A stretch of DNA of 64,000 bases. Source: Carboxylicivirga linearis (lineage in GTDB: Bacteria; Bacteroidota; Bacteroidia; Bacteroidales; Marinilabiliaceae). Numbering within the stretch: the first letter of the stretch is position 1; every line of letters starts with the position of its first letter. A model generated the notes under the pieces. That model saw only the letters and a list, made by a program, of their open reading frames with translations. It was not told the DNA's origin and did no database searches. Position numbers and translations under genes: made by a program. The stretch lies in assembly GCF_018271995.1 (NCBI RefSeq), contig NZ_JAGUCO010000005.1:1-64000 (forward strand). The letters are read 5' to 3'. This document shows positions 1-64,000 of this stretch, piece by piece.

Positions 1-474
1 GCCTTTGATAATGTCACAACAGCGTTAACTGTAACAGCTCAGTATACCATCAATAGCTATGAAGTTAGTTTTGTAGATTGGGACGGAGAGGTGTTGAAGA
101 CAGAAAATGTTGATTATGGAAGTTCAGCCACAGCCCCATTAGATCCAACACGCACAGGTTATAGCTTTACAGGTTGGGATGTCTCATATGATAATGTAAC
201 CAGTGATTTGACTGTGACAGCACAATATGATGTTGTTAATAGTGTGGTTGATGTACAGAAGAAAACGATAAAAATTTATCCTAATCCTGCCATTACTCAG
301 TTTATACTAGAGGGAGCAGAAGGGGCTGATGTAAGTATTTATGATGCTGCCGGTAAATTAGTTAGGCGAATGTCGGATATTGTTAATAAACAATTAGTGT
401 TGGTTAACGATTTACCTAAGGGAATATATTTCCTGAAAATTGGAACTGAAGTACATAGAGTAATTGTTCAATAA
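1..474 (+). CDS. C-terminal part of a secreted repeat protein with a Por-secretion sorting domain
   Basis: Partial gene: the reading frame is open from the first base and the start lies left of the window. The visible ~157 residues hold the end of one repeat unit and one complete unit of about 60 residues with the pattern TGYSFTGWD...VTSDLTVTAQY. This is the Listeria-Bacteroides (InlB B-repeat/Flg_new) type found in bacterial surface proteins. The last ~75 residues (IKIYPNPAITQFIL ... LPKGIYFLKIG) are a typical type A C-terminal sorting domain of the Bacteroidota type IX secretion system, so the protein is exported across the outer membrane and probably anchored or released there. What the missing N-terminal part does cannot be told. 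A terminator-like hairpin follows about 60 bp downstream. Confidence 0.85.
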   Translation, partial: AFDNVTTALTVTAQYTINSYEVSFVDWDGEVLKTENVDYGSSATAPLDPTRTGYSFTGWDVSYDNVTSDLTVTAQYDVVNSVVDVQKKTIKIYPNPAITQFILEGAEGADVSIYDAAGKLVRRMSDIVNKQLVLVNDLPKGIYFLKIGTEVHRVIVQ

Positions 475-534
475 AAACTAAAAAGAGGTAATAGAACCTA
501 GTGACTTGAGTAAAGTCTTTAAATATAGAGTTGG

Positions 535-567
535 CAAGGGTATTGTATTTACGATACCCTTGACTTT
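535..567 (+). terminator. Intrinsic terminator after the T9SS cargo gene
   Basis: The 9-bp perfect stem caagggtat/atacccttg closes a loop that can pair further through GTA/TAC. It is followed by actttttc. It lies 60 bp after the stop codon at 474. Confidence 0.7.
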
Positions 568-928
568 TTCTAGAGGTCAGTCATAAGTTAGAACCCAGCA
601 GATTATATCAAGACGATTAAGCGCCATGTAAATCGCCAACAGCTATTGGCTAATAGCTAACAGCTTTTTATCTTCTGTTTTACTTCGTTCAACTAAAAGT
701 GCAGTGGTTTATTAGCATAATACGCGTATTCTGCTATTTTTGTAAACGCTAATTATTTAACCAGACACAATGAACCTATATTTCTTACCTATATGCTTTT
801 ACTTCCAAAAAAGTGCGTCAATTCCTTAATCGTTTATAAACGTATTTTCTTAAATAAACGACTATAAGTAATTAAAACGCTTTTATAACAGCCAAACCGG
901 TATTTACAAAAGATTAGGTAGAGATGGC
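568..928. other. Gene-free interval with short palindromes
   Basis: I see no convincing gene here. Two symmetric sequences stand out: agctatt/aatagct at 641-658, and a 22-bp imperfect palindrome centred on AATACGCGTATT at 714-735. From 872 onward the frame of the next gene is already open and reads like coding sequence, so the right end may be part of that gene or of a longer ancestor. Confidence 0.5.
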
Positions 929-1681
929 GTGTATATAGTAGTTGTAAACCATTTGGGCACAGACCTTCGAGCAATACCTAACTGGAAAAATGAGAAAAAT
1001 AATTATAAAAGAATAGAACTAATGGACACTAATATGATACCAGGACTTATAAAAGCTGAATTTGGTTATGAGGGGACAATTAAACTAGATTCATGGGCTG
1101 GATTTCAAAGTAGAAATGGAGGTTATGGCTCAATTAGTTCGTCAGAAGACTTTGATGGCAGTTGTAGACTTGCAACCGGAGGAGATATGGCAGATAATAA
1201 TCCAGAAATTAAGGATTTTCATATAAAAGCCTATGAATTTACAATTAAAAATCAGGAATTGATTAAAAACATGATTCTAGAATATCTGCAAAAGGAATAT
1301 AAAGGCTTGCAAGAAGAGTATGGATATGATGATGAGGAAAAGGAACAATACATGCCCGATGTTTTGGACATAAGCGGGTTTAGGAAACTGATTGGATTAT
1401 CTAATGTTCACTTGTTAAATGTGGAGAAAGAAGGTATTGGATATGTCGGTTATGAGTTCGGGTGCACGTGGGATAATGAACATGGATTCGGAGTGATGAC
1501 ACACAAAGATAGGATAGTTAGTTTTGGTGGTGCAGATTCTTCTTTTTTAACTTGGATTGCAAGAAAAGATATTGAACCGATTGAAAAAGAAACGGATGAT
1601 TCTAAATCAGAGGAAACTGACACCCAAAATAAAACAGAGATTATAGATAACAGAAAACCTTGGTGGAAATTCTGGAAGTAA
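929..1681 (+). CDS. DUF6985-like protein
   Basis: Soluble 250-residue protein with no signal peptide or membrane segment. The C-terminal half contains GYVGYEFGCTWDNEHGFG followed by GVMTHKDRIVSFGGADSSFLTW. I associate this pattern with DUF6985, a domain often seen in orphan or immunity-type genes of Bacteroidota, but no biochemical function is known to me. The tail is charged and ends in RKPWWKFWK. The start is uncertain: GTG at 929 is used here, ATG at 1022 is the next good candidate, and the frame is open without a stop back to 872. The gene is followed 5 bp later by the first copy of a palindromic repeat element and looks like a single-gene unit. Confidence 0.6.
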   Translation: MYIVVVNHLGTDLRAIPNWKNEKNNYKRIELMDTNMIPGLIKAEFGYEGTIKLDSWAGFQSRNGGYGSISSSEDFDGSCRLATGGDMADNNPEIKDFHIKAYEFTIKNQELIKNMILEYLQKEYKGLQEEYGYDDEEKEQYMPDVLDISGFRKLIGLSNVHLLNVEKEGIGYVGYEFGCTWDNEHGFGVMTHKDRIVSFGGADSSFLTWIARKDIEPIEKETDDSKSEETDTQNKTEIIDNRKPWWKFWK

Positions 1682-1686
1682 AAAAC

Positions 1687-1889
1687 GGTTTACAACAATG
1701 TATAAAAAACATAAGTGGTTCAGTAGGTTACGAAGCTTTCGTACATTTAATCAGCTCCGCCAAATCTGCGATTTGACGGGTTGTTTTAAGAATATTAATT
1801 TGTGTCAAAACGCAAATTTGGCTCTGTGCAACTTGACAAGTAAGAGCTTCAAAATCACTTACGTTTCTTATACTTAACGTTGGCGGCAA
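1687..1889 (+). repeat. Palindromic intergenic repeat element, copy A
   Basis: About 200 bp bounded by an imperfect inverted repeat: 1693-1720 pairs with 1851-1882 (shared core AACRTWAAGTGATT-like arms around GTATAAAAAAC/GTATAAGAAAC). Inside is the hairpin CAAATC-TGC-GATTTG at 1761-1775 and a right-half motif AAATTTGGCTC near 1814. The right end reads AACGTTGGCGGCAAGC. Copies B (2991-3197) and C (5297-5395, right half only) share the internal hairpin or the right-half motif and a similar right end. The element fills the space between two orphan genes. Confidence 0.7.
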
Positions 1890-1920
1890 GCAAGGTACAT
1901 ACTATAAATAAAAACTAAAA

Positions 1921-2988
1921 TTGAGAAAGAAAAAGCATCATTTCATTCCAAAATTCATTTTAAGAAATTTTTCAGTTGACAATGGAATATTTCAATATAG
2001 GCATGATAGTGGAAAAATATTTAAAAGTTCAATTGAAGATGCTTTTGCTAAGAAAGACTTAAATACAATTGTAGATAATAATAAAGAGGAACATACAAAT
2101 TTAATTGAGGATACTTACGATAAATATTTTGAACACCCTGCTAGTTTGTCAATTCAAAAAATATTAAATGATATAGAAAAGATTCCTCCATCAGGAAAAG
2201 ATTTCTCTGCTGATGATTTCTTAACTTTATTACGGTTCACTATTCTTAGTAATTTAAGAACACCATACACAATGGCTGCGACACATCATGCAACCAGAGT
2301 CAGTGCTTATGGAATAGTTTTACTAAAATATTTTATGGATTTTGGAACGGTAAATTTTCCAGAGGAAATGGATATTGATAAAGGGATGTTGTTTGGTCAT
2401 TTGGAGGATTTTGACGAATCAACAAGATTACTAGCTGATTTGAAATTAACACTTTATTATCATCGCTTACCTGATTGTTATTTTATTATACCTGATCAAT
2501 TTGCAGTTATTTCATCTCCTAATAATTGCAAATTTTCTGATCCAGATTTGAAAATATATTTACCTATGTCAAGTAATGTTGTTGTATGCTTTGAAAGAAT
2601 AGAAAGAGCTTTCTCAAAAGGAACGTGCGAGATTGACAAAAACTTTATAGAAAAGATAAACCTCTATTTCTTGAACAACTCATACGATTCTGTAGGCTGT
2701 CAGAATAAAGCATATCTAACTGAATTTATAAGACGTTATAAGAACAAATTTACACCGCTTACAAAGTTTAATCCATATAAGGGTTTTTCAAAAATCAAAC
2801 AACAAATTCAATTTGAAATTATATCTAAACTTGCATTAAATAATTCAAACATAGATATAGAAAAGGGATTTTATACACACCTTAACAATAAACATGAATT
2901 TAAAATCCTTAATGAATCTGAATTTCAAGCTGAAGTTCACAAATTGAAAAGTACCATTAATATTAATAAAAGGATAACTCTATTATAA
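1921..2988 (+). CDS. DUF4238-like protein
   Basis: 355-residue soluble protein. The N-terminus KKKHHFIPKFILRNFS matches the HFIPxFYLRxF signature of DUF4238, a family of unknown function scattered in accessory regions. The rest is helical and charged, with no signal peptide or membrane span. The start is TTG at 1921: the next in-frame ATG is more than 100 residues inside, and the family signature lies at residues 5-14, so the non-ATG start is well supported. It stands alone between repeat copies A and B, 32 bp after A and a few bases before B. Base composition is AT-rich like its neighbours. The family is assigned by motif recall, not by a search. Confidence 0.7.
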   Translation: MRKKKHHFIPKFILRNFSVDNGIFQYRHDSGKIFKSSIEDAFAKKDLNTIVDNNKEEHTNLIEDTYDKYFEHPASLSIQKILNDIEKIPPSGKDFSADDFLTLLRFTILSNLRTPYTMAATHHATRVSAYGIVLLKYFMDFGTVNFPEEMDIDKGMLFGHLEDFDESTRLLADLKLTLYYHRLPDCYFIIPDQFAVISSPNNCKFSDPDLKIYLPMSSNVVVCFERIERAFSKGTCEIDKNFIEKINLYFLNNSYDSVGCQNKAYLTEFIRRYKNKFTPLTKFNPYKGFSKIKQQIQFEIISKLALNNSNIDIEKGFYTHLNNKHEFKILNESEFQAEVHKLKSTININKRITLL

Positions 2989-2990
2989 AT

Positions 2991-3197
2991 GCCAGCCGCT
3001 AACACGCTAGTATAAAGCATATGGCGGTGGTGGTTTATAAGAAGTTGAGTGAGGTAATCGAACACCGCCAAATCTTTGATTTGGCTTTAGAAATGAAAAG
3101 GTAAAAACAAATAAAAGATTTGGCTCAGTGGAGTTTTGGAAGGTATGATTCGTTAAATAGCCATACGCTTCATCTAGCCAACGTTATGCGGCAGCTA
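2991..3197 (+). repeat. Palindromic intergenic repeat element, copy B
   Basis: About 205 bp starting 3 bp after the DUF4238 stop codon. The ends form an imperfect ~33-bp inverted repeat: 2995-3026 (GCCGCTAACACGCTAG...) against 3160-3193 (...CATCTAGCCAACGTTATGC). A perfect 8-bp hairpin GCCAAATC-TTT-GATTTGGC lies at 3067-3085, and the motif AGATTTGGCTCAGTGGAG follows from 3117. The right end AACGTTATGCGGCAGC resembles that of copy A. The start codon of the next gene (ATG at 3186) lies inside the right arm. Confidence 0.75.
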
Positions 3198-3473
3198 AAA
3201 CATCACAATACCCAAATATTAAAATTGAATAAGACATTTTATTATATAACGTTAATAATATCAGTATTAGGTATACCTTTCTTCGGGTTCGGAATAATTA
3301 ATACAATGGTAAGCTTAAAATATGAGACTGAGAATCCAACTGACTGTATATCTTCTATCACAGGACAAGATTTATGTTTGACAATTCAAGTACTAAAAAT
3401 TCTTATCGTAGCTTGTGTTGTGACAATAGTCTTGTTGTTAGCATTTAGGAACCGTATTTTAAAGATTAAATAG
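3186..3473 (+). CDS. Small two-span membrane protein
   Basis: 95 residues if started at ATG 3186, with a predicted membrane span near residues 17-40 (TFYYITLIISVLGIPFFGFG) and another near 70-90 (LKILIVACVVTIVLLLAF). An upstream TTG at 3120 would add 22 residues, but those fall inside repeat element B and read as non-coding, so I prefer 3186. The gene ends in TAG directly abutting the ATG of the next gene (stop 3471-3473, start 3474), which implies translational coupling. I do not recognise a family. The pairing with a soluble, charged partner between mobile-looking repeats would suit a small immunity or toxin-antitoxin-like module, but nothing in the sequence proves that. Confidence 0.55.
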   Translation: MRQLKHHNTQILKLNKTFYYITLIISVLGIPFFGFGIINTMVSLKYETENPTDCISSITGQDLCLTIQVLKILIVACVVTIVLLLAFRNRILKIK

Positions 3474-3959
3474 ATGACAAGTAAGAACTTAAATTCAAAA
3501 GACAAACAGGCAGAACTTGAGAAGTTTCGGGACTTGATTTTGGCGACGCTTGACTATTATATCGAAAATGAGGTAATGCAAATGAATATTGCTGACTTTG
3601 ACTCAAATGAATATTACAAAAATCTTAAAATCCAAACCGAAGAAAACTATCAAAAAGGACGACTGACAAAACTCAAGCAATGGTTTCGTGATTTTACAGA
3701 AATGCAGGTAGAAACAAGAGACTTGAAATTTAACAAGTATCTGCAAGAGAAAACCAAGTATGATATTGACATTTTTAAAGACTATTTCCAGCGAGTTGAC
3801 AAAATAATTGAGAAAGGAAAAATTACAACAGACAACCAATTTTATGACATAAGTATAATGGTTGACCAACTTTGCCATATTGAACCAATTGACAATGTGA
3901 AAATTGAAAAGTTTAATGGGCTTCTAAGAGATTATGAAGAAAGAAAATCAAGAAAATAA
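3474..3959 (+). CDS. Hypothetical soluble protein coupled to the small membrane protein
   Basis: 161-residue, strongly charged, largely helical protein with no signal peptide or membrane segment (for example LEKFRDLILATLDYYIENEV near the start and a lysine-rich C-terminus). The ATG follows the stop of the preceding membrane-protein gene without any spacer, so the two are probably translated together. I recognise no domain. Its composition and AT content match the neighbouring orphan genes. It ends about 105 bp before the VOC gene with no repeat element between them. Confidence 0.55.
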   Translation: MTSKNLNSKDKQAELEKFRDLILATLDYYIENEVMQMNIADFDSNEYYKNLKIQTEENYQKGRLTKLKQWFRDFTEMQVETRDLKFNKYLQEKTKYDIDIFKDYFQRVDKIIEKGKITTDNQFYDISIMVDQLCHIEPIDNVKIEKFNGLLRDYEERKSRK

Positions 3960-4063
3960 AAAGCCGACCGCATTTAAAGAAATGTCGCAATATTACAATT
4001 ACAAGAAATGGCTCCAATATAATTTTGTATCGTTAAATTCTTACAAACTAAAATTTTAAAACG

Positions 4064-4420
4064 ATGAGAAAAATAATTTCTTGGGTAGAAATACCTGCAA
4101 CGGACATTGAAAGAGCTGCAAAATTTTATAGTAAAGTGTTGAATCTAGAAATCCAAGTGATGGATTTTGGAAAGGAAAAAATGGCATGTTTCCCCAATGG
4201 AGAGGGTGCAATCTCTCAAGCCCCGGATTTTAATCCGGCACCGAATGGTGTTTTAGTGAGTTTTGACACAGAAAAAGGGTTGAGTGCTGCGTTGGATATT
4301 GTAGTGGAAAATGGAGGAGAAATAGTTCAATCTAAAACGAAAATTGAAGCAGAAGGCAGAGGGTATTTTGCTTTAATTATTGATACTGAAGGAAACAAAA
4401 TTGGACTATACGAAGATTAA
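4064..4420 (+). CDS. VOC (glyoxalase/bleomycin-resistance fold) family protein
   Basis: 118-residue single-domain protein. It begins ISWVEIPATDIERAAKFYSK and ends YFALIIDTEGNKIGLYED, the two conserved ends of the vicinal-oxygen-chelate fold. The metal ligands normal for glyoxalase I are only partly evident, so the reaction and substrate cannot be given; many such proteins bind or detoxify small electrophiles. It starts from ATG at 4064. The AraC-type regulator gene begins 60 bp downstream in the same direction. A weak hairpin separates them (4435-4459), so co-transcription is possible but not certain. Confidence 0.8.
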   Translation: MRKIISWVEIPATDIERAAKFYSKVLNLEIQVMDFGKEKMACFPNGEGAISQAPDFNPAPNGVLVSFDTEKGLSAALDIVVENGGEIVQSKTKIEAEGRGYFALIIDTEGNKIGLYED

Positions 4421-4434
4421 TACTTAAAAAAAAT

Positions 4435-4459
4435 AGAGACTTAATAACTTTGAGTCTCT
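4435..4459 (+). terminator. Weak hairpin after the VOC gene
   Basis: The 7-bp arms agagact/agtctct are separated by 11 bases and followed by gttctttc. The T-run is poor, so it may only attenuate readthrough into the AraC gene. Confidence 0.3.
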
Positions 4460-4480
4460 GTTCTTTCTAAATGAGTTAAA

Positions 4481-5290
4481 ATGGAATATAATATTTCTAA
4501 ACCTTCAATGTTCTTATCTCAATACATTAAATACTATTGGAGTATAGAAAATTGTATGCCTGCAGGCAAAGAGCACATCCAAAGAATTGTTCCAAATGGA
4601 TTATTTGAAATGATTTTTTATTTTGGAAATAAGCCAAAAACTACAGACCCAAATAAAGCAATTAATGATAATATCATCCTTACCGGTCAGTTGAAAAACT
4701 ATCATGATTTAAAAGTTACCGGTAACCTTTCACTATTTGCAATATATTTTCTTCCTAATGGCATATCAATGTTTCTTGACTTACCAATTAAAGAAACATT
4801 TAATTATAGTATTCCTCTCCGGTTGCTAATTAAGGATAAAGTAAACCAACTTGAAGATGATTTATCACTTGCAGAAACTTTTGAACAAAGAATTGCGATT
4901 TCAGAAAATTTCCTGATTACCCAAATTCAGAAGAATGAAAAAAAATATAAATACGATAGAATTAGAAACGTTATTAATCATATAAACCAAGCCAAAGGCA
5001 TCATAGATATAGAGGATTTAGCATCGAAAACCTTTTTGAGCAGAAAACAATTTGAACGCACATTCTCTGATTTTATTGGTACTTCACCGAAACAGTTTTT
5101 AAAGGTTGTTCGATTTCAGAATGCAATTTATGAGAAGTCAAAAAACACAGAATTAAATTTAACAGAAATTGCTCACAAGTGCGGTTATTTCGATCAATCA
5201 CATATGATTAATGAATTTAAAGCATTATCGGGAAGAACACCCACAGATTATTTTGAAAATGGAGATTATTTTTCTGACTATTTTGGGTAA
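4481..5290 (+). CDS. AraC family transcriptional regulator (DUF6597-type N-terminus)
   Basis: 269 residues. The N-terminal ~150 residues (YIKYYWSIEN ... RIVPNGLFEMIFYFGN ... FAIYFLPNGISMFLDLP) match the cupin-like ligand domain of the DUF6597 regulator class. The C-terminal ~100 residues hold the two helix-turn-helix motifs of AraC proteins (IEDLASKTFLSRKQFERTFS and LTEIAHKCGYFDQSHMINEF). It probably acts as a cytoplasmic activator responding to a small molecule. Its target may be the adjacent VOC gene, but the effector is unknown. The last codons run straight into the right half of repeat element C, so the 3' end of this gene may have been shaped by the element. Confidence 0.85.
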   Translation: MEYNISKPSMFLSQYIKYYWSIENCMPAGKEHIQRIVPNGLFEMIFYFGNKPKTTDPNKAINDNIILTGQLKNYHDLKVTGNLSLFAIYFLPNGISMFLDLPIKETFNYSIPLRLLIKDKVNQLEDDLSLAETFEQRIAISENFLITQIQKNEKKYKYDRIRNVINHINQAKGIIDIEDLASKTFLSRKQFERTFSDFIGTSPKQFLKVVRFQNAIYEKSKNTELNLTEIAHKCGYFDQSHMINEFKALSGRTPTDYFENGDYFSDYFG

Positions 5291-5296
5291 AAAAAT

Positions 5297-5395
5297 GAAA
5301 GAAAAACAAATAAAAGCTTTGGCTCACTTGCGTTTTGAAAAGTTGGTTGGTTCAATCTCCATACACTTCATCCAGCAACCGCTAACCCCTGAATA
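5297..5395 (+). repeat. Palindromic intergenic repeat element, copy C (right half only)
   Basis: This stretch aligns almost base for base with the right half of copy B: AAAAACAAATAAAAG, then CTTTGGCTCACTTG and CCATACACTTCATCCAGC, ending AACCGCTAACCCC. The left half with the CAAATC/GATTTG hairpin is absent because AraC coding sequence occupies that place. This is a truncated copy. Confidence 0.7.
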
Positions 5396-5819
5396 TATAT
5401 ACCTTAAAAAAGATGATTATCCTGTCACAATAATTAGCTCCCCACTCACTAAAGCAGTAAAACGGTTCTGCTTTAAAGTATGTAGGTGGAGTTAATGTGC
5501 TTAAATCATAATTATATTATCTGCATCCAGGTGTTTGTAAATAGTTAGAATAAGAAAATCAAAAGAGCACTAAAAGTTTTGTCAGATAATTGTTTCAATC
5601 AGGCAATTCTTAAAAGTTAACCTGCCCCTTTTAATGGCGAATACTATACAGAGCTACTTTTTAGAGGTGTTACAGATTGCCAATACTTAGTTGATTACTT
5701 CAAAGTATTTCATCGGAACGAAATTTAAGATAGATCATAATATTATTTAACGAAAAACGTTATGTTTATCAAATTTGATTCGGAATAAAAGCATGTAAAG
5801 GCGAAAAACCGAAATGTAA
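5396..5819. other. Gene-poor AT-rich interval
   Basis: No credible gene. A hairpin AAAGCAG-taaaacggtt-CTGCTTT lies around 5452-5475, flanked by imperfectly paired arms. The rest has frequent stops in all frames and probably contains decayed coding sequence leading to the cupin remnant that follows. Confidence 0.4.
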
Positions 5820-6026
5820 CATGGAAAAATCCAATTTCAAGTTGATAATGACCTTTTTAATATTCAAGAGGGCTCAATTATTAGGGTTGCTCCTAATGGA
5901 AAAAGAACATGGCGAAACAATTCTGATGACATAATGATACTAATGGTAATTCAGTCAAAAGTAGGAAAATTAGAGAATTATAATGTTCTTGATGGCTTTG
6001 GAGTAAGTGGAGAAATTTTAAAATGA
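5820..6026 (+). pseudogene. Remnant of a cupin-domain protein gene
   Basis: The +3 frame between the stop at 5817-5819 and the stop at 6024-6026 reads as protein without a usable start. It shows KIQFQVDND, then EGSIIRVAPNGKRTWRNNS and IQSKVGKLENYNVLDGF. This is the second half of a small cupin domain (glycine-rich strand, R-W-R-N-N-S segment, conserved C-terminal tail). The first half with the metal-binding histidines is missing, so I read it as a 5'-truncated, non-functional gene. Confidence 0.55.
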
Positions 6027-6238
6027 ATGCAAAGAAGTAAACAAATAACTTTTATCAATAGGCTGTATAGATAGTGTGATTATGTTCGTGTTGTACTTGG
6101 TATTTACATGGATACAAGATTATATATAATTGACTTTCTGATTGAAGAAGGAGGTAAGGATGAGGTGTTTTTATTCTTAATGTATCATATTTTATAAATT
6201 TTATAATTATATTAGTTGAACAATATAAAAAATGAAAT

Positions 6239-8284
6239 ATGAAAAACTTTATACTATTTCTCTTCTTCATAATGGTAAATAAGATGAGTTTTGGTCAAGT
6301 CAAGTACTCAAATTCATTTATTGATGTAAATATCGAAGCCTCATTGGAGCTCTTTGGTACTGGTGATATTTTTATCCCACAAAACGGAAAATACCTTTAT
6401 GCATTTTCTGATTATAAAATTCTTAAATATAATATTGATAGCAATACAGGTTTAGCTACGTCGGTAACCACCTTTCCAGATAAGTTAGGGGATCCAGATT
6501 CCTCTATGGGAACAGCTAAAGTAATTGCCTATACCAGTGATGATAAATATCTATTCATAGCTGATAAGGTTAATAATATGATGAACGTATTTGCCATTGA
6601 TGATAATACAGGAGGCTGTGTTTACATTGAGACGATTTCTAATAGTGGAGAGATAAGTATTAATAGTCCGGAAAGTTTAACCATCAGTAAGGATAATAAA
6701 TACCTGTATTTAATGTCAAATGATGATGATCAAATTACCATTTTTGAAATAAGTGATACCGGTAATCTTGTGCATGTAGGAAATAACAACCACCATTTAT
6801 TATCAGATGTTTCAAGAATTGATGTCACACCAGATAATAAATATATCTATGCAACATCAGCTTTTGGTGACAAAATTTATGTTTATTCATTAAATAACAC
6901 TAATGGTGACTTGAATTATTATAGTCAAATTGCAAGAGATGAAGAATCTGGAATATTAATAGATGGAATCAGAGATATTGCTTTTGATAAAAAAGGATAT
7001 GTATATATAATTACAAGTAATGATGGAACTCTTGTGACCTTTAAATCTAATACAGATTATGGCGACTTAATCCATTATAAAACATTTATAAATGGAGTTA
7101 ATAATGTCATTGGATTAGAGCAACCGATGTCGATTACAATAGATTCAAATCAAGGGGATATTTATGTCAGCTCAGCAAATAATTCACCATATATTAACAG
7201 GTTTTATTGGGATAAAGTAGATAACCTTGTTTATTCAAGACAATATTCTGAGGATGTGTCTGAATATTACATTTCTGATATTAAAATATCAAATGATTCA
7301 AGGTTTTTATATGGAGGAATGTATAGTAATACAATATGCTCTTTTTTTGAACTCGGAGCCTTTTTAAATGTGGGTGAAGATATAGGGGCTTGCGATGGAG
7401 ATACAGTTCGGGTTTCGCCTGATCTTATTTTTGACAATTATCACTGGTCTGATGGAAGCAAAGATTCTTCATTGCTTGTAACTGAATCAACTCAAGTATA
7501 TCTTGATGTTACAGACGAATTTGGTAGAATGGGAACAGATACTATTACTGTAACCTTTCATGAAATACCAGAAATAGAACTTGGTAACGATACTATTCTT
7601 TATTATTCCGATACATTAAGCATAGAAATTGACGATATATATACTTCGTATTTGTGGAATACAAATGAAACGAGTTATCAAACAGATATTGCGGCTGACT
7701 TAACTAAAGAAGATACTATTGTTTCGGTGATTGTTACGAATGAATATGGTTGTTGGGCAAGTGATTCAATTAATATAGATTTTACTTATCCTGAAATTAA
7801 TTTAGGCAGTGATACAACCATTTATGTGGGTGATACTATTGTTCTTAGTATTGAAGATATTTATGAAAGTTATTTATGGAGTACGGGAGAAACATCCAAT
7901 CAAATATCAATTGTGGCTGACTCAATCCACACAGATACAACTGTATTTGTAAGTGTAGAAGGTGTGTTTAACTGGTATTCTACTGATACCATTGTTATTC
8001 AATACAATATTGATGACGCAATAAATACACTTTCGGAATTCAATAATATTGTATTGTTCCCAAATCCTTTTACCAGCATTCTTAATCTTAGAAATATTGA
8101 TAATGCCAAGATAAGTAGAGTAATGCTGGTTGATGTTACTGGTAAAATCGTATATGTAGATAATAAAGAGATGCGTTCAGATGTGGAATATAACTTTTCC
8201 AATTTAGAGAAAGGTCTCTATTTTATGATAATACATTTACCAAATAAAGTATTGACGTATAGTGTGCTTAAAAAGAGTCAATAA
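6239..8284 (+). CDS. Secreted beta-propeller protein with Ig-like repeats and T9SS sorting domain
   Basis: 681 residues with a signal peptide (MKNFILFLFFIMVNKMSFGQ). Residues ~25-375 form a YncE/lactonase-like propeller with repeated blades such as ISKDNKYLYLMSNDDDQITIF and VTPDNKYIYATSAFGDKIYVY. Then come three similar domains of ~85 residues, each beginning with a V/LG-x-D motif (VGEDIGACDGDTV, LGNDTILYYSDTL, LGSDTTIYVGDTI) and carrying YLWSTGETSN-like strands; these are PKD/Ig-like adhesive repeats. The end (NNIVLFPNPFTSILNLRN ... LEKGLYFMIIHLPN) is a type A sorting domain. It is probably exposed on the cell surface. No catalytic motif is evident; adhesion or ligand binding is likely but unproven. 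Confidence 0.8.
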   Translation: MKNFILFLFFIMVNKMSFGQVKYSNSFIDVNIEASLELFGTGDIFIPQNGKYLYAFSDYKILKYNIDSNTGLATSVTTFPDKLGDPDSSMGTAKVIAYTSDDKYLFIADKVNNMMNVFAIDDNTGGCVYIETISNSGEISINSPESLTISKDNKYLYLMSNDDDQITIFEISDTGNLVHVGNNNHHLLSDVSRIDVTPDNKYIYATSAFGDKIYVYSLNNTNGDLNYYSQIARDEESGILIDGIRDIAFDKKGYVYIITSNDGTLVTFKSNTDYGDLIHYKTFINGVNNVIGLEQPMSITIDSNQGDIYVSSANNSPYINRFYWDKVDNLVYSRQYSEDVSEYYISDIKISNDSRFLYGGMYSNTICSFFELGAFLNVGEDIGACDGDTVRVSPDLIFDNYHWSDGSKDSSLLVTESTQVYLDVTDEFGRMGTDTITVTFHEIPEIELGNDTILYYSDTLSIEIDDIYTSYLWNTNETSYQTDIAADLTKEDTIVSVIVTNEYGCWASDSINIDFTYPEINLGSDTTIYVGDTIVLSIEDIYESYLWSTGETSNQISIVADSIHTDTTVFVSVEGVFNWYSTDTIVIQYNIDDAINTLSEFNNIVLFPNPFTSILNLRNIDNAKISRVMLVDVTGKIVYVDNKEMRSDVEYNFSNLEKGLYFMIIHLPNKVLTYSVLKKSQ

Positions 8285-8769
8285 TTTTTATCTAACATAT
8301 AATATTGATTGAGATATGACTGGTTTTACTAATTAGTAATTGCAATTTCTTTCATTCCACCACCTGAGACAATGGATTAATTAATTCTTAGCTGTGATTT
8401 TAATAATGGTTACAATACCAATTATTTATTCATTTAGATTGCATAAAAAAATCTTCAAGAAAATAAATTGATTGAGGTTCTACATCAATTTCAAACTTAC
8501 ATTATTTAAGAACTTCAATATACAAAACTAAAATATGTGTTAATACGCATAAGTTTTTTATATTTATATCCGTATTGCTATTATTCTCAATTCTTTTATT
8601 GCATTAAGTGCTTCAATATTATTACATATTCATAGTTGGTTTTTTAATTGCCACTTATTACCAGAATTGATTAGATATAATTGTAATTGTTTATGGATTA
8701 GTAACATAAACGCTATTTAAATAGCCATTAATTTTATCAGAAAACATTATAAATCTTTTAAAAAATCTA
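8285..8769. other. AT-rich intergenic interval with no visible gene
   Basis: 485 bp of very AT-rich sequence. All frames are broken by stops, and I recognise no RNA gene, repeat or strong terminator. It probably holds the promoter of the small membrane protein that starts at 8770. Confidence 0.4.
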
Positions 8770-9156
8770 ATGAATACAAATCAATCTTTTAACCTGAGTG
8801 CCGACATATTTGGAAGTTTACCAGCCATTTTTATGAAATTGGTTTTCGTTATTATAACTGTGTATGTTATTATGATGATTTTAAATTTTCTGCGCGACAA
8901 GTTTATACATAAAGAATCAACAAAAAAAGAAGATCATATCGATAACCTTTTAATTCTTCTCAGTAAGATATTTTTAATATCTGGCTTTGGGTTTATAATA
9001 GCTAATACAGTTAAATTATTTTTACAACAGGCAACCACCAGAGGAAATATTCAAAAAGGGGAGTGGAATGACCTGACCTTTGGTATTATTATAATTTTTA
9101 TAAGTATTGCTCTTAATGCTGGTCGTAAAGTGTTGGTAAGGAAAAGGACGGAGTAA
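8770..9156 (+). CDS. Small three-span membrane protein
   Basis: 128 residues with three hydrophobic segments: ~20-42 (AIFMKLVFVIITVYVIMMIL), ~62-82 (LLSKIFLISGFGFIIANTV) and ~103-120 (FGIIIIFISIALNAG). A basic loop (HKESTKKED) follows the first span and a basic tail (RKVLVRKRTE) ends the protein. I recognise no family. The POT transporter gene starts 71 bp downstream in the same direction, so the two may share a transcript, but nothing else links them. Confidence 0.55.
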   Translation: MNTNQSFNLSADIFGSLPAIFMKLVFVIITVYVIMMILNFLRDKFIHKESTKKEDHIDNLLILLSKIFLISGFGFIIANTVKLFLQQATTRGNIQKGEWNDLTFGIIIIFISIALNAGRKVLVRKRTE

Positions 9157-9227
9157 ATGGTATTATTTCTTTCAAATAATAAACAATAATATTCATGCTT
9201 AAAAGGATTCAACCAACAGAATAACAA

Positions 9228-10442
9228 ATGAGAAAGATAAGTCACCAAAAACACAACAAAGAAACTTTTTATTTCAGTATGTCAAGGATGCTTGAAAGAG
9301 TATCATTCTATGGCTTAAGAGCGCTGATAGTTTTGTACATGACTGGAGAAATTCTACGAATGGATAGCAACGAATCTACGGGGATTTATAGTTGGTTTAT
9401 TGGTTCAATATTAATAAGTCAGGTTGTAGGTGCTTTATTAGGAGATTTATTGATAGGAAATAAGAAAGCCATTTATATAGGTGGAGTAATACAAGCCATA
9501 GGAGCACTTAGTTTATGCATTCCTTCAATAATCGGATTGTATCTTGGGTTATTTTTGATTGTTGTTGGAGGCGGATTATATACACCTAATATAATATCCA
9601 ACTTTGGAAAGTCATATTTGAATAAACCCAAGTTGTTAGATGCCGGTTTTACACTCTTTTATTTAGTAGTGAATTTTGGCTCTATGCTGGGTTTAGCACT
9701 CATTCCATTAGTGGTAGGACAATGGGGCTATCAGATTGGGTTTGCACTTACAGGTATTTTAATGTTGTTATCATTAGTTCCTATACGCTATACCAATAAA
9801 TATGATGTCAAAGATTTTCAAAGATCGATTTCTCCAATAGGGAGAAGAATTTTAAACATTGTTATTGCCTTACTGGCTGTTGGCTTGTTTTGGGGAACTT
9901 TTGAAATTTCCAATATAAGAATCTATCAGATACAAATACATTTAAGCGAAATACCAACCCTAAATATAACTAATCTTTGGTGGCAAACTATTAATTCAAT
10001 GTCTGTTACGGTGTTTGCATTGATTGCCATTGTTTTATGGACTTATGTCTATAATTGTCAACTTTTTAAATTGGCCATAGGATTTATTTTAGGTTCCATA
10101 GCATTTGCCATTTTACTTCTTATTCCTGAAGTACCTACACAACAACATGCAATCATTTATTTAATATCTTTGTTATTATTAAGTGCCTCTGAAATTCATA
10201 TAGCACCAATTATTCATTCAATTCTTACAAAATATTCCAATCCAAAATATTTAGCCACTTTTATTAGTTTGGCATTTTTACCAACAAAACTGTTTGCTAT
10301 TCTTTTCGGTATGTTCAATCACAAATTTGTGGATCAATCCATATTGGGTTTAAAAATAGGAATGGGAGTTATGATTGGAATAGGTTTTGGATTAATTGTC
10401 TATTTGATCTATACCAGAAGAATAAATAGCAGTGAAGAATAG
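9228..10442 (+). CDS. POT/PTR2-family proton-dependent oligopeptide transporter-like protein
   Basis: 404-residue polytopic inner-membrane protein with about 12 hydrophobic segments. The N-terminus (MLERVSFYGLRALIVLYMTG) carries the ExERxxYYG-like signature region of the POT branch of the major facilitator superfamily, followed by GALLGDLLIGNKKAIYIGG, the usual motif after the second span. Members import di- and tripeptides with protons. At 404 residues it is shorter than the common 450-500, and the central loop is reduced, so the exact substrate is uncertain. An alpha/beta hydrolase of the X-Pro dipeptidyl peptidase superfamily follows 227 bp downstream, which would suit peptide use. Confidence 0.75.
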   Translation: MRKISHQKHNKETFYFSMSRMLERVSFYGLRALIVLYMTGEILRMDSNESTGIYSWFIGSILISQVVGALLGDLLIGNKKAIYIGGVIQAIGALSLCIPSIIGLYLGLFLIVVGGGLYTPNIISNFGKSYLNKPKLLDAGFTLFYLVVNFGSMLGLALIPLVVGQWGYQIGFALTGILMLLSLVPIRYTNKYDVKDFQRSISPIGRRILNIVIALLAVGLFWGTFEISNIRIYQIQIHLSEIPTLNITNLWWQTINSMSVTVFALIAIVLWTYVYNCQLFKLAIGFILGSIAFAILLLIPEVPTQQHAIIYLISLLLLSASEIHIAPIIHSILTKYSNPKYLATFISLAFLPTKLFAILFGMFNHKFVDQSILGLKIGMGVMIGIGFGLIVYLIYTRRINSSEE

Positions 10443-10669
10443 CTAAGGCTGAAACTAAATTACAAGGAATGAATTAAAGCCTCAGTTGCTTTAGTAATTA
10501 TAAAATTTCGCCGTAAATAGTAATTTCTACATCTTTGGAAACAATACCAAGGTATGCTGTGTTTCTGTTATTTGTTTGATAACTACCGGTTACGTAATCG
10601 CGTAATCAAATTATAATAAAACAACAGACATACCTGTGTCTTTAACCCATTTAGAAAAAGATTATTACA

Positions 10670-12613
10670 ATGACAAAAGTACTTAAGTTACTCATTAGTC
10701 TGTTACATTCAATTAAAACAACCCTGATGGGAAGTGTTAATCGTGTATCAACAAGATCAATAGTATTGGTAGGGTTGATTATATTGAGCTCATTAGCTAA
10801 CGGAGCCAATCACGATACTGAATATTTGCTAGCAAATTACACCAAAACAGAAGTGGAAATTCCCATGCGCGATGGAGTAAAGCTGTTTGCTGTTATTTAT
10901 GCTCCCAAAGACCAATCGGTTAGCTATCCTATTTTGTATAATAGAACACCGTACAATGTGGCCCCTTATGGTGATGAATATGGTTTTAACTTTCGAAGAG
11001 GCTTATTTCCGGAGTTTCTGCGCGAAGGATTTATATTCGTATTTCAGGATGTACGTGGTCGTTTTATGTCAGAAGGCAAATACCAGCACATGACTCCTTT
11101 TGTAGCCAATAAAACAAAAAGTACCGATGTAGATGAAAGTTCCGATGCTTATGATACGGTTGACTGGCTGATTAAGAATGTTGATAATAACAATGGACGA
11201 GTGGGAATGTGGGGTATTTCCTATCCGGGCTATTATACCTCATGCGCAGCTATTGATGCTCATCCTGCACTAAAATGTGTTTCTCCACAGGCTCCTATTT
11301 CCGATTGGTTTTATGATGATCCGCATCATCATGGTGCCTTTTTTCTATTAAATATGGGATTTTTTGGAGCTATGGATGTTCCAAGGAAACACCCTTACCA
11401 AGATTGGATTAAACCATACGACTGGAAAAATCCTGATTCTTATGATTTCTTTATGAAGTTGGGGCCTTTATCCAACGTAAAAAACAACTATTTTGGTGAT
11501 AGTATTACTTTCTGGAATAAACTGGCAGAGCACCCTAATTACGACCAGTTCTGGCAAGACAGGAATATTCTTCCTCACCTGAAAAATATTAAACCGGCTG
11601 TTCTGGTTGTGGGTGGTTGGTATGATGCAGAAGATTTGTATGGAACTTTCAATACCTATGAAGCCATTCAAAAGAATTCACCCAAAGGTGATAAGCGAAT
11701 AGTGATTGGCCCCTGGATTCATGGGGGATGGGCTCGTACCGATGGTGATTATCTGGGCAATGTATCGTTTGATCAGAAGACATCACTTTATTACCGTCAC
11801 CAAATTGAATTGCCTTTTTTTAGATATTATCTGAAGGATCAGGGGACTATGGATCTGGCTCAGGCAACCCTGTTTATGACCGGCAAAAACGAATGGAGAA
11901 AGTTTGAGCAATGGCCACCCAAAGAACTGGAAGAAACAAAATTGTATTTGCACGACCAGAGTAAGCTGTCATTTGATGCTTTGTCTGGAGCTGAACAACC
12001 TTTTGATGAATTTGTAAGTGATCCGTCTAAACCCGTTCCTTACACCGAAGAGACAGCATTTGACATGACCAAAGAATATATGACCGACGATCAGCGTTTT
12101 GCAGGCCGTCGTCCTGATGTGTTGGTCTTCGAAACCGAAGTGTTGGAAGATGAAGTGATATTGGCCGGTCCGCTAATGGCTCATTTAAAGGTTTCAACCA
12201 CCGGAACGGATGCTGATTGGGTTGTTAAATTAATTGATGTTTATCCATCGGATGCTGAAGATAATCCACATACCCGCGAAGGTTTAAAAATGGCAGGTTA
12301 TCAGCAAATGGTGCGGAGCGAAGTCATACGCGGCCGTTTCCGTAATAGCTATGAATTTCCCGAACCTTTTACACCTGGTAAAGTGGAAGATGTCAATCTT
12401 GAACTTCAGGATGTATTGCACTGCTTTAAAAAAGGACATAAGATTATGATTCAAATACAAAGCACCTGGTTTCCCTTGGTTGACCGTAATCCTCAAAAAT
12501 ATGTGGATAATATTTTTGATGCCGGGCCTGAAGACTTTATTAAAGCTACACATAGGGTTTATCATTCAAAGAAAAATCAATCTTTTATAGAAGTTAGTCT
12601 GTTGAAGGAATAG
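10670..12613 (+). CDS. CocE/NonD family hydrolase (X-Pro dipeptidyl-peptidase superfamily, S15-like)
   Basis: 647 residues. A hydrophobic segment near residues 30-45 probably acts as a signal anchor or late signal peptide. The alpha/beta-hydrolase core has the nucleophile elbow WGISYPG with Ser184, an acid at Asp319 (GGWYDAED) and a base at His351 (GPWIHGGW), the triad order of the CocE/S15 family. The C-terminal ~200 residues (EVILAGPLMAHLKVSTTGTD ...) are the jelly-roll domain of the family. Members hydrolyse esters, amides or X-Pro peptides; the substrate here is unknown. A periplasmic location is likely. The usual family length is 550-650, so it is full length. It is separate from katG by 235 bp. 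Confidence 0.85.
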   Translation: MTKVLKLLISLLHSIKTTLMGSVNRVSTRSIVLVGLIILSSLANGANHDTEYLLANYTKTEVEIPMRDGVKLFAVIYAPKDQSVSYPILYNRTPYNVAPYGDEYGFNFRRGLFPEFLREGFIFVFQDVRGRFMSEGKYQHMTPFVANKTKSTDVDESSDAYDTVDWLIKNVDNNNGRVGMWGISYPGYYTSCAAIDAHPALKCVSPQAPISDWFYDDPHHHGAFFLLNMGFFGAMDVPRKHPYQDWIKPYDWKNPDSYDFFMKLGPLSNVKNNYFGDSITFWNKLAEHPNYDQFWQDRNILPHLKNIKPAVLVVGGWYDAEDLYGTFNTYEAIQKNSPKGDKRIVIGPWIHGGWARTDGDYLGNVSFDQKTSLYYRHQIELPFFRYYLKDQGTMDLAQATLFMTGKNEWRKFEQWPPKELEETKLYLHDQSKLSFDALSGAEQPFDEFVSDPSKPVPYTEETAFDMTKEYMTDDQRFAGRRPDVLVFETEVLEDEVILAGPLMAHLKVSTTGTDADWVVKLIDVYPSDAEDNPHTREGLKMAGYQQMVRSEVIRGRFRNSYEFPEPFTPGKVEDVNLELQDVLHCFKKGHKIMIQIQSTWFPLVDRNPQKYVDNIFDAGPEDFIKATHRVYHSKKNQSFIEVSLLKE

Positions 12614-12750
12614 CAATGTTGAAAAGTTATAGGTTAGGCAGAATAATGACTTCGTATGATTAATATTTGCATTATTTATATATTATTTTGGATCTGATTT
12701 TAATAATGTCGTAAATAAAATACAGTGTTAATCCTTGTTTCAGGATATCA

Positions 12751-12758
12751 TAAATTTG
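12751..12758 (+). promoter_or_regulatory. Candidate -7 element upstream of katG
   Basis: TAAATTTG matches the Bacteroidota -7 consensus TAnnTTTG exactly. It lies about 90 bp before the katG start. No clear -33 TTTG is seen at the right spacing. Confidence 0.35.
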
Positions 12759-12836
12759 AGTGATGTAAGTATCGATATTTTCTATTTTCTAAATGTATCG
12801 TCGTTCCGTATCTTTATTTAAAAGATTGAATATTAA

Positions 12837-15023
<2,187 letters not shown>

Positions 15024-15039
15024 AACTTACATCAGAAGA

Positions 15040-15066
15040 AAAGCCCGGTTTTTTTCCGGGCTTTTG
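15040..15066. terminator. Bidirectional terminator between katG and the pectin methylesterase gene
   Basis: A 9-bp perfect GC-rich stem aaagcccgg/ccgggcttt with a T7 loop and flanking A/T runs on both sides. It sits 16 bp after the katG stop and 30 bp past the end of the convergent gene, so it can serve both strands. Confidence 0.9.
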
Positions 15067-15095
15067 TTGTTTTATAGAGAATAAAGTTATGGCTT

Positions 15096-16379
15096 TTATT
15101 TCATTTTTACGATTTCCATGTATTTACTATTAGAAATCGAAATAGAGTCACTTTTACTATAGACCCTTTCGTTGGCGCTCGCAATATTTCCCCAAATTCT
15201 ACCATTTACCAAAGTAAATGATTCTTTAAAGTCGTCTTTACTAAGAGCTTGATCAGATTTAAGCTCCAGTATATCTCTTCCTTTTCCTTGAATCAATGAT
15301 AATGTTTTACCAGTAGCAGTTGCTATTTTAAGATCGGAGTTTACTCCAACTGATTCTTTGAAATAAATTAAGACGGTATGAAAATCTTCTTTTAATGTTA
15401 TTTCTCTTATTTGTGGCAATTCCTTCATTTCAGGATCCCATTGTTCATTAAAAGTCCATCTGGCAGTCATATCATTAGCCGTAACTTTAAATATTCCAAA
15501 TTGAAAATTATCATTAAACCAGTTATATTGAAAGCCATCTCCTTTGCAACCAGAGAAGTAATATCGGTCTTTCCAGAAATAGGGACGAGTTTTCTCAGGT
15601 CTGTCAGGGTAACTTACAAAATAGATAGGTTTCTTAGACATCCCTTTGCCAAAGGTGCAGTCAATTAAAAAAAAGGCTGCTTCGTAATGATGCCGTCCTA
15701 GTTGCCACCCCTCAACGCCGGTAAAGGAGCAATTCTTTAACACAAACTTTTTATTCTTATCATCTACTCCGGCATGCCATAGTGTAGCCGTTTTCTTTAA
15801 CTGATGAAACTCAGAATTTTTGATGTAGCACCACCCTCGCGGACAAACAAAATCGACGCAACCCTCAAAATAACAGTTGGAATGATAATACTTTCCGTGC
15901 TTGTAATTCCATAACGAAACAGTATCTCCTCCTTTGCTTATAACATTGCAATTGGTAATAATGGTGCGTGTTCCTGTTCCCAGAATGGCAAAGGCATGAG
16001 GTCCCACCTCTGGTTGAGTGTTTCTAATAGTCAGATTGTCGAGAATGATATCATCGGCTTCGATATTAATAACAGCCGGACCAATAATATCAGGGTTTTC
16101 AATCCAATGTTCGCGCAGTTGCGCATATTCAATAATGGTACTATCGCGGCTTTCTCCCTGTATGGTAATATAATCCTGTTCAAGACGAATTTTCTCTGTG
16201 TAAACACCATTCTTTACAAATATTACCACGCGTTGATAGCTGTAATAGGGCAGTTGTTTGATGGCTTCAGTTAGAGTGGTATAATCTCCACTACCATCTG
16301 TAGCAACCACTATGTCCTTTTTTTTAGCCCAAAGTTGGATACTTAAGAGTGTTAAGAGGATGGTTAAAAGAAGTTTCAT
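15096..16379 (-). CDS. Pectin methylesterase (CE8)
   Basis: 427 residues with a signal peptide (MKLLLTILLTLLSIQLWAKK). It is a right-handed beta-helix carbohydrate esterase family 8 protein that removes methyl esters from homogalacturonan, making it accessible to lyases. Family marks are GDYTTLTEAI, GVYTEKI, the QDTL-equivalent GGDTVSLW with Asp152, the DFxFG-equivalent CVDFVCPRG with Asp176, and LGRHH with Arg229. These three are the catalytic Asp/Asp/Arg set. The C-terminal ~100 residues after the helix form an extra domain beyond the usual ~320. It lies 5 bp downstream of the rhamnogalacturonan acetylesterase gene and is clearly co-transcribed with it. The expected location is the periplasm. 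Confidence 0.9.
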   Translation of the reverse strand: MKLLLTILLTLLSIQLWAKKKDIVVATDGSGDYTTLTEAIKQLPYYSYQRVVIFVKNGVYTEKIRLEQDYITIQGESRDSTIIEYAQLREHWIENPDIIGPAVINIEADDIILDNLTIRNTQPEVGPHAFAILGTGTRTIITNCNVISKGGDTVSLWNYKHGKYYHSNCYFEGCVDFVCPRGWCYIKNSEFHQLKKTATLWHAGVDDKNKKFVLKNCSFTGVEGWQLGRHHYEAAFFLIDCTFGKGMSKKPIYFVSYPDRPEKTRPYFWKDRYYFSGCKGDGFQYNWFNDNFQFGIFKVTANDMTARWTFNEQWDPEMKELPQIREITLKEDFHTVLIYFKESVGVNSDLKIATATGKTLSLIQGKGRDILELKSDQALSKDDFKESFTLVNGRIWGNIASANERVYSKSDSISISNSKYMEIVKMK

Positions 16380-16384
16380 GTTTC

Positions 16385-17161
16385 TTACTTTTCAATAGTA
16401 ATATCTTTTCGTATTGCTAAGTCAGACTCTTTAATGGCATATGCTGCCAGGCGTGCCATTTCAGTAGCTCCCTTATCATTAAAATGGGTGTTGTCATCCC
16501 TTCCGTTCGGGTAATTCTCCCAAACGCCCGGCTCGGCAATTAAGAACAGTTCTTTTGACTTTTCTTCACCGTATTCAATAATTAGCTCTTCCGATAATTG
16601 GTGCATATCAATTAATGTAGCTTCTTTGTCGCTCGCTGCTTTTCTTGTCATTTCAGGGTATTGTCCATGCGTATCGTAAAATTGTCCGTTTTCATCAAAG
16701 CGGCGGCGCATTACCGGAGTAAGTAAAACCGGAGTTGCTTCTTTAGAGCGGACATCATCAACAAAACCACACAGGTTCGTATAGAAGTCTTCAGGTGAAG
16801 AATATCGGTCTTCTCGTTTCACTTTTTCATCATTATGGCCAAACTGAATAAAAACATAATCACCCGGTTGTAATAGGCCCATTATCGAATCCCAGCGACC
16901 TTCTGTTACAAAGGATTTAGAGCTTCTTCCGTTTTTTGCATGATTGGCAACCGTAACTTTTTCAGAAAGAAAATCCTTTAGGTGTTCGCCCCATCCTGTC
17001 TCAGGTCGTTTATCCGCTTTTTTTTCAGCCATTGTTGAATCGCCGGCAAGATAGATAGTATAAGGCTTGCTTTGGGTGCAACTGAAAACTGTTGTTAATA
17101 GAATAAATGCAATAAAATAAAATAGTTTGTTAATGTTAGTTTGATTTGTGAATGGTATCAT
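16385..17161 (-). CDS. Rhamnogalacturonan acetylesterase-like lipoprotein (CE12, SGNH hydrolase)
   Basis: 258 residues, lipoprotein signal with Cys28 (TTVFSCTQS). SGNH blocks are all present: Ser42 in LAGDSTMA, Gly88 in HAKNGRSS, Asn110 in FGHND, and Asp223/His226 in DDNTHF. The order and the DSTMA/THFND variants are those of carbohydrate esterase family 12, which deacetylates rhamnogalacturonan I or pectin. After the lipid Cys come Thr-Gln-Ser rather than acidic residues, so I expect it to face the periplasm. It forms a two-gene unit with the pectin methylesterase gene: one removes acetyl, the other methyl groups. The promoter should lie in the 283-bp gap before the sensor gene. Confidence 0.88.
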   Translation of the reverse strand: MIPFTNQTNINKLFYFIAFILLTTVFSCTQSKPYTIYLAGDSTMAEKKADKRPETGWGEHLKDFLSEKVTVANHAKNGRSSKSFVTEGRWDSIMGLLQPGDYVFIQFGHNDEKVKREDRYSSPEDFYTNLCGFVDDVRSKEATPVLLTPVMRRRFDENGQFYDTHGQYPEMTRKAASDKEATLIDMHQLSEELIIEYGEEKSKELFLIAEPGVWENYPNGRDDNTHFNDKGATEMARLAAYAIKESDLAIRKDITIEK

Positions 17162-17444
17162 AGTATTTTGATTTATCGTTATTGAGAATTGCTAAAATAA
17201 ATAATGTATGTTGGTTTATTAATTATTCTGGTGAATAAAATTGATTTTCAATAGTCAGTAATACAACGTATTGAGGATGCTTCGCCTTAATTATAACGAT
17301 ATATACCCTATTTAAATAAAGGTATTTATCAGTCTGATTTAATATTATAGTTTACCATCTGGAAGCAATATGAGCTTAACGAACTGTTTGATTTTGCGTA
17401 TTAAGAATTAAAGTGCAGTTCTGTGTTTTGTCACATTTTGTCTC

Positions 17445-20400
17445 TTATTTATCTACTGGTTTTGGTGTTTTACTTGGTGGATAACCATATTGTTTTTTAA
17501 ATAGTTTTGAGAAGTACTTGATGTCGTTATAACCCACTTTAAAGGCAACTTCCGAAACTGAGTATCCTTTTACCAATAACTGATTTGCAATTTTGAGTTT
17601 AATTTGTCGTACAAACTCCAATGGACTTAATCCGGTAAGGCCTTTTACTTTATTATAAAGCACTGTTCGGCTTACACAACAATGACTTGACAATACTTCA
17701 ACACTCAAATCGCTGGAATAATTTTCTTCAATATATTCAACCAGTTTTTTTAGGAATTCTTCATCTTTAAAATTGATTTTTAATGTTTTGGGATCAATGG
17801 TTTTATTATTTCTGAATTTAGCAATAATCAACTGGCGTTGTTGGCTAAAGGTGTTAATAACAGCCTTCAGATATTTAATGTTTAAAGGCTTTGTAATATA
17901 TGCTTCGGCGCCTGTTTCAATTCCTGTTATTTGATCCTGAACATCAGTTTTGGCAGTCATCATCACTATGGGAACATGGCAAGTTGAAAAATCTTCTTTC
18001 AGGAGCTTAGTCATTTCCAAACCATCCATTTGAGGCATCATAATATCCGTGACAATTACATCCGGATTTTCTTGTTTTGCCAGCCTTATACCTTCCACTC
18101 CATTAGCAGCTACCAAACAATTGAAAGTGCTATGTAATGATGATTTCAGGTAGTTGGCTATTTCAAGATTATCTTCAACAATCAATACCGTAGAGTTAGG
18201 CTGTGGATGGTTGTCACTGCCATTATTTTTATCTTCAATAATATCAAATTCCAGATGATGGTCAATCTGAGAATCGTTTGAATTAAGCTGCTTTTTTTGA
18301 ACATGTAACAGGTTTAGTATTTTATCGGAATCGAGCGGTATGCTCACCCAAAATGAACTTCCCTGATTAACTACAGATGAAAGTTCAATGTTTCCTCCGT
18401 GCAGTTTAGCTAGTTCGTAAGCAAGTGATAAACCAATACCTGTTCCTGCCTGGTTATTACCACTTAAAATGGTATATCTCGAAAAAATATCTGATAAATC
18501 CTTATCTCGTATGCCGGGCCCTTGATCAATAACTTTGATTTGAGCCATGGAACTGGATGAATCAACAGATACGGTTACTACCACTTTTTTACCTTCAGGG
18601 GTAAATTTAATGGCATTGGAAATTAGGTTATATATTATGGAATCAAGTTTTGTTTTATCTGCCCAGATATCAATAGGTGTATCGTGCGACTTAAAAGTAT
18701 AGAAGATGCCCTTGTGATTAGCCAAAGGAATAAAACTCTCATATATTCCCTGGGTAAAAGAGTTGAGTTCTATTGGCTCCACCTTTAAGGTCATCTTATT
18801 GTTTTGTACTTTTCTAAAGTCTAGCAATTGGTTTACCAACTGGAGCATTCGGTTGGCATTTTTTCTGATTATTTTTAGTTGTCGACTAACCTCATTATCC
18901 TGAATATCCTGATGTAATAGATCATCAATGGGGCCCAGTATAAGAGTCAGTGGTGTTCTGATCTCGTGTGAGATATTGGTGAAAAATTTAAGTTTAAGTG
19001 AGTTTACCGTTTTTTCTAAATCCAGTTCCTTGCGATATCGGTTAATGCGCCATACAATCTGTCGAATAACTAGGTAGGTTAAAACGGCTAAGATGATGTA
19101 ACCAATTAAAGCCAAACGTGTCTGCCACCATGGTGGAGTAATGGTAATGGCTAAATTGCGTCCTGTTTCATACCACTTACCTGTACTACTGGTACATTTA
19201 ACTTTAAATGTATAATCGCCCGGTTTAAGGTTGGTGTAGGTGGCTTTGGTTTGATGATTTACTAGTACCCAGTCTGGATCAAATCCCTCCAGCATATAGG
19301 CATATTGAATTTTATTGGGGTCGCGGAAGTCGAGAGCTGAGTATTCAATGCTAAAACTCGATTGGTGATGTAATAGTTTTATTTCGTTGGTATACGAGAT
19401 ATTCTTTTGTAGCGGTGATTTATTGGCTCCAACAATAACATCTTTGTTAAAGAGCTGAAAATTGGTTAATTCAATATTGTTCTGGTATTTAGGTGGTTGA
19501 ATGAGTTGAGGGCTAATAACTTCAACCCCTTGGTAACCACCAAAGAATAGCTGTCCATTACTTAGTTTGATGGAGGTGCTTTCCGAAAAGTTATTGAATG
19601 ATAAACCATTATATTCATTAAAAACTTCAATTGAATTCTGTATAGTGTTATATCGGCTTAAACCATTTTCTGATCCAAACCATATCATCCCTTCATTATC
19701 TTCTTCGATACTAAATACAACGTCGTTAGATAATCCTTGTCTTGATGATACGGTTTTAAATTGCAAAGTGTCAGATAGTGGTAACTGAAGGTAATTTACA
19801 CCTCCACCAAAAGTACCAAACCATATTCGGTCTTTAGAATCTTCTCTGATTATAACAATGTCATTATAACTAATGCTGGATTTATCATTAGGACTGTGAT
19901 AGTATGTGTTGAAGTTAATTCGATTGTTTTTCAGACTGTCGGCATGCAATAGATTTAAACCAAAAGAAGTGGCTACCCAAAGGTTGGAGTCATTATCAAC
20001 CATCATATAACGCACCAAATCGTTGGATAAGTTGGTGTTAGTGGTATTGTAATTAGTAAACGACAGTTTATCAATATCATTAACGGTTACTTTTGATATC
20101 CCGTTTTCAAAGGTTCCAATCCATAGTGTATTGGCTGCACCTTTTGCAATGGAGTAAATTTTATTACTGCAAAGAGATGTGCTATCGTCATCTTGATTTT
20201 TGTATTGTTTAAAACGAAGGTTTTTATACTGATTAGGAGAATTGGGTAGTGGAGTGGTACTAACCAATAAACCTTCTCCTTTTGATCCTAGCCAGATGTG
20301 TTGATTTTCATCAATGTAGATGCTGTAAATGTTTATGTTGCCCGGATTATCTATTTTACCTTTAAAAGATTTGAAAGTATGAACGGCTGAATGATCTTTA

Positions 20401-21830
20401 TTAATTACATGTAATTCACCACTTTTGGTGCCCATCCAAATGCAACCATTACGGTCCTGTGCTAATGATCTAACTACATTATCATTAATTTGCATCGGAT
20501 TTTTCTGAACAGTTAAGTGTTTAAAAGCAGGATTGTATTTAATTACTTTTTCCATTCCTCCTTTGAACTGCCCGGTTCCCAGCCATAAAATTCCTGAAGC
20601 ATCTTCAATAATGCTATGAACAATGTTACTTGATAGTGAATTAGGGTCTTCAATATTATTGGTATACCCGGTAAATTCATCTTTTATATGATTGTAAAGA
20701 CGTAGTCCACTACCATGTAAACCAATCCATAAATTATCATCTTTGTCTTCGTAAAATACGTGACGTTCAAGGTCTGTAATTGATTGGTATGATTTTTCAG
20801 TAAGGTTATAAAAGTGTGATGAAAAGTCTTCCAGATCCAAACGTGTTAAGCCAAGTTCTTTAGCAGTAATCCAGGCATTGTTGTGTCTGTCAAAATAAAC
20901 ATCTAAAATACTGTTTCCATGTGTTTTAATAGTCTGCCATTTTTGGTTTTTAGGATTATAAACGAGTACACCTTCATTTTGTAAAGTAACAATTACGAGT
21001 CCATTATTAGAAAGATAGAGGTGATGAATCTCATTCTGAGGAAGTGATGGAATATTGGTTGTATCTAAAACAGTAAACGTACCTGATAATTTATTGTACT
21101 CTAAAATTCCGTAGTCACTACCAAACCAGAGGCGGTCTTTCAACTCAATAGCAGAATTAAAGGAAAGGTTAATGAAAAAATGTTGAAAATGGTAAGTTTT
21201 AGCTTTGATATCTTCCTTTGAGAGGAGGTTTAACCCTTTGTCGGTTCCAACCCAAACGGTTGAATCTGCAGAGGTATAAATAAATCTTACTTTTTGGTTT
21301 GAGATACTATATGGTCCTTTATCTGAGAAATGTTGCTGATCATAACCATCGACTTCGTCATCGTATTCTAAACGATAAATACCTCCGTTGGAAGTTCCTA
21401 CCCATATAATATCATTATTAGCCTGTTGAAAACAAGTTGCATGATTATATTTACTATTGATATGAGCAGAATATTCGGGAAGTGTTTTGAATTGTTCTGT
21501 TCTGGGATTTAAATAATGATAATAGTTATCATAAGTTTGAAGCCATATAAATTCTTTTTTATCTTGCCAAAGTGATAAAATACGGTTATTAGTTAGTAGC
21601 GGATTGTCAATATTGTTTTTGTAAACTTTAAAATTGTAGCCATCATAACGGTTTAATCCATTCATGGTACCAATCCACAAATATCCTTTGTTGTCGCTTA
21701 GTAAACTGGTTACTGTATTTTGCGAAAGGCCGTTTGTAGAGTTGTAATGTTCAAATCGAAAAATATTCTGGCCCCACATAACGGAACAGAAACAGAGTAT
21801 TGGTAAAACTAAAAATATGGATTTTCTCAT
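17445..21830 (-). CDS. Hybrid two-component sensor-regulator of the pectin locus
   Basis: 1461 residues, full length for the hybrid two-component family that controls Bacteroidota glycan loci. Order: signal peptide (1-20); two seven-bladed Reg_prop propellers with WIGT/WVGT repeats (~25-770); Y_Y_Y domain (~800-890); one membrane span near 905-925; histidine kinase with H-box NISHEIRTPL (His955) and N-box LISNAIKFTPEG (~1063); a receiver with phospho-acceptor Asp1262 in VTDIMMPQMDG; and a C-terminal AraC DNA-binding domain (~1360-1455). The periplasmic part should bind a pectin oligosaccharide and the C-terminus should activate the operon that starts at 22091. It lies divergent to that operon, 260 bp away. 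Confidence 0.95.
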   Translation of the reverse strand: MRKSIFLVLPILCFCSVMWGQNIFRFEHYNSTNGLSQNTVTSLLSDNKGYLWIGTMNGLNRYDGYNFKVYKNNIDNPLLTNNRILSLWQDKKEFIWLQTYDNYYHYLNPRTEQFKTLPEYSAHINSKYNHATCFQQANNDIIWVGTSNGGIYRLEYDDEVDGYDQQHFSDKGPYSISNQKVRFIYTSADSTVWVGTDKGLNLLSKEDIKAKTYHFQHFFINLSFNSAIELKDRLWFGSDYGILEYNKLSGTFTVLDTTNIPSLPQNEIHHLYLSNNGLVIVTLQNEGVLVYNPKNQKWQTIKTHGNSILDVYFDRHNNAWITAKELGLTRLDLEDFSSHFYNLTEKSYQSITDLERHVFYEDKDDNLWIGLHGSGLRLYNHIKDEFTGYTNNIEDPNSLSSNIVHSIIEDASGILWLGTGQFKGGMEKVIKYNPAFKHLTVQKNPMQINDNVVRSLAQDRNGCIWMGTKSGELHVINKDHSAVHTFKSFKGKIDNPGNINIYSIYIDENQHIWLGSKGEGLLVSTTPLPNSPNQYKNLRFKQYKNQDDDSTSLCSNKIYSIAKGAANTLWIGTFENGISKVTVNDIDKLSFTNYNTTNTNLSNDLVRYMMVDNDSNLWVATSFGLNLLHADSLKNNRINFNTYYHSPNDKSSISYNDIVIIREDSKDRIWFGTFGGGVNYLQLPLSDTLQFKTVSSRQGLSNDVVFSIEEDNEGMIWFGSENGLSRYNTIQNSIEVFNEYNGLSFNNFSESTSIKLSNGQLFFGGYQGVEVISPQLIQPPKYQNNIELTNFQLFNKDVIVGANKSPLQKNISYTNEIKLLHHQSSFSIEYSALDFRDPNKIQYAYMLEGFDPDWVLVNHQTKATYTNLKPGDYTFKVKCTSSTGKWYETGRNLAITITPPWWQTRLALIGYIILAVLTYLVIRQIVWRINRYRKELDLEKTVNSLKLKFFTNISHEIRTPLTLILGPIDDLLHQDIQDNEVSRQLKIIRKNANRMLQLVNQLLDFRKVQNNKMTLKVEPIELNSFTQGIYESFIPLANHKGIFYTFKSHDTPIDIWADKTKLDSIIYNLISNAIKFTPEGKKVVVTVSVDSSSSMAQIKVIDQGPGIRDKDLSDIFSRYTILSGNNQAGTGIGLSLAYELAKLHGGNIELSSVVNQGSSFWVSIPLDSDKILNLLHVQKKQLNSNDSQIDHHLEFDIIEDKNNGSDNHPQPNSTVLIVEDNLEIANYLKSSLHSTFNCLVAANGVEGIRLAKQENPDVIVTDIMMPQMDGLEMTKLLKEDFSTCHVPIVMMTAKTDVQDQITGIETGAEAYITKPLNIKYLKAVINTFSQQRQLIIAKFRNNKTIDPKTLKINFKDEEFLKKLVEYIEENYSSDLSVEVLSSHCCVSRTVLYNKVKGLTGLSPLEFVRQIKLKIANQLLVKGYSVSEVAFKVGYNDIKYFSKLFKKQYGYPPSKTPKPVDK

Positions 21831-22090
21831 ATGATTTATATGTAATGCAAATATAACATTTAGTGTTGGTTTTTAACATTTGTTGGGTGTTAATTTAGCA
21901 GAGGGAGGTATTTGTGTAATATTCAGGTAAACAGTTGTTAAGTGTATGGTTGACGGTTGGTTTGTGATGATTCACCCCCTTTATTTCGAATAATTATAAC
22001 CTACTTACAGGCAAAGGCATTAAGTATATTGCAGTTGTAATTTTTAACAAATTTGTACAGTTTAATCTGATCGCCAAAAAAGATCGTTTT

Positions 22091-23662
22091 ATGTTGAAAA
22101 AATCTGAAAGGGTAGCACTAATAATTATAATGTTTTTGATGCCATTGATCGATGCATCTTCACAAATAGGTATTATTAACATACGGGAAGAAGGGGCAGA
22201 TCATACCGGAAAAAAAGTATGTACCCATATAATTGAAGAAGCAATAACTAATTTGTCTAATCAAGGTGGTGGGGAAGTTTATTTTCCGGCTGGTCAATAT
22301 CTGACGGGACCAATAGAGCTTAAAAGTAATATAACACTAAATGTAGGTGCCGGAGCTGTTTTGAAGTTTACTGACAACTTTGATGATTATTTACCTATGA
22401 TAGATTCCCGCTGGGAAGGTGTAAGAGTTAAAACCTTTAAATCTAATATTTATGCTCACAATGCTACTAATATAACTTTAAAAGGTAGAGGTCTAATTGA
22501 TGGTAGCGGCAAAAAGTGGTGGGATTTATGGTGGAGAATAAAAGGTGGTGAGCAAACGAATACTAAATGGGAGCAGATTTTTGCGGAAGAGAATGATAGC
22601 TTACTACAACATAACGAGTATATAAAAAAAATGGGGCGTTTCTTACGACCTACATTGTTTATGCCTTATGAGTGTTATAATGTAAGGGTTGAAGGATTAA
22701 CTTTTCAAAATCCACCATTCTGGACATTGATGCCTGTGTTTTCAGAGAATATTACTATCGACGGAATAACCATACTTAATCCTGATAATTCTCCCAATAC
22801 CGATGGAATTGATCCATCATCATGCAGAAACGTACGGATTAACAACTGTCATATTAGTGTAGGCGATGACTGTATTGTTATTAAGTCCGGACGCGATGAA
22901 GACGGAAGATCGGCTGCTCGTCCAACAGAAAATATTACCATTACTAATTGTACGATGTTGGATGGACATGGTGGAGTGGTTATCGGTAGTGAAATGTCAG
23001 GTAGTGTGCGCCGGGTTACCATTTCTAACTGTGTGTTCCAGGGAACAGATAGAGGTATTCGGATGAAGACAATGAGAGGAAGAGGAGGTGTAGTTGAAGA
23101 TATTCGTATTTCAAATATTGTGATGTACGATATTGTAAAGGATGGTGTTATGATTAATATGCATTATCATGAAACTCCCGAAGAACCCGTTTCAGAACGA
23201 ACTCCCGCCATTAAAAATGTTTTTATATCCAATATTAGAATTAAAAAAGCAAAACAGGCTGTGGCTATTTATGGGTTAAAGGAGAGAGATGCTAGTAATA
23301 TTACTTTTAATGATGTATTTGTGAGTGCTGAAAAAGGAGTGTACGGAAATTATGCGAGCAACATTCAGTTTAATACTTTTCAAATTGAATCTAAAAAAAC
23401 AGAGCCTTTCAAGTTTGAGAACTCAAATAATATTCAGTTCCGCAATGTAACCATTCTAAATCCTGATATAGATAGGTTTGGTTTTGCATTTACTAACTGT
23501 TCTGGTTTGTTAATCAAAGATTGTTTTCAGGTTGAGTCAATGAGTAATTATATCAAAGCAGAAAATACTGAATCCATATATATCCTGAATAATGCATTAC
23601 CAGGTGTTAAAAACCTTATAGAGCATAAAAATTCAAAGGTGATTAGTCAGGATAATTATTAA
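22091..23662 (+). CDS. Polygalacturonase-type glycoside hydrolase (GH28)
   Basis: 523 residues with a signal peptide ending near DASSQ (residue ~25). Right-handed beta-helix GH28 enzyme cleaving galacturonide links in pectin. Catalytic motifs are complete: Asn236-Thr237-Asp238, Asp259-Asp260 in GDDCIVIKSG, His293 in GHGGVVIGSEMSG, and Arg324/Lys326 in RGIRMK. The long N-terminal region with the GADHTGKK segment is typical of the Bacteroidota exo-acting or rhamnogalacturonan-related GH28 group, so exo-activity on oligogalacturonides is more likely than endo-activity; this is inference. It is the first gene of the main operon, 10 bp before the GH105 gene, and probably periplasmic. Confidence 0.92.
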   Translation: MLKKSERVALIIIMFLMPLIDASSQIGIINIREEGADHTGKKVCTHIIEEAITNLSNQGGGEVYFPAGQYLTGPIELKSNITLNVGAGAVLKFTDNFDDYLPMIDSRWEGVRVKTFKSNIYAHNATNITLKGRGLIDGSGKKWWDLWWRIKGGEQTNTKWEQIFAEENDSLLQHNEYIKKMGRFLRPTLFMPYECYNVRVEGLTFQNPPFWTLMPVFSENITIDGITILNPDNSPNTDGIDPSSCRNVRINNCHISVGDDCIVIKSGRDEDGRSAARPTENITITNCTMLDGHGGVVIGSEMSGSVRRVTISNCVFQGTDRGIRMKTMRGRGGVVEDIRISNIVMYDIVKDGVMINMHYHETPEEPVSERTPAIKNVFISNIRIKKAKQAVAIYGLKERDASNITFNDVFVSAEKGVYGNYASNIQFNTFQIESKKTEPFKFENSNNIQFRNVTILNPDIDRFGFAFTNCSGLLIKDCFQVESMSNYIKAENTESIYILNNALPGVKNLIEHKNSKVISQDNY

Positions 23663-23671
23663 AACAAAAGC

Positions 23672-24880
23672 ATGAAAACCTATACTATGAAAGTAATCAC
23701 AATACTATCACTATCTGTAATTTTATTGTTTAGTGGTTGTCAAACAAAGACAAAAACGGATAGTACAAATGTAGAATCAAGTGCTGAAAAATGGTCGCTT
23801 AAAATGGCTGATGCAGTTATGCGTGACAACGACAGCTTGGTTTATTACCTTAATCCTAAGAAAGTGAAATGGGAGTATGATTTTGCTTTTCTGGGACAAG
23901 CCATTGATCGTTTGGGTAATATCGACCCAAAGTACTCAAAGTACATGTCTGATTACATCGATTATTTTGTACAAGAAGACGGTTCGGTAAAAACATATAA
24001 GAAATCAATTTATAATATTGATCGCATTAATCCTGGAAAGAATGTAATAACGCTTTATAAGCGTACCGGTGAAGAAAAATATAAGAAAGTAATTGATCAA
24101 CTGGTACAGCAAATGAAAGAACATCCGAAAACAAACTCGGGTGGATTCTGGCATAAAAAAGTGTATCCCTACCAAATGTGGTTAGATGGTATTTATATGG
24201 CATCTCCTTTTTTGGCACAATATGCAAAAGAGTTTAATGAGCCTGAATGGTTTGATGTAGTTACTTTTCAAATAAAATTAATCTACAATAAAACAAAGGA
24301 CGAAGAAACAGGACTAATGTATCATGCCTGGGATGAGAGTAAAGAACAGAGTTGGTCCAATCCTGAAACAGGACAGTCCCCTCATTTTTGGAGTCGTGCA
24401 ATGGGATGGTATACAATGGCCATTGTTGATGTGTTGGATTATTTGCCGGAAAACCATGCTGATAGAGATACTTTAATTCAAATACTCAATAACACGTGCG
24501 AAGCTCTATTGAAAGTAAGAGACAAAGAAACAGGCCTTTGGTACCAGGTTTTGGATCAGGGAAATAGAGAAGGGAATTATCTGGAAGGGTCTGGCTCGTC
24601 CATGTTTGCTTATGTTTTTGCTAAAGGTGCGAACAAAGGATATTTAGATAGTAAGTATCGAACTTATGCCGAAGAAACATTTGATGGAATTATAAACCAT
24701 CTTATTACCGAATATCCTGATGGTAGAATTGAAATGAAAGATATATGCGGAGGTTGTGGTTTAGGAGGCAATCCATATCGCGATGGATCTTTTGAGTATT
24801 ACATCACCGAAAAGAAAGTGATAAACGATACCAAAGGAGTGGCACCATTTATTCTTACAGCTTTAGAATTAGATCGATAA
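23672..24880 (+). CDS. Unsaturated galacturonyl/rhamnogalacturonyl hydrolase lipoprotein (GH105)
   Basis: 402 residues, lipoprotein with Cys23 (LLFSGCQTK); ATG at 23687 is an alternative start. It is an (alpha/alpha)6-barrel GH105 protein that removes the 4,5-unsaturated uronic acid left at the non-reducing end by pectate or rhamnogalacturonan lyases. The catalytic acid is probably Asp172 in QMWLDGIYM, matching the WxxDGxxM signature of the family, and GGCGLGG near the end is also typical. Residues after the lipid Cys are Gln-Thr-Lys, not acidic, so a periplasmic face is expected. It is 10 bp after GH28 and 15 bp before PL1. Its released unsaturated uronate feeds KdgF/KduI encoded at 54152-55336. 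Confidence 0.9.
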   Translation: MKTYTMKVITILSLSVILLFSGCQTKTKTDSTNVESSAEKWSLKMADAVMRDNDSLVYYLNPKKVKWEYDFAFLGQAIDRLGNIDPKYSKYMSDYIDYFVQEDGSVKTYKKSIYNIDRINPGKNVITLYKRTGEEKYKKVIDQLVQQMKEHPKTNSGGFWHKKVYPYQMWLDGIYMASPFLAQYAKEFNEPEWFDVVTFQIKLIYNKTKDEETGLMYHAWDESKEQSWSNPETGQSPHFWSRAMGWYTMAIVDVLDYLPENHADRDTLIQILNNTCEALLKVRDKETGLWYQVLDQGNREGNYLEGSGSSMFAYVFAKGANKGYLDSKYRTYAEETFDGIINHLITEYPDGRIEMKDICGGCGLGGNPYRDGSFEYYITEKKVINDTKGVAPFILTALELDR

Positions 24881-24895
24881 TCTGAAATCATCAGA

Positions 24896-26236
24896 ATGAA
24901 AAAATATTTTGTCATATCAACAGTTTTAATCGCCGTAGTGGGGTTGATGTCTTTTAACCTTATACAGGAAGAAAGAGTGCCAGCTTTTCCTGGTGCAGAA
25001 GGAGCTGGAAAATATACTACCGGTGGGAGAGGTGGATATGTTTATACGGTAACTAATCTGAATGATGAAGGGCCCGGAAGTCTGCGAAAAGGAATCAGAA
25101 AAAAAGGAGCCCGTACCATTGTGTTTGCCGTTAGTGGTTATATCGATTTACAATCGAGGTTGGATATAAATAACGGTGATCTTACAATTGCCGGACAAAC
25201 TGCTCCGGGTGCAGGAATCTGCTTGCGTGGTGAAGGGTTGCGTATTAATGCTGATAATGTAATTATCCGGTACTTAAGAGTTAGGCCGGGTGACACAATG
25301 CAAAAAGAGTTAGATGCGATCACGGCTATTAGTCAAAAGGACATTATTGTAGATCATTGTAGTTTCAGTTGGGCTACGGATGAGGTTTGTTCTTTGTATG
25401 ATATCGAAAACCTCACACTGCAATATTGCATCATCAGCGAAAGTCTTAATAATAGCTACCATCATAAAGGGTCACATGGTTATGGTGGAATATGGGGAGG
25501 TCAAAAAGCTACTTTTCATCATAATCTTTTAGCTCATCATAAAAGCCGCAATCCTCGTTTACAAGGAAGCAGGAAACATAAAGATCCGGATAGCGAGAAA
25601 GTTGAGATTGTTAATAACGTAGTGTATAACTGGAAATCGAAATGTATCTACGCTGGCGAAGAAGGGAACTACTCAATTCTGGCGAATTATTTTAAACCAG
25701 GACCAGCAACTGGCGATAAGGCCAGTAAGCAAATACTGGAACCCTATGCACCTTATAGTTATTTTAATTTCTGCAATAACGTAGTCGATCAGAATAATAC
25801 AATCACTAAAAATAATCTGAAGGGCTTGCTTATGCCAGCTGATTCTGTTTCAAAATATTTTGTCTCTGAGCGCTTATTTAACTCAGGAATAAAGGTAGAA
25901 AAGGCTGCCAAAGCTTATGAAAAGGTCTTGGCAAATGCAGGTGCCAACCTATATCGCGATTTGGTTGACGAGAAAATTATTGCCGATGTTAAAAAAGGTT
26001 CTGCTGAAGGTGAATTCAATGGTATTATTAACTCACAGGAAGAAGTAGGTGGTTGGCCTGAAATAATATCAGAAGAAGCTCCGGTTGATACTGATGGTGA
26101 TGGAATTCCCGATGAATGGGAAATCAAACACGAACTAAATCCCAATGATAAAGAAGATGGATCCCAATATAAATTAGAAAAGTATTACACAAATCTAGAA
26201 ATGTATTTAAATAGTTTACTAAAGCAAGTCTTATGA
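24896..26236 (+). CDS. Pectate lyase (PL1)
   Basis: 446 residues, signal peptide MKKYFVISTVLIAVVGLMSF. Right-handed beta-helix of polysaccharide lyase family 1: N-terminal AFPGAEGAGKYTTGGRGG, calcium-site region VDHCSFSWATDE (~residues 151-162), and catalytic-arginine region SRNPRLQG (~217-224). It cleaves de-esterified homogalacturonan by calcium-dependent beta-elimination. The C-terminus has a calcium-loop motif DTDGDGIPDEWE (~399-410), often present in Bacteroidota PL1 enzymes. Its stop codon overlaps the start of the susC gene by four bases (ATGA), so the lyase and transporter are translationally coupled. It has a paralogue at 32967-34697. Confidence 0.92.
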   Translation: MKKYFVISTVLIAVVGLMSFNLIQEERVPAFPGAEGAGKYTTGGRGGYVYTVTNLNDEGPGSLRKGIRKKGARTIVFAVSGYIDLQSRLDINNGDLTIAGQTAPGAGICLRGEGLRINADNVIIRYLRVRPGDTMQKELDAITAISQKDIIVDHCSFSWATDEVCSLYDIENLTLQYCIISESLNNSYHHKGSHGYGGIWGGQKATFHHNLLAHHKSRNPRLQGSRKHKDPDSEKVEIVNNVVYNWKSKCIYAGEEGNYSILANYFKPGPATGDKASKQILEPYAPYSYFNFCNNVVDQNNTITKNNLKGLLMPADSVSKYFVSERLFNSGIKVEKAAKAYEKVLANAGANLYRDLVDEKIIADVKKGSAEGEFNGIINSQEEVGGWPEIISEEAPVDTDGDGIPDEWEIKHELNPNDKEDGSQYKLEKYYTNLEMYLNSLLKQVL

Positions 26237-29200
26237 AAAAAGAAAATCTTCAACTCAACAAGTTCTTGTTGCTGGGGCTTTTAATGCTCTTTTTATGCAG
26301 CAATACTAGTTGGGCGCAACAAGTAAGCGGTAAAATTACCGATACAAAAAACGAGCCTTTACCAGGAGTAACTGTATTAGTTAAAGGTACCTCAGACAAA
26401 GGTACAATCACTGATATGGAGGGTAAATACTCTTTGGAAATAAATGATGCCCAAACAGATGTGCTAGTAGTAACATTTATTGGTATGGTCACGCAAGAAA
26501 TAGCTGTGCAAGGACGATCTACCATTGATGTTGTTATGGAAGATGAGTTTACCCAATTAGATGAGGTAGTTGCAGTAGGTTATGGTACTGTAAAAAAACG
26601 AGACATTACTGGTTCTGTAGCCTCAGTTAAAGGTAAAGATTTGGAAGCCATTCCGGTAACATCAGCTGTTGAAGCAATGACAGGTCAAATGGCCGGGGTT
26701 CAAGTAATCACAACTGAAGGTTCTCCTGATGCTGATGTTAACATCCGTATTCGTGGAGGAGGATCTATTACACAGGATAACTCACCAATGTATATTGTAG
26801 ATGGCTTTCCGGTTAGCACAATAAACGATATACCAGCTTCAGAAATTCAATCTATTGACATCTTAAAAGATGCTTCATCAACAGCAATTTATGGTGCTCG
26901 TGGTGCTAATGGTGTTGTGATAATAACAACTAAAAGTGGTCAAGAAGGCAAAGTGTCGGTTAGCTATAATGCTTATACTGGTATAAAATCAGTTGCTAAT
27001 ACTTTAGATCGTTTAAGTGTTGAGGATTTTGTGCACTGGCAGTATGAGTTATCGTTACTAAAAGATGATTTAGAATCATATACAAGATATTTTGGAGAAT
27101 ATCAGGATATTGATTTGTACAATGGTCAACCCGGAAATGATTGGTTCGATCAGGTATATGGTCGTACGGGTACAACTTTTAACCATGATGTGAGTGTGCG
27201 TGGTGGATCAGAAAAGTTTGCCTATAACTTTAGCTATGCTCATATCAATAATAAGGAGATCATGTTGGGATCTGATTTTAAGCGTCATAATCTGGCTTTA
27301 AAACTTGATCATAGACCAACAGATAAGATTACTCTTTCATACTCAATGAGGTATTCAGATACAGATATTAATGGTGGTGGCGCTATTGAGCAAACAACGG
27401 CTACTCCAACTGACTCGAGAGTAAAGCATGCCATGATTTATTCACCTATTCCATTAAATGGATTGGATGATTATGAAGATGAGGAAATATCAAGTTATAT
27501 GATTCCTCCTTTGACAGCCGTGGATGACAATGATTCAAAACAGAGAAGAACAACTTTAAATATGGGAGCCAGTTTCTCATGGGAGATTGTTAATAATCTG
27601 GAACTAAAGACTGAAGTGGGATTACAAACCTATAAGTATAAAAAAGATCAGTTTTATGGTACTTCTACTTATTATGTGCAAAATAATGTTGAAGCCTCTT
27701 ATCAAGGATTACCAGCAGCACGTATGCGAGTAACCGATCGCGAAACCTTCAGAAATACAAACTCAATAAACTACGATTTTAAGAGTTTGATAGGTAATGC
27801 TGATCACTCAGTAAAATTATTACTTGGTCAGGAGTCAATCGTACGCGAGTCAAGTGAAAAAACTGATATTATTCAGGGATATCCTTCGTTCTTTTCTTCA
27901 AATGAAGTATTTCGTTTAACATCGCAGGGTACACCTTTAAGTGTAGATAATAAAATTAGTGCGGATGATAAGTTAATGTCGTTTTTCGGTCGTGCTAACT
28001 ACGATTATAAAGGTAAGTATTTAGCTTCAGCAACATTTAGGGCTGATGGTTCAAGTAAATTTGCCGAAGGTAACCGATGGGGATATTTCCCTTCAGCTGC
28101 AGTTGCCTGGAGAATTTCTGAAGAAGGATTTATGGACGGTATATCTAATACTTTAAGTAATTTAAAACTGAGATTGAGTTACGGTACAGCAGGTAACAAT
28201 AATATTCCTGCCGGACAATTGGTTCAGGCGTTTGAAACCGGTATTACTCCATATATCAATAATGTTACCTCCTACTGGGCGGTCGCTGATGAAATGGCTA
28301 ACCCTGATTTAGTATGGGAAACCACTGTAACTCGTAATATTGGGTTGGATTACGGGTTCTTCAATAATAAATTGAACGGTTCTATTGAAGCTTATTTGAA
28401 TACAACTACCGATTTGTTAATTAAATTCCCGGTGTCAGGTACAGGCTATACCTATCAATACCGAAATATGGGTGAGACCGAAAATAAAGGTCTAGAGATG
28501 TCAATTAACTGGGCAGCTGTTAATAAACCTAACTTCGGACTTAATCTAGGTTTCAATATTGCTATGAATCGTAATAATGTAAATTCATTAGGTATCATGA
28601 ATGATTTCGGCGAAGCTTCAGGTTGGGCATCAACAGAAATAGGTACTGATTATTGGATTGCAGTTGGTTCACCTGTTGGACAGATTCGTGGTTATAAATC
28701 AGATGGACGTTATGAAGTGTCGGATTTTGAGAGGTATGACGAAACTTCAGGAGAATGGATATTAAAAGAAGGAGTTGCAGATAATTCTGGTATTATCGGT
28801 ACGATAAGACCAGGATCAATGAAATTAAAGAATGTTGATGGCGATGAAGAAAATATTGTTGATGAAAATGATATTGATATTATTGGAGATGTTAACCCAT
28901 TAAGTACTGGTGGTTTCACTATCAGTTCACGTTTTTATGGTTTTGATCTTTCTGCCGTTTTTAGTTATAGCTATGGTAACGATGTTTATAATGCTAACAA
29001 AATAGAGTATACATCTACAAGTAGATATCCATATCGTAATATGATTGATATGATGGCTGAAGGAAAGAGATGGAACAATATTGACGAGAATGGTCAATTG
29101 GTAAATGATCCGGCTACTCTTGCTGCTATGAATGAAAATACCACCATGTGGTCGCCATATATGAGCAGATATGTTCTTTCAGACTGGGCTATCGAAGACG

Positions 29201-29445
29201 GTTCTTTCCTTCGTTTGAACACATTAACGCTTGGTTATACATTACCAAAATCATTGATACAACAGGTAAATCTTCAAAATGTAAGGTTTTATGCAACTTG
29301 TAATAATGTATTTATCTTAACTAATTACAGTGGATTTGATCCTGAGGTTTCTACACGTAGAAAATCTCCATTGACACCTGGCGTAGATTACTCGCCTTAC
29401 CCAAAGAGTCGTCAATTTATTTTTGGTTTAAATCTTAGTTTTTAA
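26233..29445 (+). CDS. SusC-like TonB-dependent outer-membrane transporter
   Basis: 1070 residues, full length. Signal peptide to about residue 29 (SNTSWAQQ); carboxypeptidase-regulatory-like domain ~30-105 (VSGKITDTKNEPLPGVTVLV); TonB box DEVVAVGYGTVKKRDITGS; plug domain ~115-240 with QSIDILKDASSTAIYGARGA; then the 22-strand barrel ending in FIFGLNLSF. It imports oligogalacturonides through the outer membrane together with the SusD-like lipoprotein. The start overlaps the PL1 stop by ATGA, and susD follows 12 bp after. There is no N-terminal STN domain, so it should not signal to an anti-sigma factor; regulation falls to the hybrid sensor at 17445-21830. Confidence 0.96.
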   Translation: MKKENLQLNKFLLLGLLMLFLCSNTSWAQQVSGKITDTKNEPLPGVTVLVKGTSDKGTITDMEGKYSLEINDAQTDVLVVTFIGMVTQEIAVQGRSTIDVVMEDEFTQLDEVVAVGYGTVKKRDITGSVASVKGKDLEAIPVTSAVEAMTGQMAGVQVITTEGSPDADVNIRIRGGGSITQDNSPMYIVDGFPVSTINDIPASEIQSIDILKDASSTAIYGARGANGVVIITTKSGQEGKVSVSYNAYTGIKSVANTLDRLSVEDFVHWQYELSLLKDDLESYTRYFGEYQDIDLYNGQPGNDWFDQVYGRTGTTFNHDVSVRGGSEKFAYNFSYAHINNKEIMLGSDFKRHNLALKLDHRPTDKITLSYSMRYSDTDINGGGAIEQTTATPTDSRVKHAMIYSPIPLNGLDDYEDEEISSYMIPPLTAVDDNDSKQRRTTLNMGASFSWEIVNNLELKTEVGLQTYKYKKDQFYGTSTYYVQNNVEASYQGLPAARMRVTDRETFRNTNSINYDFKSLIGNADHSVKLLLGQESIVRESSEKTDIIQGYPSFFSSNEVFRLTSQGTPLSVDNKISADDKLMSFFGRANYDYKGKYLASATFRADGSSKFAEGNRWGYFPSAAVAWRISEEGFMDGISNTLSNLKLRLSYGTAGNNNIPAGQLVQAFETGITPYINNVTSYWAVADEMANPDLVWETTVTRNIGLDYGFFNNKLNGSIEAYLNTTTDLLIKFPVSGTGYTYQYRNMGETENKGLEMSINWAAVNKPNFGLNLGFNIAMNRNNVNSLGIMNDFGEASGWASTEIGTDYWIAVGSPVGQIRGYKSDGRYEVSDFERYDETSGEWILKEGVADNSGIIGTIRPGSMKLKNVDGDEENIVDENDIDIIGDVNPLSTGGFTISSRFYGFDLSAVFSYSYGNDVYNANKIEYTSTSRYPYRNMIDMMAEGKRWNNIDENGQLVNDPATLAAMNENTTMWSPYMSRYVLSDWAIEDGSFLRLNTLTLGYTLPKSLIQQVNLQNVRFYATCNNVFILTNYSGFDPEVSTRRKSPLTPGVDYSPYPKSRQFIFGLNLSF

Positions 29446-29457
29446 TCGTAGCATTAG

Positions 29458-31263
29458 ATGAACATGAAAAATATAACATATATATTAATTTTATTATTCG
29501 CCGGGGTGCTAGTATCCTGCGAAGATTATCTGGATGCTCCTACTCAATCGACTATGGATGAGTCGATCATATTCTCAAAGTATGAATTGGCAAAAGGAGC
29601 AGTTGATGGAATAAAAGAAGTGATGGGACAAACGAATTCTTACAGAGGACGTTTTCTGACTCATTACGGAACCAATACTGATATTGAATGGGTACATACA
29701 ACAAGTTCAAGTGCTCGTTCTGATCTGTCGCGATACATAAATTCTGCTACTAATACAGATATGAACAGAACCAATGTGTATTGGGCAATGCTTTATACCG
29801 GAATTGAACGTGCCAATACTTGTATCAGAGGTTTAAGAGCCTATGGAGAGCCAGAACCGGGTACTGAAATGGGGCAATTATTAGGTGAAGCAATTACTTT
29901 GCGTGCTATTTACTATTCCGATTTATTAAAAGCTCACGGTGATATTGTTGCTCGTTTCGAACCTATAACATCTGAAACAATATATCTTCCTAAAAGTGAT
30001 CGTGATGTTATTTACAAACAATTGATTGCTGATTTGGAAGAAGCGGCAATATTGGTGGCATGGCCAGGAGCATCGGAACTGACAGCCACTACCGAGCAGG
30101 TGAATAAAGCCTTTGTAAAAGCCTTACGTGCACGTCTTTGTTTATGGGCTTCCGGCTATTCGCAAAGAGGAGACATTGTTCGTCGTAGTAACGATCCTGA
30201 ATTAGCAAGAGATGTTTTGTACCCAATTGCTTTGCAAGAATGTAATGATATAATTGCTCATGAAGGTAGTTTTGTTAATCTCGAATCTAGTTTTGAAACG
30301 GTTTGGAGAAAGAACTGTGAAGAAGTAATTACTGCCGGAAATGAATCGCTATGGGAAGTTCCTTTTGCTGAAGGACGTGGTCGTCATTTATTTACCTATG
30401 GAGTGCCTCATCAGGTAGCTGATCAATATACTGCACAGCCTAGAGGAGGAACTTACGGTCCATTACCTAATGTTTATTACGATTTTGATTCAAAAGATAC
30501 TCGTCGTGATATTACTTGTGTACCTTATACATGGAGTCAGTCTAATCCTGCTTATCAGGAGTTGGAAGGTGTGGATACTTGGTATTTTGGTAAATGGCGC
30601 TATGAATGGATGACACGTCGAGTAACTTCAACAAACGATGATGGATTAAACAAAATTTATATGCGTTACGCCGAAGTGTTATTGATGGCTGCCGAAACTG
30701 AAAATTATCTGAATGGTCCGGCTGCGGCAGCTCCACATTTGAAAAAAATTCGTCGTCGTGCTTTTGAAGAAGCTGATTGGGCAGAGAAAGTTGATACTTA
30801 TGTTGATGCTATTGGTTCAGAGGAAGATATGTTTGATGCCATAGTTGAAGAGCATGCTTTTGAGTTCTGTGGAGAGATGGAAAGAAAAATGGCTCTTATT
30901 CGTTGGGGTATGTTGAAATCAAAAATGGATGAAGCAAAAGGTAAAATGGATCAACTTCGTAATCAGGTTGGTGATTATGCAGATGTTCCTTCAATTCTTT
31001 ACTATAGTTACCTGGATGATGGAGAAACACTTGATATTTATGGTTTAGAAAGAGGAGAGACTGATGATAAGTCAGGTGATTATACATATCAATTTAACAC
31101 AGAGGATGATGGAGATGGATTATGGTTATCGCCAAGTAAAATAAACGATGAAAAAATCGAATTGCTTTATACCAATAATCCTGATCAGAATCAATTCTGG
31201 CCAATTTGGCAAGTGTTTATTGACTCAAGTAACGGAATGTTAACGAATGATCCTTTGGAATAA
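29458..31263 (+). CDS. SusD-like surface glycan-binding lipoprotein
   Basis: 601 residues, lipoprotein with Cys21 in VSCEDYLDAP, the classic SusD N-terminus. A conserved early segment has YWAMLYTGIERANTCI, followed by tetratricopeptide-type helices (GEAITLRAIYYSDLLKAHGD), and the C-terminal part has YMRYAEVLLMAAET. It forms the lid on the SusC-like barrel and captures pectic oligosaccharides at the cell surface. The residues after the lipid Cys are acidic (Glu-Asp), fitting the Bacteroidota lipoprotein export signal for surface display. An ATG at 29464 is an alternative start. It is 12 bp after susC and 34 bp before the next operon gene. Longer than the usual 500-560 residues by an acidic C-terminal extension. 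Confidence 0.95.
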   Translation: MNMKNITYILILLFAGVLVSCEDYLDAPTQSTMDESIIFSKYELAKGAVDGIKEVMGQTNSYRGRFLTHYGTNTDIEWVHTTSSSARSDLSRYINSATNTDMNRTNVYWAMLYTGIERANTCIRGLRAYGEPEPGTEMGQLLGEAITLRAIYYSDLLKAHGDIVARFEPITSETIYLPKSDRDVIYKQLIADLEEAAILVAWPGASELTATTEQVNKAFVKALRARLCLWASGYSQRGDIVRRSNDPELARDVLYPIALQECNDIIAHEGSFVNLESSFETVWRKNCEEVITAGNESLWEVPFAEGRGRHLFTYGVPHQVADQYTAQPRGGTYGPLPNVYYDFDSKDTRRDITCVPYTWSQSNPAYQELEGVDTWYFGKWRYEWMTRRVTSTNDDGLNKIYMRYAEVLLMAAETENYLNGPAAAAPHLKKIRRRAFEEADWAEKVDTYVDAIGSEEDMFDAIVEEHAFEFCGEMERKMALIRWGMLKSKMDEAKGKMDQLRNQVGDYADVPSILYYSYLDDGETLDIYGLERGETDDKSGDYTYQFNTEDDGDGLWLSPSKINDEKIELLYTNNPDQNQFWPIWQVFIDSSNGMLTNDPLE

Positions 31264-31297
31264 GATTGTTTTATTAGGAATTTAAAAAACGAAACAA

Positions 31298-32881
31298 ATG
31301 AATAAATCATTTAAATATATAGGATTGCTAATAGGCATTGTTTCATTATTAGTATTTAATGCCTGCGATGATAATATTGATCCTGTGATTGAGGAGTTGG
31401 AATTTGATCGGGTGTTTACACCTCTGGAATTATCAACTCAAATTAGTAATCAAACTACAGTATCAATAAGTTGGGGATTCAATAAAGGAATTGATTCTTA
31501 TGACCTAGAGATTAGCGATGATAGTTTGCAATACAACAATATTATTCATACGGCGAATGTGTCACCAGATGAAATACCATATGTGTATGAGTTACCTGCA
31601 GGAGATAGTCAATACTCTGTAAGAGTGAAAGGAATAAGTAGCACTGCCAATGAGTCTAAATGGGCAACTCTTGCATTCCGATCACTTCCGGAGAATTTGT
31701 TCAGTAATTATGATATTATTATGTCAGCTTTAGGTGAAATAACCATTAGCTGGACTCCGGGTAAGATGGTAACAAAGATGAAATTCATCTCAGAATCAGG
31801 CGAACTAACTGAGGATATTTCGGAAGATGAAATGGCTGCCGGAACTAAAACTTTTACTGATTTGCCTAATGACTTTTATACAATTCACTTATTAAATGGT
31901 GAAAAAGTAAGAGGATTTCAGGATTATGCCATGGAAGGCGACGTATTATTAAGTTCAGGTGCTGATATAACTGCTGCTATTACGGCTGCTGCACCAGGAG
32001 ATGTAATAGTATTAGAAGCGGGTGGTGATTATCCTTTTATTGGCGAATATGAAATTGCAAAAAGTATAAAAGTTAAGGCCTTAGACGGAGAGAAACCAAC
32101 TTTGTACCTAACTGAGGGTAACAGAATGTTTGTTATCGGTTCAGGCTTAACGCCAGCTGACTCAATTGTTCTAGAAAAACTACATTTTGACGGATATTAC
32201 AACTTAGATGAAAATACAGGCCAGATACGCGGAATATTTGATCAGGAGGGAGAAAGTTGTAATATAGGTAAGATTAAATTCCAGAGCTGTCAAATGTATA
32301 ATCTGGGTCGACAAGTTATACGTTTACGTGGTGGTGATGATCAAACCATTGGAGAATTTAGTATTGACGATTGTATTATAAATAATTTAGGAGGAAGTAG
32401 CGGTAGTTATGGAGTGTTCTGTGCAACAGAAACAAATACAAATGCAACAATTGTTAAAATTACTAATACAACACTTAGTGAGTTTGCCTGTCACTTTATT
32501 CGCTACGATGATGCCATTGCTTGTGAAAGTATTATTGTTGAAAACTGTACATTTAATAAAGTACCATATGCTTCAGGGCGATATCTAATGGATATACGAA
32601 ATGCTGTAATAACAGAAGGTGTTGAGGTTACTAATTGTATTTTTGGTAATACTACATATGGTGACGATCCTTCAATAAGTGGTATCAGAGTTGCTGATGA
32701 TGTAACATTGGCTATTTCTAATACTTATGTCACAACAGACTTTTTCAATTCCGGATATTCAATTGTAGAATTATGTATTGATCTGGGAGCAAGTTCAACT
32801 CAATTGTGGACAGATCCTGAAAACAATAATTACACATTCCTAATGGAAGGAATAGAAGCTGGTGATCCCCGCTGGTATTAA
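31298..32881 (+). CDS. Surface lipoprotein with fibronectin-like and DUF4957/DUF5123-type beta-helix domains
   Basis: 527 residues, lipoprotein with Cys23 (FNACDDNID). Residues ~40-215 form two fibronectin type III-like domains (TTVSISWGFNKG, GEITISWTPGK). The rest is a DUF4957/DUF5123-type parallel beta-helix with repeats such as VENCTFNKVPYASG and NCIFGNTTYG. Such proteins follow susCD in pectin loci. I expect a surface glycan-binding protein, or possibly an uncharacterised lyase-like helix; no catalytic residues are evident to me. The acidic residues after the lipid Cys (Asp-Asp) favour surface exposure. It is the last gene of the GH28-to-here operon, followed by a strong terminator. Confidence 0.82.
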   Translation: MNKSFKYIGLLIGIVSLLVFNACDDNIDPVIEELEFDRVFTPLELSTQISNQTTVSISWGFNKGIDSYDLEISDDSLQYNNIIHTANVSPDEIPYVYELPAGDSQYSVRVKGISSTANESKWATLAFRSLPENLFSNYDIIMSALGEITISWTPGKMVTKMKFISESGELTEDISEDEMAAGTKTFTDLPNDFYTIHLLNGEKVRGFQDYAMEGDVLLSSGADITAAITAAAPGDVIVLEAGGDYPFIGEYEIAKSIKVKALDGEKPTLYLTEGNRMFVIGSGLTPADSIVLEKLHFDGYYNLDENTGQIRGIFDQEGESCNIGKIKFQSCQMYNLGRQVIRLRGGDDQTIGEFSIDDCIINNLGGSSGSYGVFCATETNTNATIVKITNTTLSEFACHFIRYDDAIACESIIVENCTFNKVPYASGRYLMDIRNAVITEGVEVTNCIFGNTTYGDDPSISGIRVADDVTLAISNTYVTTDFFNSGYSIVELCIDLGASSTQLWTDPENNNYTFLMEGIEAGDPRWY

Positions 32882-32900
32882 AATTAACCCATTTATTTTT

Positions 32901-32934
32901 GGGCACATTCTTTACGGAATGTGCCCAAATTTTT
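32901..32934 (+). terminator. Terminator of the main pectin operon
   Basis: A perfect 10-bp stem gggcacattc/gaatgtgccc with a 6-base loop, followed by aaattttt. It lies 20 bp after the stop of the DUF4957/5123-type gene. Confidence 0.9.
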
Positions 32935-32966
32935 AGTATTGTGTAATACCATTTATCTTATTTGTT

Positions 32967-34697
32967 ATGAAAAACAACCTGTTATTTTTGTTAATCTGTT
33001 TTCTTCCTTTTTATAGTTGTTCTGATAAAAGTAATGATACAGAAGAGCCATCAACCATTGAAATTACTTTTGATAATCCCAATCCACTCAGTGTTGATAT
33101 AGCAACTTATAAACCTATCGTTTCGGGGCAGGTTACATCAGACAATATTTTAACCAACATCAAAGCCTATAGAGTTAACGGTAGCACTGAAACCGTAATT
33201 GAAGAAATATCCATTGCTGATGGAAGCTTTGTTTACGATTTCAGTTTTGCCGTTTCATATCAAACAGCAACCACAGGAGTTCGAATAGAAGCTATTGATG
33301 AATTGGGGCAACAAAAATCAGAGACATTAAGTGTCACAGTTGAGCGTTCAACTGCTGTTGATCCAGAGCCAATAGGAGATGTTGATGCTTTTCCGGGAGC
33401 AGAAGGGTATGGAAGATATACTACAGGTGGTCGAGGAGGTAGAATTTTCTTTGTTGATAATTTGCTTGATGACAGCCAACCAGGATGCTTGAGATATGCC
33501 CTTAGTCAGACAGGAGCAAGAACCATAATTTTTCGAGTCTCAGGAACCATTGAATTAAATTCACCTTTAGTTATCAGTCAGAACCATTTAACAATTGCAG
33601 GTCAGTCTGCACCTGGTGATGGAATATGCATAGCAGGAAATTATATGCAGATTAAAGACGGATTGGAAAATGTAATTATCCGCTACGTTCGTTTCAGAGC
33701 AGCTAAAGGGTATGGAGAATATGATGCTGCATGGGGACGTAATTGTAAAAATATCATTTTTGATCATTGTACTTTTAGTTGGGGGAATGATGAAGTTGCC
33801 AGTTTTTATGATAATACAAATTTTACAATGCAATGGTGCCTGATTAGTGAAAGTTTTTATCGATCTACTCATCCTAAAGGAGATCATAGTTATGGAGGTA
33901 TATGGGGAGGTATGGGAGCTACTTTTCATCATAATTTATTAGTACATCATACCAGTCGTAATCCACGTTTTTGTGGAGCACGTTTCCATTGGAGTACACG
34001 TGAAACTGAATTAGTTGATTTTCGAAATAACGTATTGTATAACTGGGGTGATAATAGTGCTTATGGTGGCGAAGGTGGAAAAATCAACATGGTTAATAAT
34101 TATTATAAGCCTGGACCGGCAACTGCCAGCAATAAAACGCATCGTATAGTTGAAATATATGGTGGCAGAAATGACTCTGATTACCCGGAAGACGGGCAAT
34201 GGTTTATTGATGGGAATTACGTATTTAATAACAGCGAAGTAACTAGTAATAATTATCTCGGAATAGACATTAAAAATACCATTGGAAGTAAAGATGATCA
34301 ACTGGTTTCTACCCCATTTGAAATAGGAGAAATACAAACAGAAACAGCTGAAGATGCTTATGAGTCTGTTTTGGCAGATGTAGGTTCCAGTATAAAACGC
34401 GATGTAGTTGATACGCGTATTATTCAGGAAGTGAAGGAAGGAACTGCTCTGTTTGGAGGAGCTTACGGTGCAGGAACAGGAATCATCGATTCTGAAAATG
34501 ATACAGAAGGATATCCGATTTTGGAACAATACAACGAAATTAAAGATTTTGATAATGATGGTATGGATGATGATTGGGAATTAGCCAATGGATTGGATCC
34601 AACAGACTCATCTGATCACAAAGAAAAAATACTAGACAGCAACTTTACAAATTTGGAAGTTTATTTGAATTATTTACTAGATCAAGGCATAAATTAG
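32967..34697 (+). CDS. Pectate lyase lipoprotein (PL1) with N-terminal Ig-like domain
   Basis: 576 residues, lipoprotein with Cys18 (LPFYSCSDKSND). Residues ~30-125 form an Ig-like domain. The PL1 beta-helix begins at AFPGAEGYGRYTTGGRGG (~140), with the calcium-site region FDHCTFSWGNDE (~264-275) and catalytic-arginine region SRNPRFCG (~330-337). A calcium-loop motif DFDNDGMDDDWE closes the protein (~527-538). It is a paralogue of the PL1 at 24896-26236 but is membrane-anchored and sits behind a terminator, so it is probably transcribed on its own. The Ser-Asp after the Cys partly fits a surface-export signal, so it may act at the outer face while the other PL1 is soluble. Confidence 0.92.
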   Translation: MKNNLLFLLICFLPFYSCSDKSNDTEEPSTIEITFDNPNPLSVDIATYKPIVSGQVTSDNILTNIKAYRVNGSTETVIEEISIADGSFVYDFSFAVSYQTATTGVRIEAIDELGQQKSETLSVTVERSTAVDPEPIGDVDAFPGAEGYGRYTTGGRGGRIFFVDNLLDDSQPGCLRYALSQTGARTIIFRVSGTIELNSPLVISQNHLTIAGQSAPGDGICIAGNYMQIKDGLENVIIRYVRFRAAKGYGEYDAAWGRNCKNIIFDHCTFSWGNDEVASFYDNTNFTMQWCLISESFYRSTHPKGDHSYGGIWGGMGATFHHNLLVHHTSRNPRFCGARFHWSTRETELVDFRNNVLYNWGDNSAYGGEGGKINMVNNYYKPGPATASNKTHRIVEIYGGRNDSDYPEDGQWFIDGNYVFNNSEVTSNNYLGIDIKNTIGSKDDQLVSTPFEIGEIQTETAEDAYESVLADVGSSIKRDVVDTRIIQEVKEGTALFGGAYGAGTGIIDSENDTEGYPILEQYNEIKDFDNDGMDDDWELANGLDPTDSSDHKEKILDSNFTNLEVYLNYLLDQGIN

Positions 34698-34884
34698 ATT
34701 TGTAATTGAGTAAATTTACCACGGATTTTTCAGTTACTTTATTCAAGGGGAAATAGCCACACACATAATAAAAGCATATGCGGCAGAATACAAATTATTC
34801 TGTACGCAATTCCATATTTTTTATCTGAAAAGGATTTTTATTTGCACACGGAAAATACACTAGTGAATAATAAACAAACTAGAT

Positions 34885-36321
34885 ATGCAGAATTTAAATA
34901 GCAAAACATTAAATCGTGAAGAGTATCCCGTAAAAATTTTACAATTCGGGGAGGGTAATTTTTTAAGAGCTTTTGTTGATTGGATGATCAATAAAGCAAA
35001 CAAAGAGATTGATTTTAATAAAGGAGTAGTCATTGTTCAACCACTTGAGAATGGTTTAGTACCAATGTTGAAGGAGCAGGATTGTCTGTATCATGTGAAG
35101 TTGGAAGGAGTAAAAGATGGTAATCCCATTACTTCAACTGAAGTAATTGACTGTGTTCAGGACGCTATCAATCCTTACAGCGAATACGAAAAGTATCAAC
35201 AGTATTTTTTAAGTCCTGATTTGGAACTGGTTGTGTCAAATACAACAGAAGCAGGTATTTCTCGCGTTGAGAATGAAGATATTTATGCCAAGCCACCAAA
35301 ATCATTTCCTGGTAAAGTTTGTCAGTTACTGTATCAGCGATACGAACATTTTAACGGTGCTGCCGATAAAGGAGTAACTTTTTTCTGCTGCGAGCTAATT
35401 GAAAAAAATGCAGATGCATTAAAAGAGATTGTGTTTGAATTGGCTGAGCAAAATAACTTAGGCGAAGGATTTACTTCATGGTTGAACGAGAATTGTCATT
35501 TCTGCAGTACTTTGGTAGATCGTATCGTAACCGGATTTCCGAAAGATAACATCAAAGAAATTCAGTCAGAGCTAGGATATGAAGATAACCTGGTCGTTGT
35601 GGGTGAATATTTCCATTTGTGGGCCATTGAAGCACCTCAGGTGGTAAGAGAAAAATTTCCTTTTGATAAAGCCGGATTACATGTAGTATGGTTGGACGAT
35701 ATGACTCAGTTTCGTGATAAGAAAGTGCGAATCTTAAATGGTTCACACTCTGCCATGACACCTGTTGGATTGTTAAGCGGTCATCAAACCGTTATGGAAT
35801 CATTTAACGATAAGCTGATTTCAGATTTTATTCAAAACATGGTGAGCGAAGAAGTAAGTCCTAACATTGCAGGTGATCCTGAAGCTTTAAAGCAATTTGC
35901 TGATGAAATTTTAGAAAGATTCTATAATCCTTACATCAAGCATTATTTGAAAGATATTTCATTGAATTCAACTTCAAAGTGGATTACCAGAGATCTTCCT
36001 TCTGTTATCGATTCGTTAAAAAGAACAGGAGAATTACCAAAGCGATTAACTTTTTCGATGGCTGCTTTATTGGTTTTTTATAAGGGAGAATACAATGGCT
36101 TAACTTTTAGTGTTACCGATACACCTGAGTATGTAGAGTTTATTCAAAATGAATGGCAAAGCGATAAAAGTACTGATGCCAAAGTGGAGGCCATTTTAAG
36201 TAACCAGCAAGTATGGGGTGTTGACTTAAAAGCGGTTGATGGGTTTGTTGAAAAAGTAACTGAATATGTGAATGCCATTTTAAATGATGGTATTAAAACA
36301 GTATTGGAAAAAGTAGCATAG
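34885..36321 (+). CDS. uxaB: Tagaturonate reductase (altronate oxidoreductase) UxaB
   Basis: 478 residues of the polyol-specific long-chain dehydrogenase family. The N-terminal Rossmann segment is KILQFGEGNFLRAFVDWM, and the family's C-terminal catalytic block KVRILNGSHSAM lies near residue 277. It reduces tagaturonate to altronate with NADH in the cytoplasm, the second step of galacturonate breakdown after UxaC. The length matches the family. uxaA starts 3 bp after the stop, so they form one transcript. The 187-bp upstream gap should hold the promoter, but I do not see a clean -33/-7 pair. Confidence 0.93.
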   Translation: MQNLNSKTLNREEYPVKILQFGEGNFLRAFVDWMINKANKEIDFNKGVVIVQPLENGLVPMLKEQDCLYHVKLEGVKDGNPITSTEVIDCVQDAINPYSEYEKYQQYFLSPDLELVVSNTTEAGISRVENEDIYAKPPKSFPGKVCQLLYQRYEHFNGAADKGVTFFCCELIEKNADALKEIVFELAEQNNLGEGFTSWLNENCHFCSTLVDRIVTGFPKDNIKEIQSELGYEDNLVVVGEYFHLWAIEAPQVVREKFPFDKAGLHVVWLDDMTQFRDKKVRILNGSHSAMTPVGLLSGHQTVMESFNDKLISDFIQNMVSEEVSPNIAGDPEALKQFADEILERFYNPYIKHYLKDISLNSTSKWITRDLPSVIDSLKRTGELPKRLTFSMAALLVFYKGEYNGLTFSVTDTPEYVEFIQNEWQSDKSTDAKVEAILSNQQVWGVDLKAVDGFVEKVTEYVNAILNDGIKTVLEKVA

Positions 36322-36324
36322 TAA

Positions 36325-37812
36325 ATGAAAAGTTGTATAAAAATTCATCCTGAGGATAGTGTTGTGGTTGCCCTGGAACCAATTAGTAAAGGGGATAAGA
36401 TTGTGGCTGACGGATTTGAGATTAATGTGAATGATGATGTGCCTCAGGGACACAAAATTGCAATAAAACCAATTAAAAAAGGCGAGCATATTTTAAAGTA
36501 TGCCGCCTCTATTGGTATTGCTCAAGCCGATGTTAATGTGGGAGATCATATTCATGTTCAAAACCTGCGCACTGGCTTGGGAGATAATTTATCGTATTGT
36601 TACAATCCTAACGGAAAGGCTATTGACTTGCCTGATGAAGGTTTAACTTTTGATGGATATCTAAGAACTAATGGTGAGGTTGGAATCCGAAATGAGCTTT
36701 GGATTGTGCCTACTGTTGGTTGCGTAAATGGACAGGCTCGTCTTATTGCTAATCAGTTGAAGCAAGAAGCCGATTTGTCGAATATAGATGATGTGGTTGT
36801 TATGGGGCATCAGTATGGATGTTCGCAATTAGGAGACGACCATAACAATACACAAAGGGCGCTTGCTCAGTTAATCAAGCATCCGAATGCTGGTGGAGTA
36901 TTGGTTTTAGGCCTGGGTTGTGAAAATAACCAAATATCATCATTAAAAGAGGTGATGGGCGATTACGATCAGAATCGAATTCAGTTTTTGGTATCTCAGG
37001 ATGTGGAAGATGAAGTGGAAGTTGGACTTGAGATAGTTAAAGAGCTTGCAAAAGTGATGAAACAAGATAAACGATCAGCTCAACCAGTATCAAAACTTCG
37101 CATTGGTTTAAAATGTGGTGGTAGCGATGGTTTCTCTGGTATTACGGCTAATCCTTTATTAGGTCGTTTCTCCGATTGGTTAGTAGGACAGGGCGGAACA
37201 ACTGTGCTTACCGAAGTGCCAGAAATGTTTGGTGCAGAAACCTTATTGATGGATAGAGCTGATACGGAAAAGGTATTTGATAAAACAGTTTCGATGATAA
37301 ACGGATTTAAGGATTATTTCCGTAGTCATGATCAACCTATTTACGAAAATCCTTCTCCGGGCAATAAAAACGGCGGCATTACCACTTTAGAAGAAAAATC
37401 ATTAGGATGTGTGCAAAAAGGTGGTACAGCAATCGTTAATGATGTATTGAACTATGCCGATCCGATTGTCAAAAATGGATTGAACTTGTTATGGTCTCCT
37501 GGTAACGATTTAGTAGCTGCTTCAGCTTTAGGTTTCTCAGGTTGTCAAATGGTATTATTTACAACAGGTAGAGGTACACCTTTCGGAAGCTTTGTGCCAA
37601 CAGTAAAGGTAGCAACTAATACGCAACTGTTCAGACATAAATCGAAGTGGATGGACTTTAATGCTGGTGTTTTGGTAGAAGGAGCCGACATGGATGAGGT
37701 ACGTAAGAAGTTCACCCAATATCTGATTGATGTGGCCAGTGGTAAACGACTACATCACGAAATGACAGATTTTAAAGAGATTGCCATTTTTAAAAGTGGT
37801 GTCACACTATAA
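36325..37812 (+). CDS. uxaA: Altronate dehydratase UxaA
   Basis: 495 residues. A small N-terminal SAF domain (~1-90, KIHPEDSVVVALEPISKGD) is followed by the UxaA catalytic domain with conserved cysteine motifs (PTVGCVNGQ, HQYGCSQLG, LGLGCENNQ, KCGGSDGFSG). It removes water from altronate to give 2-keto-3-deoxygluconate, which goes to the KdgK and KDPG aldolase encoded at 50372-51409 and 49478-50149. Members need iron or another divalent metal. It is complete and full length. The PL9 lyase gene follows 46 bp downstream and may be co-transcribed, putting extracellular attack and intracellular catabolism on one message. Confidence 0.94.
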   Translation: MKSCIKIHPEDSVVVALEPISKGDKIVADGFEINVNDDVPQGHKIAIKPIKKGEHILKYAASIGIAQADVNVGDHIHVQNLRTGLGDNLSYCYNPNGKAIDLPDEGLTFDGYLRTNGEVGIRNELWIVPTVGCVNGQARLIANQLKQEADLSNIDDVVVMGHQYGCSQLGDDHNNTQRALAQLIKHPNAGGVLVLGLGCENNQISSLKEVMGDYDQNRIQFLVSQDVEDEVEVGLEIVKELAKVMKQDKRSAQPVSKLRIGLKCGGSDGFSGITANPLLGRFSDWLVGQGGTTVLTEVPEMFGAETLLMDRADTEKVFDKTVSMINGFKDYFRSHDQPIYENPSPGNKNGGITTLEEKSLGCVQKGGTAIVNDVLNYADPIVKNGLNLLWSPGNDLVAASALGFSGCQMVLFTTGRGTPFGSFVPTVKVATNTQLFRHKSKWMDFNAGVLVEGADMDEVRKKFTQYLIDVASGKRLHHEMTDFKEIAIFKSGVTL

Positions 37813-37858
37813 TTCATTACAAATCCCTGCTTAAATTAAAAACTAAATCCTGTATTTT

Positions 37859-39376
37859 ATGAAAAAGAATTACCTGATTATAATGTTGCTGATGATAGCC
37901 GCAATTTCGGCACATGCAACAGACTATTACGTGGCAACAACGGGAAGTGATTCCAATACCGGAACATCGTTGGATGAGCCGTTTGCTAAGGTAACTACCG
38001 CTATTAGTAAGGCGGTTGCCGGAGATGTTATTTATATTCGTGAAGGTGAGTATAAATATGCTGCTAAAATTAGTTTAAGCCGCAATGGAACAGCGGAAAG
38101 TCCTATTCAAATGATGGCTTATCAAAAAGAAAAGGTCATTATCGATTTCTCTGATATGGCATTAAGCAGCAGTAACCGTGGTTTTAGCTTAAGTGGCGAT
38201 TATTGGATAATCAAGGATTTGGTAGTTCGCAGGGCCGGAGATAATGGTATGTTTATATCGGGTAGTTTCAATACCGTCGAAAATTGTATTTTTTACGAAA
38301 ATCAGGACACCGGTTTGCAATTAGGAAACGGAGCTGCCGAAAACAATATTATTAATTGCGATAGTTATGGTAATGCTGATCCAACCGATTATGGCGATGC
38401 AGATGGTTTTGCCTGTAAGATGAATGTAGGAAATAACAATTATTTCTACGGATGCCGTTCATGGTTGAACGTTGACGATGGCTGGGACGGTTATTTAAGA
38501 GATACCGATGATGTTAGTACTGTATTAGAAAATTGCTGGACCTGGATGAATGGCTATTTCCTTGACGGATCTGATGGTGGTGCAAGTGCAAATGGTAACG
38601 GATTTAAAGTGGGTGGAAGTGATGATAAAACGCTTATGCACAACTTTACCCTTATTAATTGTGTGGCCTTTGATAATAAAGCCAAAGGATTTGATCAGAA
38701 TAATAATAAAGGGGATATGTTCTTCTATAATAGTACATCATATCGAAACAAAGGATATAATTATTCTATACCCTATGCTGTAAACAGCGGAAAAGAAGCA
38801 GAGGTTATCAATTCAATTTCGGTGGATGGAAGTAGTAAGGTCAAATTAAATTATGCACTTCAACAAACCAACAGCTGGAGTAGTGGTTTTACCTGTACTG
38901 AAAATGATTTTGTTAGCCTTGATACAACTGGTGTTTCTGGGCCACGCAAGGCAGATGGTAGTTTGCCCGATCTGGATGTTTTTAAACTGGCTGAAGGAAG
39001 CGATTTGATTGATGGTGGTACCGATTTGGGATACGATTACTTTGGTGAGGCACCGGATTTAGGGGCTTTTGAAACAAATTATAATGGAACAGGTATTTTT
39101 AATCCAGAAACGGATGAAGATATTTACCAACCGGTTTTGCACGGTAACCCTGTTGCTTCAAAACTCCGTTTTAGTTACGAAGCTGGCGAATTACCATTAA
39201 AAGTTACAGTTACCATAGTTTCTGTAAACGGTACAGTTATGGATCAAAAAGAGTTGCCAGCCAAGGCATCCAGGTGCTATGGTGAAATGAATATAGCAGA
39301 TTATTCCAAAGGGGTGTATGTACTGCAATTGAGCTCTTCAAAAGGAAATCAGGGGGTATTGTTTATAAAGCAATAG
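37859..39376 (+). CDS. Pectate lyase (PL9) with T9SS sorting domain
   Basis: 505 residues, signal peptide to residue ~20. The ten-coil beta-helix of polysaccharide lyase family 9 is recognisable by GDADGFACK and NVDDGWDGY. Asp182, Asp206, Asp207 and Asp210 have the same relative spacing (0, 24, 25, 28) as the calcium ligands of the Pel9A family reference, and Lys250 in GNGFKVGG sits where the catalytic lysine is expected. It should cleave polygalacturonate with calcium. The last ~85 residues (VLHGNPVASKLRFSY ... YSKGVYVLQLSSS) are a type A sorting domain, so this enzyme is secreted by the type IX system, unlike the two PL1 enzymes. It follows uxaA by 46 bp and has its own terminator. Confidence 0.9.
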   Translation: MKKNYLIIMLLMIAAISAHATDYYVATTGSDSNTGTSLDEPFAKVTTAISKAVAGDVIYIREGEYKYAAKISLSRNGTAESPIQMMAYQKEKVIIDFSDMALSSSNRGFSLSGDYWIIKDLVVRRAGDNGMFISGSFNTVENCIFYENQDTGLQLGNGAAENNIINCDSYGNADPTDYGDADGFACKMNVGNNNYFYGCRSWLNVDDGWDGYLRDTDDVSTVLENCWTWMNGYFLDGSDGGASANGNGFKVGGSDDKTLMHNFTLINCVAFDNKAKGFDQNNNKGDMFFYNSTSYRNKGYNYSIPYAVNSGKEAEVINSISVDGSSKVKLNYALQQTNSWSSGFTCTENDFVSLDTTGVSGPRKADGSLPDLDVFKLAEGSDLIDGGTDLGYDYFGEAPDLGAFETNYNGTGIFNPETDEDIYQPVLHGNPVASKLRFSYEAGELPLKVTVTIVSVNGTVMDQKELPAKASRCYGEMNIADYSKGVYVLQLSSSKGNQGVLFIKQ

Positions 39377-39398
39377 AATGCTTAATTCATAGAATCAC

Positions 39399-39434
39399 AA
39401 GCCTGTAGTATACGTTTCTGCGGGCTTTTTTTAT
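39399..39434 (+). terminator. Terminator after the PL9 gene
   Basis: The 10-bp stem aagcctgtag/ctgcgggctt (two G-T type pairs) is followed by tttttatctt. It lies 23 bp after the PL9 stop. Confidence 0.85.
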
Positions 39435-39840
39435 CTTTAAAAGCGTTGCCCGAACACCTCAAAGTACATTTCAACGGCATAAAAGTAACTTACTTGGGGG
39501 GGGAGCGCTTCTCTGGTCCTTAAAAGTGACTTACCAATGGGCATAAGTGGCTTCTTGCCCTGTAATTCCCTAAAATAGCTTGACAGATTTTACATTAATA
39601 GAGGGTGTTCAAATAACTGTATCAATAACAACTTTGAAAAGTGCTTTTCAGATTTATGTCTTTATAGAAATGAGTTTCGTATTTATAAATCATCTGTTTA
39701 CTCGTATAATGAATACAATAACCTTAAAATAATCATTTGACCCCCTTGTTCTGATAGATTGTCACTCACTAAAAGCCCGGGTAATAGGTACATTGCAAAG
39801 AGTACAAACTTTTTTATTAATAACTAAAATCAGAATGATT
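39435..39840. other. Non-coding interval with a G8 tract and imperfect short repeats
   Basis: No credible gene. There are three diverged copies of an aaaagtgacttacc-like unit at about 39479-39560, and an uninterrupted run of eight G at 39496-39503, unusual for this AT-rich DNA. The right part should contain the promoter of the gene starting at 39841, but no consensus pair is evident. Confidence 0.45.
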
Positions 39841-40554
39841 ATGAAAAAAATTTACGTAACCTTACTATGTGCTTTTTGCGCAATTTATTCTTATGGACAA
39901 GAGTGGAACTTTAGTGATGCCGAGTTTACAGGTTTAATTGCTGAAGGTTCAACAAGTGTTGATATAGTAGAAAATCAAACTATATCAGGACTTACTTTTC
40001 ATTGTACTGCAGAAAAAGACATTACACTTCAGGAGAATAGCAAATCAATTGATGGATATGAATTTACTCATCGCCTTAAGTTTAATGGTTCAGGCACATG
40101 GGATGATGATAATGTAACTACTGTTGGACGTATATTATCTTTTAGTGTAGATGGACCTAAATTAATAACTGTTTATGGTATGACATCATCTTCATCTTCA
40201 GAACGCAATCTTTTGTTTACAGTTGATGGTAAACAAACAGAGATTGGTCGTTTTACTCATGTTGGTGGTGACATAGGTAAATACGAATTTAATTATACTG
40301 GTGAGGCTAACACTATCTATGTATTTTCAGAAAGTAGTGGTTTTAATATTTATGCTTTAAAAGTTGCAACTGCAACAGCCATTGATGATGTTAAGGTGCT
40401 TAAAGAAGTAATTAAAACGCAATATTATAGTATTAATGGAGTATTGGTTTCAACCAGCTATGATGTATTACCAAAAGGTATTTATATCAAACAGGATCTT
40501 TTCGAAGATGGAACCAGTAAAACAACCAAAGTAAGTAAAACAAGTGCTTGGTAA
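39841..40554 (+). CDS. Secreted stand-alone jelly-roll-like module, probably carbohydrate-binding
   Basis: 237 residues from the ATG at 39841, which is followed by a clean signal peptide (MKKIYVTLLCAFCAIYSYGQ). An in-frame upstream start at 39793 would put 16 residues before it and spoil the signal. The body (~22-180: EWNFSDAEFTGLIAEGS ... YEFTHRLKFNGSGTWD ... NTIYVFSESSGFNIYALKVA) is a beta-rich module that I know as an accessory part attached to pectate lyases in Bacteroidota. Here there is no catalytic domain. The end (YYSINGVLVST ... LPKGIYIKQD) resembles a shortened type IX sorting domain. Likely a secreted pectin-binding accessory protein; this is inference. Confidence 0.65.
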   Translation: MKKIYVTLLCAFCAIYSYGQEWNFSDAEFTGLIAEGSTSVDIVENQTISGLTFHCTAEKDITLQENSKSIDGYEFTHRLKFNGSGTWDDDNVTTVGRILSFSVDGPKLITVYGMTSSSSSERNLLFTVDGKQTEIGRFTHVGGDIGKYEFNYTGEANTIYVFSESSGFNIYALKVATATAIDDVKVLKEVIKTQYYSINGVLVSTSYDVLPKGIYIKQDLFEDGTSKTTKVSKTSAW

Positions 40555-40576
40555 ACTCTCATAGGATTTTTATCGG

Positions 40577-40602
40577 GGCGCTCCGAAGGGAGCGCCTTTT
40601 TT
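40577..40602 (+). terminator. Terminator after the secreted module gene
   Basis: The 8-bp GC stem ggcgctcc/ggagcgcc with a gaag tetraloop is followed by six T. It lies 22 bp after the stop. Confidence 0.92.
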
Positions 40603-40614
40603 CATGCATAAAAA

Positions 40615-40640
40615 ACGAGGCAGCTAGTTAGCTGCCTCGT
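40615..40640 (-). terminator. Terminator of the uxaE end of the minus-strand cluster
   Basis: A perfect 10-bp stem acgaggcagc/gctgcctcgt with a 6-base loop. A-rich sequence on the left reads as a T-run on the minus strand, and a T-run also lies on the right, so it can act in both directions. Confidence 0.85.
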
Positions 40641-40667
40641 TTTTATTGTATAATTATAAACTACTTC

Positions 40668-41921
40668 TTAATTAAGATTGAATAGACGTTTTAAATGGCG
40701 ATCGTATATATTTTCAAATACACAATTACCAATAATGTCAGAATGTTTCTTTAACAAAGGTAGGTACACATCTGATTGCTGCGCTGCAAGTTTATAAGCA
40801 ACATGTACTAACTGACGCATATTAGAATTGTACTGCGGATGATCTGGAATATGGCGAATGGCATTGGCCATGTCATCAGCGCTCCAGTCGGCAATGGTAT
40901 CTTTATCGGGTAATTGATCTGTTTTAATATCTATTACATCGGCATAAGGAGCGCATAATTCGTCAATCTTATCCAGTGCTTTTCCATACAAATCCTTTAT
41001 GAATTGAAGTGCTTCACCACCTGCCATTGATAAGCCAATTACTTCCTCAAGCCACGTTGTACCAGCTGTTTTAACATGTATTCCTTTATCCAGCTTTTTA
41101 ATAATATTTCCAATATGGGGATAGATAGAGAATTTATCAGATCCGGAGTGAACGCTTAATTTAATTTCTGCAGGTAGCCCGAATTCAGCAACACATTGAT
41201 CCAGTACCATCAAATCCTGTTCAAATTCCTTGGCAAAATCCAATGGATTACCCGTATAATCTACACCTTTATTAAAACGACCCGAGAACTTTGGTGCAAT
41301 GGTTTGAACCGGTATGTTTTCGGCTGCTAACATCTTTAAGATGAAAAATAGCTCTATTGGAGTTTGAGGTTTGGGTACTTCGTCCATTGAAACCTCAGTT
41401 ATAAAGTTTCCTTTACCTTTGTCGTTTTCAATGATTTTATATATCTCGCCAGCCTTTTTTGCAGCAAATAAATACTGTCTGGCTATTTTTTTTATGTCCT
41501 CACGAGAAACCTCAAAGGGTTCGGCAATACCATTAATGGTTACTTTGCCAATATAAATAGAACAGCTGTCAACAAATGCTTCCAGATCCGATTCATCAGA
41601 TGGCTCGCCTATATATCCGGCTACATCAATGGTGAAAAAATCGGCTGATGGTAAAAAGCGATCTACGGTTTCCAGGTTAATATGGTCGGCATCTACAAAA
41701 TATAGATTATCCCAACCTTGAGCTTTAACACTGGCATCAGCCTCTACTCTTACGTCATCAGGATGCGTACCAATGGTAATATGTTCGCGGTTAGATTTAT
41801 TCCAAACCGGGCAAATGTCGTAACCCAGTTCATGTACCTTCATAACAGCTTTTAACTGTGCTTCGCCTTGATGGCCAAAACGGTCGCCAACGCCAAATGA
41901 GTACTTTGATAATTTTTTCAT
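40668..41921 (-). CDS. uxaE: Tagaturonate epimerase UxaE
   Basis: 417 residues from the ATG at 41921 (MKKLSKYSFGVGDRFGHQGE); a GTG eight codons upstream is possible but less likely. The N-terminal FGVGDRFGHQGEAQL, central PKFSGRFNKGVDYTGN and SVHSGSDKFSIYPHIG segments are those of the UxaE family, a metal-dependent C3-epimerase interconverting tagaturonate and fructuronate. It links the galacturonate branch (UxaB/UxaA) with the glucuronate branch (the SDR-type UxuB at 48635-49474). It lies 100 bp downstream of a LacI gene on the same strand and is the last gene of the minus-strand series. Cytoplasmic. The family is assigned by motif recall. Confidence 0.88.
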   Translation of the reverse strand: MKKLSKYSFGVGDRFGHQGEAQLKAVMKVHELGYDICPVWNKSNREHITIGTHPDDVRVEADASVKAQGWDNLYFVDADHINLETVDRFLPSADFFTIDVAGYIGEPSDESDLEAFVDSCSIYIGKVTINGIAEPFEVSREDIKKIARQYLFAAKKAGEIYKIIENDKGKGNFITEVSMDEVPKPQTPIELFFILKMLAAENIPVQTIAPKFSGRFNKGVDYTGNPLDFAKEFEQDLMVLDQCVAEFGLPAEIKLSVHSGSDKFSIYPHIGNIIKKLDKGIHVKTAGTTWLEEVIGLSMAGGEALQFIKDLYGKALDKIDELCAPYADVIDIKTDQLPDKDTIADWSADDMANAIRHIPDHPQYNSNMRQLVHVAYKLAAQQSDVYLPLLKKHSDIIGNCVFENIYDRHLKRLFNLN

Positions 41922-42021
41922 AACTGTTGATTTATTTAGTTTCACTAATATGCCTGTGGCATTAGGTTTTATTTTAGTTTGTTATAACCTTGTCTGGGGG
42001 TTATATCAATTACCCTTTTCC

Positions 42022-43074
42022 CTAAAATAATCCCATATTTTCAGCATTGATAATATCAATGGGCTGAAATTCCTTTTTTTCAGGAATTGTGTTAAATGTC
42101 AGATAATCAAACAGCTTTTTAAAAGCTTTTTCAGCTTGTTCAACCGGACGTTGACCAATTAAAAATTGAATCACTCGTCGTTGCAGGTAGGTTACATTTT
42201 TACCAAATAATTCATATCCTACCAAAAATATTTCTCTTAAACCTTTTTGATTAAGGTATTCGGCAACAGCATAGGTTCTGGAACTTGAAACCAAAATGGC
42301 ACCTATATTGTTTGATTGGTTAAAAATTGGATCCAGTACATTACTAACAACATCAGCTTGTGCCGTAGGTATTTCAATACTTATTTTCTTTCCTATATTT
42401 ATTCCAGCATCCATAAAATAGCTTAAGAAACCTTGGTTTCGACTATTCAAGTGTTCGGTATTTTCTAAATTTTTAGCCGTGTTAACAATTAAAATGTCTT
42501 TATCTCGACTAATGCCCATATCAATCAGACTTGCCGCTACTCTGCCGCTCTGAAAGGCATCTTCTCCTAAAAAGGCGAGACAATTGGTATTATTGATAAA
42601 TGTATCAATAAATACGTATGGAATATTTGCATCATCGAGCTGATGGCAGAAGGTGTCTGATTCTTTTTTCATGATGGGGGCAAAAATCACACCTCTGGGA
42701 TTCCATTCCCTAATTTCGTTTGTTTTTGCTTCAAAATCAGATGTGTTATACATCTCGTAACGATAAAAGCGTGTTTGTACAGTATAGGGTTGAACTGCTT
42801 CAACGGCTTTTTGTATTCCTACCGGGTGTTGATCCCAAAAAAGGTTATCACCATAACTTTGTGGTATTAGAATGGCAATCCGATAGGCAGTGGGTGATTT
42901 AAGAGCTTGTGCAGCAATATTGGGTTGATAATTCAGTTCTCTGGCAATTTTTAAGATGCGTTGTTTAGTGTCTGCTTTAACTTCGCCTCTGTTGTGTAAA
43001 ACCCTGTCAACCGTACCAATGGAAACTCCCGCTTTTTCTGCTATATCCTTAATTCGGATTCTTCTGCCGTTCAT
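42022..43074 (-). CDS. LacI family transcriptional regulator of hexuronate genes
   Basis: 350 residues. The N-terminal helix-turn-helix IRIKDIAEKAGVSIGTVDRV is followed by the hinge helix NIAAQALKSP and a periplasmic-binding-protein-like ligand domain (AILIPQSYGDNLFWDQHPVG ... GYELFGKNVTYLQRR). The ligand domain is of the ribose/psicose-binding type rather than the type in the LacI protein at 53125, so the two probably sense different molecules. It sits between the hexuronate carrier gene (70 bp upstream, with a hairpin between) and uxaE (100 bp downstream). It likely represses the uxaE and/or carrier operon in response to a uronate intermediate; the effector is unknown. Confidence 0.88.
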   Translation of the reverse strand: MNGRRIRIKDIAEKAGVSIGTVDRVLHNRGEVKADTKQRILKIARELNYQPNIAAQALKSPTAYRIAILIPQSYGDNLFWDQHPVGIQKAVEAVQPYTVQTRFYRYEMYNTSDFEAKTNEIREWNPRGVIFAPIMKKESDTFCHQLDDANIPYVFIDTFINNTNCLAFLGEDAFQSGRVAASLIDMGISRDKDILIVNTAKNLENTEHLNSRNQGFLSYFMDAGINIGKKISIEIPTAQADVVSNVLDPIFNQSNNIGAILVSSSRTYAVAEYLNQKGLREIFLVGYELFGKNVTYLQRRVIQFLIGQRPVEQAEKAFKKLFDYLTFNTIPEKKEFQPIDIINAENMGLF

Positions 43075-43090
43075 AGATCTTTTATGGGAA

Positions 43091-43113
43091 ACCGGGAGCT
43101 ATAAGCTCCCGGT
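43091..43113 (-). terminator. Strong intercistronic hairpin between carrier and LacI genes
   Basis: A perfect 10-bp stem accgggagct/agctcccggt with a 3-base loop. On the minus strand it is followed only by ttcccataaaa, so it may be a weak terminator or an mRNA-stabilising stem rather than a full stop. Confidence 0.5.
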
Positions 43114-43144
43114 ACATTATTTAATTTTTAGTTAGAATAATAAA

Positions 43145-44668
43145 TTATTCTACAACAATTGGTTTGTATTGTGGTACTAAGCTCTTCATGATTACCCAAC
43201 CTATTAAATAAGCTACAGCACAAATTGAGAAGATAATGAAATAACCAGAAGGTTTTCCTTCAAAACCCAAGAAATTCATTGGTTCTCTTACAAATTGAGC
43301 ACCTTTCTCTAATAGTTCAGTAGTCATAGGAACCTCAATATTATCTACCAATGTAGATCCGGCTGAGTAGTCAAATAAAAGACCTGATCCTTTATTGATG
43401 AATGCTGAACCAATACCTCCAGCCATACCACCAATTCCTGTGATAGTTGCAATAGATGACTTTGGGAACATATCACCAATAGTTGAGAAGATATTAGCTG
43501 ACCATGCCTGGTGAGCCGCTCCTGCAATACCAATTATAATGATAGGGAACCAGTACGAATAAGCACCCAATGGCTGAGCTAATAAAGCCAACAGTGGGAA
43601 GAAAGCAAAAATCAACATTGATTTCATACGTCCTGCATAAGGATTCATACCTTTCTTATCAACAAAGTAGGTTGGTAACCATCCTCCAATAATAGATAGC
43701 AATGTAATTGCATATAATACAAATAATAAAATTTGTGCCATTCCGGTATCCGATGTTAATCCGTAAACATCACTGATATAGGCAGGAGTCCAGAACAAAT
43801 AGAACCACCAAACACCGTCGGTCATGAATTTACCAACAACGAATGCCCAGGTTTGCTTGTATTTGAAGCTGTCCCAGAAACCAATTTTACCTTCTGCTTT
43901 TTCTGTTTTTACATCAGAGCTTTTTACTTCAGCTTCATCCTGGTTAATGTATTCTAATTCTGCAGAATTTACCTTTGGGTGTTCATGAGGTTTTTTATAC
44001 ATAAAAACCCAGAATCCCATCCAGATGAATCCTAAAGCTCCAATTAGAATAAATGCCATTTCCCATCCGTAATAGTGAGCAATAACAGGAATTACTAATG
44101 GTGATGCTAAAGCTCCAACTGTTGCACCTGCGTTAAAGATACTGGTTGCATAAGCACGGTCTTTCTTTGGAAAGTATTCAGCGGTTGTTTTAATGGCAGC
44201 AGGGAAGTTACCTGCCTCACCAATTGCTAAAACAAAGCGTGCAAAAATGAACAAGGTTACACTAACGCTAACAATGAGTCCAACATCTTTTACTTTCTCA
44301 ATTGCATGAAGGGCGCCTTCAAATCCAACAAACCATTCTCCTGCTACGATACCTGATGTAGCAATTCCGCAGAATGCATGTAGTATAGCACCTACAGACC
44401 ATACTCCAATAGCCCAAAGAAATCCTTTCTTGGTATCCATCCAGTCAACGAATCGACCAGCTACTAATAGTCCAATAGCATAAAATATGGAAAACAAGGC
44501 TGTAATATTACCATAGTCCGAGTCGGTCCAATGAAATTCAGGAGCAATAAAATCCTTCCAGGTTAAAGACAGTACCTGCCTGTCCAGGTAATTAATTGTT
44601 GTTGCAAAGAACAGAAGTGAACAGATTGCCCATCTGTAGTTCGTCATTTTGTTTTGGTTACTAGCCAT
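43145..44668 (-). CDS. MFS hexuronate-type transporter (ExuT-like)
   Basis: 507-residue inner-membrane protein with about 12 spans, of the anion:cation symporter branch of the major facilitator superfamily. Typical marks are YRWAICSLLFFATTINYLDR at the N-terminus, GEAGNFPAAIKTTAEYFPKK after span 4, and GIAGAAHQAWSANIFSTIGD in the second half. Family members import hexuronates, hexonates or related sugar acids with protons. A long extra loop near residues 95-130 is seen in Bacteroidota members. It is 17 bp after gnd in a tight unit pfkB-larA-gnd-carrier, so it may import gluconate or mannonate as easily as galacturonate; the sequence alone does not decide. Confidence 0.88.
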   Translation of the reverse strand: MASNQNKMTNYRWAICSLLFFATTINYLDRQVLSLTWKDFIAPEFHWTDSDYGNITALFSIFYAIGLLVAGRFVDWMDTKKGFLWAIGVWSVGAILHAFCGIATSGIVAGEWFVGFEGALHAIEKVKDVGLIVSVSVTLFIFARFVLAIGEAGNFPAAIKTTAEYFPKKDRAYATSIFNAGATVGALASPLVIPVIAHYYGWEMAFILIGALGFIWMGFWVFMYKKPHEHPKVNSAELEYINQDEAEVKSSDVKTEKAEGKIGFWDSFKYKQTWAFVVGKFMTDGVWWFYLFWTPAYISDVYGLTSDTGMAQILLFVLYAITLLSIIGGWLPTYFVDKKGMNPYAGRMKSMLIFAFFPLLALLAQPLGAYSYWFPIIIIGIAGAAHQAWSANIFSTIGDMFPKSSIATITGIGGMAGGIGSAFINKGSGLLFDYSAGSTLVDNIEVPMTTELLEKGAQFVREPMNFLGFEGKPSGYFIIFSICAVAYLIGWVIMKSLVPQYKPIVVE

Positions 44669-44685
44669 TTAGTCAGTATTTAAGT

Positions 44686-46140
44686 TTATACATTATAAGT
44701 CGTGGATGCGGTATCTCCTCCTCGTCCTGTCCAGTTGGTGTGGAAAAATTCCCCACGAGGTTTGTCAATACGTTCATATGTATGAGCTCCGAAATAATCG
44801 CGTTGAGCCTGTAGTAAATTGGCAGGCAAACGATCACAACGATATCCATCAAAATAATTTAAGGCAGTTGTCATTGCAGGAGCTGGAATTCCATTGGTTA
44901 AAGCTGCGGCAGCCACTCTTCTCCATCCGGCCTGAGCTTTTTCAACTTTATCTTTAAAATAAGGATCAAGTAATAAGTTGGCTAAACTATTATTGGCATC
45001 AAAAGCTTCTTTAATTTTACCTAAGAAAGCAGAGCGAATAATACAGCCGCCTCTCCACATTAAAGCTATTCCACCATAATTTAAATCCCAATTGTATTCC
45101 TTGGCAGCTTCTCGCATAAGAGCATAACCTTGTGCATACGATACAATTTTTGAAGCAAACAATGCATCGCGTAAATCATCAATTAATTGCTTTTTATCGC
45201 CAGTGAAAGTAGGGGTAGGGCCGCTTAATATTTTAGAGGCTTCAACACGTTCTTCTTTAACTGCCGATAGACAACGAGAGAAAACAGCTTCGCCAATTAG
45301 TGTTAAAGGAATACCTAAATCAAGAGCTGCTACTCCAGTCCATTTTCCGGTTCCTTTTTGTCCCGCTGTGTCTAAAATTTTATCAACCAGTGGTTCTCCG
45401 TCTTCATCTTTAAAGGCCAGGATGTCACGGGTAATTTCTATTAGGTAACTATCTAAGTCACCTGTATTCCATTCCTTGAATACTTCATGCATTTCGTCAG
45501 CCGACATGCCTAGCAGATCTTTCATAATCTGGTACGCTTCGGTAATCAATTGCATATCACCATATTCAATACCATTGTGTACCATTTTAACAAAATGACC
45601 GGCTCCGTCTTCACCAACCCAATCGCAGCAAGGCGATCCGTCTTCTACTTTGGCGGCAATTGATTGGAAAATTGGTTTTACCAATGGCCATGCTTCTTTT
45701 GATCCTCCCGGCATAATAGATGGACCTAATAAGGCTCCTTCTTCACCGCCGGAAACACCAGTTCCGATGTATAAAATTCCTTTTTCCTGTAAATATTTTG
45801 TACGTCGGTTAGTATCCGGGAAATGCGTATTACCACCATCAATTAAAACATCTCCTTTTTCAAGATAAGGAAGGATGGATTCAATGGTAGCATCAACTGC
45901 TGGTCCGGCTTTAATCATCAACATTATTTTGCGCGGACGTTCTAATGAAGCTACAAATTCTTCGAGATTATGTGCGCCTCTTATATTTTTATCTTTACCA
46001 CGATTGGCTAAGAATTTATCTACTTTTTCGGTTGAGCGGTTAAAAACACTAACCGTAAAACCTTTGCTTTCCATATTAAGTACAAGGTTTTCGCCCATTA
46101 CAGCCAAACCAACTAATCCTATGTCTGATAATGCTTTCAT
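44686..46140 (-). CDS. gnd: 6-phosphogluconate dehydrogenase, decarboxylating
   Basis: 484 residues, full length. The N-terminal dinucleotide site is [20 protein letters not shown], the substrate-binding block is [18 protein letters not shown], the catalytic lysine region is [19 protein letters not shown], and the C-terminus is [13 protein letters not shown]. It converts 6-phosphogluconate to ribulose 5-phosphate and CO2 with NAD(P)+. The enzyme belongs to the oxidative pentose phosphate route, yet here it lies inside a hexuronate cluster, 21 bp after a LarA-family gene and 17 bp before a sugar-acid carrier gene. No glucose-6-phosphate dehydrogenase or lactonase gene is present nearby, so its substrate here should come from another source. 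Confidence 0.96.
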
Positions 46141-46161
46141 ACTTCTTGAAGGTTATTTTTA

Positions 46162-47436
46162 TTAATCTTTAAATCGATCGGGATGTGCCCAAAGACCCAT
46201 TGCCGGATTGGAAATATAATAAATTTCTTCGCCATCGGGCAGTTTATTGTATCCATCAACTAATTTGTCAGGGTTATACCGATCCATCATCTCATTCAAC
46301 GGAGCATACCTGAAGTTCACAGATTCAATTTCGTCTTTGGTTAAGTGGCCCGGACAATAAGTGATGGAGAAACGTCCTTCACTACTTCCATGCATCAGGT
46401 GAGCAGCAGCACCCAGATTGTTTTTTAGATCATCGTTTTCTTCAATGGCTTTAAGGGTTGCAGGTGTACCACAATAGCCATATTTTCGAATTAACTGATC
46501 GATGGTTGCATCTTCACCAAACTCTTTTAAAGCTGGAGCTAACACTATTAACTCAGCATTATCGGCCAGGGCCATTCGAGTTCGATAAATACTTTTATTT
46601 CCCAACCAGGTACTTTTAAACTCTGAAGGATCGAGATAAACAACTACTTTTTTTAGTGGTTTTTCAACCATCTTAAAATTAACTTTTAATGATAAAGCAG
46701 CTGCTTGTTCAAAAACTTCAACATCGTCGCCAACAAAAAGTCCGCGAGTTACTGATTGACCACTTTCGTCTTTTCCAATAACAGTAAGAACATACAAAAT
46801 GGGCAAATGGTTTGTAAAATTATCGGATGCATAATTTAAAAGCTGACGCACAGGTGACTGTGTCCGGCCCATTATACGTTCCATACCATAAGCAGCGCCT
46901 ACAAAATGACTTTTATTGATGCCCTCTGATCCGCCGGTACCCACAAAAATGTTTTTGTTGTAGTTGGCCATTCCAATTACTTCATGCGGTACTACCTGGC
47001 CAATGGACAAAATCAGATCGTGACCTCCGTTGAGAAGCATTTTGTTTACCTGAGCAGGCCAGGTGTAATTCACCAATCCTTCAGTTGCTTCAGAAACATA
47101 ATCTGCAGGAATTTCGCCAACGGTAACCACATCATTTCGCCAGTCGTGAACTCTGAAAAGTGAAGAAGGTACACCTTTAAACATATGGTCAATCTCTTCA
47201 GCGGTCATTGCAGCATGTGTTCCTAATGCAGGAAGGACATCTGTGAGTCGTTCTTTGAAATACTCGTACGTAAAAGTGGTTAATTCACCGGCTTTTGAAT
47301 GATAACGCGTATAATCGGGCGGTATAGCTAAAACTTTTTCTTTGGTTCCAATTTTATCAAGAGCTTCAAATAATCCCGATTGTAAATCAGCATCACTTAA
47401 AACCGTAGTTTCCGATCCTTTTTGATAATAAATCAT
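46162..47436 (-). CDS. LarA-family nickel-pincer 2-hydroxyacid racemase/epimerase
   Basis: 424 residues of the DUF2088/LarA superfamily. His151, Lys161 and His177 (in VVPHEVIGMANYNKN and INKSHFVG) have exactly the spacing of LarA His174, Lys184 and His200, which hold the nickel pincer cofactor; His97 in FRVHDWRND is the likely second catalytic base. The position equal to LarA Arg75, which binds the lactate carboxylate, is Ala in GTHAAMT, so lactate is unlikely. Reported superfamily members include a D-gluconate 2-epimerase, which fits the gnd gene next door. The cofactor needs LarB, LarC and LarE, which are not in this window. It lies 21 bp after the pfkB gene and 21 bp before gnd. Confidence 0.85.
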   Translation of the reverse strand: MIYYQKGSETTVLSDADLQSGLFEALDKIGTKEKVLAIPPDYTRYHSKAGELTTFTYEYFKERLTDVLPALGTHAAMTAEEIDHMFKGVPSSLFRVHDWRNDVVTVGEIPADYVSEATEGLVNYTWPAQVNKMLLNGGHDLILSIGQVVPHEVIGMANYNKNIFVGTGGSEGINKSHFVGAAYGMERIMGRTQSPVRQLLNYASDNFTNHLPILYVLTVIGKDESGQSVTRGLFVGDDVEVFEQAAALSLKVNFKMVEKPLKKVVVYLDPSEFKSTWLGNKSIYRTRMALADNAELIVLAPALKEFGEDATIDQLIRKYGYCGTPATLKAIEENDDLKNNLGAAAHLMHGSSEGRFSITYCPGHLTKDEIESVNFRYAPLNEMMDRYNPDKLVDGYNKLPDGEEIYYISNPAMGLWAHPDRFKD

Positions 47437-47457
47437 TGCTGTTGTTTTACTTGATAA

Positions 47458-48537
47458 TTATCGTTGAACACGCGCATTACCTTCCCAAATACTCCAAACC
47501 ATTGCCTCGTCGGCAGGTTGAGCATAGTCAGTAAGAAATGTGGTTGCCAAAGCTCCGGATGCCCATCCAAATTGCATGGCTTTTTCTGATGGCATTTCTT
47601 TAAGAACACCATAGAGCAGTCCTCCAACAAATCCGTCGCCGCCTCCAATGCGATCTAATACGTTGATTTGGCGAGGTTCAATTACATGCCAGTTTGTATC
47701 TTCAAGCATAATAGCACCCCATAGGTGTTGGTTGGTATTAATTACTTCGCGTAATGTAGTTGCAAAAATTGATGCTCCCGGATAAGTTGCCTTTACACGG
47801 GTAATCATCTCTTTAAAACTATTTATTTTTGATTGCAGTCCTTCACCACCGGCTTCAGGACCTTCAATGCCCAGGCAAAGTTGGAAGTCTTCTTCATTTC
47901 CAACCAATATGTCAGAAACAGATGCAATCTCTGAGAAGATCTCTGCTAATTCTTTTTCGCGCCCCTTCCAGAAGGTAGCTCTGTAATTCAAGTCAAACGC
48001 TATTCGCGTTCCGTGTTTCTTTGCAGCTCTGGCTAGCTCTAGACAAAACTGACTGGTTTCTGGTGAAAGAGCAGCTATTAATCCTGAAAGATGAACAATC
48101 TGAACGCCTTCTTCACCAAATAGTTTCTCCAGATCAAAATCTTTGATGCTTAATGTGCGACCTACCTCACCGGCTCGATCGTTTTGAACACGGGGACCTC
48201 TTGATCCATATCCACTATCAGCAATATTAAACTGATGACGATATCCCCATGGACCGCCCTGTGGTACTTCCGGACCTTCGAAGTCCATATGACGGGCTTT
48301 AAGATTACTTTTGATGAACTCAGCAACCGGACTAGCCTGAACAAATTTGGTTAATACCTTAACGGGTAATCCCAGATATGAAGAAATGCTGGCCACATTG
48401 GTTTCGGCACTGGTTGCATACATGGTAAACTGATCGCTGCTATGTACTGGCTGACCATTGGGCGGAGTAATACGTACACCCATGCTGGTGGGGACTACTA
48501 AAGCGTATTTGCAATTGTTTTTTAATTGAATACTCAT
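47458..48537 (-). CDS. PfkB family sugar-acid kinase
   Basis: 359 residues of the ribokinase/PfkB family. The C-terminal signature DRIGGGDGFVGGLLYG carries the catalytic aspartate and anion hole, and AFDLNYRATFWKG and LVGNEEDFQL match the 2-keto-3-deoxygluconate-kinase-like subgroup. The N-terminus (SMGVRITPPNGQ) is divergent, and the protein shares only the core with the KdgK at 50372-51409. A second KDG kinase seems redundant. Its position directly before larA and gnd suggests that it phosphorylates gluconate or another hexonate, but this is inference. The cognate promoter may lie in the 97-bp gap after the SDR gene. Confidence 0.85.
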   Translation of the reverse strand: MSIQLKNNCKYALVVPTSMGVRITPPNGQPVHSSDQFTMYATSAETNVASISSYLGLPVKVLTKFVQASPVAEFIKSNLKARHMDFEGPEVPQGGPWGYRHQFNIADSGYGSRGPRVQNDRAGEVGRTLSIKDFDLEKLFGEEGVQIVHLSGLIAALSPETSQFCLELARAAKKHGTRIAFDLNYRATFWKGREKELAEIFSEIASVSDILVGNEEDFQLCLGIEGPEAGGEGLQSKINSFKEMITRVKATYPGASIFATTLREVINTNQHLWGAIMLEDTNWHVIEPRQINVLDRIGGGDGFVGGLLYGVLKEMPSEKAMQFGWASGALATTFLTDYAQPADEAMVWSIWEGNARVQR

Positions 48538-48634
48538 TGTTTTTTGATCTAAGGGTTTACTATTGTCCGGGAAGGTAGCAGCAAAAGGATTTAACCTAAT
48601 GCTGCTATGGGTTCATGTTTAAATATGCATTTAT

Positions 48635-49474
48635 TTATACGCCACTAAAGGCGCTAAAACCTCCATCAACAGGTACTACTACTCCGGTAACGAATTTTGA
48701 CCAGTCGGAAACCAGATATAATAAAGTTCCCGCTAGTTCGTCGGCATCGCCATAACGTCCCATTGGAGTGTTGTTAATGATTTTCTGACCACGTGGAGTT
48801 GGTGCTTCTGTTTTTTCATCCACCAATAAAAAACGGTTTTGATTGGTTAAGAAGAAACCAGGTGCAATTGCATTCACTCTAATGCCTGTTTGAGCAAAGT
48901 GAACCGCCATCCATTGTGTGAAATTGTTAATAGCCGCTTTAGCTGCCGAATAAGCAGGTATTTTAGTAAGCGGGGTATAACTATTCATGGATGAGATATT
49001 AATTACCACCCCACTTTTTTTATCCAACATATCTTTTGTAAAAATCAAAGAGGGTAGGAGCGTACCTTTGAAATTCAGGTCGAAAACATTATCGAATCCT
49101 TCCATCTGCAAACCATAAAAGGTTTTTTCCAAATCAGAAATATTCTCATCTGTAATCATTTCAGCCTGGGTTGTTGCAGAGGCTGCATTACCTCCAGCTC
49201 CATTAATCAGAAAGTCTATCGTACCTAATTCCTGATGTATGATATCAAGAGCTTTTTCAAGAGACTCTTTGTTTAATACATCAGCCGATATACCAACTGA
49301 TTTAGCTCCAAATGTACTTTCAATATCATTAGCAACTTTATCAGCTGACTCCTGATTACGATTTAAAATGGCCGTTTTAACACCTTTTGATGCTAAACCT
49401 CTGGCCATGGCAGAACAGAGTATTCCTGATCCACCGGTAATTACCGCTACTTTGTTTTTTACATTTAATTCCAT
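48635..49474 (-). CDS. uxuB: SDR-family D-mannonate oxidoreductase (fructuronate reductase, UxuB type)
   Basis: 279-residue classical short-chain dehydrogenase: cofactor motif TGGSGILCSAMA, NGAGGNAASATTQ after strand 4, catalytic Ser in INISSMNSY and Tyr/Lys in PAYSAAKAAI. The insert between the NGAGGN motif and the next helix, and the overall length, match the Bacillus YjmF/UxuB type that reduces fructuronate to D-mannonate, rather than the polyol-dehydrogenase type of UxuB. It starts 3 bp after the KDPG aldolase stop. No mannonate dehydratase (UxuA) gene is present in the window, leaving the fate of mannonate open. A gluconate 5-dehydrogenase-like role is the main alternative. Confidence 0.82.
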   Translation of the reverse strand: MELNVKNKVAVITGGSGILCSAMARGLASKGVKTAILNRNQESADKVANDIESTFGAKSVGISADVLNKESLEKALDIIHQELGTIDFLINGAGGNAASATTQAEMITDENISDLEKTFYGLQMEGFDNVFDLNFKGTLLPSLIFTKDMLDKKSGVVINISSMNSYTPLTKIPAYSAAKAAINNFTQWMAVHFAQTGIRVNAIAPGFFLTNQNRFLLVDEKTEAPTPRGQKIINNTPMGRYGDADELAGTLLYLVSDWSKFVTGVVVPVDGGFSAFSGV

Positions 49475-49477
49475 GGA

Positions 49478-50149
49478 TTACTTCTTTACTTCTTGGATAT
49501 TAGCTATTAATTCTTTTGCCTTTTCAGCAAGTGCAGAATAGTTTTTAGCTTCCATAATATCCTTAGGGAAAAGATTAGATCCCATACCAACGCAAGTTAC
49601 ACCTGCATCAAACCATTTTTTCAGGTTTTCTTTTTCAGTGGTTACACCTCCGGTTGGCATAATGTCGGTCCAAGGCATTGGAGCTTTAACAGCCTTAACA
49701 AATGAAGGACCTCCGATTTCAGACGCTGGAAATACTTTTACTACTTCTGCACCCAACTCCTGGGCTTTATTTATTTCTGAGATTGTACCACATCCTGGAG
49801 ACCACATTATTTTTCTGCGGTTACAGATGCGAGCCATATTTTCATTCAATAATGGAGCAACAATAAAATTGGCACCAGCCTGAATATACAAAGCAGTAGT
49901 TGCTTCTTCAACAATTGACCCTGCACCTAGTATCATGCCAGGTAATTCTTTTAAAGCATACTTGTTTAATTCGCTGAATAACTCATGAGCAAAATCGCCA
50001 CGATTAACAAATTCAAATACACGAATGCCGCCTTCGTAACAGGCTTTCAATACATTTTTACAAACATCAATGTCAGCATTGAAAAATACAGGAACAACAC
50101 CTGTTTCTTTCATTGCTGTAAATACTTCTATTCTTGAATATTTTGCCAT
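49478..50149 (-). CDS. eda: KDPG/KHG aldolase
   Basis: 223 residues from the ATG at 50149 (MAKYSRIEVFTAMKETGVVPVF); an upstream ATG at 50203 would add 18 residues that run through an inverted repeat and is unlikely. Class I aldolase of the KDPG family: catalytic Glu in FEFVNRG, phosphate-binding PTGGVTTE and Schiff-base Lys in VVKVFPASEIGGP. It splits 2-keto-3-deoxy-6-phosphogluconate into pyruvate and glyceraldehyde 3-phosphate, the last step shared by the galacturonate and unsaturated-uronate branches. It precedes the uxuB-type SDR gene by 3 bp and is separated from kdgK by 222 bp that contain a large inverted repeat and a 21-bp-spaced direct repeat. Confidence 0.93.
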   Translation of the reverse strand: MAKYSRIEVFTAMKETGVVPVFFNADIDVCKNVLKACYEGGIRVFEFVNRGDFAHELFSELNKYALKELPGMILGAGSIVEEATTALYIQAGANFIVAPLLNENMARICNRRKIMWSPGCGTISEINKAQELGAEVVKVFPASEIGGPSFVKAVKAPMPWTDIMPTGGVTTEKENLKKWFDAGVTCVGMGSNLFPKDIMEAKNYSALAEKAKELIANIQEVKK

Positions 50150-50164
50150 TTTTCTGTGAAATAA

Positions 50165-50227
50165 AACAAGCCGGAGAAAGTATATGTTAACATGCTCCTC
50201 CAAGAAATGACTTAGCTCCGGCTTGTT
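50165..50227 (-). repeat. 12-bp inverted repeat with long loop between kdgK and eda
   Basis: Perfect arms aacaagccggag (50165-50176) and ctccggcttgtt (50216-50227) enclose 39 bases. On the minus strand the second arm is followed by ttatttc and then the eda start 16 bp later. It could be a terminator for uxaC-kdgK with an unusually long loop, or a leader structure of the eda message. Confidence 0.6.
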
Positions 50228-50287
50228 ATTATAAATTTATTGTTTCAGTCCGAAGTCCTATGTATCCATCCGCCATAAATGTCAAAC

Positions 50288-50336
50288 TAAAGTTATAAAT
50301 GAAAGTCTTGATACTTATGTCTTACATCTTGATACT
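50288..50336 (-). promoter_or_regulatory. Candidate eda promoter with 21-bp-spaced direct repeats
   Basis: The 10-mer tcttgatact occurs at 50306-50315 and again at 50327-50336, a period of exactly 21 bp. On the minus strand a TAACTTTA element (50295-50288, 7 of 8 matches to TAnnTTTG) lies 10 bp beyond the proximal copy. The geometry is that of AraC-type activator half-sites next to a promoter. Confidence 0.45.
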
Positions 50337-50371
50337 AAGAAAATACTTCTACCTTAAAACTTCTGCTTTAT

Positions 50372-51409
50372 TTATCGTGATACCCTACCAGAGGCGTCGC
50401 CACCCATTAATTTTTCAACTTCTTCAACAGTTACCTGGTTGAAATCACCGTGAATGGTGTGTTTCAAACAAGATGCAGCAGTTGCGAAATTAATGGCGCT
50501 TTGATCATCCCCTTCGTAAGCAATTAAACCATAGATTAATCCACCCATAAATGAATCACCACCGCCTACACGGTCAACAATGTGAGTGATTTGGTAAGTT
50601 GGTGCCTGGAAAAGGTTTTTACCATCGTAAATTACACCCGACCAGCTGTTGTGGTTGGCACTAACTGAACCACGAAGTGTAGTAATCACTTTGTTAACGC
50701 GTGGATATTGTTTCATGATTTGTTGAGATACACTTCTGTATGCCTCAGCTTCTACATGTCCACCTGTTACATCAACACCTTCTGGTTTAATGCCTAATAC
50801 CATCTCGGCATCTTCTTCGTTACCCAAAACAATGTCGCAACCAGCTACTAATTCTGGCATCACTTCAGCCGCTGTTTTACCATATTTCCAAAGATTCTTG
50901 CGATAGTTTAAGTCACAAGTAACGGTAACGCCCATTTTGTTGGCAGTTTGAATAGCTTCTAAACAAACATCGGCAGCACCTTGCGAAATAGCAGGAGTAA
51001 TTCCAGTCCAGTGGAAAAAGTCTGCATCCTTTAAGATCTCTTCCCAATTAAACATTCCTTTGGTTACCTCAGAAATGGCTGAGTTAGCACGGTCGTATAC
51101 AACTTTACTGGCACGAGCTACAGCTCCAGTTTCCAGGAAATAAATTCCTAAACGATCTCCACCTTGAAGTATTTTATCGGTTTTAACACCATACTTCTGA
51201 AGCTCCATTTGACAAGCTCTGCCAATATCATTTTTAGGAAGACGTGTAACAAAAGAAGAATCAATGCCATAGTTGGCCAATGAAACGGCTACATTTGCTT
51301 CGCCACCACCGTAGGTAGCTTCAAATGATGTAGCTTGATTAAAACGCTCGTAACGTGGTGTGGCCAAGCGCAACATGATTTCTCCGAAAGAGACTACTTT
51401 CTTTGACAT
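50372..51409 (-). CDS. kdgK: 2-Keto-3-deoxygluconate kinase
   Basis: 345 residues of the PfkB family. It begins VVSFGEIMLRLATPRYERF with the substrate-binding segment YGGGEANVAVSLANYG, and ends with the catalytic signature DRVGGGDSFMGGLIYG. Both match bacterial KDG kinases, which phosphorylate 2-keto-3-deoxygluconate to KDPG for the aldolase encoded just downstream. It starts 4 bp after the uxaC stop, so the two are co-transcribed. Full length for the family and cytoplasmic. The second, more divergent PfkB protein at 47458-48537 shares only the core motifs. Confidence 0.93.
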   Translation of the reverse strand: MSKKVVSFGEIMLRLATPRYERFNQATSFEATYGGGEANVAVSLANYGIDSSFVTRLPKNDIGRACQMELQKYGVKTDKILQGGDRLGIYFLETGAVARASKVVYDRANSAISEVTKGMFNWEEILKDADFFHWTGITPAISQGAADVCLEAIQTANKMGVTVTCDLNYRKNLWKYGKTAAEVMPELVAGCDIVLGNEEDAEMVLGIKPEGVDVTGGHVEAEAYRSVSQQIMKQYPRVNKVITTLRGSVSANHNSWSGVIYDGKNLFQAPTYQITHIVDRVGGGDSFMGGLIYGLIAYEGDDQSAINFATAASCLKHTIHGDFNQVTVEEVEKLMGGDASGRVSR

Positions 51410-51413
51410 TTTA

Positions 51414-52814
51414 TTAAAAATTAAAATATGATTTTGCGTTTTTGTAAGAAACCCCTTCTACCATTTGTTTTAGAATGGTTTCGTCATTTGGAATTAATCC
51501 TTTTTCTACTTCTTTACCAAGGTGGTTACACACAATACGGCGGAAATATTCGTGACGAGGATAGGATAAGAAACTACGGCTATCAGTTACCATTCCAACA
51601 AAACGGCTTAATAAACCTAATGCAGAAAGATCCTGAAGGTGTTTTTCCATACCTGTTTTTTGATCAAGGAACCACCAGGCTGCTCCGTATTGTACTTTGC
51701 CCACTGTTGATCCGTCGTTGAAGTTACCACACATGGTTACCATCATCTCATTATCTGCCGGATTCAGGTTATAAAGAATAGTTTTAGATAACTGATCAGT
51801 TGTATCTAATAAATTCAGGAACTGAGACATTTTTAATGCATTCTGAGAGTTGTTAATTGAATCCCAACCTGTATCAGCACCCATTATATTGAATTTGCGA
51901 GTATTATTATTACGTAGTGCACCCACATGGAATTGTTGTGTCCATCCACGTTTGTGGTTCAATTTGGCTAACTCGGCCATCACACAGCATCTGTATTTTT
52001 CAGTTTCTTCTTCGTCAATTGTATTTCCTGCCATCAACTTTAAGAAGATTTTATTTACTTCATCTTCGGTGTATGGTGCAAAAAAGAATCGATCTGGTCC
52101 ACTGTCTGAAGCACGGCCTCCTAATTCATGAAAATAAGCATGACGACGATCTAAAGCTTCTATTAATTCAGTTAATGATGAAATAGCAATATCAGCTACC
52201 TCGCCTAATTTTTCGATATAAGCTTTAAATTGTACAGGGTCTTCGGTTTTAATTACATTATCAGCTCTGTAAGTAGGAACTACCTTAATGTGATATCCTT
52301 CGTCTTTTAGTTTTTTATGAAATTGAAGGTCGTCAGCAGGATCATCTGTAGTACCCACTACTTCAACATTCATCATCTCTAATAGCTTTCTTGTACTATA
52401 ATCCGGAGATTGAATCATTTCCTTAGTTGATTCAAATATTTTCTCAGCAGTAGCCGGAGAAAGCAGCTCTGTTACATTAAAGTGGCGTGCTAATTCAAGG
52501 TGAGTCCAATGATAAAGAGGATTACCAGCAGTAAAAGGAACTGTTTCGGCATACTTCATAAATTTTTCCTTGTCTGAAGCTTTACCGTTACAATAATGTT
52601 CGTCAATTCCGTTAATTCTCATGGCACGCCATTTATAATGGTCGCCTTCTAACCAAATTTGCCCCAAATTGTCGAATTGTCTGTCTTCAGCAATAAACTG
52701 AGGATTTAAGTGACAATGGAAGTCAATGATTGGTTGATTCTCTGAATATTCGTGGTATAATTTCTTTGCTGTTTCTGTTTCCAGAATGAAATCTTTGTGT
52801 ATAAATGATTGCAT
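51414..52814 (-). CDS. uxaC: Uronate isomerase UxaC
   Basis: 466 residues, full length for this amidohydrolase-like metalloenzyme. It has IIDFHCHLNPQFIAEDR near the N-terminus (metal-binding His-x-His), then VVGTTDDPADDLQFH, and FHVGALRNNNTRKF with MGADTGWDSINN in the second half. It converts galacturonate to tagaturonate and glucuronate to fructuronate, the entry step of both branches. It is the first gene of the minus-strand operon with kdgK and is divergent from the LacI gene at 53125. The 310-bp intergenic region carries LacI-type palindromes, so it is probably controlled by that LacI protein. Confidence 0.97.
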   Translation of the reverse strand: MQSFIHKDFILETETAKKLYHEYSENQPIIDFHCHLNPQFIAEDRQFDNLGQIWLEGDHYKWRAMRINGIDEHYCNGKASDKEKFMKYAETVPFTAGNPLYHWTHLELARHFNVTELLSPATAEKIFESTKEMIQSPDYSTRKLLEMMNVEVVGTTDDPADDLQFHKKLKDEGYHIKVVPTYRADNVIKTEDPVQFKAYIEKLGEVADIAISSLTELIEALDRRHAYFHELGGRASDSGPDRFFFAPYTEDEVNKIFLKLMAGNTIDEEETEKYRCCVMAELAKLNHKRGWTQQFHVGALRNNNTRKFNIMGADTGWDSINNSQNALKMSQFLNLLDTTDQLSKTILYNLNPADNEMMVTMCGNFNDGSTVGKVQYGAAWWFLDQKTGMEKHLQDLSALGLLSRFVGMVTDSRSFLSYPRHEYFRRIVCNHLGKEVEKGLIPNDETILKQMVEGVSYKNAKSYFNF

Positions 52815-52865
52815 CTTTAAATGATTTGAATTGTCATTAGCCGTTAACGAACACGAAGATGCAAC

Positions 52866-52882
52866 GCAAAAACATTTTTTGC
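52866..52882. promoter_or_regulatory. Palindromic operator candidate in front of uxaC
   Basis: A perfect 17-bp palindrome-like site, GCAAAAA-CAT-TTTTTGC, lies 52 bp upstream of the uxaC start. It is well placed to serve as an operator for the divergent LacI-type regulator. Confidence 0.45.
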
Positions 52883-53033
52883 AACATTTTCTCGATTAAT
52901 TTTTTCTTATAAAATTATTAAAGTGCAATGAAACAAGAAAATAAGGTTGTTATTTATATTTAATATTTTTTAAAATATTTTTATTGAATAAAATTGTCAA
53001 TTATTCGAATTGAAAAAAATATTGCAATAAAAC

Positions 53034-53063
53034 TTGCATTGTGTGCAAACGATTGTATTTTTG
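53034..53063 (+). promoter_or_regulatory. Promoter of the LacI-kduI operon with overlapping operator
   Basis: A TTG at 53034-53036 and TATTTTTG at 53056-53063 form a -33/-7 pair with a 19-bp spacer, matching the Bacteroidota consensus. The -33 lies in an inverted repeat TTGCA-N5-TGCAA (53034-53048). A LacI-like CAAACGATTG (53046-53055) directly precedes the -7 element. Confidence 0.6.
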
Positions 53064-53124
53064 TATATCATTAATGAAAATAACCATCATTTGATAAAAA
53101 ATGATGATTGATTAATGCCAGGTA

Positions 53125-54135
53125 ATGAAAAAAGTAACCATTAGCGATATAGCTAACAAATTAAATATGACCCCCTCAACCGTTTCAAGGGCTTTGGCTA
53201 ATAACAAACGTATTAGTGAAAGTACTCGAAAAAAGGTTCAGGATACTTCCAAAGAAATGGGATATCAACCCAATGTTATGGCAGCATCGTTGCGTAAAGG
53301 TACCAGCGATACGATTGGTATGATAGTACCTCGTATTAATCGTCATTTTTTTAGTAATGTTATAAGTGGGGTTGAAGAAATTTTAAATCCAGCTGGTTTT
53401 AATTTGGTGGTTATTCAGAGTGGAGAGTTGTTAAGTCGGGAGGTGAAAGCTGTTGAGTCGTTATTGCAAAACCGGGTAGGAGGGATTATTCTTTCCTTAT
53501 CGCTTCAGACAAATACATTTGAACATCTGCAAGATGTGGTGAAGCATAATACTCCGTTGGTGCAGTTTGATAGGGTGACCAAAAGTTTACCCGGATCGAA
53601 AATTACTAATGATAATTACACCGGAGGGTATTTAGCAACACGTCATTTAATCAAATGTGGTTTTAAGCATGTTGCGCATTTTAGTGGAAGTTATAAATTA
53701 CGCGCTTATCGTGAGAGAAAGGCTGGTTATATAGCTGCTTTGGAAGAAGCAGGCATGAGGGTTGATGAAAAGCTTATAGTGGATGATGTTATTACCCGTG
53801 AGGCTGGATATTCACAAATACATAAGTTGGTGATGCGTACCAATGCTGATGCTGTTTTTTGTGCAGGAGATTACAGTGCTTTAGGTGCTATGGAAGGCTT
53901 AAAATCGTTGGGTTATCATATTCCTGATCAGTTTGGTATTGTTGGTTTTGCCAATGAGCCATTTTCAGAATTGATGGATCCATCATTGTCATCTGTTGAG
54001 CAAAATGCTTTGGAAATGGGAAATAAAGTTGCAGCTGCAATGATAAAAGCAATACAAAAAGAAGAAGTTCCTGAAGAGGAAGTAATTCCTGTTCGTTTTA
54101 TTGGTAGAAGTTCTTCTTGGAAAGATTATAAATAA
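53125..54135 (+). CDS. LacI family regulator of the unsaturated-uronate operon
   Basis: 336 residues. It starts MKKVTISDIANKLNMTPSTVSRALANNKRIS, a canonical LacI helix-turn-helix, then the hinge NVMAASLRKG and a ligand domain of the CcpA/PurR type (IGMIVPRINRHFFSNVISGV ... DQFGIVGFANEPFSELMDP). It is the first gene of a five-gene operon with kduI 16 bp downstream, so it is autoregulated, and it lies divergent from uxaC. The natural effector may be KDG or another intermediate of uronate breakdown, as in other pectin regulators; this is inference. Operator-like palindromes lie on both sides of its promoter. Confidence 0.92.
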   Translation: MKKVTISDIANKLNMTPSTVSRALANNKRISESTRKKVQDTSKEMGYQPNVMAASLRKGTSDTIGMIVPRINRHFFSNVISGVEEILNPAGFNLVVIQSGELLSREVKAVESLLQNRVGGIILSLSLQTNTFEHLQDVVKHNTPLVQFDRVTKSLPGSKITNDNYTGGYLATRHLIKCGFKHVAHFSGSYKLRAYRERKAGYIAALEEAGMRVDEKLIVDDVITREAGYSQIHKLVMRTNADAVFCAGDYSALGAMEGLKSLGYHIPDQFGIVGFANEPFSELMDPSLSSVEQNALEMGNKVAAAMIKAIQKEEVPEEEVIPVRFIGRSSSWKDYK

Positions 54136-54151
54136 CTGAAAATTTAATATT

Positions 54152-54988
54152 ATGAGTTTAGAAGTTCGCTACGCAGTGCATCCAGAAGATGCAAAAAGTT
54201 ATGGAACGGATCGTATCCGTAAAGAATTTTTGATTGAAAAAGTAATGGTTCCGGGTGAAATTAATCTGGTTTACTCAATGTACGATCGTTACATTGTGGG
54301 TGGAGTGGTTCCAACGGATAAACCTATTGAGTTAGGAACTTATGATGAGTTGAAAGCTGAATTTTTCTTGAATCGTCGTGAGATGGGAATCATCAATGTT
54401 GGAGGTGCAGGTACTGTAACTGCCGACGGAACAGAGTATAAGTTAGATTATAAAGAGGCTTTATACTTAGGAAGTGGTATTAAAGAAGTAACTTTTGCTT
54501 CGGCTGATGCTTCAAAGCCAGCTCACTTCTATGTTAACTCTGCACCAGCACATAAATCATTGCCAAGTAAGCATGTTACTTTAAAAGATGCGAATGTTTT
54601 ACAATTAGGTTCGTTACAGACTTCAAACGAACGTCAGATTAACCAGTTGTTGGTAAAAGAAGTGGTTGAAACATGTCAATTGCAAATGGGAATGACTGAG
54701 CTGAAACCAGGTAGTGTTTGGAATACCATGCCAGCGCATACTCACAGTCGTCGTATGGAGGCTTATTTCTATTTTGAGGTTCCTGAAAATCAAGCTGTAT
54801 GTCACTTTATGGGACAACCAGATGAAACACGTCATATCTGGATGCAGAATGAGCAAGCTGTTTTATCACCATCATGGAGTATTCATAGTGCAGCAGGTAC
54901 ATCAAACTATATCTTTATTTGGGGTATGGCTGGCGAAAACTTGGATTATGGTGATATGGATATTCGTCAACCAAACGAATTAAGATAA
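54152..54988 (+). CDS. kduI: 5-Keto-4-deoxyuronate isomerase KduI
   Basis: 278 residues, the length of the family. Conserved segments include [20 protein letters not shown] near the start, [13 protein letters not shown] in the first cupin half, and the zinc-site region [19 protein letters not shown] with its histidines and glutamate in the second. It isomerises 5-keto-4-deoxyuronate (DKI) to 2,5-diketo-3-deoxygluconate in the breakdown of unsaturated galacturonate. It is followed 9 bp later by the KdgF-like gene and then kduD, in pathway order. Cytoplasmic. No anomalies. Confidence 0.97.
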
Positions 54989-54997
54989 TATTGAATT

Positions 54998-55336
54998 ATG
55001 AAATATGTGGGTAAATACGATGAATTAAAGGTAACCAAAGTTGCTGAAGGTATTCAACGTCGTATTGTAAAAACAGATAACCTGATGATGGTGAATGTGG
55101 AATTTACTGATGGGCCAACAACAGAGCCGGATCCGTTTCATTCTCATCCACACGAGCAGGTGTCTTACATGATAGAAGGTGAGGTATATCTTTTTGTTGG
55201 TGATGAAGAGAAGGTTCATTTGAAGCCGGGCGATCATTTTGCCATCCCGTCAGATGTGCCTCATACCATTCAGCGATTAACGCCGGTTGTGAAACTGATT
55301 GATTGTTTTACCCCATTACGTGAAGATTTTTTATAA
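54998..55336 (+). CDS. kdgF: KdgF-like cupin, unsaturated uronate linearisation
   Basis: 112-residue single-domain cupin. The metal-binding cluster is FHSHPHEQVSYMIEGEV (His48, His50, His52, Gln54), with a further His89 in SDVPHTIQ. Length, motif and position between kduI and kduD match KdgF, which opens 4,5-unsaturated galacturonate to the linear keto form used by KduI. It is 9 bp after kduI and 6 bp before kduD. Cytoplasmic. It would act on the product released by the GH105 enzyme (23672-24880). A generic cupin of other function cannot be excluded from sequence alone, but the context is very strong. Confidence 0.9.
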   Translation: MKYVGKYDELKVTKVAEGIQRRIVKTDNLMMVNVEFTDGPTTEPDPFHSHPHEQVSYMIEGEVYLFVGDEEKVHLKPGDHFAIPSDVPHTIQRLTPVVKLIDCFTPLREDFL

Positions 55337-55342
55337 AACTTA

Positions 55343-56152
55343 TTGAATAAAATGATACAAGAATTATTTGACTTATCAGGAAAAGTAGCCCTTGTTACTG
55401 GTGGTACCCATGGTATCGGTATGGCTATTGGTAAAGCACTTGGAAAAGCAGGTGCTAAAATTTGTGTGAATGATCTTTCGGCAGAAAAACTGGAAGAGTG
55501 TAAAGCTGAATATGCTAAAGATGGCATTGATGTATATACTTTGGTTTTCAATGTAACTAAAGAAGAAGAGGTTGATAAAGGAATCTCTCAAATCGAAAAT
55601 GAAGTAGGTCCGGTTGATATTTTGGTAAACAATGCCGGTATCATCAAGCGTATTCCTATTTTAGACATGCCAATTGCTGATTTTCAACAAGTAATTGATG
55701 TTGACTTGGTGGCGCCTTTAATTGTTGCTAAACGCGTTGCTCCAGGTATGATCGAAAGAAGAGCAGGTAAAATCATCAATATGTGCTCAATGATGAGTGT
55801 TTATGGACGTAACTCTGTTTCTGCATATGCTGCTGCTAAAGGTGGTTTGAAATTGTTAACTGCTAATATGTGTTGTGAGTGGGCTAAGCATGGTTTGCAA
55901 ATCAATGGAATTGGTCCTGGTTATATCGCTACTTCGCAAACAGCACCAATCCGCGAAAATGGTCACCCATTTAACGACTTAGTAATGACACGTACACCTG
56001 CCGCTCGCTGGGGTGAGCCTGAAGATGTAGGTAATGCTGCATTGTTCCTGGCTTCAAAGGCAAGTGAATTTGTAAATGGTCATGTGCTTTATGTTGATGG
56101 TGGTATCTTGGCCAACTTCGGATATGTTAAAGGTGAAAATGATCTTGACTAA
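55343..56152 (+). CDS. kduD: 2-Keto-3-deoxygluconate 5-dehydrogenase-type SDR (KduD)
   Basis: 269 residues, classical short-chain dehydrogenase: TGGTHGIGMAIG cofactor motif, NNAGIIKRIPILD, catalytic Ser in INMCSMMSVYG and Tyr/Lys in SAYAAAKGG. The sequence FVNGHVLYVDGGILANFG at the end is typical. KduD reduces 2,5-diketo-3-deoxygluconate to KDG, feeding KdgK. It lies 6 bp after kdgF and its stop is followed one base later by the start of the DUF4861 gene. Its substrate is a 3-deoxy sugar acid, unlike the UxuB-type SDR at 48635-49474. Confidence 0.94.
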   Translation: MNKMIQELFDLSGKVALVTGGTHGIGMAIGKALGKAGAKICVNDLSAEKLEECKAEYAKDGIDVYTLVFNVTKEEEVDKGISQIENEVGPVDILVNNAGIIKRIPILDMPIADFQQVIDVDLVAPLIVAKRVAPGMIERRAGKIINMCSMMSVYGRNSVSAYAAAKGGLKLLTANMCCEWAKHGLQINGIGPGYIATSQTAPIRENGHPFNDLVMTRTPAARWGEPEDVGNAALFLASKASEFVNGHVLYVDGGILANFGYVKGENDLD

Positions 56153-56153
56153 T

Positions 56154-57314
56154 ATGAAGAATATTATTTCAATATTAACGGTTGCTGTAGTATTGGTGTT
56201 TACTCAATGTAGTGCACCAGCTACAATCGTAACTGTTACCAATCCGGCTGATTTTGATCGTTTGATTGAAACGGTTGAAGTGAAATTAGCTGATGCTAAT
56301 ATTGCTGGCAACAAAGCTATTGTTTTTGATCAGACTACTGGCAAGGAAGTATTAAGTCAGTTGATTGATAAAGATGGTGATGGCGCATCTGATATAATTT
56401 TATTTCAGGTGGAATTAAAGGCAAATGAATCTAAGACTTTTGCTATTAAAGAGGGTGAATCAACTATTGAGCCTTCAGAAGTAAAAACCTTTGCTCGTTT
56501 TGTGCCTGAGCGTACCGATGATTATACATGGGAAAACGACCGGGTGTCATTTAGAACATACGGACCAGAAGCTCAGCGTATGGTGGAAGAGAATATCCCG
56601 GGAGGAACACTTTCAAGTGGTATTGATTGCTGGTTAAAGAAAGTGGATTATTCAATCATTGATAAATGGTATGAGGGATATAAAAAAGATCCGATGTATT
56701 ACCATAGTGATCATGGTGAAGGATTAGATAATTACCATGTGGGTCCAAGTCGTGGTTGTGGTGGAACAGGCGTTTTTATCGATGACGTATTGTATACCTC
56801 TAAAAACTTTGTTGCTCACAAAACTTTCTTTAATGGACCAATCTCAACAGAGTTTGAATTGGATTATGCACCATATAAGGCGGGTGATGCTTCGGTTAAA
56901 GAGCGTAAAGTAATCTCAATTGATTTGGGTAGTAACATGACTAAGTATGTTATTTACGTTGATGGAACTGATCAGCTTTCAGCCGGTGTTACCCTGCATG
57001 ATAGAAAAGGAACCCTTTCCACTAATGATGAAAACGGTTGGATTAACTGGTATGCTCCTCATTTTGGTGAGGAAATAAGTACTAGTGTTGTAGCTGATCC
57101 TAAATACTATGCTGGTAATTTTAAAATTGAAACAGAAGTACCAGATCGTAGCAATGCCATTGTTCATTTAAATGTAATTGATGGAAAAGTTGAATTCTAT
57201 TCAGGATTTTTCTGGACTGGCAGCAAGCAATTTGAAAGTAATGCAAAGTGGGAAGAGTATCTGAATACCTTTTCTCAATGTTTGAAAAAGCCATTGCAAG
57301 TTGAAGTGAAATAA
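56154..57314 (+). CDS. DUF4861 family lipoprotein
   Basis: 386 residues from the ATG at 56154 (MKNIISILTVAVVLVFTQCSAPA), one base after the kduD stop. An upstream in-frame start at 56076 would overlap kduD and destroy the lipoprotein signal. The lipid Cys is residue 19. The body matches DUF4861: RFVPERTDDYTWENDRVSFR, NYHVGPSRGCGGTGVFIDD and EFYSGFFWTGSKQF. The family occurs next to uronate and pectin or alginate genes in Bacteroidota, but I know of no proven activity. Being exported, it must act outside the cytoplasm, although its operon partners are cytoplasmic. Residues after the Cys are not acidic, so the periplasmic side is likely. Confidence 0.85.
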   Translation: MKNIISILTVAVVLVFTQCSAPATIVTVTNPADFDRLIETVEVKLADANIAGNKAIVFDQTTGKEVLSQLIDKDGDGASDIILFQVELKANESKTFAIKEGESTIEPSEVKTFARFVPERTDDYTWENDRVSFRTYGPEAQRMVEENIPGGTLSSGIDCWLKKVDYSIIDKWYEGYKKDPMYYHSDHGEGLDNYHVGPSRGCGGTGVFIDDVLYTSKNFVAHKTFFNGPISTEFELDYAPYKAGDASVKERKVISIDLGSNMTKYVIYVDGTDQLSAGVTLHDRKGTLSTNDENGWINWYAPHFGEEISTSVVADPKYYAGNFKIETEVPDRSNAIVHLNVIDGKVEFYSGFFWTGSKQFESNAKWEEYLNTFSQCLKKPLQVEVK

Positions 57315-57337
57315 TTCAAAATTGAAATAGCTCAAAA

Positions 57338-57375
57338 AAAGCTCGGTTCTGTTAGTCAGAATCGGGCTTTTTGCT
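57338..57375 (+). terminator. Terminator of the LacI-kduI-kdgF-kduD-DUF4861 operon
   Basis: The 14-base arms aaagctcggttctg (57338-57351) and cagaatcgggcttt (57357-57370) pair with two mismatches or wobbles around a 5-base loop, then ttgcttt follows. Confidence 0.85.
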
Positions 57376-57437
57376 TTAGTTGAGGATTTATTGCAATTAG
57401 TTTTTCGTTAAGAGATGCAACTTTAAATCAGAAATAC

Positions 57438-57462
57438 TATCTTTGACCCTACCGGAACAGAA
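57438..57462 (+). promoter_or_regulatory. xylR promoter -7 and operator motif
   Basis: TATCTTTG (57438-57445) fits the -7 consensus TAnnTTTG. Four bases later comes taccggaacagaa (57450-57462), sharing TACC-N2-AACAGAA with the site in front of xylB. This suggests autoregulation by the GntR-type protein. Confidence 0.5.
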
Positions 57463-57483
57463 TACAATAGAAAGATTGATTGA

Positions 57484-58473
57484 ATGATAGAGTTTACTAT
57501 TAACCCCGCAAGTGATATTCCAAAATTTCAGCAATTAATTGATCAGGTAGTTAATGCGTTAGCCGAAAATAAATTGTTTGAAGGAGATCAATTACCTTCG
57601 GTTAATCAAATCTGCCAAAGCTACAAGTTATCAAGGGATACGGTTTTTAAGGCATATGGAATTTTAAAGGAGCAAGGTGTAATAGAGTCGGTTCCAAATA
57701 AAGGCTATTTTGTGGCCAAGGAAGGACGCAAAGTGTTCTTGTTTCTAGATACACTTAAGGCATACAAAGAAGTATTGTATGGCGAGTTTGTGAAAAAGCT
57801 TGATAAAGATACCATTGCAGATGTCCACTTTCATCATTATAATATTGAGGTGTTTAAAAAGTTGATTACTGAAAGTAGAGGGCGTTATAGTAAATATATC
57901 ATCATGCCCTTTGCGCATGAAGGGGTTGAAGAAGTAATTGCTATGCTTTCCCCAGAAAAGACCTTGATTATTGATTGGGATACCAATATTAAGAAAATTA
58001 CCAATAAGCTTTATCAGGATTTTGGTCAGGCTGTGATTGATGCGTTGTCTGAAGCTGAACATCTTTTAAGAAGATATAAGACTTTAATTATGGTTTATCC
58101 TGAGTTTACCAATCATCCCAGAATAACTGTAGATTGTTTTGAGGAATATTGTAAAGATCAGGGGTTTAATTATTCAATATTGGAGGATTCTAATCTTTTA
58201 AATGTTAAAGCTGGTGAAATGTATTTTAGTGTGAGTGATAGGATGTTGGGTGAAATTTTGGAGCAGTGCAGAGAGAAAAAATTGGAGCCAGGGGTAGATG
58301 TTGGAATTCTATCGTACAACGAAACACCCATGAAAAAATTTATTTATAAAGGTATCTCTGTTATTTCAACTGATTTTAAATTAATGGGACAGAAGGCAGC
58401 AGCCTTTGCTTCAGAGGATATCAAAATGGATTTTTGCGTGCCAACTAAAATATTTTTTAGAGAATCGTTGTAG
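57484..58473 (+). CDS. GntR-type transcriptional regulator of xylose genes
   Basis: 329 residues. The N-terminal winged helix (QLPSVNQICQSYKLSRDTVFKAYGILKEQ) is of the GntR family; the remainder is a periplasmic-binding-protein-like ligand domain (KVFLFLDTLKAYKEVLYGEFV ... PGVDVGILSYNETPMKKFIYKG). This architecture is common for Bacteroidota sugar regulators. It lies 65 bp upstream of xylB in the same direction, and the same operator-like motif sits at its own promoter and at the xylB promoter. It therefore probably regulates itself and xylB-xylA in response to xylose or xylulose; the effector is inference. Confidence 0.88.
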   Translation: MIEFTINPASDIPKFQQLIDQVVNALAENKLFEGDQLPSVNQICQSYKLSRDTVFKAYGILKEQGVIESVPNKGYFVAKEGRKVFLFLDTLKAYKEVLYGEFVKKLDKDTIADVHFHHYNIEVFKKLITESRGRYSKYIIMPFAHEGVEEVIAMLSPEKTLIIDWDTNIKKITNKLYQDFGQAVIDALSEAEHLLRRYKTLIMVYPEFTNHPRITVDCFEEYCKDQGFNYSILEDSNLLNVKAGEMYFSVSDRMLGEILEQCREKKLEPGVDVGILSYNETPMKKFIYKGISVISTDFKLMGQKAAAFASEDIKMDFCVPTKIFFRESL

Positions 58474-58515
58474 TGATGATTCTTTTTTATAATTTTGAAC
58501 CATACCACAACAGAA
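58468..58515 (+). promoter_or_regulatory. xylB promoter and operator motif
   Basis: TTG at 58468-58470 and TAATTTTG at 58490-58497 form a -33/-7 pair with a 19-bp spacer. Five bases after the -7 comes taccacaacagaa (58503-58515), the counterpart of the xylR site. The start codon is at 58539. Confidence 0.6.
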
Positions 58516-58538
58516 CGGAACACTAATAAAAGCGTATT

Positions 58539-60011
58539 ATGTATTCACTAGGTTTTGATATAGGAAGTTCATCAGTAAAAGTGGCTTTGCTTGATGTTAA
58601 AACAGGTAAGGCGATAGACTCAGCTTTCTATCCGAAAGAAGAAATGGCTATTTCTTCTCCACAGCCCGATTGGGCAGAGCAGCATCCAAAAGATTGGTGG
58701 GCTAATTTAAAATTAGCTTTAAAAGATGTACTAACCGATTCAAAAGTTGATGTTACTCAAATTAAGTCGATAGGTATTTCGTATCAAATGCATGGTTTAG
58801 TGGTGGTGGATAAAGAGGGTGAAGTGTTGCGACCAGCAATTATTTGGTGCGATAGTCGTGCAATTCCATATGGAAACGCAGCTTTTGAGAAGCTGGGAGA
58901 GGAGCATTGCTTATCTCATATGTTGAATTCACCCGGTAACTTCACTGCATCTAAATTAAAGTGGATTAAAGAAAACGAACCAGAGGTTTTTAATCAGGTT
59001 GATAAAATTATGCTTCCGGGCGATTATATAGCTTATCGCCTTACTGGTGATATGGTTACCACAAAAAGTGGTTTGTCAGAAGGAATCTTTTGGGATTTTC
59101 AAACCCAGAGTGTTTCAAAAGAGCTACTCGATTATTACGGTTTTAACGAGAGTGTGATACCTGCCATCAAAGATACATTTGAAATACAAGGAAGATTAAC
59201 TGAAGAGGTTGCTAAAGAACTTAATCTTACAGCCGGGGTTGCAGTGTCGTATCGTGCAGGTGACCAACCTAATAATGCTTTAAGTTTAAATGTTCTGAAT
59301 CCGGGTGAAGTTGCCGCTACGGCTGGAACTTCTGGTGTTGTATATGGAGTGAGCGATCAGTTAAAATACGATCCTAAAGGACGCGTAAATACTTTTGCCC
59401 ATGTTAATCACAGTAATACAGATCCACGCTTGGGTGTGTTATTGTGTATCAACGGAACCGGTATTTTAAATTCCTGGTTGCGTAAAAATGTAGCAGCTGA
59501 GCTCGACTATGTTCAAATGAATGAAGAAGCTTCAGTGGTTGCACCCGGAAGTAATGGGCTTTTGTTCTTCCCTTTTGGAAACGGAGCAGAACGAGTTTTG
59601 CAAAACGAAAATCCAGGTTCAAGCTTAGTTAATCTGAATTTTAATCATCATACCAGAGCGCATGTAATTCGTGCGGCGCAAGAAGGTATTGCTTTTAGTT
59701 TTAAATTCGGTATGGATGTGATGGAGTTAACGGGTATCGAAACCAAAGTCATCAAGGCTGGAAAAGCAAATATGTTTTTAAGCCCGATTTTCCGTCAGAC
59801 ATTGGCTGATGTTACCGGATCGACCATTGAATTGTACGAAACAGATGGAGCTTTGGGAGCTGCTCGTGGAGCTGCTTATGGTGCAGGATTATATTCTTCA
59901 TTAAGCGAGGCTTTTGATTCGCTAACCAAAGTTGGAGTTATCGAACCTAATAAAGAAAATGAGGCTACTTTAAAATCCACTTACGAAGAGTGGAAATCAA
60001 AATTGAAATAA
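58539..60011 (+). CDS. xylB: Xylulokinase
   Basis: 490 residues of the FGGY kinase family: N-terminal LGFDIGSSSVKVALLD phosphate-binding motif, SIGISYQMHGLVVVDKEG with the His/Gln-Met substrate region, and the C-terminal ATP-site segments AGKANMFLSPIFRQTLAD and GALGAARGAAYGAG. It phosphorylates xylulose to xylulose 5-phosphate in the cytoplasm. The length is normal and no motif is broken. xylA follows 25 bp downstream. In this setting the xylose could come from xylogalacturonan or from co-occurring hemicellulose. Confidence 0.96.
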   Translation: MYSLGFDIGSSSVKVALLDVKTGKAIDSAFYPKEEMAISSPQPDWAEQHPKDWWANLKLALKDVLTDSKVDVTQIKSIGISYQMHGLVVVDKEGEVLRPAIIWCDSRAIPYGNAAFEKLGEEHCLSHMLNSPGNFTASKLKWIKENEPEVFNQVDKIMLPGDYIAYRLTGDMVTTKSGLSEGIFWDFQTQSVSKELLDYYGFNESVIPAIKDTFEIQGRLTEEVAKELNLTAGVAVSYRAGDQPNNALSLNVLNPGEVAATAGTSGVVYGVSDQLKYDPKGRVNTFAHVNHSNTDPRLGVLLCINGTGILNSWLRKNVAAELDYVQMNEEASVVAPGSNGLLFFPFGNGAERVLQNENPGSSLVNLNFNHHTRAHVIRAAQEGIAFSFKFGMDVMELTGIETKVIKAGKANMFLSPIFRQTLADVTGSTIELYETDGALGAARGAAYGAGLYSSLSEAFDSLTKVGVIEPNKENEATLKSTYEEWKSKLK

Positions 60012-60036
60012 ACAAACAATCTAAATAGTTACAGTT

Positions 60037-61350
60037 ATGGCAACAAACGAATATTTTTCAGGTATTGGAAAAATAGCTTACGAAGGAAGAGATTCAAAAA
60101 ATCCATTAGCGTTTAAATGGTACAATCCAGAGCAAGTAATTGCTGGAAAAACAATGAAAGAGCACATGCGTTTCGCAGTGGCTTACTGGCACTCTTTCTG
60201 CGCAAAAGGAAGCGATCCTTTTGGTGGAGATACTATGACTTTCCCTTGGGATAAAGGTGCAAATGCATTGGATCAGGCTAAATACAAAATGGAAGCTGCT
60301 TTTGAATTTTTTACAAAAATTGGTGCACCTTTTTATTGCTTTCACGATACTGACGTTGTAGGTGACGGAACAGCATTTGAAATTGAAGAGCGTTTACAAA
60401 AGATTATTCCTATTGCTCAGCAATATCAAAAAGAAACGGGTGTAAACCTATTATGGGGTACTGCTAATGTATTTTCAAATCCTCGTTATATGAATGGTGC
60501 TTCAACCAACCCTGATTTTGGTGCTTTAACTCATGCTGCTACTCAGGTTAAAAATGCCATTGATACTACCATAGCTTTAGGCGGACAAAACTACGTGTTC
60601 TGGGGTGGTCGCGAAGGTTACATGTCATTATTAAATACTGATATGAAACGCGAAAAAGAGCATTTAGCTCAGTTCTTAACAATGGCTCGCGATTATGCTC
60701 GTAAGAATGGATTTAAAGGTAACTTCTTTATTGAGCCTAAGCCAATGGAACCAACTAAACATCAGTATGATGTAGATGCTGAAACGGTAATTGGATTCTT
60801 GCGTCACCATGGTTTGGATAAAGATTTCAAATTAAATATTGAAGTAAATCACGCTACTTTAGCTCAGCACACATTCGAACATGAATTACAATGTGCTGCT
60901 GATGCTGGTATGTTAGGTAGTATTGATGCCAACAAAGGTGATTATCAAAACGGATGGGATACAGATGAATTCCCAACTAATATTTATGAAACAGTAGAAG
61001 CAATGTTGGTTATTCTTCAGGCTGGTGGATTCCAGGGTGGAGGTATTAACTTCGATGCTAAAATTCGCCGTAACTCAACTGATGCTGAAGATTTATTTAT
61101 CGCTCACGTTTCTGGTATGGATGTTTTTGCACGTGCATTGGTTATTGCTGACGATATCCTTAAAAATAGCGACTTCCTGAAGCAAAGAGCAGATCGTTAT
61201 GCTTCATTCGATTCAGGAAAAGGTGCTGAATTTGAAGCTGGTAAATTAACCCTTGAAGATCTTCGTGCGATTGCTAAAGAAGCTGGTGAGCCAGCTCAAA
61301 TTAGCGGTAAACAAGAGCGCTATGAGCAATTGATTAATATGTATATCTAA
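60037..61350 (+). CDS. xylA: Xylose isomerase
   Basis: 437 residues, type II xylose isomerase. It has the catalytic His/Asp region [14 protein letters not shown], the metal-ligand segment [15 protein letters not shown], and [17 protein letters not shown] with [20 protein letters not shown]. It converts xylose to xylulose with two divalent metals. It lies between xylB (25 bp upstream) and a sugar porter gene (134 bp downstream, with a hairpin-rich spacer), so the carrier may be expressed at a lower or separately tuned level. Full length and cytoplasmic. Confidence 0.98.
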
Positions 61351-61361
61351 ATCATACATTT

Positions 61362-61464
61362 CCCGAAAGATGTAAAGACTGTATTATCGCTGTGCTGATT
61401 TATCAGTGCAGCGAATTTAACAAGAAACAATAGTTGGTCGTCTTCAAACCCGGCATCTTTCGGG
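61362..61464 (+). promoter_or_regulatory. Nested hairpin region between xylA and the sugar porter gene
   Basis: Outer perfect 11-bp arms cccgaaagatg (61362-61372) and catctttcggg (61454-61464) enclose an inner hairpin tcgctgtgctgat/atcagtgcagcga (61387-61414). The 3' outer arm can also fold locally as cccg-N8-cggg before attttatt. This looks like an mRNA processing or attenuation structure. Confidence 0.5.
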
Positions 61465-61484
61465 ATTTTATTAAATCCTGTTTT

Positions 61485-62873
61485 ATGAATAAAGAACAAA
61501 ATATTGGCTATATCATTCTGTTAACATTGGTGGCAACCTTAGGAGGGTTGCTTTTTGGTTATGATACAGCTGTTATTTCAGGTGCTGAAAAATCCATTCA
61601 GGCCTTTTTAATTGATGGGCTCAATCTTAGCTCTTTTGCCCACGGAGCTACCGTTTCAAGTGCCTTAATCGGATGTATTATCGGAGGAGCTATTTCTGGT
61701 TATTTGTCATCACGTTTAGGACGGAAAAAATCATTAATGGTGGCGGCTATCTTATTCTTCATTTCTGCTATTGGATCGGGCCGACCTGAAATGTTATTCT
61801 TTGAAGAAGGTAGAGCTACCATGGGCTTACTTTATATGTTCAATTTCTATCGTGTAATAGGTGGTATAGGTGTAGGATTAGCTTCTGCTGTTAGTCCGAT
61901 GTATATCAGCGAAATTGCCCCTGCTCATATCCGCGGACGACTAATCTCTTTTAACCAATTTGCTATCATATTTGGTATGTTGGTAGTGTACTTTGTAAAC
62001 TGGTCGATTGCCAAGGGACAAACTATTGAATGGATTAATGCAACAGGATGGCGTTATATGTTTCTTTCAGAGGCAATACCGGCAGGACTGTTTGGTGTTT
62101 TATTGCTTTTTGTTCCTGAGACGCCTCGTTACCTATCAATGCAAAATGAGAATGATAAAGCACTCACTATACTTGAAAGAATCAATGGGGTTGAGGCTGC
62201 CAAAAAGATATTAAATGAAATTAAAGGAACCGTTGATAAAACATCGGCCAAGTTATCTACTTATGGCTCAAAAATTATAGTAATTGGAATTTTATTGTCT
62301 GTCTTTCAGCAATTTGTAGGGATAAATGTTGCCTTGTATTATGCACCTCGTATTTTTGAAAGTGTGGGTGCAGCCAAAGATGCTTCCATGTTACAAACCA
62401 TTGTAATGGGATTGGTAAATGTTGTTTTTACTGTTGTTGCGATTGCTACTGTTGATCACTGGGGGCGTAAACCATTGTTAATTACCGGATCTATTGGTAT
62501 GGCCATAGGTATGATTGCCATTGGTATGTTATCGTTTTTTAAGGTAATTGGAATTAGTACCCTAGTGTTTATTATTATATATACAGCTTCTTTTATGATG
62601 AGTTGGGGACCTATCTGTTGGGTGTTAATTGGTGAAATATTTCCTAATAAAATCAGGGGTAAAGCTATTGCTATTGCGGTTGCGGCACAATGGGCAGCCA
62701 ATTATTTTATCTCATCTACCTATCCGGCTATGATGGAGTTTAGTGGTGGGGCTACTTATATGTTCTACGGAATTATGAGTATTCTATCAGCCCTTTTTGT
62801 GTGGAAGATGGTTCCAGAAACAAAAGGAAAGTCATTAGAAGAAATGGAAGATGTAATTAAGGATTTGAAGTAG
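61485..62873 (+). CDS. MFS sugar porter, probable xylose:proton symporter
   Basis: 462 residues from the ATG at 61485 (MNKEQNIGYIILLTLVATLGG); an in-frame start at 61434 would run through the hairpin region and is unlikely. It is an inner-membrane protein with 12 spans and clear sugar-porter signatures: GYDTAVISGAEKS, RLGRKKS, PETPRYL after span 6 and VPETKGKSLEEME at the end. QQFVGINVALYYAP in span 7 is the sugar-binding motif of XylE/glucose porters. Its place after xylB-xylA supports xylose as substrate, though arabinose or glucose cannot be excluded. A strong terminator follows. Confidence 0.92.
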   Translation: MNKEQNIGYIILLTLVATLGGLLFGYDTAVISGAEKSIQAFLIDGLNLSSFAHGATVSSALIGCIIGGAISGYLSSRLGRKKSLMVAAILFFISAIGSGRPEMLFFEEGRATMGLLYMFNFYRVIGGIGVGLASAVSPMYISEIAPAHIRGRLISFNQFAIIFGMLVVYFVNWSIAKGQTIEWINATGWRYMFLSEAIPAGLFGVLLLFVPETPRYLSMQNENDKALTILERINGVEAAKKILNEIKGTVDKTSAKLSTYGSKIIVIGILLSVFQQFVGINVALYYAPRIFESVGAAKDASMLQTIVMGLVNVVFTVVAIATVDHWGRKPLLITGSIGMAIGMIAIGMLSFFKVIGISTLVFIIIYTASFMMSWGPICWVLIGEIFPNKIRGKAIAIAVAAQWAANYFISSTYPAMMEFSGGATYMFYGIMSILSALFVWKMVPETKGKSLEEMEDVIKDLK

Positions 62874-62893
62874 AGATTAATAATAGAGATGTA

Positions 62894-62929
62894 AAAGGAT
62901 GTTATCTGAATGATGACATCCTTTTTTTT
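62894..62929. terminator. Terminator after the sugar porter gene
   Basis: The stem ggatgt/acatcc is extended by atc/gat and by flanking A/T pairs, and is followed by eight T. It sits between two convergent genes and overlaps the end of the minus-strand kinase gene. Confidence 0.88.
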
Positions 62930-64000
62930 GTGTATTCCAGTAGTTCGCTTTTAGGAATGAATAAAGAAAATTTTGAGCCTTTATTAATCTCTGAACTTAC
63001 CTTTATTTCGTAACCCATTAATGCAGATAGTTGTTTGCTAATAGCCAATCCCAGTCCTACACCACGTTTTAGATTCTTTTCGTCCTTAGGGAGCTTGAAA
63101 AATGGGATGAAGATCATATCTTTTTCTTTCTTACTTAAACCAGGCCCGGTATCTTTAACCGAAATAATTAAGTTTTCATCATTTGTTTCTAATGATATAG
63201 TGATAATACCTTTTTCGGTAAATTTAATAGCATTGTTAAGAAAGTTGGCAATGATTTGATTAATGCGATACTGGTCAGCTTTAATAAATATTTCATTATG
63301 GTTGAGTGAGTTTTGAAGGATTAGTTGAATGTTTGGATTTTTTATTTGTACCAGAAATGTATTGAAAAGTGTTTCCAGACTTTCGTAGATGTTGTATTCA
63401 CTTTTAGATATAGGAAGTTGGTTGGCTTCAATTTTAGAGATATCCAGTATGTCTTCAATTAAAACAAGTAGCGAATCGGTATTAGTCTTTATTAAGTCTG
63501 AGTAGGCCTTTCTCTCATTACTCGTCAAATCATTTTCAGAAATTAAGTCGGAGAAACCAACAATGGCATTCATTGGAGTTCTTATTTCGTGAGACATATT
63601 GGCTAGAAAAGCACTTTTCAATCGATTTCCTTCTTCAGCTTTTTCTTTGGCTAATTTTAATTCTTCAGTTCTTGTTTCAACTATCGTTTCCAGATTTTGT
63701 CTGTGAATCATAAGCTCTTCGTTCTGTGCAAGAAGTTCTTCCTTTTGATCCTCAATTATTTTGGTTCGAAGATTTACAGCTTCCCGTAGTTCTTTTCGAT
63801 CTTTCATAAGCCTTCTTTCCCTTAAGAAGATATACAATCGAAAAAATGCAATTATAACTGCTATAATAATAGCGATAAACCATAGCCGTTGCCAAAAAGG
63901 TGGCTTAATAGAAATTTTTAGTGTGTTAATGTTTGTTGACCATATGCCGTCACTATTGGTTGAAAGTATTTCAAAGGTATACTCACCCGGATGTAAATTG
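62902..64000 (-). CDS. Y_Y_Y-type sensor histidine kinase (C-terminal part)
   Basis: Partial: the frame is open to the right edge and the N-terminal sensor lies outside. The visible 366 residues run from the end of a Y_Y_Y domain (LHPGEYTFEILSTNSDGIWS), through one membrane span (WFIAIIIAVIIAFFRLYIF) and a coiled coil rich in Glu and Lys, to a histidine kinase with H-box FLANMSHEIRTPMNAIVGFS, N-box ANFLNNAIKFTEKG, G1 box VKDTGPGLSKKE and G2 region GVGLGLAISKQ. It ends right after the ATPase domain, with no receiver or AraC domain, unlike the hybrid sensor at 17445-21830. A separate response regulator must exist elsewhere. A role in xylan or pectin sensing is plausible from the context only. 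Confidence 0.88.
   Translation of the reverse strand, partial: NLHPGEYTFEILSTNSDGIWSTNINTLKISIKPPFWQRLWFIAIIIAVIIAFFRLYIFLRERRLMKDRKELREAVNLRTKIIEDQKEELLAQNEELMIHRQNLETIVETRTEELKLAKEKAEEGNRLKSAFLANMSHEIRTPMNAIVGFSDLISENDLTSNERKAYSDLIKTNTDSLLVLIEDILDISKIEANQLPISKSEYNIYESLETLFNTFLVQIKNPNIQLILQNSLNHNEIFIKADQYRINQIIANFLNNAIKFTEKGIITISLETNDENLIISVKDTGPGLSKKEKDMIFIPFFKLPKDEKNLKRGVGLGLAISKQLSALMGYEIKVSSEINKGSKFSLFIPKSELLEYTKKRMSSFR

Follow-up and report, generated by a model that had tools for sequence, protein, structure and literature searches.

The galacturonate operon of Thermotoga maritima was reportedly the subject of a 2012 study by Rodionova. In the accessible parts of PMC3750489 and PMC7583248, this operon is given as gnd-uxaRED-gntEK, with a separate kdgAK-uxuBA; a scheme leading from mannonate to gluconate was proposed for that organism, whose GntE2 proved active as a mannonate epimerase.

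Here we analyze a 64,000-nucleotide stretch of Carboxylicivirga linearis DNA (the window), in which an SDR, a PfkB-type kinase, a LarA homologue and 6-phosphogluconate dehydrogenase (Gnd) are encoded side by side in a pectin locus. This unit is probably a branch of hexuronate catabolism, running from fructuronate through mannonate, gluconate and 6-phosphogluconate to ribulose 5-phosphate.

Gene Run and Surroundings

The relevant features, with coordinates given as window positions, are the following.

51414..52814, minus strand: UxaC uronate isomerase, first gene of the run (NF002794, 612.9 bits; Pfam UxaC)
50372..51409, minus strand: KDG kinase, KdgK-like PfkB protein (phmmer against T. maritima KDG kinase 2afb, E = 6.2e-102; G/Y/Y at the pocket positions, as in 27/27 KdgK rows)
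49478..50203, minus strand: KDPG/KHG aldolase Eda (NF005499, 360.1 bits); because homology begins at residue 19, the true start is probably near 50149
48635..49474, minus strand: SDR-type fructuronate reductase, UxuB (NF006132 D-mannonate oxidoreductase, 400 bits; cut-off 281)
47458..48537, minus strand: second PfkB kinase, predicted gluconate (or mannonate) 6-kinase (Pfam PfkB)
46162..47436, minus strand: LarA homologue of group 18, predicted nickel-pincer D-mannonate/D-gluconate 2-epimerase (NF052594, 671.8 bits; curated cut-off 500)
44686..46140, minus strand: Gnd, 6-phosphogluconate dehydrogenase (TIGR00873, 791 bits; cut-off 426.7)
43145..44668, minus strand: MFS sugar-acid carrier (Pfam MFS_1; best NCBIfam match TIGR00893, D-galactonate transporter, 170.7 bits, below its cut-off of 395)
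43091..43113, strand unassigned (listed on the plus strand): GC-rich hairpin between the MFS gene and lacI, a possible transcript end (consensus scan only)
42022..43074, minus strand: LacI-type regulator (Pfam LacI and Peripla_BP_4)
40668..41945, minus strand: UxaE tagaturonate epimerase (Pfam PF16257, 188.1 bits)
34885..36321, plus strand: UxaB tagaturonate reductase, competing altronate route (NF002969, 624.1 bits)
36325..37812, plus strand: UxaA-type altronate/galactarate dehydratase, competing altronate route (Pfam GD_AH_second and GD_AH_C; the sole NCBIfam match, galactarate dehydratase, is below cut-off)
54152..54988, plus strand: KduI, unsaturated-uronate branch to KDG (NF002091, 439.7 bits)
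55343-56152: SDR, which may be KduD (NF005488 gluconate 5-dehydrogenase, 436.9 bits; cut-off 369), beside KduI and 8 kb from larA

Profile scores confirmed the families named in the original prediction (UxuB-type SDR, PfkB kinase, LarA homologue, Gnd and carrier), and the intergenic gaps it gave for kinase/LarA/Gnd/MFS (21, 21 and 17 bp) are exact for the window ORFs; the gap between SDR and kinase is 97 bp. The SDR at 48635-49474 was also considered as a gluconate 5-dehydrogenase or KduD, but both models scored below their own cut-offs. An Rfam scan of the window at the gathering threshold returned zero matches.

Predicted Epimerase and Kinase

By its NF052594 score, the LarA homologue is a member of LarAH group 18 ("putative hexonate epimerase"). 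Its residues D41, H74, H151 and K281 match the catalytic D72, H108, H174 and K298, while R44, K161 and H177 match the residues that bind the nickel-pincer cofactor (NPN), namely R75, K184 and H200. A hexonate epimerase signature is also present, consisting of E152 and V153 in a loop and W277 in alpha-11. All these positions are invariant in an alignment of 102 rows (14 + 8 + 80, with three genomes present twice), equivalence having been set by motif and alignment rather than by superposition. In the available portion of PMC7583248, the E-V/S pair after the catalytic His and the alpha-11 Trp are tied to hexonate epimerases (groups 18-20), and hexonate epimerization by group 18 is put forward in section 8 as a hypothesis for the group. 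The closest solved structure, by both sequence and fold, is T. maritima 4nar, which is GntE2 in the naming used in that portion of PMC7583248. From its family score and these residues, the LarA homologue is predicted to be a hexonate epimerase whose active site is intact; our literature search found no measured activity of a group-18 enzyme. The protein is 92% identical to its counterpart in Marinilabiliaceae bacterium A049 and 82% identical to that of a Carboxylicivirga; the LarA tree was a quick build.

The second PfkB kinase reached zero NCBIfam cut-offs in the profile scan, and its nearest relative, by sequence and by fold, is KDG kinase 2afb. It departs from the G/Y/Y pattern of the KDG-kinase pocket, while a KdgK-like protein is present in its own run. 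The three positions, which we take to bind KDG in KdgK, are altered in the family of the second kinase from G to S, Y to N and Y to N (54/56, 55/56 and 55/56 rows, respectively, the remainder being gaps), and the catalytic Asp is retained. Being a PfkB protein related to KDG kinase and lying outside the known gluconokinase families (FGGY or GntK type), this enzyme would at most work like a gluconate kinase.

Recurrence of the Operon and Its Link to gnd

The LarAH18 operon is present in Bacteroidota and in neighboring phyla. At 68 loci the sequence extends 4 kb or more to either side of larA; of these, 59 have an SDR, 58 a PfkB-type kinase and 60 Gnd no farther than 6 kb from larA, the labels being best blastp matches to a few reference proteins. 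In the phylum sample, Gnd lies no more than 1.5 kb from larA in 20 of the 22 genomes with LarAH18. Given this adjacency and the recurrence of the three partners, their clustering with larA is not due to chance. The order SDR-(uxuA)-kinase-LarA-Gnd was seen at 50 of 99 group-18 loci, many of the others ending early. The kinase slot is occupied by a PPi-phosphofructokinase-type protein in L041, L043, L140 and L176, and a recognized kinase is absent within 6 kb of larA in 8 of the 68 loci. A transketolase-type gene follows gnd in L033, L034, L037 and L167 (the L033 copy was family-scanned).

The Gnd of the window is the only full-length gnd of its genome (a single match at E up to 1e-60), and a single full-length gnd occurs in 31 of 33 LarAH18 genomes, this one included. 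No zwf was found in 7 of these 33 genomes, all of which keep gnd, although it may fall in assembly gaps (G124 is a single contig, G333 comprises ~480 contigs). The distance between gnd and larA is 1.2 kb or less in six of the seven, and 8.3 kb in the other. The C. linearis genome has zwf and, by eye, pgl, so that its single gnd can also work in the standard oxidative pentose phosphate pathway.

Relation to uxuA

The original prediction viewed the pathway as a replacement for a missing UxuA and suggested a genome-wide search for the gene. Indeed, no uxuA was identified among the ORFs of the 64-kb window. However, the genome has one elsewhere (G000:C55:26258-27439; TIGR00695, 476 bits; cut-off 199.55), beside a second SDR uxuB, and UxaB and UxaA in the window give another route to KDG, which speaks against a replacement. 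Nor is a general rule supported: uxuA occurs in 7 of 22 LarAH18 genomes versus 99 of 373 others (p = 0.62, in counts that exclude enolase-superfamily mannonate dehydratases), and uxuA lies close to larA at 11 of the 80 named loci. With uxuA in this genome, we discarded its absence as the reason for the route here; as a rule it is not supported either, LarAH18 showing no enrichment in uxuA-less genomes. We propose instead that the branch runs beside the KDG routes through UxaB/UxaA, KduI and the uxuA outside the window.

Co-regulation of the two uxuB operons was likewise considered and rejected: the other operon (L032) has two perfect copies of AACGTACATNTNACGTT next to its regulator and uxuB, whereas the window has none at up to three mismatches. 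The string CTTGATACTTATGTCTT is common to both uxuB operons and may be a dispersed intergenic sequence.

Nickel-Pincer Cofactor Genes

The genome encodes LarB (180.8 bits; cut-off 175) and LarE (267.7 bits; cut-off 150); next to larB is another LarE-like gene (121.4 bits). Its LarC, however, is only 265 aa long and the C-terminal LarC domain was not found, so that a supply of active NPN cannot be taken for granted even in this genome. Of the three genes that the original prediction had proposed to look for, larB and larE are present and larC occurs only in this short form. A short LarC without the C-terminal domain is the only form in 13 of 72 LarAH18 genomes, this one included. When a separate gene for that domain was sought in 35 genomes, we obtained, beyond two control genomes, two noise-level matches (E = 0.035 and 0.098).

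Neither larB nor larC was found in 36 of the 72 genomes, LarB in the 50 named genomes being listed at E up to 1e-20; Draconibacterium sediminis and Maribellus sediminis are examples of bacteria in which both genes were missed. In 14 of these 36 (the 14 tested, since the larE search covered the 22 phylum genomes) larE was also below its cut-off; these 14 are listed as 98-100% complete, and G188, G124 and G302 each consist of a single contig, although gaps may hide NPN genes. LarC is commoner in LarAH18 genomes than in others (8/22 vs 16/373). As for genes that might replace NPN synthesis, PdxB and Gfo/Idh/MocA are commoner in operons of NPN-less genomes (15/36 each) than in those of genomes with full (3/21) or short-LarC (0/13) sets, a difference that may track lineage.

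Proposed Pathway and Alternatives

In the pathway we favor, whose substrates, direction, redox role, regulation and order of epimerase and kinase we infer, UxaC and, if needed, UxaE would convert galacturonate or glucuronate into fructuronate, which the SDR would reduce to D-mannonate. The group-18 LarA, with NPN, would then invert C2 of mannonate to give D-gluconate, the second PfkB protein would phosphorylate gluconate at C6, and Gnd would oxidize and decarboxylate 6-phosphogluconate to ribulose 5-phosphate. Gnd would thereby return the NAD(P)H spent by the SDR, and a hexuronate would end up as pentose phosphate and CO2 with little redox power spent overall. The route from mannonate to 6-phosphogluconate thus survives from the original prediction, in that the set and order of enzymes fit, the LarA residues are intact, the genome has larB, larE and a short larC, and gnd is kept with larA even where zwf was not found; its role as a stand-in for UxuA is not supported here.

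The kinase might instead act first, on mannonate, with LarA epimerizing 6-phosphomannonate to 6-phosphogluconate and the same end point being reached. Such activities were shown in Lactobacillus suebicus cell extract, according to the accessible part of PMC6978723, and the window order SDR-kinase-LarA-Gnd would match. However, the LarA-family GntE enzymes that have been tested use unphosphorylated mannonate, and LarA comes after Gnd (SDR-kinase-Gnd-LarA) in six loci, namely L144 (Proteiniphilum), L165 (Petrimonas), L169, L180, L190 and L194, which makes gene order a weak guide to reaction order. We regard this sequence of steps as unlikely. It is quite improbable that LarA inverts some other hexonate or uronate-derived 2-hydroxy acid, the kinase and Gnd being merely co-regulated and gluconate coming from elsewhere, e.g., from a gluconate 5-dehydrogenase. 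A different native substrate is suggested for group 19 in the available portion of PMC7583248, and the SDR at 55343-56152 does exceed the gluconate 5-dehydrogenase cut-off; yet this SDR is distant from larA and may be KduD, whereas the one adjoining the kinase scores as a mannonate type. Moreover, getting from the UxuB product to the Gnd substrate takes exactly one inversion at C2 and one phosphorylation, and these are the two activities predicted for the intervening steps.

The lack of NPN genes in so many genomes could also mean that LarA is inactive or otherwise employed there, larA being a passenger of a conserved operon. This seems very unlikely to us, since all the active-site residues checked are retained and pN/pS for LarA in six NPN-less pairs (0.06-0.15) is close to that in three full-NPN pairs (0.08-0.11), with synonymous sites near saturation. 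In the sampled pairs of the full, short-LarC and NPN-less groups, LarA is under ordinary purifying selection. Returning to a functional epimerase, it is conceivable, and we suggest it tentatively, that the group-18 enzyme of many Bacteroidota and Ignavibacteriota works although the cell has no LarB, LarC and LarE of its own, NPN or a precursor being acquired from neighbors, like a vitamin, or by some unknown route. The N-terminal-only LarC of Marinilabiliaceae, C. linearis included, might then reflect an intermediate state or nickel insertion without the C-terminal domain.

Comparison with Known Systems

If the favored pathway is right, a nickel enzyme routes pectin hexuronates to the pentose phosphate pathway in many polysaccharide degraders, beyond Thermotoga. 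The operon offers a direct handle for assigning both LarAH group 18 and the PfkB sugar-acid kinase, and the coexistence of conserved NPN enzymes with missing NPN genes raises a testable question, namely whether bacteria share a nickel organometallic cofactor with one another.

The window LarA belongs to LarAH group 18 by score and residues, and the published name of the group derives from signature residues; the accessible text of that description (PMC7583248) did not yield the operon, the zwf/gnd link or the missing cofactor genes. As far as the available part of PMC6978723 goes, the hybrid isomerase-phosphoketolase pathway of L. suebicus similarly leads from galacturonate through mannonate to 6-phosphogluconate and on to Gnd; it differs in that mannonate is phosphorylated first, a phosphoketolase acts downstream and the epimerase gene was not identified. 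The resemblance to Thermotoga, as portrayed in the accessible sources, extends to gene organization: a pectin locus combines gnd and uxaE with genes for a kinase and a LarA-family epimerase, and uxuA is kept in a separate operon. Unlike in Thermotoga, however, the epimerase belongs to group 18 (by NCBIfam model name) rather than group 20, and the kinase is a PfkB relative of KDG kinase rather than gntK. The mannonate-gluconate scheme is accordingly not new, but a variant of the Thermotoga one.

A gene set that could link mannonate to 6-phosphogluconate

An ORF check confirmed the positions of, and the gaps between, the four genes (and the carrier gene next to them) on which the original prediction had built a route from fructuronate to ribulose 5-phosphate:

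48635-49474, (-) strand: SDR, D-mannonate oxidoreductase (NF006132)
47458-48537, (-) strand: PfkB-type kinase
46162-47436, (-) strand: LarA (NF052594)
44686-46140, (-) strand: Gnd (TIGR00873)
43145-44668, (-) strand: MFS carrier
43091-43113: GC-rich hairpin between the carrier gene and lacI

Further upstream in the run are the genes for Eda, KDG kinase and UxaC; those for LacI and UxaE follow downstream. The window is a pectin locus: it encodes a pectinesterase and GH28, GH88-type and PL9-like proteins, together with UxaB, a UxaA-type dehydratase, KduI, xylose isomerase and a xylulokinase-like protein that scores under its cut-off.

To turn mannonate, the product of the SDR, into the substrate of Gnd, C2 must be inverted and C6 phosphorylated. 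The two genes lying between those for the SDR and Gnd code for a sugar-acid kinase and an enzyme predicted to epimerize C2. These two enzymes would bridge mannonate to 6-phosphogluconate, on which Gnd would then act; from the known reactions, the SDR and Gnd would also balance each other in redox terms. Possibly the kinase acts before the epimerase, an order described for Lactobacillus suebicus in the available text of PMC6978723.

The epimerase and the kinase

The window LarA matched NF052594, 'nickel-dependent putative hexonate epimerase', with 671.8 bits (cut-off 500) and, going by the name of this sequence model (NPN_18), is a member of LarAH group 18 (LarAH18). This group is treated in the available part of PMC7583248, and a further GntE was added by PMC11770544, whose main text contains neither 'group 18' nor 'hexonate'. 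The nearest solved structure by sequence was T. maritima 4nar (E = 3.9e-34), which PMC7583248 names GntE2. The same structure was nearest by fold (Foldseek E = 2.6e-28) to an AlphaFold model with a mean pLDDT of 86.6, but <50 at residues 158-168, and all 18 fold matches with E ≤ 0.001 were LarA-family chains. Equivalents of D72, R75, H108, H174, K184, H200 and K298 were invariant, as were the E-V loop and the alpha-11 W, in 102 group-18 rows that include three genomes twice (locus L136 = phylum genome G224, L179 = G062, L184 = G093).

For the window kinase, the nearest solved structure was the KDG kinase 2afb, both by sequence (E = 6.4e-32) and by fold (E = 1.2e-27). Three positions that are G, Y and Y in 27 KdgK rows are S, N and N in the window kinase family (54, 55 and 55 of 56 rows, the remainder being gaps). 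The same alignment, from which rows from three duplicate loci had been removed, shows that this family retains the catalytic Asp as well as two Arg. We infer that this kinase acts on gluconate. Elsewhere the slot is filled by members of another PfkB family (identity mostly 34-37%) or, upstream of larA in loci L041 (11119-12396), L043, L140 and L176, by a PPi-phosphofructokinase-type protein (365 bits against NF010675 in L041), possibly a pyrophosphate-dependent sugar-acid kinase.

Recurrence of the cluster

NF052594 was above cut-off in 22 of 395 phylum genomes; among the contigs scanned, at least 565 relatives were confirmed, of which 80 were kept as named loci. In the 68 loci whose flanks both reach 4 kb or more (three duplicates removed), the genes within 6 kb of larA included those for the SDR UxuB (59), Gnd (60), a PfkB kinase (58; 42 + 16), PPi-phosphofructokinase (2) and UxuA (9). 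The one-strand order SDR-(uxuA)-kinase-LarA-Gnd was found in 50/99 loci, a count that ignores flank length and scores cut loci as misses, and in 15 further loci the same genes were ordered or arranged differently. The ordered loci take in Bacteroidota and Ignavibacteriota; those of Calditrichota and Spirochaetota are arranged otherwise.

The larA-gnd distance was below 1.5 kb in 20 of the 22 phylum genomes and 8.3 kb in one, the two genes being on separate contigs in the last. Full-length gnd was present in all 33 genomes searched, as a single copy in 31; in C. linearis the sole full-length gnd is the window copy, and zwf and (by eye) pgl lie together on another contig, without gnd. We found zwf in 26 of the 33 genomes but not in the other seven, where gnd and larA are at most 1.2 kb (six genomes) or 8.3 kb (the seventh) apart. 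If zwf is really absent there, 6-phosphogluconate needs another source, and the proposed route supplies one.

Other genes recur in these neighborhoods. One group of similar genes, near larA or gnd, has members in 25 loci, and its L138 copy (12475-13599) encodes the 4-phosphoerythronate dehydrogenase PdxB (NF001309). 4-Phosphoerythronate inhibits Gnd, so the role here could be to repair metabolites and not to make vitamin B6. A HAD-type hydrolase of ~296 aa (L041:10141-11028 and alike) occurs in seven loci, L136 and L041 being one genome, and adjoins larA in several. A Gfo/Idh/MocA-type oxidoreductase (L175:11318-12346 and alike) occurs in 27 loci, and its gene is commoner near larA in genomes without larB and larC (15/36 vs 3/21 with full LarC).

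Missing cofactor genes

The part likely to surprise a specialist is the absence, from many LarAH18 genomes, of the genes for the nickel-pincer nucleotide (NPN) cofactor. LarB, LarC and LarE were all above cut-off in 8/22 LarAH18 phylum genomes, including C. linearis with its short LarC, and all under cut-off in the remaining 14, where the weaker matches to LarB and LarE are apparently related proteins with a different role. LarC (PF01969) was above cut-off in 24/395 phylum genomes, namely 8/22 with LarAH18 and 16/373 others. In C. linearis, LarB is barely above cut-off and one LarE is above it; a second LarE-like gene, adjoining larB, reaches 121.4 bits (cut-off 150), and both LarE-type genes show, by eye, the CxxC...C pattern.

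Among the 80 named genomes, 50 were examined (LarC E ≤ 0.01, LarB E ≤ 1e-20): LarC and LarB were both present in the same 28, with 3/28 LarB matches under cut-off, and both missing from the same 22. Twelve of the 28 had only a short LarC of the C. linearis type and were mostly Marinilabiliaceae. In total, the 72 LarAH18 genomes comprised 23 with full LarC, 13 with short LarC and 36 with none. The short LarC of C. linearis (L063:7975-8772) consists of the N-terminal part only, as in 12 named relatives, and LarB is kept in all; a search of the 13 short-LarC genomes and of 20 NPN-less ones gave no C-terminal domain, while both control genomes were positive.

The NPN-less set holds three single-contig genomes and the named isolates Maribellus sediminis, Draconibacterium sediminis, D. 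aestuarii, D. mangrovi and Tangfeifania diversioriginum; Maribellus maritimus has larB and larC, whereas M. sediminis has neither. A quick tree of LarA called for 10 changes of the NPN-less label, at least 8 by starred branches. With synonymous sites close to saturation, LarA pN/pS ranged over 0.06-0.15 for NPN-less genomes (six pairs), 0.07-0.11 for short-LarC genomes (four pairs) and 0.08-0.11 for full-LarC genomes (three pairs). Where both flanks of the locus measured 2 kb or more, Gnd lay near larA in 34/36 NPN-less, 12/13 short and 16/21 full cases, and UxuB in 32/36, 13/13 and 15/21. NPN-less genomes may take up NPN or synthesize it otherwise. According to the available part of PMC11796402, about 15% of genomes carry larBCE but no larA; the reverse is not mentioned in the available parts of that paper or of PMC7583248, PMC11770544, PMC9283937, PMC12611868 and PMC8305020, and may stand in a 2014 genome-survey paper.

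Relation to uxuA

The original prediction had LarA substituting for UxuA, which is absent from the window. However, the C. linearis genome has one uxuA, adjoining a second SDR gene, uxuB, and a NUDIX-type regulator gene, and lying near what by eye resembles a xylan locus. The window's 222-bp kdgK-eda spacer (50150-50371) contains an inverted repeat, CCGGAG...CTCCGG, and the string CTTGATACTTATGTCTT (50307-50323), which recurs between uxuB and uxuA of that other operon. Across the phylum, PF03786 was detected in 7/22 LarAH18 genomes vs 99/373 others (p = 0.62), and uxuA lay near larA in 11/80 named loci and 0/19 others. The prediction is supported in part: the enzyme set fits the route, but a general replacement of uxuA does not hold. 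Judged by PF03786 alone, 15/22 LarAH18 genomes could depend on LarA to use mannonate. The C. linearis arrangement resembles that of T. maritima, for which the available text of PMC3750489 gives gnd-uxaRED-gntEK and a separate kdgAK-uxuBA.
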